64,000 bases of DNA from Psychroflexus sediminis (GTDB taxonomy: Bacteria > Bacteroidota > Bacteroidia > Flavobacteriales > Flavobacteriaceae): positions 1 through 64,000 of the forward strand of contig NZ_FNCW01000009.1 in assembly GCF_900099815.1 (NCBI RefSeq), given 5' to 3'. The notes under the pieces were generated by a model. It did no database searches, was not told where the DNA came from, and saw nothing but the letters and a program-made list of their open reading frames with translations. Shown piece after piece: positions 1-64,000 of the stretch (positions are counted from its first letter, which is position 1; each line of letters starts with the position of its first letter). Both the position numbers and the translations under genes were made by a program.

Positions 1-272
1 TGGACAATTTCTTTAGTTGTTTTGTCCAGCCATCTACGTCGTTTTAAGTGAAGATATACCGTATTTCCACGCAATGGGAAGTCTTGGATGGTTATCTCTT
101 TGTGAAAGCCATGGGCTGTTAACACACGGGAGATCTGTTCTGTGGGTGGCGTTTTACGCTCTTCAAAATAAAGATGTATGACTTCTCCGTTTTTAGTATT
201 CCTTACCAGATCAAAATGAGTAATCAAAAGTTCAGGTAGGATGAGTTTGAGTAGGTCTAGATATGTGTCCAA
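1..272 (-). CDS. ISAon1 family transposase, N-terminal region (partial)
   Basis: The minus-strand frame reads DTYLDLLKLILPELLITHFD, then LYFEERKTPP, GFHKEITIQDFPLRGNTV and LHLKRRRWLDK. This is the characteristic opening of the short N-terminal protein of ISAon1-type elements in Bacteroidota, which pairs with a separately encoded catalytic protein. The frame is open to base 1, so the gene runs off the window. The only start after the upstream stop (282-284) is TTG at 272, which places the usual N-terminal motif within a few residues of the start. Whether the element is still active cannot be judged because the catalytic part is not in view. Confidence 0.8.
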   Translation of the reverse strand, partial: MDTYLDLLKLILPELLITHFDLVRNTKNGEVIHLYFEERKTPPTEQISRVLTAHGFHKEITIQDFPLRGNTVYLHLKRRRWLDKTTKEIV

Positions 273-330
273 TGATTCTTTTTATTGACAAAAATCTAAA
301 TTCTATTTCAATTCACACACAACTTTTGAG
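1..330 (-). mobile_element. ISAon1-type insertion sequence, one end (partial)
   Basis: The left edge carries one end of an insertion sequence. It contains the start of a transposase reading leftward out of the window and about 50-60 bases of non-coding terminal DNA. The outer boundary is inferred from where the interrupted ATPase reading frame stops making family sense, roughly between 315 and 338. The matching end and any target-site duplication lie outside the window, so the exact end is not proven. Confidence 0.7.
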
Positions 331-411
331 ATTGATCCCTTTTAAAACGGTTGATTTTCCTGTACTTGGGCCTCCTATCAGCAAATTTTTGACGGGTTTT
401 GATTTAGACAT
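313..411 (-). pseudogene. AAA-type ATP-binding protein, N-terminal stub cut by the IS
   Basis: From ATG at 409-411 the minus strand encodes 32 residues containing a clean Walker A motif, IGGPSTGKST, then stops in DNA that belongs to the adjacent insertion sequence. Proteins of the AAA_28/NadR-kinase-like family of Bacteroidota begin this way and run to about 180 residues, so only the phosphate-binding start remains. From memory, an ATPase of this type often sits divergently beside the DUF493-DUF4290-murA row in Flavobacteriia, which suggests the intact ancestor was native here. The missing part, if it exists, should lie beyond the other end of the insertion sequence. The function of the family is not established. 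Confidence 0.7.
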
Positions 412-452
412 AGATTATTACTACTAGAATTTATAAAAATAGGTAATAACAG

Positions 453-460
453 TATATTTG
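453..460 (+). promoter_or_regulatory. -7 promoter element (TATATTTG) for the DUF493 row
   Basis: TATATTTG matches the Bacteroidota -7 consensus TAnnTTTG and lies 16 bases before the ATG at 477. It favours the ATG over the TTG at 471, which would sit almost at the transcription start. Confidence 0.5.
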
Positions 461-476
461 CATAAAACTATTGAGA

Positions 477-773
477 ATGAAGTCCGATAAATCTTCTGAT
501 GAATTTTATAAAACATTGCGCAAAAGGCTCAAAAAAACAAGCGATTGGCCGGCTCCTTACTTATATAAATTTATTGTTCCCTCTTCAGATCAAAAAAATC
601 TAGATCAACTGATCTCAATTTTCGACAATCTTGGAGCTGTTATTTCAACTAAAAAATCTTCAAAAGGCAAATATACCAGCGTTTCTATAAATGTCACACT
701 AAAATCTCCGGATATTGTCATAGAAAAATATAAACAAGTAGGTGAAGAAATTGATAATGTGATTTCTCTGTAA
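477..773 (+). CDS. DUF493 family protein
   Basis: A 98-residue protein of the DUF493 (YbeD-like) family, a small ferredoxin-like alpha/beta fold. The family signature is visible in the stretch around PYLYKFIVPSSDQ and in the final strand pattern ending with a helix VIEKYKQVG. Its biochemical role is unknown; E. coli YbeD is structurally related to ACT-like regulatory domains. I chose ATG 477 rather than the in-frame TTG two codons upstream because a promoter element ends at 460. It is followed 52 bases later by the DUF4290 gene and then murA, and the three probably form one transcription unit. Confidence 0.85.
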   Translation: MKSDKSSDEFYKTLRKRLKKTSDWPAPYLYKFIVPSSDQKNLDQLISIFDNLGAVISTKKSSKGKYTSVSINVTLKSPDIVIEKYKQVGEEIDNVISL

Positions 774-825
774 TCAGAGTGAAATTAAATGCTTATTTTG
801 CAATTCTTATAAAAAACAAAGACCA

Positions 826-1467
826 TTGATAACTTATCTCGAGTATAATTCTGAAAGAAACGAATTAAAAATTCCTGAATACGGAAGACATATCCAGAAA
901 ATGGTGGAGTATGCCAAAACCATTGAGGATGACGAAAAAAGAAATAATATTGCTAAAGGCATTGTAGATGTCATGGGTAATATGAATCCTCACCTGAGGG
1001 ATGTTCCCGATTTTCAGCATAAATTATGGGATCAACTTTTTATCATCAGTAATTTCGAATTGGAGGTAGACTCTCCATTTCCGAAACCATCTCGTGATGA
1101 ACTTTATGCCCGACCTGAGCCTTTGGCCTATCCTCAGAACTTTCCCAAATATAGATTTTATGGTAATAACATCAAGCGAATGATTGATGAAGCCATCAAA
1201 ATTGAAGATGGTGAACTGAAAGACGGACTTATGTTCAATATTGCAAACCATATGAAAAAATGTTATTTGAACTGGAATAAAGACTCCGTTTCAGATAAAA
1301 TTATTTTTGATCATCTGAGAGATCTGAGTAACGGGGAATTGGATTTGAAAGCCGATACAGAAGAACTGAGCGATGCTAATGCTTTGGTTAGACAGGTCAA
1401 AAAATATTCAAAACCTCAAAAGAAAAGTTTTAAAGGCAACAACCGCAACCGTAAACGAAAATACTAA
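826..1467 (+). CDS. DUF4290 domain-containing protein
   Basis: A 213-residue protein with the DUF4290 signature: an N-terminal LEYNSERNELKIPEYGRHIQ, then a conserved GNMNPHLRDVPDFQHKLWD segment, and a Lys/Arg/Asn-rich tail (KKSFKGNNRNRKRKY) that could bind nucleic acid. The family is restricted mainly to Bacteroidota and has no assigned function. The start is TTG, giving M-I-T-Y-L-E-Y-N; no ATG fits, and this start puts the conserved motif at the expected distance. The stop codon abuts the murA ATG without any spacer, so the two are almost certainly translated from one mRNA. Confidence 0.88.
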   Translation: MITYLEYNSERNELKIPEYGRHIQKMVEYAKTIEDDEKRNNIAKGIVDVMGNMNPHLRDVPDFQHKLWDQLFIISNFELEVDSPFPKPSRDELYARPEPLAYPQNFPKYRFYGNNIKRMIDEAIKIEDGELKDGLMFNIANHMKKCYLNWNKDSVSDKIIFDHLRDLSNGELDLKADTEELSDANALVRQVKKYSKPQKKSFKGNNRNRKRKY

Positions 1468-2781
1468 ATGGCTACTTTCCAAATAGAAGGAGGTCACCAA
1501 CTCAAAGGTGAAATCCACCCCCAGGGCGCAAAAAACGAAGCTTTACAAATTCTGTGTGCTGTTTTATTAACTCCCGATGAAATTGTAATTCACAATGTTC
1601 CGGACATTCTTGATGTCAATAAATTGATTGGAATCTTAGGGAATCTTGGCGTTAAAATTCAAAAACTAGGCAAGGGAAGTTTTTCTTTTAAATCGGATGA
1701 GCTCAACCTGGATTACCTAGAAAGTCAGAAATTCAAAGAGGAAGGAAGTAGCCTCAGGGGTTCAATTATGATTGTTGGTCCACTTTTAGGTCGTTTTGGA
1801 AAGGGCTATATTCCGAGACCTGGTGGAGATAAAATCGGCAGAAGACGTCTGGATACACATTTTGGTGGATTTATAAATCTTGGTGCCAAATTTCGATATA
1901 ATAAAGAAGAACGTTTTTATGGGGTAGAAGCCCCTGAAGGATTGAAAGGAGCAGAAATGCTTCTTGAAGAAGCCTCTGTAACGGGAACAGCAAATATTTT
2001 GATGGCTGCTGTTTTGGCTGAAGGAACCACTACAATTTATAATGCTGCCTGTGAACCTTACATACAGCAATTGTCCAAAATGTTAGTTTCAATGGGAGCT
2101 AAAATTGATGGCATCGGTTCAAATTTATTAAAAATTGAAGGTGTAAAAGAATTAACTGGCTGTACGCACAGAGTGCTGCCAGACATGATTGAAATAGGCT
2201 CATGGATTGGTCTAGCTGCTATGTCTCAAAGTGAGATCACCATCAAAAATGTAAGCTGGGAAAATCTGGGAATTATTCCGGTGACCTTTAGAAAGTTGGG
2301 AATTCAGTTAGAGAAACGGGGGGATGATATCTATATCCCCGCGCACACCGATGGTTACGAAGTCGCTAATTTTATCGATGGATCTATCATGAATATCAGC
2401 GATGCGCCCTGGCCAGGATTTACGCCAGATTTACTGAGTATTATGCTGGTGGTAGCTACCCAGGCGAGAGGGAGTGTTTTGATTCATCAAAAGATGTTTG
2501 AAAGCAGGCTTTTCTTTGTAGACAAACTCATTGACATGGGCGCAAAAATTATCCTTTGCGATCCTCACAGAGCTACGGTTATAGGTCATGATTTTGAATC
2601 TCAGCTGAAAGCAACCACGATGACAAGTCCCGACATAAGGGCTGGTATTTCATTGCTTATTGCCGCCTTATCGGCCAAAGGTACTTCTACCATTCATAAT
2701 ATCGAACAGATTGATCGTGGGTATGAAGATATCGATGGTCGTTTGAAAGCGATTGGAGCAAAAATTTATCGCCATGATTAA
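1468..2781 (+). CDS. murA: UDP-N-acetylglucosamine 1-carboxyvinyltransferase (MurA)
   Basis: MurA transfers enolpyruvate from PEP to UDP-GlcNAc, the first committed step of peptidoglycan synthesis, in the cytoplasm. The 437-residue length and repeated inside-out alpha/beta barrel sequence fit the family. Substrate residues K22-N23 (GAKNEAL) are present. The flexible catalytic loop reads PRPGGDKIGRRRLD at about 117-129, with Asp121 where E. coli MurA has Cys115. Asp at this position is known in mycobacterial and chlamydial MurA and makes the enzyme insensitive to fosfomycin. The ATG directly follows the DUF4290 stop. No second copy is in the window. Confidence 0.96.
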   Translation: MATFQIEGGHQLKGEIHPQGAKNEALQILCAVLLTPDEIVIHNVPDILDVNKLIGILGNLGVKIQKLGKGSFSFKSDELNLDYLESQKFKEEGSSLRGSIMIVGPLLGRFGKGYIPRPGGDKIGRRRLDTHFGGFINLGAKFRYNKEERFYGVEAPEGLKGAEMLLEEASVTGTANILMAAVLAEGTTTIYNAACEPYIQQLSKMLVSMGAKIDGIGSNLLKIEGVKELTGCTHRVLPDMIEIGSWIGLAAMSQSEITIKNVSWENLGIIPVTFRKLGIQLEKRGDDIYIPAHTDGYEVANFIDGSIMNISDAPWPGFTPDLLSIMLVVATQARGSVLIHQKMFESRLFFVDKLIDMGAKIILCDPHRATVIGHDFESQLKATTMTSPDIRAGISLLIAALSAKGTSTIHNIEQIDRGYEDIDGRLKAIGAKIYRHD

Positions 2782-2883
2782 TGCGTAAATCTTTAAGTTC
2801 TAAATCTTCGGAGTCTCAAACCTGTTAAGCTGACTTTAGACAGAGATCCGGGTGATTTTTTTATCGCTTTTCTAAATGATATA

Positions 2884-3426
2884 TTATTTGTGAGAAAATG
2901 GCCAGAACTTTTGTTTTGGTCTTTTTTTTATGCTCAGATTCTGTTTATGAAACAAGTCTTCCCACTGCGTTTCAGATTTATTGGTATGAGGTATGGCCTT
3001 TAAATTCCATATTGACTAAAGAATCCATGACCAGGATAAATGTTTCATTACCCAGGAGGGATACACATCTTCCAGGACTATGATTTTCTTTTTGGAAACG
3101 CGAACCGCTTCATCAAAAACCTGTTCAGGATTTGGGCAATGATGTAAAACAGTGATCAACATAGAGGCATCAAAACTTTCGTTCTCAAGAGGAAGGCGGT
3201 AACCATCATAGACAATGGGTGTGATGTCACGGTAAACCGTTTTATCTGTAATATCCACAGCAGTAATTTCAAAATTATGCTGTGATAAATAATTTGCCAA
3301 ACCACCGCTTACTGTCCCAACATCCACAATAGTTTTACTTTGATTTAAAAAATCGCCTATCAGCTTTGCTTTAGAGGCATTTCTGTGCTTATGTTTTAGA
3401 CGAATGAAAATATTGTTGAGAGGCAT
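2884..3426 (-). pseudogene. Class I SAM-dependent methyltransferase with two compensating frameshifts
   Basis: From ATG 3426 the minus strand encodes a Rossmann methyltransferase: motif I region TIVDVGTVSGGLANYL, acidic ribose-binding strand ITAVDIT, and motif IV-like SFDASMLITVLHHCPNPE. The first frame ends at 3016 after HLSWSWIL. Shifting frame at about 3030 (one base missing) continues as MDSLVNMEFKGH, and shifting back at about 2991 (one base extra) continues as PHTNKSETQWEDLF to a stop at 2884, about 180 residues in total. The joined product looks like an ordinary small methyltransferase. Either the gene is broken or the assembly carries two indel errors. Confidence 0.75.
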
Positions 3427-3503
3427 TCTAAATTTTTATGCGATCTAAAAAGACCGGGCATAAACGCAGCAAAAAGTTTACATTTAAATTTTAAACAGAA
3501 ATT

Positions 3504-4829
3504 ATGGGGAAAATAACGTTTTTATGGCAGGAACTCAAAGGCAGTTTTTGGTTTGTGCCCATACTCATTATTGTTTTTTCTATTGGATTGGCAACTTTGC
3601 TGATTTACATAGACCGAACCGTTAACGCCAGTTCCATCAAATACCTGAGTTATATCCTTACTGAAAGTGCAGATTCTGCAAGAAGTATTTTATCCACCAT
3701 TTCTGGCGCTATGATTGGCGTAGCAGGAACTGTATTTTCCATTACACTTGTTGCCTTAACCCTTGCTTCGTCTCAGTTTGGTCCACGTTTGCTTAAAAAC
3801 TTTATGCACGAGCGCCTCAATCAGGTGGTTTTAGGAACTTATGTGTCTACCTATGCCTACTGCCTCATCGTTTTAAATGTTGTGAAAGACAATGAAGCTC
3901 AGGTTTTCATTCCCTCCTTATCGATCTTATTAGCCATTTTGGCTGCTATTGGGAATATTATTCTTTTAATCATTTTTATACATTCGATTTCGATTAGCAT
4001 ACAGGCAGACCATGTGGTCTCTGATATTTCTGTGACCTTAATGAAAAATATAGAGCGGATTTTTTCTGAAGAACTAGAAGATGAGGATCCTTCTTTTGAA
4101 AAAAACACTAAACCTTTAGACTATTATCTAAAGGACTTTTCATATTCTAAAACTCTGAAATCTCCTGAAAGCGGTTATTTACAGTATCTTCAAAATATAT
4201 CTCTTTTCGAAGCAGCCAAGGAACACGACTATCTAATTGTTTCGCATCATAGAGTTGGTGGCTACATCGTAAAAGGTGAGCCTATTATTAGCGTTCATTC
4301 CAAAACTGAATTTACGGATGAATCCTCTATAAATTTTGAAAGCAATTATGTCCTGGGAAGTTCCAGAACTACTCAGCAGGATGCAGAACATTCTATTCAC
4401 CAAATGGTGGAGATCGCTTGCCGCGCTTTATCTCCCGGTATAAACGATCCTTTTACAGCTATTGCCTGTGTAGATAATCTTACATCTACCTTATGTTACC
4501 TCACTCGCGTCAAATTTCCATCCAAATATAAATTTGATGAGGATGATGAGCTTCGGTATGTGTTTGAACCTTTAACCTATCAGGGCATGCTGGATGCGGC
4601 GTTTTTACAAATCCGACAGTTTTCCAAGGGCAGTCCTGCTGTTGTGATAAGACTTATGGAAGCCATGATCAAAATACACGATTATACCTCCTATAAGGTT
4701 TACAAAGAAGCGGTAAAAAAGCATGCAGAAATGATTTTGAAAGTCGCCGAAGATTCTTTTGAAGACAGCCATGATCTTGAAGATATGCGCGAGCGAAGCC
4801 GATGCATTTTGGATACTAATGAGGATTAA
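3504..4829 (+). CDS. DUF2254 family integral membrane protein
   Basis: A 441-residue inner-membrane protein. Hydrophobic segments lie near residues 15-37, 62-87 (TISGAMIGVAGTVFSITLVALT), 110-128 and 133-160, followed by a large soluble C-terminal half. This layout and the STISGAMIGVAGTVFSI core are typical of DUF2254, a family of unknown function found in many bacteria. It stands alone, transcribed away from the methyltransferase relic, with 77 bases between their divergent starts. The C-terminus is acidic and rich in Asp/Glu. Confidence 0.88.
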   Translation: MGKITFLWQELKGSFWFVPILIIVFSIGLATLLIYIDRTVNASSIKYLSYILTESADSARSILSTISGAMIGVAGTVFSITLVALTLASSQFGPRLLKNFMHERLNQVVLGTYVSTYAYCLIVLNVVKDNEAQVFIPSLSILLAILAAIGNIILLIIFIHSISISIQADHVVSDISVTLMKNIERIFSEELEDEDPSFEKNTKPLDYYLKDFSYSKTLKSPESGYLQYLQNISLFEAAKEHDYLIVSHHRVGGYIVKGEPIISVHSKTEFTDESSINFESNYVLGSSRTTQQDAEHSIHQMVEIACRALSPGINDPFTAIACVDNLTSTLCYLTRVKFPSKYKFDEDDELRYVFEPLTYQGMLDAAFLQIRQFSKGSPAVVIRLMEAMIKIHDYTSYKVYKEAVKKHAEMILKVAEDSFEDSHDLEDMRERSRCILDTNED

Positions 4830-4938
4830 AACAGATTATAGTGGGTGATTTTTTTCTGCTGAACCTGCCTGCCTGTCCATGACTCGCAGGCAAATTCACC
4901 TTTAATAAAACATCAATTCTACGAATGTTAATTAACTT

Positions 4939-4976
4939 GGATATATTCCAATATTATGGAATATATCCTAAATTTG
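4939..4976 (+). promoter_or_regulatory. Palindromic operator and -7 element of umuDC
   Basis: A perfect 11-base inverted repeat, GGATATATTCC at 4939-4949 and its complement GGAATATATCC at 4958-4968, is separated by eight bases; the next inner pair also matches. It directly abuts a perfect Bacteroidota -7 element TAAATTTG at 4969-4976, 13 bases before the umuD start. A dimeric repressor bound here would cover the region where sigma contacts the promoter. Given the downstream SOS-type genes, a DNA-damage regulator site is the likely role (inference). Confidence 0.75.
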
Positions 4977-4989
4977 TAGAAAAAATACT

Positions 4990-5442
4990 ATGCTACATTT
5001 GGTTCATCAGGCACATCGCGCTTTGGAAATCTATCCTCCAGACTTATCCAAAAGTCTGGATTTGCCATTTGTAAACCAAGGCATTAGTGCGGGGTTCCCC
5101 AGTCCTGCCGATGATTTTCTGGACATTAAAATTGATCTGAACAGGGAGTTTATCAAAAACCCTAATTCCACCTTTTATGCTCGCGTGCGTGGGAGTAGTA
5201 TGCTAGGTGCAGGGCTTCGGGATGGAGATTTACTGATTATTGACAGAAGCCTGGAACCCGAAAACAAAAAGATTGCCGTGTGTTTTATCGATGGAGAGTT
5301 TACCGTTAAGCGCATCAAAAAGGAAAAAGACAATATCTGGCTTATGCCGGAGAACAAAGACTATCCGCCTATAAAGGTCGATGAAAGCAACGACTTTGTC
5401 ATTTGGGGGGTGGTGACTACTGTTATCAAAAAAGTAGACTGA
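4990..5442 (+). CDS. umuD: UmuD-type S24 peptidase, DNA polymerase V subunit
   Basis: A 150-residue LexA/UmuD-like self-cleaving protein. The Ala34-Gly35 cleavage site lies in [15 protein letters not shown], the nucleophile is Ser70 (VRGSSM) and the general base Lys107 (FTVKRI). RecA-stimulated self-cleavage activates the UmuC polymerase in translesion synthesis. There is no N-terminal helix-turn-helix, so it is UmuD rather than LexA. Its TGA overlaps the umuC ATG (TGATG), which points to coupled translation. A palindromic operator lies just upstream. Confidence 0.94.
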
Positions 5443-6764
5443 TGTTTGCTTTGGTAGATTGCAATAATTTCTATGCGTCCTGTGAGCGGGTTTTTAATCC
5501 CAGTCTTCGCGACAAGCCCGTGGTGATTCTATCCAATAACGACGGCTGTGTGATTGCGCGAAGTAACGAGGCTAAAGCTTTGGGAATCCCTATGGGAGCA
5601 CCTACGCACAAGTTTGAAAAGATATTCAAGCAGCATAAGGTTCAGGTGTTTTCTTCCAATTATGCCCTGTACGGAGATATGAGTGCTAGAGTCATGAATA
5701 TTTTGTCAACTTTTACACCAGACATTGAAATTTACAGTATCGATGAGTCGTTTTTGGAATTTACGGGCTTTGGGAATTACAACATGCAGGCCTACTGTGA
5801 AAAGATGAAGTATGTGGTCGAAAAATCAACAGGTATTCCCATAAGTATTGGCCTGGCGCCTACAAAAGCCTTGAGTAAAATAGCCAATCGCATTGCTAAA
5901 AAGTTTCCCGAACGTACCAAAGGTGTCTTTGTTATGAAAGATGATAGTGCCCGGATAAAAGCTTTGAAATGGCTGAAAATCGAAGACGTTTGGGGCATTG
6001 GTCGTCAGCATGCCCTGCGTCTTAAAAAACACAATATCCACACGGCCTATAGCTTTTCTGAACTCCCCGACGACTGGGTAAGAAAGCAAATGAGCGTCGT
6101 CGGTCTGCGACTCAAAAAAGAACTGCAGGGCCGACGGACGCTGGAGCTGGAAACCCCTGCCCATAAAAAAGCCATCGCTACTACGCGTTCATTTGATAAG
6201 CAGTACAAAGAATTTGGCTACATCCGGGAGCGGGTGAGTAGTTTTGCCATCAAATCGGCAGAGAAATTGAGAAGGCAGAGGAGTTGCTGCCAGATGGTGT
6301 ACGTGTTTTTAAAAACCAATAAATTTCGGCAGGATTTACCGCAGTATCAAAACAGTATTGTCGTGCAAACGGGTTATCCGACTAATTCCAGTATAGATCT
6401 TGTCAAATTTGCCGTAGAAGGACTTAAGAAGATTTATCATCCTGATTACTACTATAAAAAAGCGGGAGTCATCGTAATGGGCCTGGTGCCTGAAGACCAA
6501 CGACAACTGGCGTTTTTTACGGCAGAAAATCCAAAGCATAAAGAGCTGATGCAGAAGATCGACAGGCTAAATGGTGTCTATGGTACAGGCGCTGTACGCC
6601 TGGGGAGTCAGGATTTGGGCAGGGTCTGGAAAATGCGTAGAGAACGGCTTTCTCAGGCTTATACCACAAATCTAAACCATGTGATAGAAGTGAAAGTAGG
6701 CAAGGAAGAGAAGGACAAAGCCAAAAGCGATAACAATTCTGAAAGGTTTGTGGGTTTATTTTAA
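5442..6764 (+). CDS. umuC: Y-family DNA polymerase V catalytic subunit UmuC
   Basis: A 440-residue Y-family translesion polymerase. The first metal aspartate lies in [18 protein letters not shown], the second acidic pair in [10 protein letters not shown], and the steric-gate region follows the first strand. The thumb/helix-hairpin-helix region [16 protein letters not shown] and the C-terminal little-finger domain are intact, as is the UmuC-specific C-terminal domain. The ATG at 5442 overlaps the umuD stop; a GTG at 5403 lies inside umuD and would add residues with no family counterpart. Together with UmuD it allows error-prone replication past DNA damage. Confidence 0.95.
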
Positions 6765-6773
6765 ACTAAGAAA

Positions 6774-7061
6774 TTATAAAATATTACTCAAATCTTGCTT
6801 GCCAATGATAGTCATTATCTCAACAGTATCATTATTTATTCTATAGTAGATACTATCAGATCCACAGACACAGCGTCTGTATCCTTTCTTGATGAAGTCA
6901 ACAGATTCAAATGAAAAGGGGTGTTTGGAAATAATCTCAAAATACTCAAAGAAAGAATCAAAATATTTATCAGCTTGAGTCAATCCGAATTTTCGAACAC
7001 CAAACTGATGAATTCTTATCAAATCATCTTTCGCAACACGACTTAATTTATAATTAGCCAT
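6774..7061 (-). CDS. ParE/RelE-superfamily toxin
   Basis: A 95-residue basic protein of the ParE family: N-terminal YKLSRVAKDDLIRIHQFG helix pair, the middle YFDSFFEYFEIISKHP, the RCVCGSDSIYYRIN strands and a final strand VEIMTIIGKQD. ParE toxins poison DNA gyrase, while some relatives cleave mRNA; the sequence alone does not settle the target, though the spacing is ParE-like. It overlaps the antitoxin gene by eight bases, is transcribed second, and lies 9 bases downstream of the convergent umuC. The ParDE pair may stabilise this part of the chromosome. Confidence 0.88.
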   Translation of the reverse strand: MANYKLSRVAKDDLIRIHQFGVRKFGLTQADKYFDSFFEYFEIISKHPFSFESVDFIKKGYRRCVCGSDSIYYRINNDTVEIMTIIGKQDLSNIL

Positions 7062-7293
7062 TTAGCGAAGACTTAGATTCTGCTAATATTTGTGCCTTAG
7101 TAGCATTGGTAAATCCGCTATTTTCAGCTTTTTCAAGCTTGGCCTGAATCCAATTCACTTGAACTTGCTGATTTCTGGCTTGGCGAATCAAATCGTTAAT
7201 GAGTTCACTTTTGCTAGAGTATTCCTTACTTTCTACTTGATTTTTTAACCAGTCATCGTTGGGTTCTGTAAGTGAAATACTTTGTCTGCTCAT
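7054..7293 (-). CDS. ParD-like ribbon-helix-helix antitoxin
   Basis: A 79-residue antitoxin. The N-terminus MSRQSISLTEPNDDWLKNQV and the following helix KSELINDLIRQAR form the CopG/ParD ribbon-helix-helix DNA-binding fold; the C-terminal part (NWIQAKLEKAENSGF) is the usual toxin-wrapping region. I start it at ATG 7293; an upstream TTG extension would run into the promoter and operator. It precedes and overlaps the toxin gene, the normal order for this family, and should repress its own promoter through the repeats just upstream. Confidence 0.87.
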   Translation of the reverse strand: MSRQSISLTEPNDDWLKNQVESKEYSSKSELINDLIRQARNQQVQVNWIQAKLEKAENSGFTNATKAQILAESKSSLNG

Positions 7294-7310
7294 AATTAAA
7301 ACATTTGATG

Positions 7311-7337
7311 CAAATTTACACCAAATTAGCACCAAAT
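7311..7337 (-). promoter_or_regulatory. parDE promoter with tandem operator-like repeats
   Basis: On the minus strand a -7 element TAAATTTG (7311-7318) is preceded by two copies of ATTTGGTG (complement CACCAAAT at 7319-7326 and 7330-7337). The repeats are 11 bases apart, one helical turn, so they would present the same DNA face to two ribbon-helix-helix dimers. Autoregulation by the ParD protein is inferred. Confidence 0.6.
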
Positions 7338-7651
7338 AAAAAGTTTTTTAACTATTTGATATACTTCAAGAATTTGATATTAATTTGAAACAGGATTGAC
7401 TTGGGTTAGGCTAACAGCTCTTAAAACTTTCGTGATTTGAAATTCACCTTAAAGCCTTCAGTCAAAACCTTTACGGCCCGGACGGAGGAACAAATGAACG
7501 CCGTACTTCAAGCTAACCGGTATGTATCCTGAAGATTTTCAGTATCAAAATCAAAAGAAAAAATAATCCTGAATTTGCCAATTGCAAATCGAATGTAGTA
7601 TGCTCAAAAAAGCTTAGCTTTGCAGCTTGAAAAAATTGAAGAATACTTGAT
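7338..7651. other. Intergenic spacer between parDE and ychF
   Basis: I see no gene here. A -7-like element TAGCTTTG at 7615-7622 lies 29 bases before ychF and is a likely promoter. The stretch 7430-7540 has a higher GC content and a different look from its surroundings (around TTTACGGCCCGGACGGAGG), possibly a decayed coding or mobile fragment, but no reading frame survives and I cannot assign it. Confidence 0.4.
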
Positions 7652-8746
7652 ATGAAAGCAGGAATTGTAGGCTTACCCAACGTAGGAAAATCGACTTTAT
7701 TTAACTCGCTCTCCAATGCCAAGGCGCAGAGTGCGAACTTTCCATTTTGTACGATAGAGCCCAATATCGGGGTGGTAAACGTGCCGGATCCACGTCTTGA
7801 GATGCTGGAATCCCTTGTAAATCCTGAGCGTGTGGTGCCTGCAACTGTGGATATTGTGGATATTGCCGGCCTTGTAAAAGGAGCAAGTAAAGGTGAGGGC
7901 TTAGGCAATCAATTTCTTGGAAACATACGAGAAACCGATGCGATTTTGCACGTCTTGCGTTGTTTTGACGATGATAATGTGGTTCATGTGGATGGGAATA
8001 TCGACCCGATACGGGATAAAGAAACCATCGATATTGAACTGCAGTTGAAAGATTTGGAATCGGTGGAGAAAAAAATGGATAAAACCAAGCGTGCCGCAAA
8101 AACCGGGAACAAGGAAGCGCAACGCGAATTTGCAGTTTTAGAACAATTGAAGACGGGTCTGGAAAGCGGAACTTCCGTACGAGCACTAACGATTACTGAG
8201 GAGGACAGAACTGATTTTGTTAAACCGATGCAGCTGATTACCGACAAACCTGTGATGTATGTATGCAATGTGGACGAAGGTTCTGCAGTGTCCGGAAATG
8301 CACATGTGGATCGTGTAAAAGAGGCTGTAAAGGATGAAAACGCCGAGGTTTTGGTACTTGCTGTTGGCATTGAAGCCGATATTGCTGAGCTGGATGATTA
8401 TGAAGAGCGGCAACTATTTCTTGAGGATATTGGCCTTGAAGAAGCCGGGGCCGGAAAGTTGATCCGTTCGGCTTACAGGCTGCTAAATCAGCAAACCTAT
8501 TTTACCGCCGGTAAAAAAGAAGTACGGGCCTGGACGGTGAGAGTGGGTGCAACTGCTCCACAGGCAGCAGGAGTGATCCATACGGATTTTGAACGTGGTT
8601 TTATTCGTGCAGAAGTCATTAAATATGACGATTTTGTGCATTACGGCAGTGAAGCTAAGGTGCGCGATGCAGGAAAACTGAATGTGGAAGGCAAAGAATA
8701 TATCGTAAAAGACGGCGATATCATGAATTTTAGGTTTAATGTTTAA
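7652..8746 (+). CDS. ychF: Redox-regulated ATPase YchF (Obg-like)
   Basis: A 364-residue YchF/OLA1 protein. The G domain begins with the P-loop GLPNVGKST (7-15), switch region and the DIVDIAGLVKGASKGEGLG G3 segment; the base-specificity motif is changed from NKxD (here VCNVDE), which is why the family prefers ATP. A coiled coil around 120-160 and a C-terminal TGS domain (GVIHTDFERGFIRAEVI) follow. YchF binds ribosomes and influences stress responses. It stands alone between two spacers. Confidence 0.96.
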   Translation: MKAGIVGLPNVGKSTLFNSLSNAKAQSANFPFCTIEPNIGVVNVPDPRLEMLESLVNPERVVPATVDIVDIAGLVKGASKGEGLGNQFLGNIRETDAILHVLRCFDDDNVVHVDGNIDPIRDKETIDIELQLKDLESVEKKMDKTKRAAKTGNKEAQREFAVLEQLKTGLESGTSVRALTITEEDRTDFVKPMQLITDKPVMYVCNVDEGSAVSGNAHVDRVKEAVKDENAEVLVLAVGIEADIAELDDYEERQLFLEDIGLEEAGAGKLIRSAYRLLNQQTYFTAGKKEVRAWTVRVGATAPQAAGVIHTDFERGFIRAEVIKYDDFVHYGSEAKVRDAGKLNVEGKEYIVKDGDIMNFRFNV

Positions 8747-8814
8747 TGAGTAGTCAGTATTAAGTAATAAGTATTGAGTAATTATTATGATGACAGTACT
8801 ATCTTTACTTGCTA

Positions 8815-8892
8815 TGTCATACTGTCCCTAAGCTTCGGGATCAGGGTCCAAGTTCTCTCTAATGAAGATGCTGACGTAAATTCAGCATGACA
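8815..8892. repeat. MITE/REP-like imperfect inverted repeat
   Basis: A 78-base element starts TGTCATACTG and ends with CAGCATGACA, which are imperfect inverted ends, and has an inner hairpin around CCTAAGCTTCGGGATCAGGG. Related elements with TGTCATGCTGA ends are, from memory, scattered in many flavobacterial genomes. It lies in the 304-base spacer between ychF and the first helicase, which holds no gene; a -7 element TACCTTTG at 9030-9037 precedes the helicase. Confidence 0.5.
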
Positions 8893-9050
8893 AGATTATA
8901 GATTCATAGGCACTGACTCAGTTCGTTAAACTCAATCTCAAGTGTAACTTCTGAAAAACAGAAAACCAATAACTGCCTCCTGCTTAGATTCATAATTAAC
9001 CTGAAGGTTTTTTAAGACTTGCAAAGCCTTACCTTTGCAAAAATTTCCCC

Positions 9051-10382
9051 ATGTCAAAGCAGTTTTCAGAATTAAACATAGATGAGTCCTTACTAAAAAG
9101 TTTAGCGGACTTACAGATCAGCATACCTACAGAGGTTCAGCAGAAAACCATACCCAGTATTTTACATCAAACCGAAGATCTCGTGGTTTTATCCAAAACG
9201 GGAACAGGGAAAACAGCGGCGTATGGTTTACCCTTACTTCACTTACTCAGGTTAAGAACTTCTGAGATGCAGGTGCTTATACTGGCTCCCACCAGAGAAC
9301 TCGCTCAGCAGATTCATGAGCAGCTAATTGCATTTGCTCAGTATTCCGATCTATTGCATATGGTCTGTTTAACCGGCGGAACGCCTGTAAAACCTCAAGT
9401 AGAAGCGCTAAAGCAGGCACCCGCGCTTATTGTGGCTACACCTGGCCGTTTATTGGATCTTGTAAAACGAGAGGCTATAGATTTGAGCCGCATTACACAT
9501 TTGGTTTTAGATGAAGCCGACGAAATGCTGAGTGCTCTGAAGACAGAAATGGATTCAATCCTTAAAATTCTGCCTAAAACGAGAAGAACTTTCCTGTTTA
9601 CAGCTACGCTTCCGGGAAGCCTTAAGCAAATCGTACAAAACTCCATGTCCCCGGATGTACTCCAAATCAATTCAGAGATGTCCACCCTAGGTCATCAGGG
9701 GATTGAACATCATTATGTCGTTGTCGAACCCATAGAAAAGCTGGAGGTGTTATTGCATTTTTTAAATTCCAGAGCAGGGGAGAGAGGTATCATTTTTTGT
9801 AAGACTAAAGCGGCGGTCAATAAACTGGCGAAAAAACTGGCCATCAATAAATTTTCATCGGGAGCCATTCACGGGAGTCTTACCCAGGGGATAAGGGACC
9901 GTATTTTAGGACAGTTTAGGGAGGGTCATATTGATATATTGGTCGCTACCGATCTCGCCGCTCGGGGTATTGATGTAAAAGCGGTATCCTTTGTGGTCAA
10001 TTACCACTTACCGGATACCTGCGAAGCCTATGTTCACAGGAGCGGGCGTACTGCCAGAGCAGGAGCAGAAGGACTATCATTTACGGTGTTACAGCAAGAT
10101 GAAGTCGTGGAAGTGGCTAAATTTAAAAATGAATTAGGCATAACCTTTCATCAAGTGCCAAAAGCAGATCCTCAAAGTCTTGAAGAAAACAATGCCTTAT
10201 TATGGGCTAAAAAGGTATTCAAAACCAAACCCAATCGGGAGGTCTCTTCCGAATTAAAATCAAAAATCCAAACGGTGTTTCATCATTTGACCAAAGAAGA
10301 GCTCATCGATAAAGTACTTGCCTATGAGTTGAAGCAGGCAAAGACTGAGCATACATCCACTGAACCTACTAAAAAACAATAA
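9051..10382 (+). CDS. DEAD-box ATP-dependent RNA helicase
   Basis: A 443-residue DEAD-box helicase with both RecA domains complete: Q-motif before IPTEVQQKTIPS, Walker A SKTGTGKT, PTRELAQQ, TPGRLLD, VLDEADEM, motif III as TAT (LFTATLPGS), IIFCKTKAAV, DLAARGID and HRSGRTARAG. The C-terminal extension after the core is short and charged, without a recognisable RNA-binding domain. It unwinds RNA in ribosome assembly or cold adaptation; which one cannot be told. It precedes a second helicase by four bases, so the two probably form an operon. Confidence 0.93.
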   Translation: MSKQFSELNIDESLLKSLADLQISIPTEVQQKTIPSILHQTEDLVVLSKTGTGKTAAYGLPLLHLLRLRTSEMQVLILAPTRELAQQIHEQLIAFAQYSDLLHMVCLTGGTPVKPQVEALKQAPALIVATPGRLLDLVKREAIDLSRITHLVLDEADEMLSALKTEMDSILKILPKTRRTFLFTATLPGSLKQIVQNSMSPDVLQINSEMSTLGHQGIEHHYVVVEPIEKLEVLLHFLNSRAGERGIIFCKTKAAVNKLAKKLAINKFSSGAIHGSLTQGIRDRILGQFREGHIDILVATDLAARGIDVKAVSFVVNYHLPDTCEAYVHRSGRTARAGAEGLSFTVLQQDEVVEVAKFKNELGITFHQVPKADPQSLEENNALLWAKKVFKTKPNREVSSELKSKIQTVFHHLTKEELIDKVLAYELKQAKTEHTSTEPTKKQ

Positions 10383-10386
10383 GCTT

Positions 10387-11703
10387 ATGGCCAATTCTAT
10401 AAAGTCACAGGAAGAGATTTTACAAAAACTAAATATACAGATATTGAACCCTATGCAGGCGGAAGCTATTCCTTTAATCGAAAGCAAAGCGAATACCCTG
10501 CTGTTGTCGCCAACAGGAACCGGCAAAACCTTAGCCTTTTCATTGCCTTTAATGAATATGCTGGATCCGGAATCTCCTGAAGTTCAGGCTTTAATTTTGG
10601 TGCCTTCCAGAGAACTGGCTATTCAAATTGAACAAGTGATACGTTCGATGGGATCCGGTTATAAAGTCAATGCGGTGTACGGGGGCAGACCTGTGTCCAA
10701 GGATAAAATAGAAATCAAACACAATCCTGCTATTCTTATTGGAACACCGGGAAGAATTTTAGATCATTTTAACCGCGATAACTTTTCTAAAGCAAGTATA
10801 AAAACCCTTGTTCTGGATGAGTTTGATAAATCTTTGGAAGTCGGCTTTGAAGAAGACATGAAGTCGATTTTAAGTCAGTTGCCCAACCTCTCCAGGCGGG
10901 TTTTGACCTCGGCTACCCAGGGGGTTAAAATTCCGAATTTCGTCAATTTGGATAAACCCACTATAGTTAACTATTTAGATCAAAAAAACAAGTCTAAATT
11001 AAGCCTTAGAACTGTGATTTCTCCAAGCCAAAACAAATTAAAAACCCTGGTAGAACTGGTCCGGCATTTGGGCAATAGTCAGGGCATTGTCTTTTGTAAT
11101 TTGAGAGAAAGCATAGATAATGTGAGTGCTTATCTTAGTCAGCATCACATCAGCCACACCTGTTTTTCAGGGATGATGGAGCAGAAAGACCGGGAACGGG
11201 CGTTGATTAAATTTAGAAATGGAAGCGCACAGCTGTTGGTGGCTACCGACCTGGCTGCTCGAGGAATCGATATTCCGGAAATGCAATTCATTATCCACTA
11301 CGAGCTCCCGCGTCATGAGGAAGAATTTATTCACAGAAATGGGAGAACAGCCAGAGTAGATGCTAAAGGAACGGCCTATATCTTAAAGTGGGAACGCGAG
11401 GCTTTACCTGAATTTATTGGTAAGGTGAGCAGTGCCGATATTTCCAAAAAAGCAGTCCTGAAACCCAGGCATTGGGAAACCCTGTTTATTTCCGGAGGCC
11501 GCAGAGATAAGATTTCAAAAGGAGATATTGCCGGATTGTTTTTTAAACAAGGCGGACTGCATCAGGATCAGCTAGGCACGATAGAACTAAAACCCGATTG
11601 TGCTTTTGTAGGGGTTCCTTCACATTTGGCCGATACGCTGGTTGATAAATTGAATAACTCCAGATTGAAAACTAAAAAAGTGCGCATCAGGGTTCTTGAC
11701 TGA
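10387..11703 (+). CDS. DEAD-box-like RNA helicase with DbpA-type RNA-binding domain
   Basis: A 438-residue helicase with Walker A LSPTGTGKT, PSRELAIQ, TPGRILDHF, DLAARGID and HRNGRTAR. Motif II reads LDEFD instead of DEAD and motif III reads SATQ. The last 80 residues (GGRRDKISKGDIAGLF onward) are a DbpA RNA-binding domain, which in E. coli DbpA recognises hairpin 92 of 23S rRNA, so a role in large-subunit assembly is likely. The DEFD change keeps the two acids that bind Mg and activate water. It is the second gene of a two-helicase pair, four bases after the first. Confidence 0.9.
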   Translation: MANSIKSQEEILQKLNIQILNPMQAEAIPLIESKANTLLLSPTGTGKTLAFSLPLMNMLDPESPEVQALILVPSRELAIQIEQVIRSMGSGYKVNAVYGGRPVSKDKIEIKHNPAILIGTPGRILDHFNRDNFSKASIKTLVLDEFDKSLEVGFEEDMKSILSQLPNLSRRVLTSATQGVKIPNFVNLDKPTIVNYLDQKNKSKLSLRTVISPSQNKLKTLVELVRHLGNSQGIVFCNLRESIDNVSAYLSQHHISHTCFSGMMEQKDRERALIKFRNGSAQLLVATDLAARGIDIPEMQFIIHYELPRHEEEFIHRNGRTARVDAKGTAYILKWEREALPEFIGKVSSADISKKAVLKPRHWETLFISGGRRDKISKGDIAGLFFKQGGLHQDQLGTIELKPDCAFVGVPSHLADTLVDKLNNSRLKTKKVRIRVLD

Positions 11704-11868
11704 TGGTAGAAATAGAGAGAAAAGAACCAGGAACTAAGAGAAAGGACTATTTGACAGTAGTGATAAATTCAAATAAACAGTCACTCAAAACTATTAATAA
11801 AGAACTGAAAACTGTCAACTATTTAACTTGAGACTATTCTCCTATCTTTGTTACCTTAAACTCAATAC

Positions 11869-13680
11869 ATGGCTAAAGCTCGCGAGAAAAAAAGCAATTT
11901 TGCATCTCTTAAATTTATTCCCCGATTTTTAAGCAAGGTGTATCACACGCACCCCGGGCTTTTTATAGCAAACGTCCTCCTAAGGCTCCTCAAATCCTTG
12001 ATTCCAATTGCCTTGTTATGGGTGGGTAAGGAAATCATCGATGAAGTCATTCTGCAAGTGGATCTTGACAATAAGGACTTAACGGGTCTGTACTGGTTAA
12101 TCGGTATCGAATTGGTTCTGGCGATTTTCAGTGATGTATTTAATCGATTGATTGCCCTTACCGACGGCCTTTTGGGCGATTTATATTCCAATTCATCTTC
12201 TATAGAACTCATCCAGAAAACAGCCAAAGTGGAACTGGCCAGTCTGGAAGATTCCGAGTTTTACGATAAACTCGAGCGTGCGCGACAGCAAACCACCAGT
12301 CGAGTCACGTTGATGTCCAATGTACTGGCACAGATTCAGGACCTTATTACCATCATTTCACTGGTTACAGGCTTGATTTACTTTTACCCTATTCTGATTG
12401 TGCTGCTGGTCATTTCTATTATTCCCTCTTTTATCAATGAATTGAAATACAGCCAGTCCAGCTATTCTCTGCAAAAGAGCTGGACCCCGGAACGGCGTGA
12501 GCTCGATTATATGCGAATGATTGGGGCAAGCGATGTGACTGCCAAGGAAATCAAATTGTTTGGTCTGGCAGATTTTATCAGTAATACCTTTAAACGGATT
12601 TCAGATAAATACTACAAAGCCAACAAAAAGCTCTCTATCAAAAAAAGCCTGTGGGGTGGTACGTTTCATGTTTTTGGAGACCTGGCTTATTACGGGGCCT
12701 ATGTGTTTATCGTCCTGAAAGCCGTTGCCGGATTTGTGACTATCGGGGACTTAACATTCCTGGCCGGTTCTTTTAGCCGACTTCGAAGTCAGCTGCAAAC
12801 TGTGTTTTCAAGATTTTCGAACATCACAGAAAGCGCGATGTATCTCCAGGATTATTTTGAGTTTATCGATATGGATTTCAGCGGTGATCATCCGGAGCAG
12901 TATCGCGAGGGACGAACCGAGTTTGAACACAGCATTCGGTTTGAAAATGTAAGCTTCCATTATCCAGGTTCAGAAAAAAATGTACTGACCAATATTTCTT
13001 TTGAATTGATCAAAGGCGAAAAACTTGCGCTGGTAGGGGAGAACGGTGCCGGAAAAACAACGCTGATCAAATTATTGCTGAGATTATACGATCCTACTAA
13101 AGGTCAGATATTGATGGATGGCGTTCCTGTTCAGGAGTATCGTAAACCGGATTACCAGAAGATGCTGGGTGCTATCTTTCAGGATTTTGTCAAGTATTAC
13201 CTAACGGCTAAAATCAATATAGCGGTAGGAAATATCGATGAAGAGCATAATCTGGATAAAATCAAAAATGCCGCCGTGCAAAGTCTGGCCAACGATGTCA
13301 TAGAAAGTCTGCCCGAAGGATATGATCAGGGACTAGGCAGGCGTTTTCGAAAAGGAGCAGAACTTTCCGGCGGGCAGTGGCAGAAAATAGCTCTCGCCAG
13401 AGCCTATATGTCGGATGCACCGATTATTATTCTAGATGAACCTACTTCTGCTTTGGATGCACGGGCGGAATCTGAAGTCTTTCAGCGGTTTATTGGTCTT
13501 ACTGAAGACCGGACCAGTATTATTATTTCTCATCGCTTTTCTACGGTAAGAATGGCTGACCGAATTTTAGTCTTACAAAACGGTCAGATCCTGGAGATTG
13601 GAACACACGAAGAATTACTGGCCAAACCACAGTTGTATGCAGAACTGTTTGAGTTACAGGCTGAAGGTTATCGGGAGTAA
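11869..13680 (+). CDS. ABC transporter, fused permease and ATPase (exporter type)
   Basis: A 603-residue half-transporter. The N-terminal ~330 residues form a six-helix exporter membrane domain (hydrophobic segments near 30-50, 75-95, 160-195, 270-300). The ATPase follows with Walker A GENGAGKTT near residue 390, signature LSGGQWQKIALARAY near 500, Walker B IIILDEPTSALDA near 520 and the H-loop His in IISHRFSTV. It would act as a homodimer in the inner membrane. The substrate is unknown; MsbA-like lipid, peptide and drug exporters share this layout. A possible -7 element TATCTTTG lies at 11843-11850. Confidence 0.93.
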   Translation: MAKAREKKSNFASLKFIPRFLSKVYHTHPGLFIANVLLRLLKSLIPIALLWVGKEIIDEVILQVDLDNKDLTGLYWLIGIELVLAIFSDVFNRLIALTDGLLGDLYSNSSSIELIQKTAKVELASLEDSEFYDKLERARQQTTSRVTLMSNVLAQIQDLITIISLVTGLIYFYPILIVLLVISIIPSFINELKYSQSSYSLQKSWTPERRELDYMRMIGASDVTAKEIKLFGLADFISNTFKRISDKYYKANKKLSIKKSLWGGTFHVFGDLAYYGAYVFIVLKAVAGFVTIGDLTFLAGSFSRLRSQLQTVFSRFSNITESAMYLQDYFEFIDMDFSGDHPEQYREGRTEFEHSIRFENVSFHYPGSEKNVLTNISFELIKGEKLALVGENGAGKTTLIKLLLRLYDPTKGQILMDGVPVQEYRKPDYQKMLGAIFQDFVKYYLTAKINIAVGNIDEEHNLDKIKNAAVQSLANDVIESLPEGYDQGLGRRFRKGAELSGGQWQKIALARAYMSDAPIIILDEPTSALDARAESEVFQRFIGLTEDRTSIIISHRFSTVRMADRILVLQNGQILEIGTHEELLAKPQLYAELFELQAEGYRE

Positions 13681-13901
13681 CTTGAAATGGGTTTTATTTG
13701 AAATTCACCCCTTGCTGCAGATTCCATTTTCTGTTTTCCGGCAAAAGATCCATTTTAAACTCGATTAAAATCATAATCATCTCATTTTCATTGATTTGAG
13801 TTCGCTGGCATTATTTCAATCTGGCCGTAAAGTTTATGTTTTTCGTCTGCTATTAAAGCCTACTTTTGCCAACTTATTTGATATAGAATTAAAATTTCCG
13901 A

Positions 13902-14348
13902 ATGAAACGCATTGGTGAATACAAAAAACTCTTTGGAGTTGAAAAAGACATTGAATTAAAATCTTTGAAAAAGGCCTACCGTAACCTGGTAAAGGAATGG
14001 CATCCCGATAAATTTCAGGCAGGTGACGAACGTCAGGCTGAAGCTGAAATCCAAAGTAGAAAAATCATTGATGGCTATCACTTTTTAGTCAGTATTGCTC
14101 CAGAAACTATCTTAGCTAACGCCGATCAGTATGCAGAAAGCATAAGCTCTGGTATTGCAGATTTTCAGCATAAAGGCAATTTACTGGAAATCACTTTTAT
14201 GGATGGAACAACTTATGAATACTTTGGTGTTACCAAACCTGTCTTCATCAAAATGATCAACAGCTCTAAGCTGAATCGCTTTGCCAAACGCTCTATTTAT
14301 CCAAATTATACCTTCAGAATGGCTAAGCGAGAAAATGTGGAGGCTTAG
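13902..14348 (+). CDS. J-domain and KTSC-domain protein
   Basis: A 148-residue fusion. Residues 1-65 form a J domain with helix II-III loop HPD (VKEWHPDKF), which stimulates Hsp70 ATPase. Residues about 80-140 are a KTSC domain: EITFMDGTTYEYFGVTKPVF, with the terminal motif that gives the name degenerated here. KTSC proteins are suspected RNA- or ribosome-linked factors, but their role is unproven. A possible -7 element TACTTTTG is at 13861-13868. A repeat element follows the gene. Confidence 0.85.
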   Translation: MKRIGEYKKLFGVEKDIELKSLKKAYRNLVKEWHPDKFQAGDERQAEAEIQSRKIIDGYHFLVSIAPETILANADQYAESISSGIADFQHKGNLLEITFMDGTTYEYFGVTKPVFIKMINSSKLNRFAKRSIYPNYTFRMAKRENVEA

Positions 14349-14379
14349 ATTTCTAATTTTTATTAAAGTAAAATAACCA

Positions 14380-14467
14380 TAAAACCAGCCTGCGCTTCAC
14401 TTTGGAAGGCAGGGGCCCTGAGTTCGCAAAGAAAAAAACTCTGCGTTCTCTGCGACTCCGCGGTTAT
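14380..14467. repeat. Dispersed repeat, copy 1 (CTGCGTTCTCTGCGACTCCGC type)
   Basis: This copy combines a short inverted repeat (CCTGC...GAAGGCAGG) with a downstream block of GTTCGCAAAG, CTCTGCGTTCTCTGCGACTC and CGCGGTTA. The whole unit aligns over about 68 bases to 16800-16867 with small differences. It is non-coding. Such accgcggagtcgcagag-type repeats are scattered in Bacteroidota genomes; their origin is unknown. Confidence 0.7.
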
Positions 14468-14501
14468 CTCTTTTTCGGATTCTGAATTCATAAAAGCTCA
14501 A

Positions 14502-14879
14502 TTATAGTTTATTTACTATTCTTTTTAAACCATTTTTCAACAGCACCTGATTGAAATTAATAAACAATCCTAATCTTAAATCTTTTAATTTTAGATAAGT
14601 AAGTAATTGAGCCGTGTGTATATCAGCTAAAGCATCAACACTTTTAATTTCTATGATAACTTTATTTTCTACTAATAGATCTATTCTATAGCCTGCATTA
14701 AGCTTAACTTCTTTATAGATAACTGGTAAAGCTAATTGATGTTGCACACTTAAACCCGCTTGTCTAAGTTCATAGGCTAAACAAGTTTCATAAGTGCTTT
14801 CTAAAAGACCAGGACCTAATTGCTTATGCACCTCCAGTGCTGCTCCTATTATTTTACTAGCAAAATCATTTTCGTGCAT
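14502..14879 (-). CDS. GxxExxY protein (PD-(D/E)XK-like)
   Basis: A 125-residue GxxExxY protein. The naming motif is GLLESTY, and the core IDLLVENKVIIEIKSVDAL carries the D...E-x-K arrangement of PD-(D/E)XK nucleases. The small size leaves room for only the catalytic fold. The family occurs in many mobile and chromosomal contexts with no proven function. Both flanks carry dispersed repeats, so this gene may have been inserted within a repeat-rich spacer. Confidence 0.88.
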   Translation of the reverse strand: MHENDFASKIIGAALEVHKQLGPGLLESTYETCLAYELRQAGLSVQHQLALPVIYKEVKLNAGYRIDLLVENKVIIEIKSVDALADIHTAQLLTYLKLKDLRLGLFINFNQVLLKNGLKRIVNKL

Positions 14880-15291
14880 GGTTTAAAAATTTGAGAACTA
14901 TCAAATTTATAGATAATATTTAAAAAATTTATTGTCTATTAAATGCACAAAAGATAATTTGCGCCGCAAACCTGCCTGTGTTTTACTTTAGAAGGCAGGG
15001 TCACAGAGGCCAATTAAGGAAAATATAATCCTTAAAACACTAATATTCAATAATTTAAGTCCTGTTTTTCATAAATTAGGGCTAATTCGAGTCCCTTAAG
15101 ATGTAAAACGTACTAAGATTTCACAGGTCTTAAAGACCTGTGAGGTCTGGTGTTAATTCATTTAAAAGTGATAATTACTTCAATATGAAGGCATACCCTT
15201 TGCCTGCAGGCATTTCCCTCAAAGAGAAAACAGATGAAATGACTATTAGAATTTAAAATGGATTGCATTTAGACATAGTCCGCAAAATCTA
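14880..15291. other. Repeat-bearing spacer, no gene
   Basis: No gene is visible in these 412 bases. A second copy of the CCTGCCTGTGTTTTACTTTAGA-type inverted repeat lies at about 14970-15000 without the downstream CTCTGCG block, and a perfect palindrome lies at 15121-15143. Short frames here are not conserved-looking. Confidence 0.5.
15121..15143. repeat. Perfect 23-base palindrome TCACAGGTCTT-A-AAGACCTGTGA
   Basis: Eleven-base arms flank one central base. Similar CTCACAGGT...ACCTGTGAG palindromes are, from memory, frequent dispersed elements of Flavobacteriia. No T-run follows, so it is not a simple terminator. Confidence 0.6.
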
Positions 15292-16032
15292 TCAGTCCCT
15301 AACTTTTATAGGCTTCAATTGTATAAGGCCTAAAGCATCCAGGACTCTTATAATTAAATACGTGATATCGATTTCATACCACTTTTCACCGAAATTGGCA
15401 CGGCTTGCATATTTATGATGGTTGTTGTGGTAACCTTCACCCATCATTAAAAAATCAAAGCGAAAGAGGTTTTTGCTGGTGTTTTTCATTTGGTGGTTTA
15501 CATAACCAAAAATATGACCAAACCAGTTGATAATGACGCCATGAATCGGCGCCATCATAAAGGTTACCGGCAATAATGCCCATTCCCACCAGGTCGTTGC
15601 AAAAAACGCAAAGAAAGCAATATAGGCTGAAACCCAAAACAGACGGGATAGTCTGGAACTGGCAAACAAGTCAAAGCTTTCCCATTGAGGTACATTTTTG
15701 GTAAATCGCTGATCTACAGCTGTCTTTTGCGTATTGATATCCTGGTAGATTTTTTTGGTCTTCCACATCATCGCAAACAAGTTAGGATCATGAGAAGGGG
15801 AATGGGGATCCTTTTCAGTATCGGTATAAGCATGGTGCATGCGGTGCATGATACCATAACCATAGGCACTCAAATAACTGGGGCCCTGAAAAATCCAGGT
15901 TAGTACATAGGTGAGACGTTCCATAAACTTAGACATCGTAAACACCTGATGAGCTGCATAGCGATGTAGAAAGAACGATTGAAAAAACAAACCGCTATAC
16001 CAGAGTACGGCGACGAAAAGAATAATCCACAT
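15292..16032 (-). CDS. Acyl-CoA/acyl-lipid desaturase
   Basis: A 246-residue integral-membrane fatty-acid desaturase with all three histidine boxes that bind the di-iron centre: HRYAAH (23-28), HRMHH (63-67) and HNNHH (202-206). Membrane segments flank the boxes. It introduces a double bond, probably at delta-9, and adjusts membrane fluidity. It has its own promoter (TTG-N20-TACCTTTG) and sits head-to-tail downstream of a Crp/Fnr regulator gene, with a 66-base gap between the two. Confidence 0.9.
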   Translation of the reverse strand: MWIILFVAVLWYSGLFFQSFFLHRYAAHQVFTMSKFMERLTYVLTWIFQGPSYLSAYGYGIMHRMHHAYTDTEKDPHSPSHDPNLFAMMWKTKKIYQDINTQKTAVDQRFTKNVPQWESFDLFASSRLSRLFWVSAYIAFFAFFATTWWEWALLPVTFMMAPIHGVIINWFGHIFGYVNHQMKNTSKNLFRFDFLMMGEGYHNNHHKYASRANFGEKWYEIDITYLIIRVLDALGLIQLKPIKVRD

Positions 16033-16043
16033 AATTTTTTATG

Positions 16044-16074
16044 CAAAGGTAGGGGCTTATCAACCTGAATACAA
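16044..16074 (-). promoter_or_regulatory. Desaturase promoter TTG-N20-TACCTTTG
   Basis: On the minus strand a -33 TTG (16072-16074) is followed after 20 bases by a -7 TACCTTTG (16044-16051), a full match to the Bacteroidota promoter, 11 bases before the desaturase ATG. Confidence 0.65.
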
Positions 16075-16098
16075 TGAACCTAGATCAATAAATAAAGC

Positions 16099-16716
16099 TC
16101 AAAGCCGCTTTCTTATTCGGCTTAAGGCTTGTGAAGTCACCCCTATATAGGAGCTGATGTATTTCAAAGGGACTTCTTTCAAAAGTTCGGGACGTTCTTT
16201 GAATAAATTTAAATACCGCTCTTTTGCAGAAAGGTTGAGCAGGTTTTGCTCCCGTTTAGATTTAATCAAAAAAAGACGTTCTGCAGTGAGCCGACCGATG
16301 AGATTTCCAATCTGGGTGTGTTTATAAACTAGCTGCAAATCTTCGTAAGTGATGCTCATCATTTTCGTATCCGATAGGGTTTGCAACTGGTAGGCCGAGG
16401 GTTTCCGGGTTAGAAACGAATCATAGGCACTTACAAATTCGTCTTTAAAACAAAAACCAAAGGTGATTTCCTTATCGGGATCTTCTTTGGGAATGTACAA
16501 ACGAACAACTCCCGATTCTATAAAGGAGATGTGATTTTCAACCTCGTTTAGCTTTAAAAAATCAGTCTTTTTGGGAAAGGAGCGGGCGTGTAGTTTTGAA
16601 GTGAAATAGTCCCAGTCCGCTGGGGAAATGTCAACAATTTGATTTAAAAAGGCTTTGATTTGTTCCACAGTATTGAATCCGAATTTGAAATATAAATATA
16701 ATTCTTTGCGAATCAT
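16099..16716 (-). CDS. Crp/Fnr family transcriptional regulator
   Basis: A 205-residue regulator with an N-terminal cyclic-nucleotide-binding fold (FPKKTDFLKLNEVENHISFI, then GVVRLYI) and a C-terminal winged helix ending in LKYISSYIGVTSQALSRIRK, the recognition helix. The cAMP-binding phosphate cassette RxS is not evident, so the ligand is unknown. No Fnr-type cysteine cluster is present. It lies directly upstream of the desaturase gene in the same direction, so control of membrane lipid genes is possible but not shown. Confidence 0.85.
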   Translation of the reverse strand: MIRKELYLYFKFGFNTVEQIKAFLNQIVDISPADWDYFTSKLHARSFPKKTDFLKLNEVENHISFIESGVVRLYIPKEDPDKEITFGFCFKDEFVSAYDSFLTRKPSAYQLQTLSDTKMMSITYEDLQLVYKHTQIGNLIGRLTAERLFLIKSKREQNLLNLSAKERYLNLFKERPELLKEVPLKYISSYIGVTSQALSRIRKRL

Positions 16717-17170
16717 TCTAAAAAGGAATTAACAAATGTACTGTTTTGTTGGGAATTGTTTTTTCTCTTCAAATTAGACCGTCAACTTACCTGTGTTTCA
16801 CTTTGGAAAGCAAGGCTGCAAAGTTCGCTAAGAGAAATCTCTGCGTTCACTGCGACACCGCGGTTATTTTCATTAAGTGATTTTATAAAACAAAAAATAC
16901 AGAAGAATCCCTAAACTTCGTGATTACGGTGCCTTCTGAAAGGAAACGCAGGCAGATCCGCGGATAATTTTCAAATGATTTTTTTACCACAAAGGCACAA
17001 AGAACACAAAGAACACAAAGTAGAAAGTTCTCAGTGACCTCTGTGATTCCGTGGTGAATTTAACTCAGCGTCCTCTGCGACACTGCGGTGAATACTTTTG
17101 AATTTATATCAAACTTAATAATTTTTTACCTTCAGGACCTTAACTTAGTAACTCACTTAATTTTAAGACC
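16717..17170. other. Repeat-rich spacer, no gene
   Basis: These 454 bases hold no gene. About 16779-16867 is a copy of the repeat also seen at 14380-14467. A related but diverged unit spans about 16984-17055 (ACCACAAAGGCAC, AAAGAACACAAAG, TGTGATTCCGTGGTGAATT) and a further fragment 17063-17094 (CAGCGTCCTCTGCGACAC). All three end with a variant of ctctgyg-nnnnctgygaynccgyggtgaa. Confidence 0.65.
16779..16867. repeat. Dispersed repeat, copy 2
   Basis: It aligns along its whole length to 14380-14467: CTTTGGAAAGCAAGG against CTTTGGAAGGCAGGG, then GTTCGCTAAGAGAAATCTCT and CTGCGTTCACTGCGACACCG. The internal CACTGCG/CGCAGAG parts allow an imperfect hairpin. Confidence 0.7.
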
Positions 17171-17896
17171 ATGATGATGAAAAAAGCACTATTTGTATTC
17201 TCCCTGTTGATCTTGATATGCCCACTCACTGAAGCTGAGGCTCAAACCAATTCAAAAAACTCCCCATACGAATTCAAAAATGGCGATCCTTCGGGGATTG
17301 GAAAGTGGTATAAAGGACGCGAAATCTCTCACGTTATGGGTTATCAGGGCATGAACTGGCTGGAACGTCCCGAACGCGAACAGGAAGAAAACACCGGCAA
17401 ACTTTTGAAAAACATGAATTTGCAACCTACGGATGTAGTTGCCGATATTGGCGCCGGCTCGGGTTATCATGTGTTTAAAATAGCGCCGAAAGTCGATGAA
17501 GGTCTGGTCTATGCCGTGGATATCCAGCCCGAAATGCTGCAAGCCATAAAATCAAAAAAGCAGGAACTGAACCAGAACAACATAAAACTGATTAAAGGCA
17601 AAGAAAAAAGTGCCAGCCTGCCGGAAAATTCTGTAGATAAAATCCTGATGGTCGATGTCTATCACGAATTTGAATATCCCATAGAAATGCTGATGTCCAT
17701 GAAAAAGGCCTTAAAATCTGGAGGAAAGATTTATCTTATCGAATACAGAGCCGAAGATCCTACGGTGCCCATCAAACGCCTGCATAAAATGAGCGAAGCC
17801 CAGGCTGTCAATGAGTTCAAAGCCAACGGATTTGAATTGATCGAGAATATCGATAATCTGCCCTGGCAGCATTGTATGGTGTTTGGAGTAGAATAG
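17171..17896 (+). CDS. Exported class I SAM-dependent methyltransferase
   Basis: A 241-residue methyltransferase with an apparent Sec signal peptide (MMMKKALFVFSLLILICPLT then EAEAQ, cleavage likely before Gln25). Motif I is VADIGAGSGYH (90-100), the acidic strand VYAVDIQPE and motif IV KILMVDVYHEFE follow. SAM is not normally found in the periplasm, so a mature exported enzyme would be unusual; alternatively the leader acts as a membrane anchor. Proteins of this sort are, from memory, common in Bacteroidota and have no known substrate. A decayed copy of its 3' end lies 340 bases downstream, and repeats flank both sides. Confidence 0.85.
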   Translation: MMMKKALFVFSLLILICPLTEAEAQTNSKNSPYEFKNGDPSGIGKWYKGREISHVMGYQGMNWLERPEREQEENTGKLLKNMNLQPTDVVADIGAGSGYHVFKIAPKVDEGLVYAVDIQPEMLQAIKSKKQELNQNNIKLIKGKEKSASLPENSVDKILMVDVYHEFEYPIEMLMSMKKALKSGGKIYLIEYRAEDPTVPIKRLHKMSEAQAVNEFKANGFELIENIDNLPWQHCMVFGVE

Positions 17897-18525
17897 GAGT
17901 GCACCTATTTTTAATTTTTAAAATTTGACCATAAAGAAATTCTTAAACTTTGTGACCTCCATGACTCCGTGGTGAATCCAACTCTGCGGATCATATTAAT
18001 GTTTCATATGAATTTTCACCGCCAAGACGCTAAGTTCCAAAGAGAAATCTCTACGCACTTTTCGACTCAGCGGTTTAATATTGGAGAGGCAATTCTTAGT
18101 AGATATTTAAAAATAGTTTTATTCACCGCGGTGGCGCTAAGAATGCTAAGACTAAAATTGATGTGAGTTTAAAATATAAGCTTTAAAACTCGTACTTGCA
18201 TAAAATGTCATAAGCTTAGACCGTAAAGGAAGTGAAAGCCTTGGGTTTCAACAAAGACATCGATAATCTCCAGTAGCAGCACTGTATGGTGTTTGGAGTG
18301 GAGTAGGTGGGCCATATTTAAAAGTAACATCTGAATTTGCTTGAAAAATTTATTTTCAAATGTTTCTTCTGTAATGTTAGTGGAACACTTTTTATGATAC
18401 GACGTAGGATGGAAACATTATGCTTGTAGAAAGGATGTTCTACTAAAATAAAAAGCGTAAAAAGTAATTTATCATTTTTCAAAATTCTATATTAATGATT
18501 TTAAATTTACACAATAATATTTTGC
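17897..18525. other. Repeat-rich spacer before the nuclease/STAND cassette
   Basis: These 629 bases carry no intact gene. Diverged repeat units lie at about 17935-17977 (TTTGTGACCTCCATGACTCC, GTGGTGAATCC), 18014-18085 (TCACCGCCAAGACGCTAAG, AAATCTCTACGC, GACTCAGCGGTTTAATA) and 18120-18150 (CACCGCGGTGGCGCTAAGAA). A methyltransferase relic lies at 18232-18306. From about 18310 the DNA turns AT-rich and leads into the cassette; I see no clear TAnnTTTG element directly before it (nearest ATATTTTG, 18516-18523). Confidence 0.6.
18232..18306 (+). pseudogene. Relic of the methyltransferase 3' end
   Basis: In frame it reads VKALGFNKDIDNLQ, stop, QHCMVFGVE, stop. The last codons of the intact gene at 17171-17896 read FKANGFELIENIDNLPWQHC and MVFGVE. 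The final 51 bases align without a gap and differ at about ten positions, including TGG to TAG. It is the remnant of a duplicated or paralogous methyltransferase whose remainder is gone. Confidence 0.8.
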
Positions 18526-20772
18526 ATGAATATTAATACAAGAAATAGGCACATTAGAAATGTATTATTTATAGAGGAAGATTATCCTTTTGATAAACTA
18601 TATGATTTAATAATGAATTGCAATGGCCTTTGGGGCGGAAGATATACACCCATAATCCCTATTGTTGGTGGTCAAATTGAATCAAAATATCTTGATATAG
18701 TTCAATACTACGACCCTGACTATGTATATCATACTGAAAAGGTTTCCATTGACTATATAAAAGAACTGGATATGTTTTCACCTATTGATTATTTTAATAT
18801 TGATTTAGCTATAAATAGATTTGAGGGACTTGGCTCCTTCTTTTTAATATCTAAAATACCTAAAGAACATTCAATTATTGATTTGGTATTAAGCAACGGT
18901 TTTAGGACTAGCTTGAAAAATTTTCTAGAGCTTAATTTGGGAATCACTAGAATGCATATGACGGAATCCAAATTAGCACAAGATTATGAAATAATAAAAG
19001 TTGATGACTCTAATTTTAATGATATACCTAAGCTTATACACACAAAAAAGGTGTTCAATAAGAGCTTACTCTCAACCCTAAATATTAATACCCAAGTTTT
19101 ACGTAACAAGGGCAGGAGCCCCTTTGAGCACTTTCAATTGGTCATTTCAGAAGATAAAGGTAAAAATGAAGACTTACTATATTATTGGAATCGTCAACTT
19201 TTTATTTTCAATCATTGGGTTAGGCCATCTCAATTTTTTATAACAGAGACGGAATTTCAAGAATTAATTAATTTACCTGTTATTGATGGGTTACTTTATA
19301 GTATTTCTAGAGATAACGAGATTGAAGTAATCTCAAAATCAATTGAGGACAAAAAATTAGAAGAATTAAGAAAACAACTTCAAAGTAAAACTCTAAGTCA
19401 TAGAATTTCAATATCCAAAAATGACTTCCCGTTTGATATTATGGACAATAATGGAATTGGTCCTTATCAAATTGGAGAACCGCTTGTTCAACAGCATTTT
19501 ACTTCTATTAAAGATGATGTTTTTCTCAACATACCAGATGTTTCTTTTAATCAAAAGAAACATCCTCCATCAAATACTTGGTTTCTGGATATTGATGTTT
19601 ATAATTCAGATAGCACTTCGTCAAATATGAGATTTTGTAAGACTGAAGACCCACAGTTTTTTCTACGTACCAAATCTAGGATTAATAAAAGGAATAGCAT
19701 CTCCATGGAAGTTAATTTTGCCACCACCACAAATAATTTTGTTTCTTTTAAAATTCCAGATTTTTTCTCAAGAGTAAAAATGATGGTACAAAATCCAATT
19801 ATTCAGACCCAAAGAGTTACCACGAAATATCAAAAAATAAAACTAAATGATGAAAGCTATCGATTGAAGTCATTAATCAAGCTATTCGGAAACAATTTTC
19901 ATGAAATAAGCGATTTCATTGAGGATAAGTTTTGGTTTGAAATTATTAAAGAACTTTCAATCAATAACAGAGTAGAAGGTGATTCAATAACTTATTTAGA
20001 AGTTCTAGAAAGGTGTAAAAGATTACTACCCTCCTTAGGAATAAAATTAGACCCAGATAAAATAAAATATTACAGTGAAGAGGATTTGAAGAAAGGATTA
20101 AGAAATACTTTGTTTGAGTATTGTGAAAGGAAGATTTTTTTTAAAGGTTTTACTGCTAAATGTCCAAATTGTTCCTCTAAGTACTGGTTTTCTCTATCCG
20201 AAATAACAGATACAATAAAGTGTAAAGGATGTGAAGAAAAGTATTCTTTTCCAATCGAACACCCATACTCTTATAAATTAAATAGTTTAATTCAAAACAA
20301 CTTTTTCCTAAATAATGGTACTAAAAAAGAATCTTTTGCAGGAAATTACACAGTATTAAAGACATTAAACTATTTAAAGAACATTTCTAGAGTTTCTTTT
20401 CAATATAATCCACAAATTGATATATATGATTCCTATTTAGCTAGTAAACCTATAACTGATATTGATATCATTTGTGAATCAGACGGTCATTTGATTATAG
20501 GAGAAGCTAAGCATGATAGCAAGCAATTACTTGAAGAAAAAGATAAAAAAAGTCTAAATAACCTCGTAAAAATTGCACAAGAGATTAAACCTTCGAAATT
20601 AATGCTGGCTTGCACAATAGACTCTCATTCCAAATTGGATAAATCAAAAAAATATTTGGAGCATCACATCAAAAAATGGGATTTTGAAGTTGAAGTCTTA
20701 ACTTATATTTCTTCTGAGCCAGACTATTTTAGTCTTAGTGGGAACGCAATAAAATATTTCGGATATAATTAA
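18526..20772 (+). CDS. Large protein with zinc ribbon and C-terminal PD-(D/E)XK-like nuclease motif
   Basis: A 748-residue soluble protein of no family I recognise. The first ~110 residues include LIMNCNGLWGGRYTPIIPIV, a glycine/proline-rich motif that looks conserved. A four-cysteine zinc ribbon lies at C546-x2-C549 and C566-x2-C569. At 645-663 DIDIICESDGHLIIGEAKH gives the D-x(n)-E-x-K pattern (D647, E660, K662) of PD-(D/E)XK nucleases. No signal peptide or membrane segment is visible. Its stop overlaps the next start (TAATG), so both proteins are probably made in fixed ratio. The gene is much more AT-rich than the genes to its left, a sign of transfer. I infer a defence nuclease or sensor; the target is unknown. 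Confidence 0.75.
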   Translation: MNINTRNRHIRNVLFIEEDYPFDKLYDLIMNCNGLWGGRYTPIIPIVGGQIESKYLDIVQYYDPDYVYHTEKVSIDYIKELDMFSPIDYFNIDLAINRFEGLGSFFLISKIPKEHSIIDLVLSNGFRTSLKNFLELNLGITRMHMTESKLAQDYEIIKVDDSNFNDIPKLIHTKKVFNKSLLSTLNINTQVLRNKGRSPFEHFQLVISEDKGKNEDLLYYWNRQLFIFNHWVRPSQFFITETEFQELINLPVIDGLLYSISRDNEIEVISKSIEDKKLEELRKQLQSKTLSHRISISKNDFPFDIMDNNGIGPYQIGEPLVQQHFTSIKDDVFLNIPDVSFNQKKHPPSNTWFLDIDVYNSDSTSSNMRFCKTEDPQFFLRTKSRINKRNSISMEVNFATTTNNFVSFKIPDFFSRVKMMVQNPIIQTQRVTTKYQKIKLNDESYRLKSLIKLFGNNFHEISDFIEDKFWFEIIKELSINNRVEGDSITYLEVLERCKRLLPSLGIKLDPDKIKYYSEEDLKKGLRNTLFEYCERKIFFKGFTAKCPNCSSKYWFSLSEITDTIKCKGCEEKYSFPIEHPYSYKLNSLIQNNFFLNNGTKKESFAGNYTVLKTLNYLKNISRVSFQYNPQIDIYDSYLASKPITDIDIICESDGHLIIGEAKHDSKQLLEEKDKKSLNNLVKIAQEIKPSKLMLACTIDSHSKLDKSKKYLEHHIKKWDFEVEVLTYISSEPDYFSLSGNAIKYFGYN

Positions 20773-23700
20773 TGAGACCATCAAGAAATGCATTTATCGG
20801 CTATACATACCAAGAACAAATAACTTTTTTGTTTTTGGCACTTATGGATGCCGAAAGAAAAATTGACCGTTTAGAGATTGAGGCAGATGTAAAAAATAAT
20901 TTTGACGATGTTAAAATTTCAATAGAGGACAATTTGATTTATAGTCAAATAAAAGATTTTGATGAAGTAGAACTTACCGATTTAAAATTTTCGGAAAAAC
21001 AAGTATCAATTAAAGGAAAAAAACATAGTCTAGCCAATAACTGTCTAAACGTTCTCTTTTTTAAGAAAATTGATATTAACTCAAATTGTAATTTTCTAGG
21101 AATACCAGCTCTAAAAACAAATAACGTTCTTATTATATCATTATCTAGAATAGAAGCTAACGAAGCGATTGAAGATTTATATAAGAATAATGAAATAAGA
21201 AAAATTACAATAAATAAATTCTTCTCTGATTGCCTTGACAATCGAATACTAGCAATTAAAAGAGAAGATCTGCCCATTATAAATATATTTGAAACTAAGT
21301 TGTTAGAGGAAACCATAGATGTTGGAAAACGACATTTAGAATTTTCAAATATTCTACATATTGAAGGAAAACCGGGAATAGGGAAAAGCCATTATGTCAA
21401 TAAACTTTCGACTATTCATAATAATAGTTTTGTCTATAGATTATGGATTTCAAATCAGGACAAAGACTACAAGAAACGGTTAGTATATTCAAACTTCATT
21501 TCTGATATCACTAAAAAATTGTTTGGAGATTATGTAAACAGAAATGAAACTGAAGTAATTGATAAACTACGAGAAAATGGACATGTATTCATAATTGATG
21601 GATTAGACCATGTAGAAAACTATAATAGCGAGGATTTAGAAAAATTTGTAGATTTTATAAACCAACTTATTCCTAATTGTAAAACTATTGTCCTATCAAG
21701 ACCTTTAAAACTGAAGACAATTTGGAAAAAACAAATACTTAATAATTGGAATGAAAATGAAACCAAAAAGGTACTCGATGAGCTTTATCATATTAACAAA
21801 TACTCTATCTGTAGTAGTATTTATAGTATAACCGATGGCTATCCAATATTAGTCAAGTTTTTTGGTGAGCACTATAAAGCCTTTAAGGAAATACCAAATC
21901 TTGAAAAATTAAAAGATGTTGAAGATTATTATAATCAAATTCTTGAAAGCGTAAATACTAAAACCGCATTAACTCTATTTCTGAGTTCTCAAAGTTTTTT
22001 TATGGAATCAGAATTAAAACTATTCCTTAAAGATGAACTTTTCGACAATTTGCAAGAATTTATTACTGCCTATCCTTACTTGTTTGAAAAAAGACTTAAC
22101 AGAATTTCATTATTTCATGATAGTCTGAATAAGTATTTGAGAGAACAAGGCATAAATTATTTAAAAAGAAAAGATACTGTAGGTGAAATAGTGTCGTCCT
22201 CAATCCTAAAGAGGGAAAAGAGATTTATGTCCAGATTTGCTCATTTTGAGCTTAAAACTGAGATGAAATTGAAAATCATAAAACAATTCTCATCAATTGA
22301 GGTTTTTAAAGACATCATGAAGGATTGTATTGATTTTGAAGCGATAAGAGCATTCTATAATCAACTAAGAGAAGCATTAATGGAAATTTCTTGTGATGAC
22401 TTGGAAATAACTCATTACTACGATTTATCTCTAATCATCAATATTGTAAATAGAGACCACATCTCTACATTAAATCAGTTTTTATATACTTATACTAAAT
22501 GTCTTTTCTTCAATGGTTATACAGCAGAGGATGTAACTAGTTCTGAATATTTGTTCGGAATGCTAACTTATGTTATTGGGCAAGATTCTATTCCTCTCCA
22601 TGATATAACAAGTGATTCGTTTTACAGCACAACTCGTTTTTTAGAAGAATTAGAGAATGATGTTTTAAACGAAGAGCAATTCTTTATAAGGTATAATGAT
22701 TTACTTAATTTAATTAAACCTATTGACACCTACTTAAAAGATGATTTTCATTGGAGAGAATATTTAACCGAAATCCTTACCAATTTATATATTCATAAAA
22801 CCGAGTACGAGTCATTACTCGAGTTACAAAACTGCGTAGATATTTTCATAGATATTGATGAAGGCCGAGGAATTGCGGAGTTAAAAAAAATATTGGATAG
22901 ACAAAGTTCTGAAAGAAGATTTCCCCATTGGGTTTTAAATGATGTTAGGAAGAATCTTCTAGCATTGGGAAAACTTCCTGATAATAATCCATATTTGAAT
23001 CTTAGCCTAAAGGACTATATAAACCAATATAGTTCAATTGGGTCTTTTGATATGTGGACTAATATTCTTAGTTATATACGTTTATCAGTTGAGCAGGAGA
23101 GAAGAATTGATATCGGAAGTATTGGATTTTTCTGGTCCATGTACTACCGAAGAAAGGACTACTCGGTTATCAATATATATGTTGCGCTAAAAGTTTTTGA
23201 GAAAAAGGAACTTATTGATGAGGAGACTGGAATTAAAACAATTGTTTTAGCCCAAGAAATGTCGGAGAAGGGAATTAGGAATTTATTAGCTGACTACATT
23301 AGTATTCATCCCCCTTCAATCATAAAGAAAGTTATAAAACTATATGATTTAGATGAATTGAATATTTCATGGTTTGATTTACCTCCAAATCATATTAGTG
23401 CATTTCCGGAAAAAGTATTTAATTATGCTGTGAATACATTGTGGAGGCAAAATAGATTTAACAATGAGATTGATTTCAATGGTATTTCGAACGTTTTTTA
23501 TTCCTCAAAATGGACAGATTTATTAAAAAATTTAAATTTTTTCAGATTTAAAATTCGTATATCGGATAATGCAAAAGAATTGGAAACACTTGAAAAAAGT
23601 GGAATAACAGTTTTGAAACAGAAAGGAGAACATGAAAAGACAAATCCGAGTGGCTATAGATACAAACAAGGAATTTTAGACTCAAGGGATAAAAAATTTA

Positions 23701-23999
23701 TAATCGAAAAAGGATTAAGTTCTACGGAGGTTTCCGGATATCTAAATGGTAATTATGCTGCTCTTGAAGATTTGAAAATTTATCAAATCTACCCTAAAGA
23801 AGATATTGCTCAAAATTTAAAAGAAATTATATACAATGCGGTCTTGGGAAAAATAAATAGTATTAATAGTTATGGGAGTTTGTATTATCTGGTAGGTAAC
23901 TTACCTAAACTAATAAATGATTACGGTAGTGAGGAGGATATTCATGAGTTACACAAAAGCTTTGAAGGTTTCTTAGAGCTATCTTTGCTTAAAAAATGA
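20772..23999 (+). CDS. Cap4/DUF4297-like nuclease fused to a STAND NTPase
   Basis: A 1075-residue protein. Residues 1-100 resemble the DUF4297/Cap4 dsDNA endonuclease domain: GYTYQEQITFLFLAL, then EIEADVKNNFDDVKI with Asp45/46, and YSQIK giving the Q-x-K pair (59-61). A STAND NTPase follows, with Walker A EGKPGIGKSH (198-207), Walker B VFIIDGLDHV (272-281) and a sensor strand TIVLSRP. The remaining ~650 residues are helical and lack obvious TPR regularity. This layout is that of Avs-like immune sensors, where the C-terminus recognises a phage protein and the NTPase oligomerises to activate the nuclease. It is shorter than described Avs proteins and is paired with an unfamiliar partner. Function is inferred. 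Confidence 0.8.
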   Translation: MRPSRNAFIGYTYQEQITFLFLALMDAERKIDRLEIEADVKNNFDDVKISIEDNLIYSQIKDFDEVELTDLKFSEKQVSIKGKKHSLANNCLNVLFFKKIDINSNCNFLGIPALKTNNVLIISLSRIEANEAIEDLYKNNEIRKITINKFFSDCLDNRILAIKREDLPIINIFETKLLEETIDVGKRHLEFSNILHIEGKPGIGKSHYVNKLSTIHNNSFVYRLWISNQDKDYKKRLVYSNFISDITKKLFGDYVNRNETEVIDKLRENGHVFIIDGLDHVENYNSEDLEKFVDFINQLIPNCKTIVLSRPLKLKTIWKKQILNNWNENETKKVLDELYHINKYSICSSIYSITDGYPILVKFFGEHYKAFKEIPNLEKLKDVEDYYNQILESVNTKTALTLFLSSQSFFMESELKLFLKDELFDNLQEFITAYPYLFEKRLNRISLFHDSLNKYLREQGINYLKRKDTVGEIVSSSILKREKRFMSRFAHFELKTEMKLKIIKQFSSIEVFKDIMKDCIDFEAIRAFYNQLREALMEISCDDLEITHYYDLSLIINIVNRDHISTLNQFLYTYTKCLFFNGYTAEDVTSSEYLFGMLTYVIGQDSIPLHDITSDSFYSTTRFLEELENDVLNEEQFFIRYNDLLNLIKPIDTYLKDDFHWREYLTEILTNLYIHKTEYESLLELQNCVDIFIDIDEGRGIAELKKILDRQSSERRFPHWVLNDVRKNLLALGKLPDNNPYLNLSLKDYINQYSSIGSFDMWTNILSYIRLSVEQERRIDIGSIGFFWSMYYRRKDYSVINIYVALKVFEKKELIDEETGIKTIVLAQEMSEKGIRNLLADYISIHPPSIIKKVIKLYDLDELNISWFDLPPNHISAFPEKVFNYAVNTLWRQNRFNNEIDFNGISNVFYSSKWTDLLKNLNFFRFKIRISDNAKELETLEKSGITVLKQKGEHEKTNPSGYRYKQGILDSRDKKFIIEKGLSSTEVSGYLNGNYAALEDLKIYQIYPKEDIAQNLKEIIYNAVLGKINSINSYGSLYYLVGNLPKLINDYGSEEDIHELHKSFEGFLELSLLKK

Positions 24000-24199
24000 G
24001 TTAAAATGGCTAGAGAATTATGGAATAAAATAATTCAACTGATTATAAAACAATTACATGCTATTATCTGCATCTATGTAAAATAGGCCTTTAAAAAGTT
24101 CTATTCGCTATATGGCGTAAATCATACTTTTGTCTTATAATTTATATTATGTAAAATAGAAATAAATTAAACTTAAGTGATATGGTGAATTATTTCTAT

Positions 24200-24769
24200 C
24201 TACTTCTCCTCTGTAATTTTTAAATCGTTTAGATGTCCACGATAACTGATTGGATTTCTTTGGGAGCTCGAGATGTTAAGTGTTGATTTGAAGTTTGGAT
24301 ATACTATTAAAAGAATTTTGAAGTTTTCAGTGTTTTCAGTGATATTGAATTTAATGAGGTACTGATTTTTAGTCTTTTCTTTAAGGATCTCCAATTCTTC
24401 TGGCTTAGCCTCAAATTTAATTCCGGAACTGTTATTATAACCTCCGCCCATTTGTCGTTCTCCAAAATAGGGTAAATCTGCTATTACAGTAACCCCTTGG
24501 AATCTCAAGTGACTGGATTCGCCTGAAATATTAATTTGTGAAGCGTTATCCCCTGGAGCAAACAAACCAACATTATCCAGCTGAATTAATGCACTGGTCA
24601 CTAAAGGCCTTGCCCATTCAGCTTCAATCTCAAAATAATGATCTTGAATGATTTGATCTAATTTTTTAAAATCATCGGAAGTATATTCACGCGAGTTCCC
24701 ACATGAAGTAAAAATCATTACTCCTGTGAACATTAGTATAGAACTGATTTTTAAATATTTAAACATCAT
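24200..24769 (-). CDS. DUF4251 domain lipoprotein
   Basis: A 189-residue lipoprotein with lipobox FTSC at about residues 20-23 and a DUF4251 domain, recognised by LPYFGERQMGGGYNNSSGIKF. The family is found in Bacteroidota and has a beta-sandwich fold of unknown function. Two adjacent ATGs could start it. It follows the amine-oxidase gene by 15 bases on the same strand and is probably co-transcribed. The 200-base spacer to the cassette on its other side is AT-rich and holds no gene. Confidence 0.88.
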   Translation of the reverse strand: MMFKYLKISSILMFTGVMIFTSCGNSREYTSDDFKKLDQIIQDHYFEIEAEWARPLVTSALIQLDNVGLFAPGDNASQINISGESSHLRFQGVTVIADLPYFGERQMGGGYNNSSGIKFEAKPEELEILKEKTKNQYLIKFNITENTENFKILLIVYPNFKSTLNISSSQRNPISYRGHLNDLKITEEK

Positions 24770-24784
24770 ACTTAAAGTTAAGGT

Positions 24785-26041
24785 TTAATACTGACTTAAA
24801 CTAATAGATCCATCCTTAATTTTGGAAATGACCGCCTGAGCTGCAGATTCTCCGTTGAGCATAGCGGCATTGATGGACCCGTTAGCCAGATAATCTCCTG
24901 CTAAAAACACCTGATCCTTTAGCTGTGTTTCCGTTTTAGGCAACATATAGCTGACTGTTTTAAGAATAGGCAGAGCTTTTTCGATATGGTAGAATTGTTT
25001 AAAATCAATGGTATCGATTTCGGCATAAGACTTCAAATCTTGAGTTATTGTTTCCTTAAGCTCCTCCTGTGATAAGACATGTGGTTTTACAATACTTACA
25101 GAAAGCACATGTTCTTCAGCATCGGGTTTAGAAACATAATATATATTGTTGACCAATGCGTTTTCATCTGCAATAAGCGCTATCATGGGTTCTTTAAAAT
25201 TCCGCTGTTTAACGCTTACGTAATAATTATCGACGCTTTTCCAAAGCGTCTGCTGGTTCTTTAAATTTGAGATCAAATGTGATGCCTCAGTAGCAATAAT
25301 GACAAAATCAAAAGTTTCTATCGATCCATTTTTAAAGGCGATCTCCTGATCTTGAATAGATTCTACAGGAGTATTAAAGTGAATTTTGGTATGCTTTAGC
25401 TGTGCCATTAATTGATTGGGTATGGCTTGAATGCCTTTTTTGGGAATGGCCGCACTCCCCTCGCCAAACATCTTATAGACGAATTCGAATTTTCTTGAAG
25501 AAGTTTTCAGTTCATGCTCCAAAAAAATGCCAGTAAAGAAGGGTTTAAAAAAGTTTTGAATGATTTTATTTGAAAACCCATAATCCTGAAGATACTGAAG
25601 CGTTGTTTTTTCTTCAGCTAAAAAAATATCATCAAAAGACTTTTTTTTAAGTTCAGTATTAAGTTTTAAAACCTTAAGCTTATCAGCAACACTGCCAATT
25701 TTGGAAATTAAGGTTGGCCATAGTAAACTGACCTGACGTAAAGGATCTCCGATTTTGTTTTGATGACCCTCCTTGTAAATGACAGCACCGGGATAGAAAT
25801 CCTGCAATTCTAATAAATCATAATTTAAATATTTTTGAGTTGCCGGATATTGTTTCAGTAAGACTTGAAAACCATGGTCAAATATATGCCCATCCCTATA
25901 GTCAGTTTTTACGCGACCTCCTACTCGATCTGTTGCTTCAAAAATTTGAGGTTTAAATCCAGCCTGTTCCAGATTGATGGCAGCTACGAGTCCACTTAGG
26001 CCTGCACCAACTATAGCTATCTTTTGTTTTTGCATTAACAT
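24785..26041 (-). CDS. FAD-dependent amine oxidase / phytoene desaturase-like oxidoreductase
   Basis: A 418-residue flavoprotein. The N-terminal dinucleotide motif IAIVGAGLSGLVAAINLEQA and the GG-doublet DRVGGRVKTD bind FAD. The C-terminal FAD motif is QVFLAGDYLANGSINAAMLN. These features define the protoporphyrinogen oxidase/amine oxidase/phytoene desaturase superfamily; length and sequence do not fix the substrate. It may start at the first or third codon (MLM). It is upstream of the DUF4251 lipoprotein in a likely two-gene unit and diverges from the ArsC-fold gene. Confidence 0.88.
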   Translation of the reverse strand: MLMQKQKIAIVGAGLSGLVAAINLEQAGFKPQIFEATDRVGGRVKTDYRDGHIFDHGFQVLLKQYPATQKYLNYDLLELQDFYPGAVIYKEGHQNKIGDPLRQVSLLWPTLISKIGSVADKLKVLKLNTELKKKSFDDIFLAEEKTTLQYLQDYGFSNKIIQNFFKPFFTGIFLEHELKTSSRKFEFVYKMFGEGSAAIPKKGIQAIPNQLMAQLKHTKIHFNTPVESIQDQEIAFKNGSIETFDFVIIATEASHLISNLKNQQTLWKSVDNYYVSVKQRNFKEPMIALIADENALVNNIYYVSKPDAEEHVLSVSIVKPHVLSQEELKETITQDLKSYAEIDTIDFKQFYHIEKALPILKTVSYMLPKTETQLKDQVFLAGDYLANGSINAAMLNGESAAQAVISKIKDGSISLSQY

Positions 26042-26148
26042 CGTATTTTGCTCTAAGGTCGAAAATCTTAATGTTTTTAAACCTCAAAATATTCCTAAAA
26101 ATTTCTAAGACCCTAAATTAATTTATACTTTAGAAAAAAATATTAACC

Positions 26149-26574
26149 ATGAGCAAAGAAGATAAAGAAGATATGGGAGTTATAGCCAAAAGTGATCATG
26201 AATTAAAATTATATTATCATCCTGGTAATAGAATAGCTAAGCAAAGTATTGCTGTGGCTGAAGCTTCAAAAGCTAAAAAAGTCTTGGTGAATCTTGCGGA
26301 AGAAAACCTTACTGAAACCCAGTGGGGAGAACTATCAAGATTACTGGATAAGGATCCTACCGAACTAATCGATACCTCACATCCTTTTATAAAAGAAACT
26401 TTAAGTAAAAATCCAGATTTAAATCCTAATCAAGCCGTAAAGATTCTTAAAATGAATCCCGAAGTTCTCAAGCATCCTATAGCTATGAGAGGAGATAAAG
26501 TGATTCAGGTGAAAGGTATTAATGATATAATGCACTTACAGGAAGCAGACTCTAAGGATGCTAAGTTACCTTAG
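26149..26574 (+). CDS. ArsC/Spx-fold protein lacking the catalytic cysteine
   Basis: A 141-residue thioredoxin-fold protein of the arsenate-reductase/Spx family. The fold markers are the first strand LKLYYHPGNRIAKQSIAVAE, a helix, and the late segment HPIAMRGDKVIQVKG, which matches the cis-Pro and final strand-helix of ArsC-like proteins (RPI...). The position of the nucleophilic Cys (HNPxCSKS in ArsC) is occupied by Asn-Arg, and the protein contains no cysteine at all. It therefore cannot be a thiol-based arsenate reductase. A Spx-like binding role is possible. A strong terminator follows. Confidence 0.75.
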   Translation: MSKEDKEDMGVIAKSDHELKLYYHPGNRIAKQSIAVAEASKAKKVLVNLAEENLTETQWGELSRLLDKDPTELIDTSHPFIKETLSKNPDLNPNQAVKILKMNPEVLKHPIAMRGDKVIQVKGINDIMHLQEADSKDAKLP

Positions 26575-26593
26575 GATACTTAAACTAAACCAT

Positions 26594-26632
26594 ACCAAAA
26601 GCGGCTCACTACAACAGTGAGCCGCTTTTGGT
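26594..26632. terminator. Bidirectional intrinsic terminator
   Basis: A perfect 17-base stem ACCAAAAGCGGCTCACT with a 5-base loop ACAAC, located between the convergent ArsC-fold and aconitase genes. A/T-rich stem ends let it act on both strands. Confidence 0.85.
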
Positions 26633-26646
26633 AATGCTTTTATGTT

Positions 26647-28608
26647 TTATAGACGCTCTTTAAAATCATTGATGATACCTCCTTTGATAAGAACATCAAT
26701 TTGGCGCCCGCTTAATGTATGTTTTGTCTTGATAGATTTACGCTCTCCACTCGGTTTATGGATTACGACATCAATCGGTTCCTTTGACTTTACTGAATTG
26801 ATGACATCTTTTAACTCAATGTCGTCTCCTTGTTCAATAAAGTCATAATCAGTTTCACTGATGAATTCAAGCGGCAAAATACCAAAATTGACTAAATTTT
26901 GCCAGGCAATTCTAGCGTAGCTTTTAGCGATAACCGCAACCTGTCCCAGGTATTTTGGTGCTAAAGCGGCATGTTCTCTACTCGATCCCTGGGCATAGTT
27001 TTCTGCGGCAACAACTACATGACCGCCCCTGGTGTCTTTGGTTTGCATGGCTCTGTCATAAAATGTTTCGTCAATAACCGAATAGGAATATTTGCTAATT
27101 TCAGGAAGGTTACTCCTAAAAGGTAAAACTTCTGCTCCTGCTTTTAAAATCTCATCTGTAGAAATATTATCTCCCATTTTTAGCAAAACAGGAACTCTAT
27201 ATGATTTTTTAAGCTTTGGAATGTGTGGAAGGGTTTTAATATTTGGTCCTTTTTCCAATTCTACAGATTTGTTATCCTCAACTGGAGCTACCAGCATATC
27301 TGTATTGATAATCTCATAAGTAGGATATTCAAATTTGGGATATTCCATATCGAATTCCTTTTCCATATCTCTTGGATCTGTAATTTTCCCCATCAGCGCA
27401 GATGCTGCAGCAGTTTCTGGACTACATAAATACACTTGATCATCTTTCGTTCCGCTTCTATCTGGAAAATTGCGAGGCATGGTTCGTAAACTTATAGTTC
27501 CACTTGCAGGCGCTTGCCCCATACCAATACAACCCATACAACCTGACTGGTGAAATCTTGCCCCGGATTTTATAAGATTTCCAAAGGTTTTATTTTCAAT
27601 CATATTTTGCATGATTTGTCTTGAGGTTGGATTAATATCTAAACTGACCTCAGAACTCACACTTTTATCTTTTACAATTGCACTCGCTACCCAAAAGTCA
27701 CGTAGACCTGGATTAGCAGAAGAGCCTATCACTACTTGACCAATGTTTTTTCCAGCGACTTCAGAAACAGGAACCACATTCCCAGGACTCGTTGGAAGTG
27801 CAATTAATGGAACTAATTCATCTAGAATGATTTCTTCATGAAAGTCATAATCACAAGCCTGATCTGCTACCAATTCCGTCCAGTCTTCTTCTCGATTTTG
27901 GGATTTTAGGAAGCGCTTGGTTTCCTCATCACTTGGGAATACGGAGGTGGTCGCCCCAAGTTCTGCCCCCATATTAGCAATAACATGACGGTCCATGGCG
28001 CTCAACTCTTTGAGACCGTCTCCATAATATTCAATTATCTTACCTACACCGCCTTTTACATCGTGACGTCTTAGCATTTCTAAAATCACATCTTTTGCGC
28101 TCACCCAGTCCGGAAGTTTTCCGGAGAGCTTCACTCCCATCACCTTTGGCATTTTTACAAAATAAGGTTGTCCAGCTATGGCTGCAGCTACATCTAATCC
28201 CCCGGTACCAATAGCTAGCATGCCAAGCGATCCAGCAGCACAAGTATGAGAATCTGAACCTACCATGGTTGTTCCAGGTTTTCCGAAACGTTCCATATGT
28301 ACAGGATGACTAACCCCATTTCCAGGACGACTAAACCAAAGCCCAAAGCGCTGAGCAGCAGACTTTAGAAACTTATGGTCATCTGCATTCTTAAAGTCGG
28401 TTTGAAGTAAATTGTGGTCCACATATTGTACAGCCACGTCTGTTTTTGCTCTATCTAAACCCATTGCTTCAAGTTCAAGTTGCACTAAGGTACCTGTTGC
28501 ATCCTGAAGTAAAGCTTGGTCTATTTTTATCCCAATTTCTTTTCCAGGCTTCATATCACCTTCTATTAAATGAGATTCAATTAATTTTTGAGTTACATTT
28601 CTTGCCAT
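26647..28608 (-). CDS. Aconitate hydratase (short form)
   Basis: A 653-residue aconitase-family protein with domains 1-3 followed by the swivel domain 4 (SYRVPVLLKMGDNISTDEIL and ENYAQGSSREHAAL, the substrate-binding SRE loop). It interconverts citrate and isocitrate in the TCA cycle. Two cluster ligands are present in SGCMGCIGMG. The place of the third cysteine, SCTN in classical aconitases, reads IGSSANPGLRDF, so that ligand is missing. This may be typical of the short aconitase subfamily or a real loss. No other aconitase gene is in the window. It is convergent with the ArsC-fold gene. Confidence 0.88.
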   Translation of the reverse strand: MARNVTQKLIESHLIEGDMKPGKEIGIKIDQALLQDATGTLVQLELEAMGLDRAKTDVAVQYVDHNLLQTDFKNADDHKFLKSAAQRFGLWFSRPGNGVSHPVHMERFGKPGTTMVGSDSHTCAAGSLGMLAIGTGGLDVAAAIAGQPYFVKMPKVMGVKLSGKLPDWVSAKDVILEMLRRHDVKGGVGKIIEYYGDGLKELSAMDRHVIANMGAELGATTSVFPSDEETKRFLKSQNREEDWTELVADQACDYDFHEEIILDELVPLIALPTSPGNVVPVSEVAGKNIGQVVIGSSANPGLRDFWVASAIVKDKSVSSEVSLDINPTSRQIMQNMIENKTFGNLIKSGARFHQSGCMGCIGMGQAPASGTISLRTMPRNFPDRSGTKDDQVYLCSPETAAASALMGKITDPRDMEKEFDMEYPKFEYPTYEIINTDMLVAPVEDNKSVELEKGPNIKTLPHIPKLKKSYRVPVLLKMGDNISTDEILKAGAEVLPFRSNLPEISKYSYSVIDETFYDRAMQTKDTRGGHVVVAAENYAQGSSREHAALAPKYLGQVAVIAKSYARIAWQNLVNFGILPLEFISETDYDFIEQGDDIELKDVINSVKSKEPIDVVIHKPSGERKSIKTKHTLSGRQIDVLIKGGIINDFKERL

Positions 28609-28698
28609 GGTTGTTTGTGTTGTTTAAGTTGATTTCAAAATACTAATAACAGGGGAGATTTTAAATTCAATTAACAAAGATTAAACTCTTAATTTCAG

Positions 28699-28730
28699 TT
28701 GTGTACAATCTTTAAAATCAATTACTTTTG
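28699..28730 (+). promoter_or_regulatory. upp promoter TTG-N21-TACTTTTG
   Basis: A -33 TTG (28699-28701) and a -7 TACTTTTG (28723-28730) spaced by 21 bases fit the Bacteroidota promoter, 13 bases before the upp ATG. Confidence 0.65.
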
Positions 28731-28743
28731 AAAAAAAAATCTT

Positions 28744-29400
28744 ATGACAATTCATAATTTAAGCAAAACCAATTCCATTTTAAATCATTTTCTACACCAA
28801 ATTCGAGATGAGGACATTCAGAAGGATCGGATGAAATTCAGAAGAAATATTGAACGCATAGGCGAAGTTTTGAGTTATGAAATGAGTAAATCCTTAGACT
28901 TTGAAACACGTGATTTTAAGACTTCACTAAGTCCGGCAACATTTGATGAAGTAAGTGAAAATATAGTAATCTGTTCTATTTTAAGAGCTGGGATTCCACT
29001 TCATAATGGTGTGCTCAATTATTTTGACGAAGCCGATAGCGCCTTCGTATCTGCATTCCGAAAAGAATCTTCTGCTTCTGAAGTAGATTTTGAAATTGTG
29101 GTTGAATATTTATCTACTCCCAGTCTTGAAGGCAAGACACTTGTGCTTGTTGATCCCATGCTAGCTACCGGACTCTCTATGCTTAATGTTTTAAAAGCTC
29201 TGGAAAAAATCGGTCAACCCAAATCTATTCATATTATGTCTGTCATTGGAGCCCAACCAGGTGTAAGTTTGATCAAAAACTATCTTCCAGCAAGTGCTCA
29301 TCTATGGATTGGAGAAATCGATGGAGAATTAAATGAAAAAGGATATATTATTCCGGGCTTAGGTGATGCAGGCGATTTAGCTTATGGAAAAAAATTGTAA
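28744..29400 (+). CDS. upp: Uracil phosphoribosyltransferase
   Basis: A 218-residue enzyme that makes UMP from uracil and PRPP in pyrimidine salvage. The PRPP-binding loop LVLVDPMLATGLSM and the C-terminal uracil-binding segment YIIPGLGDAGDLAYG are present; the usual GDR has become GDL, which I regard as lineage variation. The N-terminal RMKFRRNIERIGEVLSYE helix pair is typical. It has its own promoter and is followed by an OmpA-type lipoprotein gene 45 bases later. Confidence 0.93.
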   Translation: MTIHNLSKTNSILNHFLHQIRDEDIQKDRMKFRRNIERIGEVLSYEMSKSLDFETRDFKTSLSPATFDEVSENIVICSILRAGIPLHNGVLNYFDEADSAFVSAFRKESSASEVDFEIVVEYLSTPSLEGKTLVLVDPMLATGLSMLNVLKALEKIGQPKSIHIMSVIGAQPGVSLIKNYLPASAHLWIGEIDGELNEKGYIIPGLGDAGDLAYGKKL

Positions 29401-29445
29401 TTATTCTAATAAAAATATTTACATTTATCTCAAATCTAACCAGTT

Positions 29446-30291
29446 ATGTATAAAATTGCTACTATTTCATTATTATTTACTATTTTATTAACTTCTTGTG
29501 TTTCAAAGAAAAAATTTAACCAAGTTGAAAATCAGAAAATAGCATTACAGGAAGAAATTTCTAACTTAAAATCTGAGCGGGAAGCCTGTAATGAAAATTA
29601 TGCTGATCTTAAAGATGAAGTCCTGTCCTATAAACAAAAAATCGCGGAACTTCAAGGGGATTCAGAGGACAAAATAGAACTTACCAGTAATGGTCAGTTA
29701 GTTTCTGAAGATATGAAAACTAATATACGACGAGTTTTTTCAAAAATGCCTGTAGAGCAACGCTCTGACGCTAAAACCCTGGAAGACTCTATCAACTTAG
29801 CCGTAGCCTATAATATAAAGTCAAATCTTCTTAAGCAAATGAAAGAAGAAGACCGCATAGCAGACGAAGCTATTGAAGTCGATGTTTCAGAACCAATTGT
29901 AAGAATTACACTCACAGATAAAGTATTATTTAAAAGTGGCAGCTATTGGGTAGATAAAAAAGCCTACAATCTTTTGGCAAGAATTGCAGAAGTCATCAAT
30001 TCTGAACCAAACATAGATGTTCGCGTGGAAGGTCATTCAGATAATATCAAAGTTGCTGAAGAATCTTACATAGTCGATAACTGGGATTTGAGTATTCGTA
30101 GAGCCGCCTCTGTCGTAAGAACTTTGGAAAACGAGTTTCAGGTAAGCGGAGACAGATTGATTGCATCTGGTAGATCTCATTATAAACCAGCTGCAGATAA
30201 TTCTACAAGTGAAGGCAGAGCAAAAAACAGGAGGACTACGATTTTATTACTTCCTAAAATTGAGAGGTATCAAGAATTGTTAAATAAATAA
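29446..30291 (+). CDS. OmpA-family lipoprotein
   Basis: A 281-residue lipoprotein: signal peptide and lipobox TSC near residues 16-18, a coiled coil at about 22-80 (QKIALQEEISNLKSEREACN), and a C-terminal OmpA domain with VEGHSDN and the peptidoglycan-binding GRAKNRRTTILL helix. It should tie the outer membrane to peptidoglycan through diaminopimelate. The small size without a beta barrel makes it Pal- or YiaD-like. A strong terminator follows. Confidence 0.9.
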   Translation: MYKIATISLLFTILLTSCVSKKKFNQVENQKIALQEEISNLKSEREACNENYADLKDEVLSYKQKIAELQGDSEDKIELTSNGQLVSEDMKTNIRRVFSKMPVEQRSDAKTLEDSINLAVAYNIKSNLLKQMKEEDRIADEAIEVDVSEPIVRITLTDKVLFKSGSYWVDKKAYNLLARIAEVINSEPNIDVRVEGHSDNIKVAEESYIVDNWDLSIRRAASVVRTLENEFQVSGDRLIASGRSHYKPAADNSTSEGRAKNRRTTILLLPKIERYQELLNK

Positions 30292-30309
30292 ATATTTTCA
30301 TATCATTAA

Positions 30310-30343
30310 AAAAGCCTGCTTAAACTCATTTAAGCAGGCTTTT
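30310..30343. terminator. Intrinsic terminator
   Basis: A perfect 15-base stem AAAAGCCTGCTTAAA with loop CTCA, followed by TTTT; it lies between the convergent OmpA and dienelactone-hydrolase genes and can serve both. Confidence 0.85.
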
Positions 30344-30361
30344 CGTTTTCAACAAACTTAA

Positions 30362-31207
30362 CTAGTTACTATAAATCTTTTCAAAAAACATACTCATTTT
30401 TTCCCATGATTTTTCTGCTGCATCTTTGTCGTAAGCCAGCGGGAGATCATATTTTTTGGCAATGCTATCGGCATCTTTATTGGTAAATGAATGTTTCACC
30501 CCTTCATATGAGAGATACTGATAATCTGCGTCTACTGCATCTAGCTGGGCTTTAAAATTTTTAACCTGTTCCTCAGTTATCATAACATCCTCGGCTCCAT
30601 TTTGAATTAAAAGTTTAGCTTTTAAATCTTCAGTGGGCATTACAGGTAATCCTAAACCACTGTGGAAAACCGCAACTGCATCAAGATTTATACCGGTATT
30701 TGCCATCGCCAAGGCAACACTTCCGCCAAAACAAAAACCAACAGCAGATATTTTTTCAGGATTCACATTTTCATTTGCTTTTAAAGTTTTCATAGCTGCC
30801 TTAAAGCGTTTTTTTGCAGTATCAAAATTATTCATAAGCGTACTGGAAAACGCCATAGCTTCTTCAGGATGTGCTGCTTGCTTACCCTGGCCATACATAT
30901 CTACAGCTAACGCAACATAACCTAATTCAGCAAGCTTTTCAGCTTTATCTCTAGCAAATTCATTATGGCCCCACCATTCGTGAACTACAAGTATACCGGG
31001 CCTCTTGGCCTCTAAGTTCTCTTTATAAGCTATATAGCCCGTCATGGTTGTAGAGTCGGTTTCGTAAGAAATTTCTTTTCCAATTATTTTTATGTCGTTT
31101 GCTTCAGCAACAACATTAATCCCCTTTTCGGTTTTATCTTTTTTTTCCGATTTACATGCTGTTGAAATAACAACCAAGGCTAAAAGCATAAGTTTATAAA
31201 TTTTCAT
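30362..31207 (-). CDS. Dienelactone-hydrolase family lipoprotein
   Basis: A 281-residue alpha/beta hydrolase. The start at ATG 31207 gives a lipoprotein signal MKIYKLMLLALVVISTACKS with the lipid Cys at 18; an upstream start at 31258 would bury it. The nucleophile elbow is GFCFGGS (Cys as in dienelactone hydrolase), with an acid in NGAEDVMI and His in VKHSFTN. An early EWWGHN motif is typical of the family. It probably hydrolyses an ester or lactone at the cell envelope; the substrate is unknown. It follows the DUF2452 gene by five bases on the same strand. Confidence 0.9.
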   Translation of the reverse strand: MKIYKLMLLALVVISTACKSEKKDKTEKGINVVAEANDIKIIGKEISYETDSTTMTGYIAYKENLEAKRPGILVVHEWWGHNEFARDKAEKLAELGYVALAVDMYGQGKQAAHPEEAMAFSSTLMNNFDTAKKRFKAAMKTLKANENVNPEKISAVGFCFGGSVALAMANTGINLDAVAVFHSGLGLPVMPTEDLKAKLLIQNGAEDVMITEEQVKNFKAQLDAVDADYQYLSYEGVKHSFTNKDADSIAKKYDLPLAYDKDAAEKSWEKMSMFFEKIYSN

Positions 31208-31212
31208 AGCTT

Positions 31213-31647
31213 CTATTTTATAGATTTTTGATTTGCTTGCGCATCCAAACGGATCCACATTTTATCTTCATTTAACTTGAAACTACCCTTAAATTGAAAA
31301 TTACATTCGTTAGGAGAAATGATGGATAAAAAAATATTCCCGTTCTTTTTCTTATACAAGTGATAGATTTGACCAACGATGGGTTCAAAACTAAATTCTG
31401 CACTGTAAATAAGGTTGTTGTATTCAAATTGAGCCATCAATTTTTCATATTGATGTTTAAGCTCTTCATATTCCGTTTTGATTTGATGATTGACTTTGCT
31501 TACATTTGAATTCTTCCAACCGGTCAAATCTGTTGGAGTAATTTTGGGAGCTCCAGAATTTGTTGCGTAGGGCAATAATCCGGCGTCATATTTATCGGTT
31601 TTTTCGTTATAAACGACTTGGTCTGGCTTTTTGGACTTCTCTCCCAT
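31213..31647 (-). CDS. DUF2452 domain-containing protein
   Basis: A 144-residue protein of DUF2452. The order PDQVVYNEKTDKYDAGLLPY, then EYEELKHQYEKLMAQFEYN (a short coiled coil), then HLYKKKNGNIFLSIISPNEC is typical of the family. Function unknown. I start at ATG 31647 rather than TTG 31656, which adds only three residues. It is five bases upstream of the hydrolase gene and is probably the first gene of that unit. Confidence 0.87.
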   Translation of the reverse strand: MGEKSKKPDQVVYNEKTDKYDAGLLPYATNSGAPKITPTDLTGWKNSNVSKVNHQIKTEYEELKHQYEKLMAQFEYNNLIYSAEFSFEPIVGQIYHLYKKKNGNIFLSIISPNECNFQFKGSFKLNEDKMWIRLDAQANQKSIK

Positions 31648-31753
31648 TATTTGCAATTAGTTTTAGATCAACGAAATTAAATTCAATTCTTTCAATAATC
31701 CTCCTAGCTAAGGTTAAAATTCCTTTAAAATACCGAAATTGTTGCCTTTATAA

Positions 31754-31783
31754 TTGGGTTTGGTGATGTAAATCATACCTTTG
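31754..31783 (+). promoter_or_regulatory. Promoter TTG-N19-TACCTTTG of the FKBP gene
   Basis: A -33 TTG (31754-31756) and a -7 TACCTTTG (31776-31783) at 19-base spacing, 51 bases before the ATG at 31835. Confidence 0.65.
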
Positions 31784-31834
31784 CAGTGAATTTAAGTAGA
31801 AATCTAATTAATTAGAAATCAATAAATTAATATT

Positions 31835-32269
31835 ATGAGTCAAGTTAAAGAAAAAGACACAGTAAAAGTACATTATACTGGTAAGTTAGCTTCAACAGGT
31901 CAGGTTTTTGATAGTTCTTTGGAAAGAGAGCCAATCGAATTTACCCTCGGTGAAGGAACTATTATTCCAGGTTTTGAAACTGGTGTTCTCAATATGAAAG
32001 AAACTGAGAAAAAAACTATTGAAATACCAAAAGAAGAAGCTTACGGAGAAGTAAGAAAAGATCTCTTTCAAGAAGTACCAAAAGACCAACTTCCTGAAGA
32101 AATCAAACCAGAAGTTGGAATGGGTTTAGTATCTCAAAATCCAGATGGAACTGAGCGACAGTTAAGAGTTGCTGAAGTTAAAGATGACCACATCGTTGTA
32201 GATGCCAATCATCCACTTGCTGGGCATGATCTTACTTTTGAACTAGAACTGGTTGAAATCAAAAATTAA
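31835..32269 (+). CDS. FKBP-type peptidyl-prolyl isomerase, SlyD-like
   Basis: A 144-residue SlyD-type isomerase and chaperone. The FKBP half is split by the insert-in-flap chaperone domain at about 68-120. FKBP core motifs are VHYTGKLASTGQVFDSS, GEGTIIPGFETGVLNM and the terminal HPLAGHDLTFELELVEI. The metal-binding His-rich tail of E. coli SlyD is absent. It acts in the cytoplasm on nascent or unfolded proteins. It is monocistronic, with its own promoter and terminator. Confidence 0.92.
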   Translation: MSQVKEKDTVKVHYTGKLASTGQVFDSSLEREPIEFTLGEGTIIPGFETGVLNMKETEKKTIEIPKEEAYGEVRKDLFQEVPKDQLPEEIKPEVGMGLVSQNPDGTERQLRVAEVKDDHIVVDANHPLAGHDLTFELELVEIKN

Positions 32270-32296
32270 TTCTGTCAAAACATAAAATACTGCTTA

Positions 32297-32322
32297 AAAC
32301 CACTCAATCGAGTGGTTTTTTT
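32297..32322 (+). terminator. Intrinsic terminator of the FKBP gene
   Basis: Stem AAACCACT / AGTGGTTT with loop CAATCG, continuing into a run of T. Confidence 0.75.
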
Positions 32323-32374
32323 GTAAGTAATACTTAGTTTTATCGACTACTCAAATGAATTAAAAACTATAACT

Positions 32375-32920
32375 ATGAAACTTTTAGAAATAAACGAAGC
32401 CAAGAAAGAAGCCAAAGAAATTTTAGAAGCTACAAAATCAAAAATGGGAGCTATTCCTAATTTGTACAAAATGATGGCTAACAATCCGTCATTGTTGATA
32501 GCTTATACACAAGCAGACGATACCTTCAGGAATAACTCAGGCTTTACTTCACAGGAACAGGAGGTTATCTTGTTATCAGTTGCCATTTATAATAACTGTC
32601 ATTATTGTGTGGCTGCACATAGTTTTATTGCAAAAAATCAAAGTCATGTATCTTCTGATGTCCTGGAAGCTCTGAGAAATCAGGAAAAATTACCTGATGA
32701 TAAACTTAATGCCCTTTCAACATTTGCAAAGTCTGTGGCAAAAGAAAGAGGTTATCCTACAGATGAAGCCACAAAAGCACTCAAAGATAAAGGCTATGGA
32801 GATGAGCATATCGCTGGAGTCGTTACAGGTGTTGGTATGAAAACGATGAGTAATTATATCAATCATATTGGTAAAACTCCAGTTGACGACATGTTTTCAG
32901 AATTCAAATGGGAAAAATAG
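32375..32920 (+). CDS. AhpD-like carboxymuconolactone decarboxylase-family protein
   Basis: A 181-residue helical protein with the AhpD peroxidase motif C75-H-Y-C78 and His82 in NNCHYCVAAHS. Members act as thiol peroxidases or their reducing partners, using the CxxC pair. Length and motif fit the single-domain alkylhydroperoxidase group. It has its own terminator and is followed by two small membrane-protein genes. Confidence 0.88.
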   Translation: MKLLEINEAKKEAKEILEATKSKMGAIPNLYKMMANNPSLLIAYTQADDTFRNNSGFTSQEQEVILLSVAIYNNCHYCVAAHSFIAKNQSHVSSDVLEALRNQEKLPDDKLNALSTFAKSVAKERGYPTDEATKALKDKGYGDEHIAGVVTGVGMKTMSNYINHIGKTPVDDMFSEFKWEK

Positions 32921-32942
32921 AATCAAAATTCATTTGCTTTTC

Positions 32943-32976
32943 AAAACGCTCAAAAATCTGTTGAGCGTTTTTTTTT
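32943..32976 (+). terminator. Intrinsic terminator of the AhpD-like gene
   Basis: Stem AAAACGCTCAA / TTGAGCGTTTT with loop AAATCTG, then TTTTT. Confidence 0.8.
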
Positions 32977-33036
32977 GTTTAAAGTATTTAATTAAAATTT
33001 AAACTTGTTCATCTCCGCTTGAGTATTTTTGCTTTC

Positions 33037-33426
33037 ATGAAATTAACCTTACAATTAGCATCTATTTACAATATACTTTGGGGAGCTTGGGTTGTCATTT
33101 TTCCTAATCACTTTTTTGAACTTGTAGGTATGGAACTCCCCTCCCAGCCTATGATCTGGCAAGGCATGGGCATGGTGATTGCTGTTTTTGGATTAGGATA
33201 CTGGTGGGCCTCGTACGATGCTTTGAGACACTGGCCAATTGTTGCTGTTGGCTTTCTTGGAAAAGTTTTTGGCCCTCTGGGTTTTGTATTAAATTATCTA
33301 GAAGGAAAAGTTCCATTTGAATTTTTCTATACTTTGATCACTAATGATTTTATTTGGTGGATTCCTTTTTTTCTTATTTTAAAAAATGTACACCAGGACT
33401 ATAATTGGAAACTTAAGGAGAAATGA
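33037..33426 (+). CDS. Small four-helix membrane protein
   Basis: A 129-residue hydrophobic protein with four predicted membrane segments (about 5-25, 40-62, 70-90 and 100-120). I start at ATG 33037; a TTG six codons upstream is less convincing. Trp-rich motifs YNILWGAWVVIFP and GYWWASYDALRHW are visible. I cannot name a family with confidence. Its TGA overlaps the ATG of the next membrane-protein gene (ATGA), so the two are translationally coupled and may form a complex. Confidence 0.8.
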   Translation: MKLTLQLASIYNILWGAWVVIFPNHFFELVGMELPSQPMIWQGMGMVIAVFGLGYWWASYDALRHWPIVAVGFLGKVFGPLGFVLNYLEGKVPFEFFYTLITNDFIWWIPFFLILKNVHQDYNWKLKEK

Positions 33427-33851
33427 ATTCAGTCTTAGAACATATACATTCCATAAGAATAACCATAGATTTTGGCCTGGTGGTGCTCATTTGGATGGTT
33501 CAGCTTATCATTTATCCAGGATTTACTTTCTATAAAGATTCAGATCTTTTAAAATGGCACAAGTATTACTTACCCAGAATAAGCTTTGTTGTGGCTCCTT
33601 TGATGTTTATTCAACTGGCAATTGCCATTTATTTATCTGTTTTTGAATTTTCACTCTTAAACTTTATATATTCATTATTAGTCCTTTCAACCTGGATAAG
33701 CACATTTCTTTATTTTGTTCCGCTTCATCAAAAAATCGAAGATAATATAGACCTTAAAATATCTGCGACAAAATTGATCAGTATAAACTGGGTGAGAACT
33801 TTTCAATGGACTTTTATCTTCATTTATGGGTTATTTCTTTTTACTTCTTAA
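33423..33851 (+). CDS. Small four-helix membrane protein, coupled partner
   Basis: A 142-residue protein with four hydrophobic segments. The motif LIWMVQLIIYPGF followed by WHKYY, and a late ISINWVRTFQW, resembles DUF1772-like small membrane proteins, but the match is by eye only. The ATGA overlap with the preceding gene suggests joint function. The role is unknown. Confidence 0.8.
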   Translation: MNSVLEHIHSIRITIDFGLVVLIWMVQLIIYPGFTFYKDSDLLKWHKYYLPRISFVVAPLMFIQLAIAIYLSVFEFSLLNFIYSLLVLSTWISTFLYFVPLHQKIEDNIDLKISATKLISINWVRTFQWTFIFIYGLFLFTS

Positions 33852-33975
33852 TTATATAATAAAATACTGAGTTTGACTCACATATAAGTCTAATATACTT
33901 GACTTTGTTAGTTTTAAGTCGTATTATAGCAAGATTTCAGTTATTAACAATTATACTATTATATAAAAATTATAT

Positions 33976-34842
33976 ATGAGACAGCTTAAAATTACTAAAC
34001 AAGTCACCAATCGTGAATCTAAATCATTAGACAAGTACCTTCAAGATATAAGTAAAGTTGACTTAATTACCGCTGAAGAAGAAGTGGAATTAGCACAACG
34101 AATCAGAGAAGGCGATCAGGCGGCTTTGGAGAAATTAACTAATGCAAATTTAAGGTTTGTCGTCTCAGTTGCAAAACAATATCAAAATCAAGGTTTAAAA
34201 CTTCCTGATTTAATCAATGAAGGTAATGTTGGTCTGGTGAAAGCAGCCAAAAGATTTGATGAAACCCGTGGTTTCAAATTCATATCTTATGCGGTTTGGT
34301 GGATCAGACAATCTATTTTACAGGCTCTAGCAGAGCAATCCCGAGTGGTCAGGCTTCCTTTGAACAAGATTGGTGTGATCAATAAAATCAATAAAACATT
34401 TTCACACCTGGAGCAAGTTAATGAGCGCCCCCCTTCTGCAATTGAAATTGCAAAAGAATTGGATATGAGTGAATCTCAGGTAAAAGTCGCTCTTAAAAAT
34501 TCCGGACGTCACCTTTCAATGGATGCTCCATTTAAAGAAGGAGAAAATGACTCTAATCTATATGATGTACTCAGTTCCGGAGATTCTCCTACCCCAGATG
34601 ATCAGTTGATGAGGGATTCTTTGAGTATAGAAATTAACAGAGCTCTTGAAACCTTATCACAACGGGAAGCAGATGTCATTCGCCTTAATTATGGAATCGG
34701 AAATCAACCAGCGATGACGCTTCAGGAGATTGGAGACACCTTTGATTTGAGCAGAGAACGAGTCAGACAAATAAGAGAAAAAGGAATTAGACGTTTAAAG
34801 CATCAATCCAAAAATAAAATGCTTAAAAAGTATCTAGGTTAA
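33976..34842 (+). CDS. rpoD: Primary RNA polymerase sigma factor (sigma-70/RpoD type)
   Basis: A 288-residue sigma factor, the short form used as the housekeeping sigma in Bacteroidota. Region 1.2 ([16 protein letters not shown]), region 2 ([34 protein letters not shown]), region 3 and region 4 ([20 protein letters not shown]) are intact; region 1.1 is absent, as is normal here. It directs RNA polymerase to TTG/TAnnTTTG promoters, of which several are listed in this window. It is monocistronic and followed by a strong terminator. Confidence 0.96.
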
Positions 34843-34853
34843 TACCTTATGTA

Positions 34854-34898
34854 TAATAAAAGACCCCATAGGCAAGAAGCCTATGGGGTCTTTTATTA
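34854..34898. terminator. Strong bidirectional intrinsic terminator
   Basis: A perfect stem of 20 bases (AATAAAAGACCCCATAGGC and its complement plus one outer pair) with loop AAGAA, between convergent rpoD and the SDR gene. Confidence 0.9.
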
Positions 34899-34909
34899 AA
34901 CACTATTTA

Positions 34910-35623
34910 TTATTTTTTTGAAGGCTGTGAGGGTCTTACTTCTATTTTGCTTGGTAATGTTCTTGGATGCATTTTAAACAAATCCACGACAATTTCACCT
35001 AAGTCTTCAGGTTGAATTTTCCAGGAATCGCTTTCATCCGGGGTATTTCCGTTAAAATGAGTCGCTACCGAGCCTGGCATAATCGTAGAAACATTGACGC
35101 CATGATCTCTTAAGTCTAACATTACAGCTTGTGTGAAGCCAGTTAATCCGAACTTACTTGCATTATAAGAAGAACCTTTCGCGAAAAAGTTGGTTCCAGC
35201 CAGACTAGAAATCGTTATAAAATAACCTTTGCTTTTCTTTAGGGCCTCTACACTAGCTTTTATAGAAAAAAATACCCCCGTCAGGTTGGTGTCAATGGTC
35301 TCATTCCACTGCTCTTCGGTTAAATCTTCAATGCTGTGGTAATGACCTATACCGGCATTAGCAATGACATAGTCAAGTTGGCCAAATTCTTTTAAAATCT
35401 TATCGACTGCTTCTTGTTGAGAAGACATACTTCTGACGTCGGCTTCAATTCCTATGGCTTTTGCTGCTGAATTGGAACTTTTGAGTAATTCTACGGCTTC
35501 GTCTGCAGAAGATTGAGATCGGCTCGTAATTGCAACGTTTACTCCTTCTTTCATCAGGGCATCTGCAATTCCAAATCCAATACCTTTGCTTCCTCCTGTA
35601 ATATATGCTACTTTATTTTTCAT
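34910..35623 (-). CDS. SDR family oxidoreductase
   Basis: A 237-residue classical short-chain dehydrogenase. The NAD(P) motif is ITGGSKGIGFGIA; the NAGIG strand and catalytic Ser-Tyr-Lys (TISSLAG... SSYNASKFG) are present. Arg39 in TSRSQS favours NADP. Probably a 3-oxoacyl reductase-like enzyme; the substrate is unknown. It is convergent with rpoD and shares its terminator. Confidence 0.9.
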   Translation of the reverse strand: MKNKVAYITGGSKGIGFGIADALMKEGVNVAITSRSQSSADEAVELLKSSNSAAKAIGIEADVRSMSSQQEAVDKILKEFGQLDYVIANAGIGHYHSIEDLTEEQWNETIDTNLTGVFFSIKASVEALKKSKGYFITISSLAGTNFFAKGSSYNASKFGLTGFTQAVMLDLRDHGVNVSTIMPGSVATHFNGNTPDESDSWKIQPEDLGEIVVDLFKMHPRTLPSKIEVRPSQPSKK

Positions 35624-35744
35624 GGTATATACTTTTTAATTCACTTTAAAGTTACATTCTATAAAATAAGTTAATCTCCATTTTAAATAGTTTTAACGCG
35701 AAGATTCCTACATTTAAAATTACTTTTGAATCAAATTTTAGTTC

Positions 35745-38048
35745 ATGTCCAAATCCAAACCAAAAATAAGAAAGTTTAACCGAATCATTAGAGTTTCCAT
35801 CATCGGGATTTCCTCTAGCCTACTTCTTTTTTTATTATTTTTTGGCAGCGTGTATTTGGGCTTTTGGGGGAAAGTTCAAAATAAAAAAGATTTAGCCAAT
35901 ATTCAACAATCTGAAGCTTCAGAGATTCTGGACCACACAGGAGAAATCATTGACAAACTATATAAGTACAACAGGCAGTCGATTTCTTATTCTGAAATTC
36001 CTAAGCATCTTATTCAGGCTTTGATAGCCACAGAAGATGCTAGATTTTATGAACACGATGGCGTGGATAAATATAGCCTGTTACGCGTATTTTTTAAAAC
36101 CATACTCTCTGGGGATAAGACCTCTGGAGGCGGCAGTACGATCACTCAGCAATTAGTCAAAAACATATATGGCAGAGAATCTTACGGGATTTTTAGTTTG
36201 CCAGTGAACAAACTAAAAGAAAGCATAGTCGCCAAACGAATTGAAGATCTGTATTCAAAAGAAGAAATTTTGGAATTGTACCTGAATACAGTCCCTTTTA
36301 GCGGCAACACCTATGGGATAGAAAGCGCAGCTCGATTATTCTTCAATAAAAAAACTTCGGAATTAGATTTGAAAGAATCTGCAACCTTAGTAGGCACTTT
36401 GAAAGCTAACCACTCATATAACCCCAGGTTGTTTCCAGAGCGAAGTCAGTTAAGACGTGATGTTGTCATCTCACAAATGGAAAAATACGACTACTTGACA
36501 TCGAGAGAGGCTAATAAAGCCATGTCTGAACCTATTCAGCTGAATATTTCAGAAAAAAATACATTTCAAAGGCAGTATTTTATCGACTTGGTAAAGGATA
36601 AAGCTGAAAAGATTTTAAGCGATTATGAGAAACCAGACGGAACAGCTTACAGTATTGATGAAGATGGATTACAGATTTACACCACTCTGGATTTAGACCA
36701 GCAAAAGCTTTTGGAAAATTCAGTTAACAATCAAATAGCCCACCTACAACCACTTTTTGAAGCAGAACATGGAAATACTCCTCCCTGGAAGAATGAAGAA
36801 CTTCTCCTGAAATTGGCAAAAAAAACAAAGCAATATGACAGTTGGAAAACTCAAAACTTATCCTCTGAACAAATTCTAGATAGTTTGAAAACGACAAGAC
36901 CTATAGAAATTGTTAAGAATGGAAAATCAACTGTTTTGCAGTTATCTATATTGGATAGCTTAAGCCATAACTTAAAGCAGATCAATGCGGCAAGTTTAAG
37001 TATTGATCCTGCTACAGGTAAGATTTTAGCTTATGTTGGCGGTGCAGATTACCGACTTTCAAAATTTGATATCATTGAAAATGCCGAACGTCAGGTTGGA
37101 TCAATATTCAAGCCCGTGGTTTATGCAAGTGGTCTTAAACATGGATTGAGACCCTGCGATTATATTTCTGCTAAAGAAGTCACTTATACCAATTTAGACA
37201 ATTGGAGTCCACAAAATTCAAGCAATGAGGAAAAAGATCCATATTTGAATTACTCTCTAAAATATGCTCTTACTAATTCCATCAATACTGTAAGTGTCAA
37301 AGTCTTGGAGAAAGTTGGAATCCAAAAGACTATAAGACTGGCGAAAAGCATGGGTATCACCTCTGAATTAGTAGAACAACCCTCCCTGGCCTTAGGAACA
37401 GCTGAATTGAATATGAAAGAGCTGGCAAAGGTTTATTCTAGTTTTGCCAATCAAAGCAAGGTCCCGGAGCTTTATTTCATCACCAAAATAACTTCAAAAA
37501 CCGGAGAAACCATCGCTGAATTTAATGCTGAGCCTCCCCAGCCATCGAACTTGAGCCCTAAACAAAATCGACTTTTGTTAGCTATGCTGGAAAATGTGGT
37601 GAATAAAGGCACAGCTAAGCGATTGAGAACAACTTATGGGTTAACTCAAAATATCGCTGGTAAAACGGGTACAACACAAAACAATAAAGATGGCTGGTTT
37701 GCAGCAGTTACCCCTAAACTGGTTAATATCTCATGGGTTGGTCACAATAATCAAAGCATTGGATTTAAGTCCACCAGACTGGGTCAAGGGGCCAATACAG
37801 CTTTGCCTATTTTTGGCAGACTCTATCAAAAAATGACTAAAGATTCTCAATTTGATTCTGTTACTAAAGCTAAGTTTTCAAAATTAAGTCCGCAACAAGA
37901 AGAAGCTATGGATTGTGTCAACGAAAAAAGAGATGGCTTTTTTAAACGCCTGTTTTCCGATGATGACGATGAAAAAAAATTCGATAAAAAGAAAGAAAAA
38001 GAAAAGAAAGGTTTTTTTGAACGCTTATTTGGCAAGAATAAAAACTAG
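35745..38048 (+). CDS. Bifunctional penicillin-binding protein (class A, PBP1-like)
   Basis: A 767-residue membrane-anchored enzyme. One membrane helix (about 17-40) precedes a GT51 glycosyltransferase domain with catalytic Glu97 in ATEDARFYEHDG and the GGSTITQQLVKN motif. The transpeptidase has S453-IFK, SIN (NSINTV) and KTG (K640-TGTT). It polymerises and crosslinks peptidoglycan in the periplasm and is a beta-lactam target. The last 45 residues are an unusual alternating acid/lysine tail (DDDDEKKFDKKKEKEKK, then GFFERLFGKNK). It overlaps the convergent next gene by four bases. Confidence 0.93.
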   Translation: MSKSKPKIRKFNRIIRVSIIGISSSLLLFLLFFGSVYLGFWGKVQNKKDLANIQQSEASEILDHTGEIIDKLYKYNRQSISYSEIPKHLIQALIATEDARFYEHDGVDKYSLLRVFFKTILSGDKTSGGGSTITQQLVKNIYGRESYGIFSLPVNKLKESIVAKRIEDLYSKEEILELYLNTVPFSGNTYGIESAARLFFNKKTSELDLKESATLVGTLKANHSYNPRLFPERSQLRRDVVISQMEKYDYLTSREANKAMSEPIQLNISEKNTFQRQYFIDLVKDKAEKILSDYEKPDGTAYSIDEDGLQIYTTLDLDQQKLLENSVNNQIAHLQPLFEAEHGNTPPWKNEELLLKLAKKTKQYDSWKTQNLSSEQILDSLKTTRPIEIVKNGKSTVLQLSILDSLSHNLKQINAASLSIDPATGKILAYVGGADYRLSKFDIIENAERQVGSIFKPVVYASGLKHGLRPCDYISAKEVTYTNLDNWSPQNSSNEEKDPYLNYSLKYALTNSINTVSVKVLEKVGIQKTIRLAKSMGITSELVEQPSLALGTAELNMKELAKVYSSFANQSKVPELYFITKITSKTGETIAEFNAEPPQPSNLSPKQNRLLLAMLENVVNKGTAKRLRTTYGLTQNIAGKTGTTQNNKDGWFAAVTPKLVNISWVGHNNQSIGFKSTRLGQGANTALPIFGRLYQKMTKDSQFDSVTKAKFSKLSPQQEEAMDCVNEKRDGFFKRLFSDDDDEKKFDKKKEKEKKGFFERLFGKNKN

Positions 38049-38902
38049 ACTCCCTTATACTCCACCAACTGAATATTTTGCCGGTTAGAATTCCCCTCTT
38101 CATTAGATATATACATCCTACCCTTAGAATCAAAGGACAAGCCTTCGGGTTGCTGAAACTGTTTTGGGTTTAGTAAATGAAATTCTTTTGGCAAACCTTC
38201 TTTACTAATCACTAGTAATTGTGGAGGTTTCGAAGACAATATAAAAATTTCACTCGTGTGGGGATGAACACTAAGTTCTGAGGCATGGAAATCCGATGCC
38301 TTAAACTTGGGTCTGTGTGTTTTAAAAAAAGCCTGTTTGTTGGTTAAAGTCAAAAAACAATCCTCAGCAATTTTGAAATTTTTGGCATTCATCTTATAAA
38401 TGCTAAAGGCCTTACATTGTTTTGACAGATTTTTTTCTTTGGGAATTGTCAAAAATGAATTTGTTATAGGATGAAAATCCAGGCTCTCCATGTCATTTGA
38501 TGAATTAAATTCAGTTGTAAACTTTTCAATTTGTCTTCTATCCGATTCAAAATTCGAGACTTTATAAACACTACCCTTACTTTCCATGATAAACGCAGTA
38601 GAATCAATAACTCTAATGGATTCATAATCACCACGCAGTCCAAATTCAATTTCGTTAACGACCTGACCAAGGTTTAAATCATAGATAAAAATAATCCCGT
38701 CCTCATCTTGTATACAGGCCATTTTTGAATCGCCTAGGTAGCTTATTCCAGATATTTCCCGAAGTGAATCTGGCAGCTCCCAGGTTTTTAAAACGATAAG
38801 ATCACTGGAATAGGTTTTACTGGGTTGAATATACATATACAGGGCTCCTGCTAAAAGGAGAATTCCACCGATTATAAAAATTACACGTAAATTTTCTTTC
38901 AT
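38045..38902 (-). CDS. SdiA-regulated domain (SMP-30/NHL-like) membrane-anchored protein
   Basis: A 285-residue protein with an N-terminal membrane anchor (VIFIIGGILLLAGALYMYI) and a beta-propeller of the SdiA-regulated family: ELPDSLREISGISYL, DGIIFIYDL, SNDMESLDFHP and QQPEGLSFDSKGRMYISNEE. The domain resembles calcium-bound phytase and lactonase propellers, but no activity is proven. Its stop overlaps the end of the convergent penicillin-binding-protein gene. Confidence 0.88.
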   Translation of the reverse strand: MKENLRVIFIIGGILLLAGALYMYIQPSKTYSSDLIVLKTWELPDSLREISGISYLGDSKMACIQDEDGIIFIYDLNLGQVVNEIEFGLRGDYESIRVIDSTAFIMESKGSVYKVSNFESDRRQIEKFTTEFNSSNDMESLDFHPITNSFLTIPKEKNLSKQCKAFSIYKMNAKNFKIAEDCFLTLTNKQAFFKTHRPKFKASDFHASELSVHPHTSEIFILSSKPPQLLVISKEGLPKEFHLLNPKQFQQPEGLSFDSKGRMYISNEEGNSNRQNIQLVEYKGV

Positions 38903-38949
38903 GCTTCTAATGAGATGTCCTTTAAAGTTAATAAATGACGCTAAATGTG

Positions 38950-38957
38950 TAAATTTG
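38950..38957 (+). promoter_or_regulatory. -7 element TAAATTTG of the channel/MFS unit
   Basis: A perfect TAnnTTTG 15 bases before the ATG at 38972. It excludes the upstream in-frame ATG at 38945, which would lie before the transcription start. Confidence 0.6.
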
Positions 38958-38971
38958 CAAAAATTTCACCC

Positions 38972-40258
38972 ATGAATAAAACGGAGATAGCTAAATATTT
39001 TTACGAAATTTTAAAGTCTTCAGATTACTTTGGAGAAACTGCCTCCATTTATCTCAATGCTGTATTGAATGCTCTAGTCCTGCTTATATTGAGTTATGTG
39101 GCTTTTAAAATTTTCAGATATATAGCTATACGGTTTGTTAAAAATCTCGCTAATAAAACCAAAACTACCTTTGACGATTATCTGGTCAAGAATAAAGTCT
39201 TCGTATACCTTGCCAATATTGCTGTATTATTTTGCATTCATGAGTTAATTCCACTTGTTTTAATCGATTTTCCAGAATCTGAAATTTATTTTGAAAAATT
39301 AATTGAAGTCCTTATCATCTTTGTCAGCATCTGGATCTTAAGGTCAATTTTTATGACTTTTAAAGATTACCTGAGAACATTTGATACGTTCAAAGACAAG
39401 CCGATAGAGAGTTATATCCAGGTTTTTATGATAATCATCTGGATTGTGGGTATTATCATTGTATTTTCAGCTATAACCGGTCAACCTCTGTTTAAATTTT
39501 TAACTGCCCTTGGTGCTTTTTCGGCTGTTTTACTTTTGATTTTTAAAGATACCATTTTAGGTTTTGTTGCCAGTATTCAAGTGACAGTGAATGATACAGT
39601 AAGGCTTGGAGATTGGATAACCATGGAAAAGTATGGGGCCGATGGAGATGTCTATGAAATAAACCTAGCCTCTGTAAAGGTTAGGAACTTTGATAATACC
39701 ATCACTACCATTCCAACCTATTATCTAATTTCGGATTCCTTTAAGAACTGGCGAGGGATGAGTATCTCCGGGGGAAGACGAATCAAGCGCTCTATCTTGA
39801 TAAAAGCAAATAGTATTAAATTTTTATCTGAAAGAGATATTGAAGAATTTAAAAAAATAGCACTGATTTCAAAGTACATACAAAATAAGCAACAGGAAGT
39901 CAATGAATACAACTTGAAGCATGAGGTGGATAAATCAGTTCAGATCAACGGCAGAAATCAAACCAATTTTGGAGCATTCAGAGTTTATATAGACCATTAT
40001 TTGGATCAACATCCTGATATCAATAAAGATATGATGATGATGACAAGACAACTTGCCCCTACTGCCGAAGGTATTCCTTTGGAATTATATGCCTTTTCAA
40101 AAGACAAAGTCTGGGCCAATTATGAGCGTGTTATGGCTGGAATTTTCGATCACTTACTGGCTGCAATCCCATATTTTGATTTGGAATGTTTTGAATACCC
40201 CTCTGGAAGAGATCTCAAGTCACTTTCATCAACATTTGAACCTCAGAAAGATTCATGA
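38972..40258 (+). CDS. Mechanosensitive channel, MscS/YbdG-like
   Basis: A 428-residue inner-membrane channel. Several N-terminal membrane helices precede a pore helix with alternating small residues (FLTALGAFSAVLLLIFKDTILG) and the MscS beta domain (DTVRLGDWITMEKYGADGDV). The large C-terminal insert and ending LELYAFSKDKVWANYERV are typical of the YbdG subgroup that protects against mild osmotic shock. Its stop overlaps the following MFS gene by four bases (ATGA). Confidence 0.92.
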   Translation: MNKTEIAKYFYEILKSSDYFGETASIYLNAVLNALVLLILSYVAFKIFRYIAIRFVKNLANKTKTTFDDYLVKNKVFVYLANIAVLFCIHELIPLVLIDFPESEIYFEKLIEVLIIFVSIWILRSIFMTFKDYLRTFDTFKDKPIESYIQVFMIIIWIVGIIIVFSAITGQPLFKFLTALGAFSAVLLLIFKDTILGFVASIQVTVNDTVRLGDWITMEKYGADGDVYEINLASVKVRNFDNTITTIPTYYLISDSFKNWRGMSISGGRRIKRSILIKANSIKFLSERDIEEFKKIALISKYIQNKQQEVNEYNLKHEVDKSVQINGRNQTNFGAFRVYIDHYLDQHPDINKDMMMMTRQLAPTAEGIPLELYAFSKDKVWANYERVMAGIFDHLLAAIPYFDLECFEYPSGRDLKSLSSTFEPQKDS

Positions 40259-41457
40259 GAGACTTCATCTCTTTTATAAAGGAAAATTTTAGGAAATTAA
40301 GCTTTGGATGGACGCTTACTTTTTTGTCTAGTTTTGGACAAACCTTTTTAATTTCCCTCTACGTCACTTCCATCTCTTCTGAATTCGCTATTACTGAAGG
40401 CAGTTTTGGAGCTATTTATGCCATCTGTACGGTTTTAGCGTCTTTCATCATGCTAACTGTCGGACATACTGTAGATCATGTTTCTGTCAAAAAAGTGACT
40501 GCATTTACGATTATATGCCTGGCTATTTCGTGTATTTTGATGGGTATTTCCTATCATATCGCTTTTGTATTTATAAGTCTCGTAGGCTTGCGGTTAACCG
40601 GTCAAGGTATGCTGACTCATATTAGCATGACAATTCTCTCAAAATTTTTTGATAAAAACCGGGGTAAAGCCTTAAGCTTTTCTTCGCTTGGCTTTTCTTC
40701 AGGAGAAATTGTTTTGCCGTTACTCCTCACTTTTTTTATCGCCTGGTTTGATTGGCGCTGGGTAATGATAGGTTCAGGTATCTTATTGCTTCTCTATTTA
40801 ATAAGACTTTATTTTACAGATTTGGAGCATTTCAATAAGCAACTCAGCATTGGAAGACCATCGTCTTTGACCTTAGTGAAGGATTTTGGAAGTATTATAA
40901 ACGATAGAAGATTTTTAATTTTAATGCCTACAAGTTTTGCGATTAGCTTTACAGTTACAGCCGTAATTTTTTATCAATATGTTTTTGTGGCACAAAAAGG
41001 ATGGTCTCCACAACTTTATGCTGCTTTTTTTACGGGGTACGCCTTAACTCGATTAATTTTCTCTCTTGCTGGAGGACTTTGGGTAGATAAGTTTACGGCC
41101 AAAAGAATGTTTAGAATTTATCTTATTCCTATTACTTTGGGTTTGTTGGCATTTGCTTTTATCCACAGTATTTTTGGAGCGCTTGTATTTCTTTTGATGA
41201 TGGGAATTACGGTAGGTATGTCCGGAACAATAAAATCTTCCATATTGGCAGAAGTATATGGAATAGAAAAATTAGGGGCCATACGTAGTCTTTTTACGAT
41301 GTTTATGGTCGTCAGCACAGCTTTAGGACCCTTAATTGTAGGATGGATGATAGATGGTGGTTTGAGTATAGAAACCATAATGCTAAGTTTGTTCGGGTTT
41401 ATGGCTTTATGCCTCTTGAATGCTCAGCGGATCAAAGGAGTTTCAACCAGGACCTAA
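40255..41457 (+). CDS. MFS transporter
   Basis: A 400-residue major-facilitator permease with about 12 hydrophobic helices. The loop 2-3 motif GHTVDHVSVKKVT is a divergent version of GxLaDrxGrk. The second half repeats it as GGLWVDKFTAKRM. The substrate is unknown. The start overlaps the stop of the mechanosensitive-channel gene (ATGA), so both are made from one transcript; why an osmotic channel is coupled to a transporter is not evident. Confidence 0.9.
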   Translation: MRDFISFIKENFRKLSFGWTLTFLSSFGQTFLISLYVTSISSEFAITEGSFGAIYAICTVLASFIMLTVGHTVDHVSVKKVTAFTIICLAISCILMGISYHIAFVFISLVGLRLTGQGMLTHISMTILSKFFDKNRGKALSFSSLGFSSGEIVLPLLLTFFIAWFDWRWVMIGSGILLLLYLIRLYFTDLEHFNKQLSIGRPSSLTLVKDFGSIINDRRFLILMPTSFAISFTVTAVIFYQYVFVAQKGWSPQLYAAFFTGYALTRLIFSLAGGLWVDKFTAKRMFRIYLIPITLGLLAFAFIHSIFGALVFLLMMGITVGMSGTIKSSILAEVYGIEKLGAIRSLFTMFMVVSTALGPLIVGWMIDGGLSIETIMLSLFGFMALCLLNAQRIKGVSTRT

Positions 41458-41543
41458 GGGAGATAATTTAACAAATACTTAATTCATTTGATTGGTTAAA
41501 AATATGGCGAAATGGGAGTTTACCATTACTTTTGTTTTTTGCT

Positions 41544-42164
41544 ATGAATGACAAAAATAAAAAACCAAATCGAAAATCTCATCTGAGATTACTGCATCAG
41601 TACTACACCTATACAGGCTTTTATAGCTTTCTGGGCAGGAGTTTGCTTAAAGCTGCGCCGCCTATTTTAATTTTTGTCGCCATCTTACTCGGAATTCACT
41701 TTTTTGTGATCGATGTCAATACCATGCTTCTGTACATCACAGAAAACTTTCACCCTGTTGCAGTCTTTGCTATATTTTTTGCTTCAGAATCAATTTTAGG
41801 TCTTATTCCTCCAGAAATTTTTATCGCCTGGTGTGGCAAGTCCGCTTCACCCTGGGGCTTCTTAGCAATCCTGGCCACCTTATCCTATTTAGGAGGTATC
41901 ATTTCCTATTTTGTAGGAAGAGGTATAGCCAGCATTCCCTCAGTATTTGTATACCTTGAAGTGAAAATGGCAAAGCATATTAAGAATATGAGAAAATGGG
42001 GAGGGATTTTGATTCTCGTTGGTGCTTTACTCCCACTCCCTTTTGCCATCGCAAGTATCTCAGCTGGTATAATAAAATTTCCATTTGGGAGTTATTTGCT
42101 TTATGGTGCCTTAAGGTTTGTTCGATTTGCTATTTACGGAGCTTTGATATTTGGAGCGCTCTAA
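41544..42164 (+). CDS. DedA/VTT-like (YqaA-type) membrane protein
   Basis: A 206-residue membrane protein of the DedA/SNARE-associated superfamily, with hydrophobic segments near 37-57, 70-95, 108-125 and 150-200. The family markers SESILGLIPPEIFIAWCG and GGIISYFVGRG are present, including the conserved Gly and Arg. Relatives move lipid carriers across membranes; the substrate here is unknown. ATG 41544 is preferred to an earlier TTG. A hairpin between it and the convergent helicase gene probably ends both. Confidence 0.82.
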   Translation: MNDKNKKPNRKSHLRLLHQYYTYTGFYSFLGRSLLKAAPPILIFVAILLGIHFFVIDVNTMLLYITENFHPVAVFAIFFASESILGLIPPEIFIAWCGKSASPWGFLAILATLSYLGGIISYFVGRGIASIPSVFVYLEVKMAKHIKNMRKWGGILILVGALLPLPFAIASISAGIIKFPFGSYLLYGALRFVRFAIYGALIFGAL

Positions 42165-42274
42165 GGAATACCTCTACCCGTTTATAAGCTTATTGCGATT
42201 ATGATATTTTCTAACTCAGTTTTCCTCAGACTGAAAGATTGATTTTTTCTCCCAAAAAATCCTGATAAAAATTA

Positions 42275-42310
42275 TAAACTAAGGACTATAATTAAATAGT
42301 CCTTAGTTTA
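42275..42310. terminator. Intrinsic terminator hairpin
   Basis: A 15-base perfect stem TAAACTAAGGACTAT with loop AATTAA, between the convergent DedA-like and helicase genes. Confidence 0.75.
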
Positions 42311-42320
42311 GATTTATCAT

Positions 42321-43820
42321 TTAGTCCATAAAGTGTTCATTGATCTTTACCCTTAATTTTCTTACATAATCTTCATAAAGCCAATCCCTGTAATTTTTGG
42401 TATTATTGATGATACAGTTGGAATAGCGTTTTATTCTATCTTTGATATCATCTTTCAACTCTCTGGCAAGAATTCTTGCATCAAAAACATCTTCAGAATT
42501 TTCTGCACACATTTTGGCATGCTGTGCTATAGATTCTTCCAGTACCAATTTTGACTTATCACCATTATTGATGGTTTCATTATAACGTCTTCTTATGTCA
42601 AACTCTATGTCATCTGAGTTTTTGAAAAGTTCTCGAACTTCATCCGGCATTTCATATTTGAAGTTGAGCTCAATTTCTTCATCAGAAACCATATTATCTA
42701 AGAAGTAATCCGGATTTTCAAAAATCATTTGCCAATCTACAGAAGCATTCCATGGTCCAAATCTAGCGATGTTGTTACCAAGATCGATAACGTTGAAAGT
42801 ATCTTTATCAGGAAGCTTACGGGAACCTCTTCCTATCATTTGGAAGTAAAGCGTCAGGGATTTCGTAGCTCTGTTTAAAATTATATTTTTTACAGTAGGT
42901 TCATCAAAACCTGTGGTAAGAATACTAACCGAAGTAAGAATAGCATCGGGTTTTTCTCTAAACCATTTCAGGATAGCTTTTCTTTCCTTTTTATTATGTG
43001 TGTTATCAAGATGCTTTATATCATAACCGGCATCTTTGAAGGTTTGATAAACATACCAGGAGGTGTTTATACCGTTATTGAAAATCAACGTTTTTTCACC
43101 TTTGCATTTTTCTTCATAAGCTTGAATTAGCTTTTCCTGCATATCCAGGTTAGTGTACAAATCTTCTGAAGATTTGACCGTATAATCTCCAGTGATCCCC
43201 ACTTGAAGCGTTCCAAGCCCTACATCATAGCTGAACATTTTAGCTTCTGCTAAAAACCCCTTTTCAATCAATGATGATATTGAATTTCCAACGATAAGTT
43301 CCTCATAATTTCTATGCATGGGAAGCTTTATGTTAGAACTCAGCGGCGTTGCAGTCACCCCAAGAATAAACGCTTTATCAAGATATCCGAATAGTTTGGT
43401 AAAGGAATTGTAATGAGCTTCATCAATGATTGCCAAGCCAACATTTTTCATATTCAGCTTTTCTTCATTCAACCTATTGTTTAGGGTTTCAACCATCGCC
43501 ACAAAACACATGTATTCATTATCATCCGGAAGTTCTTTCACTTTAGAGTTAATGATTTTATTGCGCACTCCAAAACCTTCAAGCATATCTGAAGTTTGCT
43601 TACAAAGTTCTATTCTATGCGTAAGCACGATGACTTTCTTCCCTGTTTTTTCAATATATCGTCTGACGATTTCAGAAAATACGACGGTCTTACCTCCTCC
43701 CGTTGGGAGTTGGTATAGTAGATTAAAATTATCTGGAGAATTCTCAATCTTATCAAAAATCTTGACTAAATCTTTTTCTTGATAATCGTAGAGGCTCTTT
43801 TCTGCAGTCTTTTCAGGCAT
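42321..43820 (-). CDS. SF2 DEAD/DEAH helicase (XPB/RadD-like)
   Basis: A 499-residue superfamily-2 helicase. Walker A QLPTGGGKT, motif II DEAH (LAIIDEAHYNS), motif III VTATP, motif V LTTGFDEP and motif VI QMIGRGSRKLPD are complete. The compact form without a separate nuclease or specificity domain resembles RadD/SSL2-like DNA repair helicases. The C-terminal 120 residues are charged and helical. A -7-like TATTTTTG at 43864-43871 on the minus strand is a likely promoter. No restriction-modification partner is adjacent. Confidence 0.9.
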   Translation of the reverse strand: MPEKTAEKSLYDYQEKDLVKIFDKIENSPDNFNLLYQLPTGGGKTVVFSEIVRRYIEKTGKKVIVLTHRIELCKQTSDMLEGFGVRNKIINSKVKELPDDNEYMCFVAMVETLNNRLNEEKLNMKNVGLAIIDEAHYNSFTKLFGYLDKAFILGVTATPLSSNIKLPMHRNYEELIVGNSISSLIEKGFLAEAKMFSYDVGLGTLQVGITGDYTVKSSEDLYTNLDMQEKLIQAYEEKCKGEKTLIFNNGINTSWYVYQTFKDAGYDIKHLDNTHNKKERKAILKWFREKPDAILTSVSILTTGFDEPTVKNIILNRATKSLTLYFQMIGRGSRKLPDKDTFNVIDLGNNIARFGPWNASVDWQMIFENPDYFLDNMVSDEEIELNFKYEMPDEVRELFKNSDDIEFDIRRRYNETINNGDKSKLVLEESIAQHAKMCAENSEDVFDARILARELKDDIKDRIKRYSNCIINNTKNYRDWLYEDYVRKLRVKINEHFMD

Positions 43821-44039
43821 AAACTTCCTTGAGTTGAATGGTGATTTACTATTTTAAGATTTGCAAAAATACGCAGATTAAAGGGTTTATTGAAATTATT
43901 TAAGAAATTATAAGCCAAAATCTATAACTTAGAACGTAATTAAAATTAGTTAATGCAAGTATATTTTAAAAAAACAGGAACAACTACGCATATATATAAA
44001 CTAAAAATTATTTTTGCATAACATCTAAAAAATAAAACC

Positions 44040-44423
44040 TTGGAAAATAAGAAAGCATTAAAACTGATAGATTCTATAGTCAATACTCTTGAGTCAAACG
44101 AGATAGTCACCGACGATGTGGTAGGAATGGTGAAGGAATTGCGTCCTTACGCTGTAGAAGAAAATTTACCTGTTGTAGCTAAAACACTAAGGTTAGTGAC
44201 AGAACATGTGGAAGAAAATGAAGTTTTCGCAATTCCGATTCCACAGGATGAGCCTCTCGTTGATGAAGAAACTGGTGAAGAAATAGAAGCAGAAAACACT
44301 GAAATTATTACAGGATCTGAAAGTCTTTTATATTTGATCAATTTGATTAAAAAATCAGAAAACCCAGTAAATAAGGCAGAAATAAGAGAATACAATCGCA
44401 AAATGGAAGCTTTTGCTGAATAG
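44040..44423 (+). CDS. Conserved-looking acidic protein upstream of yebC
   Basis: A 127-residue, strongly acidic, cytoplasmic protein that I do not recognise. It is mostly helical, with LKLIDSIVNTLESNEIV at the start and ESLLYLINLIKKSENPVN near the end, and a Glu-rich middle. The start is TTG; a -7 element TATTTTTG at 44009-44016 precedes it by 23 bases and no ATG is suitable. It lies eight bases before yebC and is probably co-transcribed. Confidence 0.75.
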   Translation: MENKKALKLIDSIVNTLESNEIVTDDVVGMVKELRPYAVEENLPVVAKTLRLVTEHVEENEVFAIPIPQDEPLVDEETGEEIEAENTEIITGSESLLYLINLIKKSENPVNKAEIREYNRKMEAFAE

Positions 44424-44431
44424 TTTAAAAT

Positions 44432-45142
44432 ATGGGAAGAGCATTTGAATTTAGAAAAGCAAGAAAAATGAAGCGTTGGTCCGCTATGGCCAAAACCTTT
44501 ACGAGATTAGGAAAGGATATAGTGATGGCCGTGAAAGAAGGCGGTCCAGATCCAGAAACTAACGCTAAATTGAGGGCTGTAATTCAAAATGCGAAAGCAG
44601 CTAATATGCCAAAGGATAATGTAGAGAGAGCCATAAAGAGAGCCTCAGACAAAAGCCTTGGTGATTATAAAACTGTTTTATACGAGGGTTATGCTCCTCA
44701 TGGTATTGCAATTCTTGTAGAAACAGCTACAGATAATACGAACCGAACGGTAGCTAACATAAGATCTTATTTTAATAAAAGCGATGGCAATCTGGGGACT
44801 TCCGGTTCAGTTGAATTTATGTTTGATCACACCTGTAATTTCAGAATTGCTTCCGAAGGAATTGACGTTGAGGAATTGGAGCTTGAAATGATTGATTTTG
44901 GAGCCGAAGAAGTATTCGAAGATGAAGATGGGATTATGATTTATGCACCATTTCAAAATTTTGGGGGAATTCAAAAATATTTGGAAGAGCATCATATAGT
45001 AATTGAATCCTCGGGCTTCGATAGAATTCCACAAGTCAGTAAAACCCTTTCTGATGAACAAAAGGAAGATGTTGAGAAACTTCTAGAGAAAATTGAAGAA
45101 GACGATGATGTTCAAAATGTCTACCATACGATGAATGAATAA
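44432..45142 (+). CDS. YebC/PmpR family DNA-binding/translation factor
   Basis: A 236-residue YebC-family protein: GRAFEFRKARKMKRWSAMAK at the start, GGPDPETNAKLR, AKAANMPKDNVERAIKRA and EGYAPHGIAILVE. The family was described as transcription regulators (PmpR) and more recently as factors that relieve ribosome stalling at proline stretches. The C-terminus is acidic and ends EEDDDVQNVYHTM. A terminator follows. Confidence 0.93.
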   Translation: MGRAFEFRKARKMKRWSAMAKTFTRLGKDIVMAVKEGGPDPETNAKLRAVIQNAKAANMPKDNVERAIKRASDKSLGDYKTVLYEGYAPHGIAILVETATDNTNRTVANIRSYFNKSDGNLGTSGSVEFMFDHTCNFRIASEGIDVEELELEMIDFGAEEVFEDEDGIMIYAPFQNFGGIQKYLEEHHIVIESSGFDRIPQVSKTLSDEQKEDVEKLLEKIEEDDDVQNVYHTMNE

Positions 45143-45146
45143 ATAT

Positions 45147-45173
45147 AAAAGGCTGGATAACTTCCAGCCTTTT
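45147..45173 (+). terminator. Intrinsic terminator of the yebC unit
   Basis: Stem AAAAGGCTGGA / TCCAGCCTTTT with loop TAACT, just after the yebC stop; it can also act on the convergent Lrp gene. Confidence 0.8.
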
Positions 45174-45193
45174 TATATTTTAAACAATGCTTA

Positions 45194-45676
45194 TTACATA
45201 TTTTCGAAAATCGATTTCATCAATCGCGTTTTATCGTTTAGGCTTTCCTCCATAGATATCATGGTTTCTGTTCTACTCACACCATCAATATCATCAATCA
45301 GGAATATAATGTTTTTAGCGTGCTCGGTGTTTTTAGCTCTTATTTTGCAAAACAGATTGAATTTTCCAGTAGTGACGTGAGCCACAGTAATGTTTGGTAT
45401 TTCTTCTATTCTATTCAAAACAAACTGAGTTTGAGAGGTTTTTTCTAGAAAAATTCCGACATAAGCTATAAACGTGTAGCCTAGTTTCTTGTAATTCAAA
45501 GTTAGTGAAGAACCGATGATGATCCCACTTTCTTCCATTTTCTTAACTCGAACATGAACTGTACCGGCTGATATGTCTAATTTTTTAGCAATATCAGTAA
45601 ATGGAGTTCTAGTGTTGTCAATAAGCATATTAAGAATTTGATGATCTGTCTCGTCAAGTTTAAGTTTTCCTTTCAT
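45194..45676 (-). CDS. Lrp/AsnC family transcriptional regulator
   Basis: A 160-residue regulator with an N-terminal helix-turn-helix (LDETDHQILNMLIDNTRTPF, DIAKKLDISAGTVHVRVKKM) and a C-terminal RAM ligand-binding domain (FIAYVGIFLE onward). It is expected to form octamers and sense an amino acid. It is convergent with yebC. The next gene upstream, an M14 peptidase, starts in the same direction and may be a target, which is inference. Confidence 0.92.
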   Translation of the reverse strand: MKGKLKLDETDHQILNMLIDNTRTPFTDIAKKLDISAGTVHVRVKKMEESGIIIGSSLTLNYKKLGYTFIAYVGIFLEKTSQTQFVLNRIEEIPNITVAHVTTGKFNLFCKIRAKNTEHAKNIIFLIDDIDGVSRTETMISMEESLNDKTRLMKSIFENM

Positions 45677-45762
45677 GTGTAAAATCTTATTATATTATAT
45701 AAAATTCAAAAATAATTAATATTTATGATTAAAAAAGAAAGATTCGTTTAAATCTTTATTAA

Positions 45763-46914
45763 TTATATAACGAAAACGTTATCGTTCAGGATAAATGATG
45801 CTAAAACTTCCCCTTCTTTTAAATTTAGCGGATTTTCAAACTGCAAAGACTGACCTTCAAGGTTTATTTCCCGATGTCCATAACCCCTAGTTAAGTTTCC
45901 CATCTTTTCAATAATAGGAATAAACTCAATTTTATTTTCACTTAAGACCTCTTTGAATTGAATTGCGATGTCAAAAGTCTCATTGCTGTTATAATTCACA
46001 TTCCTCAAAACAATGTCATAAAAGAGTTTTTCATTTTCAGGAATACTTAAATACTGTTCCACTGGATCTGTATTTTTTTGATTGGCAATGTCAATGATCA
46101 TCTTTAACAAGGCTATAAATACATATTTTCGTGTTTGTTCCCGTTCATAATCACCCGGAAAATGACCAGCTTCAAACAAAACTGTAGGTGTTCCTTTCTT
46201 TTGAAAATAATCACCTATACAATTGATATTAAACCCATCATCATATCTGCCAATTTGCCCAGGTATAAATTCCTGAAGCAGGTGATTTGCAGAAGCAATC
46301 AAACCCATAGATTGGATTCTGGTTTCATTTATATCGCGCTCTTCATTAAAAGATGGTGATAAAAACGAAAGCGTAGCGGGCTTTTCCGTTTCTCCGGCAC
46401 TAAAAATAGTTCTCTGGTCATGCATATTAAAGCAAAAATCAGGATTAAACTCAGCATAAAGGCTTTGCAAAATTTTACTTTCGGATTGGGTTTTTAAATA
46501 AGCATCTCTATTTAAATCAACAGCATTAGAATTCACACGGGTGTAGTTTACTGCGCCATCAGGATTTAAAACAGGAACAATAATAAAACGGCATTTTTCC
46601 AATATGGACTTTGATATCTCTGTGTGAATCAAAAAGTAATTTAATAAATCTAAAACCGCTTTAGTGGTAGTGCTTTCATTGCCGTGCATCTGAGACCAAA
46701 TCAAAATCTTATGAGGTCCTTTTCCTAACCGAAATGAAGAAATAATTCGACCTTCCTCAGAATGGCCTTCATTTTTTATTTTAAACTTATGTGATAAAGT
46801 TTTAAAGACCTCTAAGAGGTCTTTCTCTCTTAAATATCTTCCATGAACAGAGGTTACTTTGAAATCTGAATAACTACTAAATAGGTCTGAAAAATTAGGC
46901 TGCTGTACATTCAT
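45763..46914 (-). CDS. M14-family zinc carboxypeptidase
   Basis: A 383-residue peptidase domain protein. Zinc ligands are His and Glu in QMHGNEST and His in NMHDQRT; the catalytic Glu is in VLFEAGHFPGD. The substrate-binding Asn-Arg is in DLNRDAY. There is no signal peptide from ATG 46914, so it seems cytoplasmic, unlike secreted digestive carboxypeptidases; it may trim peptidoglycan or small peptides. An earlier start at 46956 would run through an operator-like repeat and is rejected. Two or three TTTAC-N4-GTAAA-like sites lie upstream. Confidence 0.88.
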   Translation of the reverse strand: MNVQQPNFSDLFSSYSDFKVTSVHGRYLREKDLLEVFKTLSHKFKIKNEGHSEEGRIISSFRLGKGPHKILIWSQMHGNESTTTKAVLDLLNYFLIHTEISKSILEKCRFIIVPVLNPDGAVNYTRVNSNAVDLNRDAYLKTQSESKILQSLYAEFNPDFCFNMHDQRTIFSAGETEKPATLSFLSPSFNEERDINETRIQSMGLIASANHLLQEFIPGQIGRYDDGFNINCIGDYFQKKGTPTVLFEAGHFPGDYEREQTRKYVFIALLKMIIDIANQKNTDPVEQYLSIPENEKLFYDIVLRNVNYNSNETFDIAIQFKEVLSENKIEFIPIIEKMGNLTRGYGHREINLEGQSLQFENPLNLKEGEVLASFILNDNVFVI

Positions 46915-46915
46915 G

Positions 46916-46987
46916 TTTACAAATGTATTAAAATAGAAATATACATTTGTAAACATAAGAAAAACTCACTTTGATTACATTTGTAAA
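46916..46987. promoter_or_regulatory. Three operator-like sites before the M14 gene
   Basis: Copies of the dyad TTTAC-N4-GTAAA: TTTAC-AAAT-GTATT (46916-46929), TATAC-ATTT-GTAAA (46940-46953) and ATTAC-ATTT-GTAAA (46974-46987). The first two lie in perfect 16-base inverted repeats of each other (ATGTTTACAAATGTAT, 46913-46928, and its complement at 46941-46956). Confidence 0.7.
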
Positions 46988-47161
46988 CATTGAATGCAAG
47001 CAATCACATCCTGATTCTCGATTGGGCTGGAATTCTTCCGTGTAGCTATTATTTACAATATAATAAACTGACATACAGCATGTTAAGTTACTTAACTTGT
47101 AGTTTTACTTTAATGGAAGTGTTCTTTTTTACGCATTGTTTTGGTCAATTCAGGCGTATTG

Positions 47162-47218
47162 TTTACATTAGTAATCTATAATAGATAATTATTATGTTTT
47201 ATAATTTACAATGGTAAA
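47162..47218. promoter_or_regulatory. Two operator-like sites before the XRE regulator
   Basis: TTTAC-ATTA-GTAAT (47162-47175) and TTTAC-AATG-GTAAA (47205-47218). The second is a perfect dyad that overlaps the start codon of the XRE gene, fitting negative autoregulation (inference). Confidence 0.65.
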
Positions 47219-47639
47219 CAGTGAAGATTTTTCTAAGCGCCTCAAGGAAATTTTTGATTATTACGACTTATCGGCGTCCTCGTTTGCAGATAAAATAGAT
47301 GTTGGAAGAGCTTCCATTTCTCATATTCTTTCTGGTAGAAATAAGCCGAGTTTAGATTTTGTGATGAAAGTAGTAGCTACTTTTGATGACGTAGAGCTCT
47401 ATTGGCTTTTAAATGGAAAGGGACACTTTCCTCCTCCTGTTCATAAAGAAGGGGGAAAAAAAGAGCAAACCACTGAAGAATCATATGATTCTCATGAGGA
47501 GAATACTGAGCGTGCTAATCTTGACTCTGATGTGGCAGATACTCAACCTGGAAAACAGACTAATAAGGAAATTAATAAGGTCATTATATTCTATGCAGAT
47601 GGAAGCTTTGAGTCTTATGAAAATTATCCTAAAAACTAA
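47211..47639 (+). CDS. XRE-family transcriptional regulator
   Basis: A 142-residue protein with an N-terminal Cro/CI-type helix-turn-helix (residues about 8-62: FADKIDVGRASISHILSGR, NKPSLDFVMKVVATF) and an acidic, probably disordered linker rich in Glu and Ser (EEQTTEESYDSHEEN-like) before a short C-terminal strand VIIFYADGSFESYE. The start codon lies inside a TTTAC-N4-GTAAA dyad. It is divergent from the M14 gene. Regulators of this shape are common in Flavobacteriia without known targets. Confidence 0.88.
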   Translation: MVNSEDFSKRLKEIFDYYDLSASSFADKIDVGRASISHILSGRNKPSLDFVMKVVATFDDVELYWLLNGKGHFPPPVHKEGGKKEQTTEESYDSHEENTERANLDSDVADTQPGKQTNKEINKVIIFYADGSFESYENYPKN

Positions 47640-47680
47640 AGCAGTCAAATGAATTGAATTAATTTCGCATAAAAAACCAA

Positions 47681-48049
47681 ATGCGCTATTTCATTTTATT
47701 ATTGAGTTTATGTTTTATTTCATGTTATAATCCTCAACGCAAATGCGAAGATTTCAAAACAGGTACTTTTGAGTTTGAAACTTACTTAAACGGCGATTTG
47801 GTAAAGACGACCTTTATAAGAAATGACTCACTGGAAATTGAAATCTATAAAAACAAAAAAGACACGGCATCAATACGTTGGATTAACGACTGCGAATACG
47901 TTTTAAAATCTGTAAATCCTAAGAATATGGCTGAGGAAAAGCCTATTCATATGAAAATACTTTCCACCTCCAACAATTCATACACTTTTGAATATAACAT
48001 CGTTGGAAAAAATAATAAGCAAAAAGGCCGTGTGACCAAGGTGGATTAA
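47681..48049 (+). CDS. Small lipoprotein convergent with parC
   Basis: A 122-residue lipoprotein with signal MRYFILLLSLCFISC (lipid Cys15) and a mature beta-rich domain containing CEDFKTGTFEFETY and DCEYVLK. A gene of this type sits next to parC in many Flavobacteriia, from memory, and has been mislabelled as a topoisomerase because of that. The function is unknown. It overlaps the convergent parC stop by four bases. Confidence 0.83.
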   Translation: MRYFILLLSLCFISCYNPQRKCEDFKTGTFEFETYLNGDLVKTTFIRNDSLEIEIYKNKKDTASIRWINDCEYVLKSVNPKNMAEEKPIHMKILSTSNNSYTFEYNIVGKNNKQKGRVTKVD

Positions 48050-50634
48050 TCGAATAATGAAGATTGCTTAGTACTTGGCTTATCATCATCAGTCTCTTCT
48101 TCTACTGCTTCTGTTTTTTCTTCATAAGGTATAGGGTCCAGCACATCTATTTGTTTTACATTTTCTGATGTCAGCTGATTTCCCTGAGCTTTAATACCTT
48201 TTACAGCGATAAATTCTTCGATGTTTATAATATCGTTTTCCTTTCTTTCCTTACCTCTGGCTTTTTTATATTCAAGTTCGATCCTAGGAATATAATCTGT
48301 AGAGACAACCTCGAGTTGAGAGTTTGGATGATCTGTGATGATCAACTCTTCTTTGTCAGGCTGATCTACCAAAAAGCGCTTAACATAATAACGTTCTTTT
48401 TCACCTTCCCAGTAAATTGCAGAGATTGGTTTATTTGGATTCCATTTCTCAATAACTATCACATCGTTCTCAAAACGCGTTGTGAGTTCTGGTATTATAG
48501 TTTTTATAATGCCATTCTGACGGATAATAAGCAGTCTATCCTTCCCTTTGAAAGCGCCAATCAACTCGCCGCGCTCGTCTACATTGAGACGTCTTACGCT
48601 TTCATCGAACCATATTTTGCGGGGTTTAAGCGTAGAAACCCCTTCTTCTTTCATCTCTACACTTTTGATAGGCATTTTGGAAACCAAATTCCCTTTTACG
48701 CTTCTGCCTTTAATAGCCAATTCAGAGAAATCAATATCAAATTTCAGACGTTTCAAGCCTTTTTTCTGTCTTAAGAAAACAGTAACTAATTCTGCTTCAC
48801 CATTGGGATTTGCGGAAAAATATAAAACTTTGGTTCCTGGTTTATCCTTGCCTACGCTATAAGCTCTATCTCTTGTTATAGAAGTAACAGCAAATCGTTT
48901 CATATAATTATAACCTGCTTTACCATCTCTGTAAATCAAGTTGTAAATAGTACGCTTATCTTTCTTCTTAAAAATACCAACGTAGATAATGTTTTTACCA
49001 ATAAAAGTCTTGCCTTCAACTTTAGTCACCATCATAGTGCCATCTTCAGTAAAACATATTATATCATCAATATCGCTGCAATCCGTTACGTATTCTTCTT
49101 TTTTCAAAGCTGTACCCACAAAACCCTCGCTCCTGTTGACATAAAGTTTTGTGTTCCTAATAATAACTTTGGTAGCTTCGATATCTTCAAAAAGCTGGAT
49201 TTTTGTCTTTCGCTCTTTCCCGGTGCCGTATTTAGCTTTCAAATTTTTGAAGTAGGCAATAGCATATTCAATCAAATGGTCCAGATCGTGTTTTACACTT
49301 TCTATTTCTCCTTCTAAAGCTTCAATTTTCTGCTCAGCTTTATCAAGATCGAATTTGGATATTCTCTTGATTTTGATCTCGGTTAACCTGGTAATGTCGT
49401 CTTTGGTGATGTCGCGTTTGAGATGCTTTATATGTGGCTGCAAGCCTAAATCAATAGCTTCCAAAACACCTTCCCAGGTTTCCTCTTCTTCGATATCTCT
49501 ATAAATCCTTTTTTCGATAAAAATCTTTTCTAAAGATGCAAAATGCCATTGTTCTTCAAGTTCTCCCAGTTTTATCTCTAATTCGGATTTTAATAACCGG
49601 ACTGTATTCTCTGTACTTCTTCTCAAAAGCTCTGAAACTCCCAAAAAGTGAGGTTTATCGTCGATGATAACACAGCTCAGAGGTGAGATAGAAACTTCAC
49701 AGTTAGTAAACGCAAACAAGGCGTCTATCGTCTTATCTGGTGAAATATTATTCGGTAAATGAATTAAAATTTCAACTTCAGAAGAGGTATTGTCTTCAAT
49801 TTTTTTGATTTTGATCTTTCCTTTATCATTCGCTTTTAAAATAGAATCTATAAGGGTAGAAGTATTGGTGGTATAAGGGATTTCATTAACAACAAGTAAA
49901 TTCTTATCTCTTATTTCGATATTAGCCCTCACCCGTAGTTTTCCTCCTCGCAGGCCGTCATTATAATTTGTAACATCAACAACCCCACCTGTAGCAAAAT
50001 CGGGGAAGATGCTAAAACGTTTACCTTCCAGGTGCTTAATTGAAGCATCGATGAGTTCATTGAAATTATGAGGCAGTATTTTAGTGCTTAAACCCACCGC
50101 AATTCCTTCAGCGCCTTGGGCTAGAATCATTGGAAATTTGACCGGAAGGTTTACAGGTTCTTGTTTTCTTCCATCATAAGAAACCTGCCATTCTGTGGTT
50201 TTAGGATTGAAAACCACATCCAAGGCAAATTTAGACAAACGAGCTTCTATATATCTGGAAGCAGCGGCGCTGTCGCCTGTGAGAATATTACCCCAGTTTC
50301 CCTGAGTGTCAATAAGAATATCTTTTTGGCCTATTTGAACAATAGCATCTCCAATGCTTGCGTCTCCGTGAGGATGGTATTGCATGGTGTGGCCGACAAT
50401 ATTTGCTACTTTTGTATAACGCCCATCATCCAGGTCTTTCATGGAATGTAAAATGCGACGATGTACTGGTTTAAAACCATCTTCTATGGCGGGTACAGCT
50501 CTTTCCAATATGACATATGATGCATAATCTAAAAACCATTCCTGAAACATTCCTGTAACTTTGATGGATTCATCTCTGGCGGTAGGGTCAAAATTATCTT
50601 GGGAATCAGAAGTCAAATCTAAATCGTCACTCAT
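48046..50634 (-). CDS. parC: DNA topoisomerase IV subunit A
   Basis: An 862-residue type IIA topoisomerase subunit that cuts and passes DNA to separate daughter chromosomes. The catalytic Tyr is in AAASRYIEARLSKFA. The helix-turn-helix PVHRRILHSM and the region HPHGDASIGDAIV, equal to the quinolone-binding segment, are present, with Ala where E. coli ParC has Ser80 and Asp for Glu84. A coiled coil at about 410-470 and a C-terminal beta-pinwheel follow. The ATG overlaps the stop of the small membrane-protein gene (ATGA), which in turn overlaps parE. Confidence 0.94.
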   Translation of the reverse strand: MSDDLDLTSDSQDNFDPTARDESIKVTGMFQEWFLDYASYVILERAVPAIEDGFKPVHRRILHSMKDLDDGRYTKVANIVGHTMQYHPHGDASIGDAIVQIGQKDILIDTQGNWGNILTGDSAAASRYIEARLSKFALDVVFNPKTTEWQVSYDGRKQEPVNLPVKFPMILAQGAEGIAVGLSTKILPHNFNELIDASIKHLEGKRFSIFPDFATGGVVDVTNYNDGLRGGKLRVRANIEIRDKNLLVVNEIPYTTNTSTLIDSILKANDKGKIKIKKIEDNTSSEVEILIHLPNNISPDKTIDALFAFTNCEVSISPLSCVIIDDKPHFLGVSELLRRSTENTVRLLKSELEIKLGELEEQWHFASLEKIFIEKRIYRDIEEEETWEGVLEAIDLGLQPHIKHLKRDITKDDITRLTEIKIKRISKFDLDKAEQKIEALEGEIESVKHDLDHLIEYAIAYFKNLKAKYGTGKERKTKIQLFEDIEATKVIIRNTKLYVNRSEGFVGTALKKEEYVTDCSDIDDIICFTEDGTMMVTKVEGKTFIGKNIIYVGIFKKKDKRTIYNLIYRDGKAGYNYMKRFAVTSITRDRAYSVGKDKPGTKVLYFSANPNGEAELVTVFLRQKKGLKRLKFDIDFSELAIKGRSVKGNLVSKMPIKSVEMKEEGVSTLKPRKIWFDESVRRLNVDERGELIGAFKGKDRLLIIRQNGIIKTIIPELTTRFENDVIVIEKWNPNKPISAIYWEGEKERYYVKRFLVDQPDKEELIITDHPNSQLEVVSTDYIPRIELEYKKARGKERKENDIINIEEFIAVKGIKAQGNQLTSENVKQIDVLDPIPYEEKTEAVEEETDDDKPSTKQSSLFD

Positions 50635-51107
50635 AGGTTGATTTGGTTTTTTGCTATTATTTTATCGAGAGATAATTTTAAATATCTTGTTTTTTTTGCA
50701 CTTAACATACTGATATTAGTGTAGATATATTTATCTAAACCATTTGTTGAATAAGCAATCATTAACCTTCTATAAAACAATAAATTATATATTTTATAAT
50801 ATTTTATTTTCTCCTTTTTAATTTCATAAACATTAGTCCTGTAATTGATAAATTCCGATAAAATGGCCCCTCTGTTTAAAAAAGAAACTAAACTGCCTTC
50901 ACTGTCATATTCAAAATACTTCCCTGCAAAATATATATAGATTAACCATAAGCCTACCACTATATGTGAGGCGTAATAATATTTGGATGAAGGGAAAAGT
51001 TGCTTTCCTAGTTGTTGATTCAGGAAAATGAGCAGCAAAAAAAAGATCACCGAAAAGTAATAGATCCCAGGGATTTTTCTGACTAATTTATGATTACTTA
51101 ACCTCAT
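50631..51107 (-). CDS. Small membrane protein between parE and parC
   Basis: A 158-residue protein with two membrane helices at about 15-34 ([18 protein letters not shown]) and 50-68 ([15 protein letters not shown]), followed by a Lys/Tyr-rich cytoplasmic domain. I recognise no family; the two-helix plus beta-strand design recalls PH-like YdbT/YcxB proteins. ATG 51107 overlaps the parE end by 14 bases and its stop overlaps the parC start by four, so it is expressed within the topoisomerase operon. A link to chromosome segregation is speculative. Confidence 0.75.
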
Positions 51108-52974
51108 GTATTTCTTCTTCAACTTCCTCCACGAGGTCAATTTCTACTTTTAAATTATCGATAATAAAATTCTGTCTATCCGGGGTGTTTTTACCCATAT
51201 AAAACTCTAAAATTTCAGGAATACTCTTGTATTTATCAAGCATTACCGGATCTAACCGAATATCATCCCCAATAAAATTTTTAAATTCATCAGGAGAGAT
51301 TTCACCTAAGCCTTTAAAACGAGTTATTTCAGGCTTTCCTCTTAAAGCTTTGATGGCTTCCCTTTTTTCAGTTTCAGAATAACAATAAAAGGTTTGTTTT
51401 TTATCTCTTACTCTGAAAAGTGGTGTTTGCAAAATATATAAGTGTCCCTCTTTTATCAATTCTGGAAAAAATTGAAGAAAAAAGGTGATGATTAAAAGCC
51501 TGATATGCATCCCATCTACATCGGCATCTGTAGCAATAACGATATTATTATACCTTAAATCTTCCAGTGAATCTTCAATGTTTAGCGCAGCCTGTAAAAG
51601 ATTAAATTCTTCATTTTCATACACTATTTTTTTACTCAATCCGTAGGAATTTAGTGGTTTACCTTTCAAACTAAATACTGCTTGCGTGTTGACATCTCTT
51701 GATTTAGTTATGCTACCACTCGCAGAATCTCCCTCGGTTATAAACAATGTAGTTTCCAAATAACCTTCTTTTTTGGTATCTTCCAGGTGAATTCTACAAT
51801 CTCTCAGTTTTTTATTGTGTACACTAGCTTTTTTAGCTCTGTCCTTTGCAAGCTTTCTGATGCCAGAAAGATCTTTTCTCTCCTTTTCTGCTCTTAGAAT
51901 TTTCTTATGAAGTAACTCTGCCGTTTCATTATTCTTGTGAAGAAAATTATCTAGCTTTTGTTTTAAAAAATCCAAAATATAGGTTCTCACCGTTGGTAAG
52001 TCCCCTCCCATATCTGTAGAGCCGAGTTTGGTTTTAGTCTGACTTTCAAAAACAGGTTCCATAACCTTAATACTGATCGCTGAAACTATTGATTTTCTGA
52101 TGTCGCTGGGTTCAAAGTTCTTTTTATAAAACTCTCTTATTGTTTTTACAATAGCTTCTCTAAAAGCCGACTGGTGAGTCCCGCCTTGGGTTGTGTTTTG
52201 TCCGTTGACAAATGAATGGTATTCTTCTGAATATTGAGCTTTGCTAAAAGTTATTGCCACCTCAATATCGTTACCCCTCAGGTGTATGATCGGAAATAAT
52301 CGGTCTTCCTGTCTTATCCTATCACTTAGCAGGTCTTTTAAACCTTCTTCTGAATAATATTTTTCTCCGTTAAAAAGTATGGTCAATCCCGGATTGAGAT
52401 AAACATAATTTTTGAGCATTTTCTCAATATATTCATTTCTGAAATTATATTTTTTGAAAATCGCTTCATCAGGTATAAAAGTGACTTTAGTCCCTCTACG
52501 TCTCGAGGTTTCATCAAGGTCTTCTTTATTTATTAAATTACCTTGTTCAAATTCAGCAGAAACAGATTTGTTGTCTCTGGTAGATTCAACTCTGAAATAA
52601 CTGGATAATGCATTGACGGCTTTGGTACCAACGCCATTGAGCCCCACAGATTTTTTGAAGGCATTGGTGTCATATTTTCCCCCTGTATTCATTTTGGAAA
52701 CCACATCCACCACTTTACCCAGGGGAATTCCCCGACCATAATCCCTTACGATCACTTTTGAATTCTGAATGGAAACTTCAATGGTTTTGCCAGAGCCCAT
52801 GACAAATTCATCTATGGAGTTATCTAATACCTCTTTCAATAAGATATAAACTCCATCATCTGCCCCGGAACCATCACCGAGTTTACCTATATACATCCCT
52901 GGTCGCATTCGTATATGCTGCTTCCAGTCTAAGGATTTTATATTGTCTTCTGTGTACTTTGTTTCTTCTGCCAT
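51094..52974 (-). CDS. parE: DNA topoisomerase IV subunit B
   Basis: A 626-residue ATPase subunit of topoisomerase IV. GHKL-fold motifs [10 protein letters not shown] and DYGRGIPLG bind [16 protein letters not shown] is the transducer signature. The TOPRIM domain carries [10 protein letters not shown] and [12 protein letters not shown]. The shorter C-terminus without the gyrase insert supports ParE rather than GyrB. The start is ATG 52974. It is the first gene of parE-membrane protein-parC. Confidence 0.95.
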
Positions 52975-53091
52975 AATTTTTCTGAACATCGAAATATACT
53001 ACGATTTCTTTAAAATAAAAATCTGTAAACAAATTTAAAATCTAAGGCGAGTATAATTCATTTTTACCGTAATTTTTTTTTAAAAATAAAA

Positions 53092-53121
53092 AAACCTCTA
53101 AAGCTTCAAGCTAAGAGGTTT
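53092..53121 (-). terminator. Terminator of the ferredoxin gene
   Basis: Read on the minus strand: AACCTCT...AGAGGTT stem with an inner AAGCTT/AAGCTT-like pairing, followed by a T-rich run. It separates fdx from parE. Confidence 0.7.
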
Positions 53122-53147
53122 GATGAATTTAAGTGAGGGCCTTAAAA

Positions 53148-54597
<1,450 letters not shown>

Positions 54598-54603
54598 TAA
54601 AAC

Positions 54604-55674
54604 ATGAATAGACCTCATAATTTTAGTGCAGGACCTTGCATATTGCCTTTAGAAGTCTTTGAAAAGGCCTCGCAAGCTGTGATAGATTTTGATGGCTCAG
54701 GGCTATCTATCTTAGAGATTTCACATAGAAGTACAGCTTTTGTAGAGGTTATGGAAAAGGCAAGATCCTTGGCATTAGAACATTTGAATTTGCAAGCCAA
54801 AGGTTACAAAGCCTTGTTTATGCAAGGTGGGGCAAGCATGCAGTTTTTGATGACAGCCTATAATCTGCTTGAAAAAAAGGCGGGTTATCTTGATACGGGA
54901 ACTTGGTCTGCAAATGCTATAAAAGAAGCAGAGCGTTTTGGCGAAGTAAAGGTTTTGGCAAGTTCAAAAGAAAGCAATTATAATTTTATTCCAAAAAATT
55001 ACAGTATACCAAATGGTCTTGATTATTTGCATTGCACGAGCAACAACACCATTTACGGAACTCAAATGAAAGCTTTCCCTAACACAGGAGAAACTCCACT
55101 CATTTGTGATATGAGTAGTGATATCTTCTCCAGAGAAATAGATTATTCTCAATTTGACCTCATTTACGCGGGAGCTCAAAAGAACATGGGACCTGCCGGA
55201 GCCACATTAGTTGTCGTAAAGGAAGATATTTTGGGCAAGGTTTCTCGAAAAATACCGTCTATGATGGATTATGAATTATTCATCAAAAAAGAAAGCATGT
55301 TCAATACCCCTCCTGTTTTTTCAGTCTATGTATCTATGCTTACATTGGAATGGTTATCACGTCATGGGGGTGTTTCGGCAATAGAAAAGAAAAATCGTGC
55401 AAAATCTGAATTGATCTATTCAGAAATTGATAGAAATTCACTTTTTGAGGGCTTTACAGCAAAAGATGACCGTTCAATGATGAATGCAACCTTTACCTTA
55501 AAAAACGAAAGACTAACTCCCCTATTTGATAAGCTTTGGCAATCAGCTAATTTAAACGGACTGAACGGTCACAGAAGTGTTGGTGGTTACAGAGCATCGA
55601 TGTATAACGCTTTATCCATTGAAAGCGTAGAGGTCCTTGTCGACGTGATGAAGCATTTTGAAAAAACCATATAA
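54604..55674 (+). CDS. serC: Phosphoserine aminotransferase
   Basis: A 356-residue class V PLP aminotransferase that makes 3-phosphoserine from 3-phosphohydroxypyruvate. The N-terminal NFSAGPCILP, the GGASMQF phosphate loop and the PLP lysine in YAGAQKNMGPAG are present, as is the C-terminal GHRSVGGYRASMYNA. It lies six bases after the acyl-CoA reductase gene and 10 bases before the serA-like gene. Confidence 0.95.
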   Translation: MNRPHNFSAGPCILPLEVFEKASQAVIDFDGSGLSILEISHRSTAFVEVMEKARSLALEHLNLQAKGYKALFMQGGASMQFLMTAYNLLEKKAGYLDTGTWSANAIKEAERFGEVKVLASSKESNYNFIPKNYSIPNGLDYLHCTSNNTIYGTQMKAFPNTGETPLICDMSSDIFSREIDYSQFDLIYAGAQKNMGPAGATLVVVKEDILGKVSRKIPSMMDYELFIKKESMFNTPPVFSVYVSMLTLEWLSRHGGVSAIEKKNRAKSELIYSEIDRNSLFEGFTAKDDRSMMNATFTLKNERLTPLFDKLWQSANLNGLNGHRSVGGYRASMYNALSIESVEVLVDVMKHFEKTI

Positions 55675-55684
55675 ACACCTTACA

Positions 55685-56644
55685 ATGAAATTATTAGCAA
55701 CCGATGGCTTTTCTGATGTCGGAATTCAACTACTGAAAGAAGCTGGCCATGAAGTGGTGATTAAAAACGTAGCCTCAAATCAGTTGACCAATTATATCAA
55801 TACCAATCACATAGAAGGTCTCTTGGTTAAAGGTTCCACTCCTCTATCGAAATCGATTATTTCTGAAATGCCATCTCTAAAACTGATAGGAAATTGCGAT
55901 AGAAACTCAAATCACATAGACCTGGATTTCGCAAACCAAAACAATATTAAAGTTTTCCATGCAGAACATGCTTGGACCAATAGCACTGCAGAACTCACCA
56001 TCGCTCATCTTTTAAGCTGCATGAGACACCTAAAAGATTCCAATAGAGAAATGCCGCTGGAAGGAGATCAAAATTTTAATGTTCTCAGACGTTCATTTTC
56101 TGGAGGAATTGAAGTGAAAAATAAAATTTTGGGCATTATCGGTTTTGGAAAAGTGGGGCAAGAAGTCGCCAAAAAGGCTATTTCATTAGGAATGGAAGTT
56201 AAATTTTACGATAAAAACACAAAATCTACTGAATTAGAGATAAGTTTTTATGATAAGCAAACCTTAAAATTCGAAGTATCATCGTCCTCACTTGATGAGA
56301 TCTTATCAACTTCAGATGTGGTTAGTCTTCATATTCCAGAAACTACTGATTACTTGATAGGAGCAAAAGAACTTCAAAAAATGAAATCTACTGCAGGTCT
56401 CATCAATACTTCTCATGGTAAATGTGTCGATGAAGTTGCCCTAGTTAAGTCACTTGATAACAATACATTAATGTTTGGGGCGTTAGATGTATTTGAAGAA
56501 GAGCCCCAACCTCCTGTTCAGTTACTGATGAATCCAAAATTATCATTAAGCCCTCATATTGGTGGAGCTACTCAGGAAACTCAGCATCGAATTGCGCAAG
56601 AGCTTAGTCAACAAATCATAACTTTTTTGAATTTAATAACATGA
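55685..56644 (+). CDS. D-2-hydroxyacid dehydrogenase, putative phosphoglycerate dehydrogenase
   Basis: A 319-residue NAD-dependent dehydrogenase. The Rossmann motif is GIIGFGKVGQEVAKKA (150-165). The catalytic His291 is in PHIGGATQE and a Glu lies in VFEEEP. The usual catalytic Arg, in INxSRG of SerA, is His244 here (LINTSHGKCVDE), and the Gly-rich substrate loop is replaced by GNCDRNSNHIDL. Position beside serC suggests serA. It may be a divergent but active form, or an inactive paralogue with serA elsewhere. I start it at ATG 55685. It overlaps rlpA by four bases (ATGA). Confidence 0.85.
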   Translation: MKLLATDGFSDVGIQLLKEAGHEVVIKNVASNQLTNYINTNHIEGLLVKGSTPLSKSIISEMPSLKLIGNCDRNSNHIDLDFANQNNIKVFHAEHAWTNSTAELTIAHLLSCMRHLKDSNREMPLEGDQNFNVLRRSFSGGIEVKNKILGIIGFGKVGQEVAKKAISLGMEVKFYDKNTKSTELEISFYDKQTLKFEVSSSSLDEILSTSDVVSLHIPETTDYLIGAKELQKMKSTAGLINTSHGKCVDEVALVKSLDNNTLMFGALDVFEEEPQPPVQLLMNPKLSLSPHIGGATQETQHRIAQELSQQIITFLNLIT

Positions 56645-57408
56645 AGACATTTTTTCTAGGACTATTTATAATGACCTGCTTTACCGGACTTTCACAAACT
56701 CAGACAGGAAAAGCTTCATTTTATGCCGATAAATTTGAAGGAAGACCAACAGCAAGCGGTGAGGTTTACAGGCATTCTTTAGCTACAGCAGCCCATAGAA
56801 AACTACCTTTCGGAACAAAGGTAAAAGTGACAAATCTTGAAAACTACAGAACGGCTATTGTCAAGATCAATGACAGGGGGCCCTTTATAAGAGGAAGAAT
56901 TATCGATTTATCAAGATCTGTAGCACAATCGCTTGGAATATTAGATAGCGGTGTTACAGAAGTGAGAATTGAAGTCTTAGGTAAGGATGCGGTGGTTTCA
57001 AATGATAAGGCAGAATACACTGCAAAGCCGGTTGACAATAACAAAAAACAGCAGTCTGAACAAGAGGCTCAGGTTAGCAAAAGAAAAGCCGAAAATTTTA
57101 AATCACTAGAAAAAGAGGTTTCAGAAGTTGAAGAATTCTACGAGCTCAACATAAATGAAGTAACTCCCGATTTTTACGGAGTTCAAGTGGCAAGTTTTCA
57201 AGAAAGTGATAATTTACTTAGACTAGCCAATAATTTAAAGATTAGTTATAACAGTGAAGTTCTGGTTCAAGTCAAAACGGTGAATAAAATAAAAGTTTAC
57301 ACTATAATTTTAGGTCAATATACTAATAGAAGGTCTGCAGAAAACTTTAAGGCTAAGCTTCAGGATAAATATCCTGGCTCATTTATTGTAGATATGACTA
57401 CAAAGTAG
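56641..57408 (+). CDS. rlpA: RlpA-like septal protein with SPOR domain
   Basis: A 255-residue exported protein: signal peptide (residues 1-18, MKTFFLGLFIMTCFTGLSQ), an RlpA double-psi beta-barrel at about 20-115 (TGKASFYADKFEGRPTASGE, LPFGTKVKVTN, INDRGPF), a charged linker, and a C-terminal SPOR domain (FYGVQVASFQESDN) that binds denuded peptidoglycan at the division site. The catalytic Asp and His of lytic transglycosylase RlpA are in the barrel. Overlaps the dehydrogenase gene (ATGA). Confidence 0.9.
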   Translation: MKTFFLGLFIMTCFTGLSQTQTGKASFYADKFEGRPTASGEVYRHSLATAAHRKLPFGTKVKVTNLENYRTAIVKINDRGPFIRGRIIDLSRSVAQSLGILDSGVTEVRIEVLGKDAVVSNDKAEYTAKPVDNNKKQQSEQEAQVSKRKAENFKSLEKEVSEVEEFYELNINEVTPDFYGVQVASFQESDNLLRLANNLKISYNSEVLVQVKTVNKIKVYTIILGQYTNRRSAENFKAKLQDKYPGSFIVDMTTK

Positions 57409-57419
57409 AAAATTTAGAT

Positions 57420-57827
57420 ATGAAGTATTTATTACCAACTCTATTTTTGGCGATCATAATTGGTTGTTCTGTACAAAAAAAAGAGTCTGTTCCAAATAAT
57501 TTGGATCCTCAGCTGGAAAACAACACTATACGTATTGCCAACGATAGCTTGGAATATGAAATTATAATCTTAGAACCTGGTTTTAATGCCTGGCTGGTAA
57601 CTCAAAGGCCAAGGGGATATTACGGACAGACTTATTTGGAACAGAGAAATAGAATCTTTGTCGCAAATTATAATATCAGAGCTAATAACCCATCTCAATA
57701 TGGCCCTGATTTGTATCCTATGCAGATAGATTATGAGTATGATGTCGATTACGGATACGAAGTCAATTACTTACTTTATAATTATTTCCTCTATTTTCAA
57801 GAGAAATATAGGCAAAGATTGCGATAA
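57420..57827 (+). CDS. DUF6146 family lipoprotein
   Basis: A 135-residue lipoprotein, lipobox IIGC with the lipid Cys at 16. The mature part has LEYEIIILEPGFNAWL and a Tyr-rich tail YEYDVDYGYEVNYLLYNYFL. This is the DUF6146 family of Flavobacteriia. No function known. It follows rlpA by 11 bases and is probably in the same unit. Confidence 0.83.
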   Translation: MKYLLPTLFLAIIIGCSVQKKESVPNNLDPQLENNTIRIANDSLEYEIIILEPGFNAWLVTQRPRGYYGQTYLEQRNRIFVANYNIRANNPSQYGPDLYPMQIDYEYDVDYGYEVNYLLYNYFLYFQEKYRQRLR

Positions 57828-57846
57828 GCTTTTGTATTTTTGCCAA

Positions 57847-58164
57847 ATGAAAAAATTAAAAGAACGCTGGGGTATTCAATCCAACTTTCAATTGGTTATC
57901 ATTTTTATAGTTTTCGCTATTACCGGGTCCTTATCGGCTTATTTGGCCAAACCTGTTTTAGATTTTATAGGATTGTCCCGTGAAGCATTTCCAGAGCAAT
58001 TTTTTGGTGGATTTTTTTACTACTTTTTAAGGCTTTTACTCATTTTCCCAATCTATCAAGTTCTACTGGTAGTTATAGGATCCTTATTTGGTCAAAATAA
58101 ATTCTTCTGGGATTTTGAAAAGAAAATGCTTTCCAGGCTGGGACTTGGATTTTTATTTCAATGA
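57847..58164 (+). CDS. DUF6787 family small membrane protein
   Basis: A 105-residue protein with two membrane helices (about 13-35, LVIIFIVFAITGSLSAYLA, and 55-80). MKKLKERWGIQSNFQL at the start is typical of DUF6787. I start it at ATG 57847, 20 bases after the preceding stop; earlier starts would overlap the DUF6146 gene by a long stretch. Function unknown. Confidence 0.82.
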   Translation: MKKLKERWGIQSNFQLVIIFIVFAITGSLSAYLAKPVLDFIGLSREAFPEQFFGGFFYYFLRLLLIFPIYQVLLVVIGSLFGQNKFFWDFEKKMLSRLGLGFLFQ

Positions 58165-58215
58165 AAGTTTTACTAGTTCTATTTTGAAAAAAAATATTAC
58201 TTTCGTACAAATTAA

Positions 58216-58530
58216 ATGATGTTGAACTTCAAACAAATATTAAGCTTACTGATGTTTACGGTATTTACGACAAGTGTCGTTAATGCTCATGCGCTGAGTC
58301 ATCTGTTTGAAAGTGATACTTCTTCAGTAGAACAGTGCAATACCTGCGATGAATACGTTTTGAACACCCAAAAAGATGTCACGTTCATCACAACACATCT
58401 TCAAGAATTTTCCTTTCTCATATTTGAAATTAAACTTGAATCTTCTGTTTCATTTGATTTAACTTCCCCCATAGTAAGTCCCAGGTCTGGTAAATACTTT
58501 AATAAACCCCCTCCTTTTAAACTAGTCTAA
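58216..58530 (+). CDS. Small secreted Cys/His protein upstream of a TonB receptor
   Basis: A 104-residue protein with a signal peptide (MMLNFKQILSLLMFTVFTTS, then VVNA) and a mature region starting HALSHLFESD and containing CNTCDEY. Its place, 44 bases before a ZnuD-like receptor gene, and the His and CxxC residues suggest metal binding or sensing, which I infer. A -7-like TACTTTCG lies at 58197-58204. The C-terminus KYFNKPPPFKLV recurs in similar proteins, as far as I recall. Confidence 0.75.
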   Translation: MMLNFKQILSLLMFTVFTTSVVNAHALSHLFESDTSSVEQCNTCDEYVLNTQKDVTFITTHLQEFSFLIFEIKLESSVSFDLTSPIVSPRSGKYFNKPPPFKLV

Positions 58531-58574
58531 AGTAGGTTACGTACTTCATTTATTTCTAGTTTAAATCATATTCT

Positions 58575-60986
58575 ATGTTTCAAAAGTTTAGTCTTTTGTT
58601 TTTTATCTTATTTGTAAGTCCATATATTTTTGCCCAGGATTGCGATTTTTCAATTTCAGGTCAAATAATCGATATTCATGATAACACACCGCTTCAGGGT
58701 GCTGTAATTTCTATTGGAGGAACAAATACGGTATCCTACAGTAATGAAAACGGATATTATGAATTTAATGACCTTTGCAAGGGTGAACTCACTCTGAAAG
58801 TGACACATCCTTATTGCAAAACAGAAGCCAAAACCATTAGACTTAAAGAAGATCGTAAAATCAACTTCCGGCTAGAACATCATTTGGAAGAACTCAATGA
58901 GGTTTTACTTAAAGGTAAACTTTACAATACTAATCTTAACTCGTCGATTTCCAATCAAATAAAAACTGAAGAACTCGAAAGGTTCAGTAGTACCTCCCTT
59001 GGAGAAGCCCTGGAAAGTATAAGTGGAGTTTCAACTCTCAACACAGGCAGTTCCATTGTAAAACCAATTATACAGGGACTGCATAGTTCCAGAGTATTGA
59101 TTATCAACGATAATGTACGACTACATGACCAGCAATGGGGAGAAGATCATGCACCCAATGTAGATATTAATTCTGCTGCGAACGTAATGGTGATTAAAGG
59201 CGCCTCAGCTCTAAAATATGGGGGTGACGCCATAGCTGGTGTTATCGTAGTAGAACCTCGAAAAGCTCCAATAAAGGATACCTTGATGGGTAAAACCATT
59301 TTAACTGGCGCTTCCAATGGTCGAGGTGGAACACTCTCTTCAAGCTTGATTAAATCCAACCTCAGTGGATTTAATTACAGAATTCAGGGCAGTCTTAAAA
59401 GACTCGGGGACTTAAAAGCTCCAGATTATCAATTGACAAATACCGGACAAAGAGAAAACAACCTAAGCTTAGGCCTGGGACTTAATAAAATTGATTACGG
59501 CATTGATTTCAGTTATAAATTAACCAATTCTGAAATCGGTATTCTTAGGGCTGCTCATATTGGAAATGCCAGGGATTTAGTCAATTCAATTAACAGACAA
59601 GAACCATTTTATATCGAAGATTTTTCTTACTCTATCGATAATCCAAAACAAGAGGTAACGCATCAAATCTTCAAACTCAATACGTTTAAAAAACTCAAAA
59701 ACATCGGTGAAGCCAGTTTACAATATTCCTTCCAAAATAATGATAGATTAGAATTTGATGTAAGACGTGGTGGCCGAAGCAACATAGCTGCTATGGATAT
59801 GAATCTAAAAACCCATACTTTACTTGCTCAGCTAGAATGGACTCAAATACGGGATTTTAATACAGAATTTGGAATAGAATTAAATGCTCAAACGAATTTT
59901 AGTGACCCCAGTACAGGCGTAAAGCGCCTGATTCCAGATTATGATATGTATTCGGCAGGCATATTTGCAACGTCTATATTTGAGCTCAATGAAAACTGGA
60001 AGATTGATGCAGGAATCAGGTATGATTTCAGCAAGATAAATGCCGATAAGTTTTATGCGTTATCTAGATGGCGTAATCTTAACTATAATCAACTATACCC
60101 ACAGTTTGAGGTAGAAGAATTTGGCAATCAAATTCTTACAAATCCAATTTTCGATTATCATAATATTTCTGGAACAGTTGGAGCTACCCATATTTTTGAA
60201 AACGACTGGAAATTAATTTCAAACCTGAGTTCAGCCAGCAGAGCTCCAAATCCTTCTGAATTATTTAGTGAGGGTCTGCATCATAGTCTGGCAACGATAG
60301 AACTTGGAGATCTCCGGCTTGGTTCTGAACAGTCCTTAAAAGTGGGTATAGAGTTGCAAGGGGAAATAGACAATTTCGGTTTTAGCCTTCAACCCTATTA
60401 TAATTACATCGATGACTTTATTATCCTCGAACCTGAGGGAATTGAAACGACGATAAGAGGATCATTTCCTGTTTATGCCTATAGACAAACCGATGCCAGA
60501 TTATTCGGTATAGATGTGAGTGCCAGTTATACTTACCGAAATTTCGATTGGCTATCCAATTTTGCGTATGTCAACGGAACCGATATAGATAGAGATACAG
60601 CACTTATCAATATGCCTCCTTTAAATTTATCGAATACACTTACCTACAGAAAAGCAGAATGGAATAATTTTTATTTATCTGTCAACAGCAAATTTGTAGC
60701 TGAGCAACATCTGTTTCCCGATAATAATTTCACCACAGATATCGTAAACACCACCACAGGAAATTTTGAGGAGGTTTTGGTAGACATAAGTACTCCACCA
60801 GAGGCGTATCATCTTTTAAACTTTAGAAGTGGAGTACAATTCGATTTAAATTCAAACAAATTAAGTATAGATATCATTATAAATAATGTTTTAAATACAA
60901 GTTACAGAGACTACCTCAATAGATTAAGATTTTATGCCGATGAAGTTGGCACCAATGCTATGTTACAATTAAAATTCAACTATTAA
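58575..60986 (+). CDS. TonB-dependent receptor, ZnuD-like
   Basis: An 803-residue outer-membrane receptor: signal peptide (1-20), a carboxypeptidase-like regulatory domain (25-110, SISGQIIDIHDNTPLQGAVI), plug with LGEALESISGVST and SRVLIINDNVRLHDQQWGED, and a beta barrel. SRAPNPSELFSEGLHHSLAT followed by ELGDLRLGSEQSL matches ZnuD, the zinc receptor of Neisseria, and its relatives. It would import zinc or a zinc complex using TonB. The C-terminus ends in an aromatic-rich strand (MLQLKFNY). It precedes a lipoprotein gene by 12 bases. Confidence 0.88.
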   Translation: MFQKFSLLFFILFVSPYIFAQDCDFSISGQIIDIHDNTPLQGAVISIGGTNTVSYSNENGYYEFNDLCKGELTLKVTHPYCKTEAKTIRLKEDRKINFRLEHHLEELNEVLLKGKLYNTNLNSSISNQIKTEELERFSSTSLGEALESISGVSTLNTGSSIVKPIIQGLHSSRVLIINDNVRLHDQQWGEDHAPNVDINSAANVMVIKGASALKYGGDAIAGVIVVEPRKAPIKDTLMGKTILTGASNGRGGTLSSSLIKSNLSGFNYRIQGSLKRLGDLKAPDYQLTNTGQRENNLSLGLGLNKIDYGIDFSYKLTNSEIGILRAAHIGNARDLVNSINRQEPFYIEDFSYSIDNPKQEVTHQIFKLNTFKKLKNIGEASLQYSFQNNDRLEFDVRRGGRSNIAAMDMNLKTHTLLAQLEWTQIRDFNTEFGIELNAQTNFSDPSTGVKRLIPDYDMYSAGIFATSIFELNENWKIDAGIRYDFSKINADKFYALSRWRNLNYNQLYPQFEVEEFGNQILTNPIFDYHNISGTVGATHIFENDWKLISNLSSASRAPNPSELFSEGLHHSLATIELGDLRLGSEQSLKVGIELQGEIDNFGFSLQPYYNYIDDFIILEPEGIETTIRGSFPVYAYRQTDARLFGIDVSASYTYRNFDWLSNFAYVNGTDIDRDTALINMPPLNLSNTLTYRKAEWNNFYLSVNSKFVAEQHLFPDNNFTTDIVNTTTGNFEEVLVDISTPPEAYHLLNFRSGVQFDLNSNKLSIDIIINNVLNTSYRDYLNRLRFYADEVGTNAMLQLKFNY

Positions 60987-60998
60987 ATCGAAAAAACT

Positions 60999-61565
60999 AT
61001 GAAAACTATCAAATTATTAAGTTTAAGCTTTATTGCTTTATTAACCTTTAGTGCGTGTTCCAATGATGATGATGCACCAGAACTAATCAATCAGGAAGAA
61101 GTAATCACGACCTTAAATGTGTATTTAACTCCTGAAGGAGGAACTGAAATACTAGCATTTTCATACAATGACCTCGATGCAGACGGGCTCAATCCTGAAA
61201 AAACCACTACCCCCCTATCTGCTAATACTACATATACCGGTCGGGTTGAATTTTTGAATAAGCTTGAAGACCCAGCAGAGGATATTACAGTAGAAGTAAG
61301 AGAAGAAGGTGATGAACATCAGGTCTTTTATCTTCCTTCTACTTCATTGGACTTAACCACTACCTATCTGGATAACGATGTTGATGGGAATCCCATTGGA
61401 ATTGAATTTATGCTGGAAACCAGAAATGCAAGCAGCGGGATTTTAACCTTTATCCTTATTCATGATGGAAATAAATTCGCTGCCGGCGCCAGCGAAGGTA
61501 TATTATCTGATTCAGTTGGTGGGGAAACTGATATAGAAACCACTTTCGATGTAAGCATCGAGTAA
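60999..61565 (+). CDS. Lipoprotein following the ZnuD-like receptor
   Basis: A 188-residue lipoprotein with lipobox SAC (lipid Cys20) and a mature beta-rich domain: SNDDDAPELINQEEVITTLN, FSYNDLDADGLNP, EEGDEHQVFYLPS. This family is regularly found beside TonB receptors of this type and is called a periplasmic-binding-fold-like protein in annotations. Asp/Glu/His richness may suit metal binding. Exact role unknown. Confidence 0.8.
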   Translation: MKTIKLLSLSFIALLTFSACSNDDDAPELINQEEVITTLNVYLTPEGGTEILAFSYNDLDADGLNPEKTTTPLSANTTYTGRVEFLNKLEDPAEDITVEVREEGDEHQVFYLPSTSLDLTTTYLDNDVDGNPIGIEFMLETRNASSGILTFILIHDGNKFAAGASEGILSDSVGGETDIETTFDVSIE

Positions 61566-61764
61566 AAAAAGCATAGCAAGCCAACTTCAGTATTAAAAAA
61601 GCTATCCTTATTATTTCAAAGCTAATTACCGAATTAGTCTTTTTGCGAAAAAAATTTGGATGGCTTTTTTATGCGTATATATCAATCAAGCCTAAAAATA
61701 TGTTTATATAATTGATTCGTAGAATTCCGGGAAAGATTTTCTTATTTTAGTAAAAATAATTTCT

Positions 61765-62169
61765 ATGACTCCAAGAGATGAGCAGCTTCTATATATTCGC
61801 TTAGAAGTGCCAAATGCTAAAGTTGACCAATCTACACTCGGTTTAGAATCTTTTCAAAATTTAACTTTGAGACCCATTGCCAAATTTCAAAATGATCTGA
61901 TTCTATCGCTGTTTGAAAATTATATCGCGAGGTATAAAAATGTATTTTATAAACTCGGGCGGGAAGAAAAACTGAACTATATAGAAAATACCGTAAAGAA
62001 AGATTCAAAGTTCAAAAACCTGATAAGAGGGGTTTTTATGGGACATTTCACTATTGCTGAGTACGAATTTTATCACGAAAATTCTTCAGAAGTCAATAAA
62101 AGAATTATCAATCTGACCAAAGAACGTTTACAATCTCAACTTCACTATTTTGAAAAACAAAGTGCATAA
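61765..62169 (+). CDS. Conserved small protein (labelled glyoxalase in relatives)
   Basis: A 134-residue helical protein, RPIAKFQNDLILSLFENYI in the middle and HFTIAEYEFYHENSSEVNKR later. Relatives are called glyoxalase in public annotation, yet no glyoxalase fold or metal ligands are visible, so I keep it as unknown. It is followed by corA with a 20-base overlap if corA starts at TTG 62150. The 199-base spacer before it holds no gene. Confidence 0.75.
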   Translation: MTPRDEQLLYIRLEVPNAKVDQSTLGLESFQNLTLRPIAKFQNDLILSLFENYIARYKNVFYKLGREEKLNYIENTVKKDSKFKNLIRGVFMGHFTIAEYEFYHENSSEVNKRIINLTKERLQSQLHYFEKQSA

Positions 62170-63259
62170 TACCTTAAAACAATTACACTATCCTAAAGCT
62201 TTAAAGCTGAAGCGTAAACCCATTCAGAACCAAATACCTGGAAAAATCACGTATGTTGGTGAAGAGACTTCGGAAGAAACGGTCATCAACGTCATCAGTT
62301 ATAACGAAGAAAAAGTGGTGTACCATAACAATTGTTCTCTTGAAAAAGTACTTGATCTGGTCACTCATGAAAAAGAATTCCAACACTGGATAAATTTTAT
62401 AGGGGTTCATGATGTTAAAAAACTGGCCGACCTTGGAAACTTACTGCAGATACATCCCCTTGTTTTAGAGGACATTGCCAACACCAAACAAAGACCAAAA
62501 CTCGATGAATTTGAGGATTACGTATTCTTTGCCCTCAAAATGATTTTTCATAATGATGCGGGCTTATTGATTAAAAATCACTTCGGGATTGTATTCAATA
62601 AATCGTATATCATTTCATTTCAACAGTCACAGGATAGCATTTTCAATTCCATTCGGGATCGAATTCACAACAAAGTGGGAAGAATTCGCATGCGAGGTAC
62701 AGATTATCTATTTTACGCGCTTATTGATGCGGTGGTAGATAATTACTATAATGTGACTGAAACCATTGAGGAAAAAACCGAGAATCTTGAAGACAGGATT
62801 CTCAAGGACGCGCATAATGCCTCTACCTCAGAAATTCAATTGTTGAAACGCGAAATTCTAAGTGTCCGTAAAGCCATTTTTCCTGCCAAAGAACTTATAA
62901 GAAAGTTACAGATTTCAAAACACGAACTTTATGATCAGTCCACAAAAGCCTATTTAGCCGATTTATACGATCACATTTTGCAGGTTACCGAAAACGTTGA
63001 TATATACAGGGAGATTGTCTGGGGATTGATGGATATGTATATGAGTAGCTTAAGTAACAAAATGAATCAGGTGATGAAAGTACTTACCATCATGTCATCC
63101 ATTTTCATACCTCTCACCTTTATTGCCGGTGTTTACGGGATGAATTTCGAATTTATGCCTGAACTGGGTTATAGACCCGCGTATTTTATCGTGTGGGGCG
63201 TTATGCTAGTAATGACTTTAGCCTTAATCTACTTCTTCAAAAGAAAAAATTGGTTTTAA
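62150..63259 (+). CDS. corA: Magnesium/cobalt transporter CorA
   Basis: A 369-residue CorA channel, homopentameric in the inner membrane. The long soluble funnel domain precedes two C-terminal helices with the signature YGMNF (VYGMNFEFMPEL) and the basic end FKRKNWF. The first start is TTG 62150 within the preceding gene; GTG 62162 is an alternative, and no ATG fits. Its stop overlaps the convergent truA gene. Confidence 0.92.
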   Translation: MKNKVHNTLKQLHYPKALKLKRKPIQNQIPGKITYVGEETSEETVINVISYNEEKVVYHNNCSLEKVLDLVTHEKEFQHWINFIGVHDVKKLADLGNLLQIHPLVLEDIANTKQRPKLDEFEDYVFFALKMIFHNDAGLLIKNHFGIVFNKSYIISFQQSQDSIFNSIRDRIHNKVGRIRMRGTDYLFYALIDAVVDNYYNVTETIEEKTENLEDRILKDAHNASTSEIQLLKREILSVRKAIFPAKELIRKLQISKHELYDQSTKAYLADLYDHILQVTENVDIYREIVWGLMDMYMSSLSNKMNQVMKVLTIMSSIFIPLTFIAGVYGMNFEFMPELGYRPAYFIVWGVMLVMTLALIYFFKRKNWF

Positions 63260-64000
63260 GAGGTTAAATCCACCCTATTCAAAATTAAGCCCGAAGCCTG
63301 AGCTATGTGTTCAAGTTTGATTTTATTTCGGCCATCGATTATTGTTCTGAGTTCTTCAAGATCATATTTATGTCGGCCAAGATCGATTAAAGCTCCCATC
63401 ATCAGTCGAATTTGCTGGCGTTTAAAGCCTTCTCCCACTACCTTTAAAACATAGCTTAACTCCGGGAAAAAATTAGCGGTATAAATTGAATTCTCACTGA
63501 GCTCGCAAACATCAATTTTTCCTTCGGTTTGAGTCTCAGGATTAGGACGAAACGCAAAAGAATAAAAGTCATGCTCTCCTTCAAATAAAGCGGCCCCTTG
63601 TTTCATGAGCTCAATGTCCAGGTCTTCCTGAAGATTCACCATAAAGGGGGCGCAAAACGGATGCATTTTCTCCTGTGTACAAAAGAAATAAAGGTATTCT
63701 TTGACTTTAGGATGCTGAATAATATTAAAATCGGCTGTAGTCTCTTCAATGGAAAGGCATTTGATGTCCTGGGGGAGATTTTTATTGAAGAGGTCCAGAA
63801 AAGTGTCCAAATCCAGCTCGTCTTCATAGATAAATAGCTCGGCATAAGTTTGGTTCACAGAAACCATGGCATCGGTTCTGCCAGCTGCAATAACCTTGAA
63901 ACGTTTACCTTCCAGGATATAATTCAAGGTCTTACTGAGCATATGCTCTACGGTGAGCACATCCGGCTGTTTTTGCCATCCATGGTAGCGAAACCCTAAA
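63256..64000 (-). CDS. TruA-type tRNA pseudouridine synthase (partial)
   Basis: The window ends within the gene; the frame stays open to base 64000, where it reads LGFRYHGWQKQPDVLTVE, the N-terminal RYxGWxxQ of TruA. The catalytic Asp is in GRTDAMVSVNQ, where true TruA has GRTDxGVHA; the C-terminal FKRQQIRLMMGALIDLG fits. The changed motif matches a divergent second TruA-like paralogue known from annotation of Flavobacteriia, so the substrate may differ from tRNA positions 38-40. The stop overlaps corA. Confidence 0.82.
   Translation of the reverse strand, partial: LGFRYHGWQKQPDVLTVEHMLSKTLNYILEGKRFKVIAAGRTDAMVSVNQTYAELFIYEDELDLDTFLDLFNKNLPQDIKCLSIEETTADFNIIQHPKVKEYLYFFCTQEKMHPFCAPFMVNLQEDLDIELMKQGAALFEGEHDFYSFAFRPNPETQTEGKIDVCELSENSIYTANFFPELSYVLKVVGEGFKRQQIRLMMGALIDLGRHKYDLEELRTIIDGRNKIKLEHIAQASGLILNRVDLTS

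Follow-up and report, generated by a model that had tools for sequence, protein, structure and literature searches.

A two-gene insert of Psychroflexus sediminis carries an Avs-like nuclease–STAND protein beside a Can2-like nuclease protein

Proteins of the Avs (AVAST) type are built on a common plan of an N-terminal nuclease, a central STAND NTPase and a long helical C-terminus, the sensor that binds a phage protein and triggers assembly; the solved chains have 1541 aa (Avs4) and 2028 aa (Avs3). Nuclease domains of the Cap4/LmuA/DUF4297/HamA fold are found in other arrangements: Cap4 is fused to SAVED, LmuA goes with an SMC protein, and others with HerA or a helicase. The CARF-nucleases Can2, Card1 and VC1899 (DUF1887) have solved chains of 341–437 aa; Can2 and Card1 are self-contained sensor-nucleases whose N-terminal CARF domain binds cyclic oligoadenylate, and VC1899 itself is presented in PMC7969007 as having no type III CRISPR link. 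Nuclease–protease pairs have been repeatedly acquired by unrelated defense systems, according to PMC12799240.

In this work, we present an analysis of a locus of P. sediminis, a relative of Flavobacterium, in which two genes resembling the Avs and the Can2-type proteins, respectively, lie next to each other. The window denotes the whole stretch analyzed, i.e. positions 1 to 64,000 of contig NZ_FNCW01000009.1 (assembly GCF_900099815.1). Its features of interest are the following:

17919..24064, no strand: insert, missing from the syntenic site of the relative G775 (128 bp there)
18197..18322, + strand: 3' end of the adjacent methyltransferase gene, partially copied and decayed (~73% identity), at the insert's left edge
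18526..20772, + strand: gene 1, Can2-like nuclease protein of a family without a name (748 aa ORF, relatives, AlphaFold)
18526..19425, + strand: gene 1 residues 1–300, two Rossmann-like alpha/beta lobes (model secondary structure and conservation)
19849..20145, + strand: gene 1 residues 442–540, helical, winged-helix-like (model and fold matches)
20161..20232, + strand: gene 1 zinc ribbon, C546-x2-C549 and C566-x2-C569 (cysteine conservation)
20338..20721, + strand: gene 1 residues 605–732, PD-(D/E)XK nuclease domain with D647 and E660-x-K662 (VIA and conservation)
20771..20774, + strand: junction TAATG, the last base of the gene 1 stop being the first base of the gene 2 ATG
20772..23999, + strand: gene 2, Avs-like nuclease–STAND–helical protein (1075 aa ORF, full-length relatives)
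20796..21293, + strand: gene 2 residues 9–174, Cap4/LmuA/DUF4297-type nuclease domain (VIA and conservation)
21294..21749, + strand: gene 2 residues 175–326, STAND NTPase core, Walker A K205 and Walker B D276 (Pfam, conservation, fold)
22149..23996, + strand: gene 2 residues 460–1075, helical C-terminus, candidate sensor (low-confidence model secondary structure)

The two genes form an insert, because the DNA of G775 is collinear with the window on both sides and has 128 bp where the window has about 6.1 kb. In this comparison, of window positions 10000–34000 with locus L050 (blastn), collinearity extended up to 17918 and resumed at 24065. The spacer between the flanking genes is short in other relatives too (271 bp in L052, 111 bp in L053 and 114 bp in L054), and the relative G776 holds a different cargo of three genes at this variable site. 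Both ORFs are intact, AT-rich and fill the insert; local GC is 27–31% vs 36% for the whole window, and by codon position it equals 36/28/24% (gene 1) and 38/26/24% (gene 2). The initial annotation, made from the letters alone, had described two large AT-rich genes joined by the TAATG overlap (1 nt) with no other genes in the insert, and this description holds: the sole further ORF of at least 60 aa outside both genes (65 aa, GTG start, 17969–18166) was judged not to be a gene. Its "repeat-laden" spacer is overstated, as the left edge carries the decayed methyltransferase end and a 37-bp repeat; a 16-base spacer piece has one further genome position at up to 2 mismatches. No Bacteroidota-type promoter pattern was found upstream of gene 1. 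We infer, as for every functional step discussed below, that genes 1 and 2 are probably co-transcribed, and their TAATG overlap suggests coupling.

In gene 2, the N-terminal domain (residues 9–174) has the same fold as the Cap4/LmuA/DUF4297/HamA nucleases, with VIA Z scores of 10.9 for LmuA, 10.1 for Cap4 and 9.5 for HerA-DUF, and a Hachiman chain also among the matches (range 9.3–10.9). Unlike in Cap4, LmuA or the HerA-linked and helicase-linked nucleases, this domain is fused to a STAND NTPase, whose residues 175–326 match STAND/ORC-type ATPases by fold; the NACHT/AAA Pfam matches are sub-threshold. Residues E37, D45, D46, Q59 and K61 of the nuclease domain are kept in all 7 gene 2 proteins compared, and so are K205 and D276. 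Conservation is lowest in the block 601–720 (0.50, vs 0.70 in the STAND core). The whole model is poor (mean pLDDT 45, mostly below 50 in the helical C-terminus), and its N-terminal and STAND parts alone were used. Foldseek gave Avs4 as the best match (E 1.9e-4, TM 0.11), and Avs3 was aligned over model residues 9–858, the whole-chain superpositions being loose (rmsd 23–29). A profile of the 7 proteins also picks up a Moraxella plasmid protein, called Avs1b by PADLOC, through its STAND part. Gene 2 thus combines a STAND NTPase that has both Walker motifs, A and B, with a predicted N-terminal effector nuclease fold, as expected of an Avs protein, and at 1075 aa is shorter than the solved chains; PADLOC profiles give it no Avs type name, with 0 families matching at E up to 10. 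Weak PDB matches to heat-shock proteins were taken as chance. The nuclease, STAND and helical parts proposed initially for gene 2 are therefore borne out by the fold matches.

For gene 1 the AlphaFold model is of better quality (pLDDT 85.7, pTM 0.84) and reveals more than the zinc ribbon and PD-(D/E)XK end recognized at the outset. Two Rossmann-like lobes are followed by a winged helix, the zinc ribbon and the nuclease. The lobes contain the conserved motifs WGG(R)..PII.P, DPD and WN; they look Rossmann-like from the order of strands and helices in the model, and as a guess we propose residues 1–300 as a candidate sensor region. Fur, PerR and PadR match residues 463–606 at Z 4–5. The fold search, mostly driven by residues 415–732, has Can2, VC1899, Cdn1 and Card1 in its top 12 rows (Z 7.0–9.0), Can2, Card1 and VC1899 being the best matches of residues 374–732 (Z 7.7–9.0); with Can2 (8bao), residues 416–732 give a VIA Z of 9.0 and rmsd 3.7 over 153 residues. 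The nuclease end alone finds 2vld and EndoMS at Z 6.0–6.4. Across 23 rows, some of them partial, the four zinc-ribbon cysteines, D647 and E660 are invariant and K662 is kept in at least 90%. E660-x-K662 is like the E302/K304 pair of TsuCan2 (PMC7969007) in form. Gene 1 has a Can2-type PD-(D/E)XK domain by both fold and residues (D647, E660, K662). It differs from the shorter Can2/Card1/VC1899 chains by its 748 aa, comprising the two front lobes, whose CARF identity is putative, and the conserved zinc ribbon. Foldseek against the PDB gave nothing at E 0.001 (the best, Can2, at 2.9e-3, TM 0.18), the model had no match among viral structures at E 0.001, a PDB sequence search found none, and a profile search returned zinc-ribbon matches only. 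The residues singled out by the initial annotation (K205 and D276 of gene 2, E660 and K662 of gene 1, and the four cysteines) were correct and are conserved in relatives.

Named defense systems were dropped as an explanation because neither window protein has an accepted match in PADLOC, Pfam or NCBIfam, in line with the original placement outside such systems. The relatives of gene 1 give weak Pfam and PADLOC matches only, and matches of gene 1 to Pfam FAM180 and IL4 and to an NCBIfam capsid family were weak and taken as chance. Among the PADLOC matches, CARF4 appears weakly in 2/23 gene 1 relatives and Csx1 in 1/23; a Csx1-type match located in L029 (E 0.015) falls within the nuclease end of a gene 1 relative. 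CBASS with a SMODS cyclase and type III signaling were rejected for this strain: its genome, 99.95% complete, has no match to SMODS cyclase (PF18144) or Cas10 (PF22335), while the same searches were positive in 3/14 and 5/14 control genomes, respectively, and the insert, unlike a Cap4-type CBASS locus, contains no CD-NTase cyclase and no other gene. A phage origin was abandoned because a tblastn search of 50,697 phage records with each of the two window proteins gave nothing at E 0.01; a gene 2 relative likewise found nothing there. In the single literature collection searched, no paper naming either family was found, nor any with "PDC-M65".

Full-length relatives of gene 2 were found at 43–46% in four genomes of a genus inferred to be Flavobacterium (4/388 genomes) and at 43% and 30% in two contigs of a viral collection. 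The 7 full-length loci leave out a copy in G023 that is split over two contig ends. A second scan of the viral collection gave the same two loci and nothing further. Scanning the genome collection with gene 2 as the single query was unproductive, and so was searching plasmids with two of its relatives. Gene 2 was searched in 397, 395 and 388 genomes and gene 1 in 395 and 388, in overlapping draws. PADLOC matches occur in 6/10 scanned neighbors of gene 2 relatives and none in 4/10. In L077, PDC-M65A and PDC-M65B lie directly upstream of the gene 2 relative (B 10 bp away) and PDC-S25 downstream; their profiles match neither gene 1 nor gene 2.

Gene 1 is spread more widely: by record titles its relatives span about a dozen bacterial groups, the most distant being weak matches. 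In the genus inferred to be Flavobacterium it is present in 4/388 genomes, with 2 copies intact, and interrupted or remnant copies exist among the loci examined. The 37 gene 1 loci comprise the window, L067, 31 survey loci, L003, L004, L075 and L076; they leave out a third plasmid match, and L007 and L074 are duplicates of L018 and L011. A scan of the viral collection was unproductive. Many loci show no obvious partner gene. PADLOC matches were obtained for 3 of the 10 scanned neighbors and none for 7, and the neighborhoods include HamA/HamB in L015 and PDC-S54 in L019. Among the matches listed (25 of 215 profile families), type I specificity subunits account for at least 2/99 and AbiH for at least 2/99 neighbors, a tally covering 99 of the 110 neighbors in L008–L022, with the other 99 of 209 neighbors outside it. 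Defense genes thus lie near relatives of both genes, which agrees with the defense link suggested at first.

The pairing of the two genes is loose. They adjoin in 2/7 full-length gene 2 loci and 2/37 gene 1 loci, the partner being missing from 5/7 and 35/37; several loci end at contig edges, beyond which a partner would go unseen, and genes within them were predicted with a simple longest-ORF criterion. For three of the five unpaired gene 2 loci (in G174, G962 and G1124) the whole genome was searched, and gene 1 is missing from all three. The second pair belongs to G900 (inferred Flavobacterium), where the gene order is opposite to that of the window, the gap is 38 bp and Gabija (GajA/GajB) is one gene away. 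This is the one genome in 388 of the genus inferred to be Flavobacterium to have both genes; the probability of at least one shared genome is 0.041, or 0.021 with the two intact gene 1 copies alone, and concerns co-occurrence, adjacency lying outside the calculation. The same pair in two separate lineages is rarely expected from stacking and speaks against mere stacking. A sister relationship between the paired copies is rejected by the trees (gene 1, p-AU 0.0037; gene 2, 1.6e-8), therefore the two pairs probably arose independently. At the other loci each gene is found by itself or in the vicinity of Hachiman, restriction, PDC-M65 or integrase-like genes; the integrase, patatin and GxxExxY labels are our presumptive assignments by eye, unless named by the record annotation. 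In the surveyed loci the two genes do not recur as a unit conserved across lineages, and an obligate two-gene system was dropped because they mostly occur singly. Of the cassette proposed initially, the adjacency is thus real in the window and in G900, while its generality is not upheld. That proposal was to fall if the homologues did not co-occur and sat in housekeeping contexts; they are mostly apart, and the contexts seen are those of defense or mobile DNA.

We lean towards regarding the insert as a small defense cargo of two separable, stacked genes, for which direct cooperation is possible but unneeded, and consider this probable, if not by much. Gene 2 would most probably act like an Avs or bacterial NLR protein: its helical C-terminus may recognize a phage component, the STAND NTPase would then bind ATP and oligomerize, and the Cap4-type nuclease would degrade DNA, leading to abortive infection. 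Gene 1 would most probably be a self-contained gated nuclease: on sensing a ligand or a partner, its two N-terminal lobes would free the part made up of winged helix, zinc ribbon and Can2-like nuclease, which would then cut nucleic acid. The two genes together would give this strain a layered defense. A single two-component system, with gene 2 sensing infection and either switching on gene 1 as an additional effector nuclease or employing it as a regulator, seems to us somewhat unlikely. Its pairing would be facultative, like that of accessory nucleases in other systems, and it draws on the two probably independent adjacencies in opposite orders, the 1-nt overlap and the 38-bp gap, the intact nuclease motifs of both window genes and the precedent of repeatedly acquired nuclease–protease pairs (PMC12799240). 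The partner is, however, missing from most loci over the stretch examined (5/7 and 35/37), and the island types and integrase-like genes shared by both families make accidental adjacency likelier.

Gene 1 could also be a stand-alone modification- or mismatch-dependent restriction enzyme, its winged helix and zinc ribbon reading DNA that the PD-(D/E)XK domain cuts. The nuclease half does match EcoT38I (Z 6.5), EndoMS (6.2) and BstEII (5.6), Fur and PerR are found with the winged-helix part, many loci are without an obvious partner, and the strain has no SMODS cyclase or Cas10 match. We nevertheless consider this reading quite improbable, since the top 12 rows all belong to Can2, VC1899, Cdn1 and Card1 and DNA reading leaves unexplained about 300 N-terminal residues forming two Rossmann-like lobes with conserved motifs. 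That neither window protein could be assigned to a named defense system would suit a cargo without a phage-related role, be it housekeeping or mobile-element maintenance. The patchy distribution (each gene in 4/388 genomes of one genus), the interrupted or remnant gene 1 copies and neighbors such as Gabija, Hachiman, PDC-M65 and PDC-S25 argue against it, and we find such a role hardly credible.

With gene 2, the Avs-like proteins gain a compact type beyond the coverage of PADLOC profiles. The gene 1 family matters more, given its broad spread, its presence in some defense islands and a nuclease half like that of Can2, VC1899 and Card1. Gene 1 may even be the founder of a family of signal-gated nucleases that spans phyla and lies outside CRISPR and CBASS, with a new sensor of two Rossmann-like lobes driving a nuclease of the Can2 type. 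Beside an Avs-like protein it would serve as an interchangeable second effector, one infection signal firing two different nucleases; this we put forward as a doubtful proposition. The recurrent adjacency of gene 1 and an Avs-like protein offers a natural test of whether defense modules are recombined for cooperation or for shared transport.

The insert is real, and both of its genes appear to be intact. Both open reading frames were recovered exactly where the initial annotation had placed them, with a one-base overlap (TAATG), and the stretch they occupy has a GC content of 27-31% vs 36% for the whole window. The features concerned are the following:
window 18526-20772: gene 1, ORF call, 748 aa
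window 20772-23999: gene 2, ORF call, 1075 aa
window 18197-18322: degraded second copy of the flanking methyltransferase gene's 3' end, at the left edge of the insert
L055 4795-6826: three-gene insert of the relative G776, between methyltransferase and lipoprotein genes, same site as the window insert

Collinearity with the chromosome of the relative G775 extends to window position 17918 and resumes at 24065; G775 has 128 bp between these points, so that about 6.1 kb of the window represents an insert. The syntenic site was read in six relatives; in ten others the stretch covered does not retain the two flanking genes together. In four of the six, a short spacer separates the flanking genes (271, 111 and 114 bp; 621 bp in L050, from G775, where the methyltransferase ORF was called short). 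One (L051) has no recognised methyltransferase at the site, and G776 carries the other cargo; the site may be a small insertion hotspot. The G776 genes encode a lipoprotein-like 232-aa product, a 96-aa product and a 342-aa protein, which by eye looks patatin-like from its motifs GGGIRG and GTSTGG. The "repeat-laden" spacer described earlier was an overstatement. The left edge holds the decayed methyltransferase gene end, as if the insert had come by recombination with a relative bearing cargo at the same site. Elsewhere in the window, an ORF of 125 aa (14502-14879) presumably resembles the GxxExxY family.

For gene 2, AAA and NACHT matches in Pfam were all below threshold, and PADLOC profiles gave none at E up to 10. 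Full-length relatives were found in four genomes of one genus, inferred to be Flavobacterium (43-46% identity), and in two viral-collection contigs (43% and 30%). Beyond that genus, three plasmid records show weak similarity confined to the STAND part, and a profile built from the seven gene 2 proteins upheld two of them; the Moraxella plasmid protein matched by this profile is Avs1b according to PADLOC (E 5.5e-10). Across the seven proteins the nuclease-like pattern E37, D45, D46, Q59, K61, Walker A, and the Walker B block IIDGLDHVENYN are kept. Overall confidence of the AlphaFold model is low (pLDDT 45), with the first 165 residues mostly at about 55-80; its N-terminal part matches LmuA (Z 10.9), Cap4 (10.1), HerA-DUF (9.5) and a Hachiman chain (9.3), and over residues 175-326 the matches are STAND and ORC-type ATPases. 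These results support the domain reading originally proposed. The top Foldseek match, Avs4 (E 1.9e-4), is weak because its TM is 0.11.

Relatives of gene 1 are present in 31 genome-collection loci, in three plasmid records (from Burkholderia and Piscirickettsia) and in further genomes. By their record titles the 31 loci span Bacteroidetes, Acidobacteria, Armatimonadetes, WOR-3, Aminicenantes, Marinimicrobia, Alphaproteobacteria, the myxobacterium Archangium, Poribacteria, Verrucomicrobiia, Phycisphaerae and Adlerbacteria; the farthest are weak matches (E 1e-4 and above, relative to candidates only) which share the motifs once aligned. When 23 rows (some partial) are aligned, the zinc ribbon's four cysteines, D647 and E660 never vary, and K662 hardly does. 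The AlphaFold model is confident (pLDDT 85.7, pTM 0.84) and runs, from N to C, from two Rossmann-like lobes (about 1-300) through a strand-rich link and a winged-helix-like part to the zinc ribbon and the nuclease. Foldseek against PDB gave no match at E 0.001, the best being Can2 (2.9e-3) and VC1899 (3.2e-3). In a second fold comparison the C-terminal half matched Can2 (Z 9.0 and 8.7), VC1899 (8.7), Cdn1 (8.3) and Card1 (7.9), and, lower in the list, other nucleases such as EcoT38I (6.5) and EndoMS (6.2); by the tool's own guidance Z near 8 can be background, yet the top 12 rows hold only the four former proteins. In PADLOC, CARF nuclease profiles matched weakly in 2 of 23 members and Csx1 weakly in one; the sole located Csx1-type match (L029) lies within the nuclease end. 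In 7 of the 31 loci (L012, L017, L022, L023, L024, L030 and L036, from isolates and MAGs) gene 1 is broken into at least two ORFs, and it is a remnant in G952 (L075) and G975 (L076), which points to frequent inactivation or to sequencing errors.

The initial annotation had taken the two genes for one cassette. An obligate two-gene system is contradicted by their distribution, most loci of either gene being without the partner: they are adjacent in 2/7 full-length gene 2 loci and 2/37 gene 1 loci, the window, itself chosen for its pair, being one of each two. Gene 2 is missing at all 31 genome-collection gene 1 loci, at both fetched plasmid loci and at the two remnant loci. The other pair, in G900, has the reverse order, with the gene 2 relative followed after 38 bp by that of gene 1. 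Among 388 genomes of the inferred Flavobacterium genus, gene 1 occurs in four (two degenerate), gene 2 in four and both in one, the probability of one or more genomes sharing both by chance being 0.041 with adjacency left out of the calculation. Sisterhood of the paired copies is rejected by the trees of gene 1 (p-AU 0.0037; 16 rows, with several open forks and long branches) and gene 2 (p-AU 1.6e-8; 7 rows); therefore the pairs probably arose twice, or an ancient pair was repeatedly broken and reshuffled. Integrase-like proteins near the G962 gene 2 and the G952 gene 1 remnant are 63% identical, and a large Upx-like protein is common to G962, G900 and, distantly, the gene 1 locus L015. It follows that islands of the same kinds carry both genes, so that they can more easily end up side by side by accident.

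Gene 1 precedes HamA/HamB in L015 and PDC-S54 in L019. With PADLOC, 7/10 of the gene 1 neighbours scanned were unmatched, and among the matches listed for 99 neighbours, type I specificity and AbiH profiles matched two members each; these are raw counts and do not prove enrichment for defence genes. Neighbours of gene 2 relatives include:
L067 (G900) 10505-12790, minus strand: 761-aa gene without annotation, separating Gabija from the gene 2 relative
L059 (G174) 13236-15945: a 565-aa and a 339-aa gene, both unannotated, directly after the gene 2 relative
L077 (viral-collection contig) 1222-9498: PDC-M65A, PDC-M65B, gene 2 relative and PDC-S25, co-directional, separated by 4, 10 and 88 bp

In G900 the pair has the Gabija genes GajA and GajB upstream, and the 761-aa gene in between matched nothing in PADLOC at E 0.001. 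The two G174 genes are followed by a HEPN/Toprim gene and an N6 DNA methylase gene; the first of them (565 aa) shows distant kinship (22%) to the 589-aa gene that is transcribed divergently from gene 1 in L015. An integrase-like gene lies a few kb from the gene 2 relative in G962, and an unannotated 469-aa gene precedes the G1124 relative. PDC-M65, like the SIR2-like PDC-S25 a PADLOC defence candidate, may have gene 2 as a so far unrecorded partner; its A and B genes and PDC-S25 flank the L077 relative of gene 2. The relative in L078 is without a comparable defence or integrase neighbour.

From fold and context we infer that gene 2 would follow the Avs scheme, its C-terminus sensing a phage protein, with ATP-dependent assembly and DNA cleavage by the Cap4-type domain to follow, and that gene 1 would be a Can2-like nuclease gated by a ligand or a partner. 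Neither a SMODS cyclase nor Cas10 was found in the P. sediminis genome, which makes a cyclic nucleotide produced by such enzymes an unlikely trigger here. Details of Can2 and VC1899 are given in PMC7969007, and PMC12799240 offers a precedent for accessory nucleases moving among defence systems. Gene 1 and gene 2 are very probably defence-related, and it is the gene 1 family that deserves follow-up.
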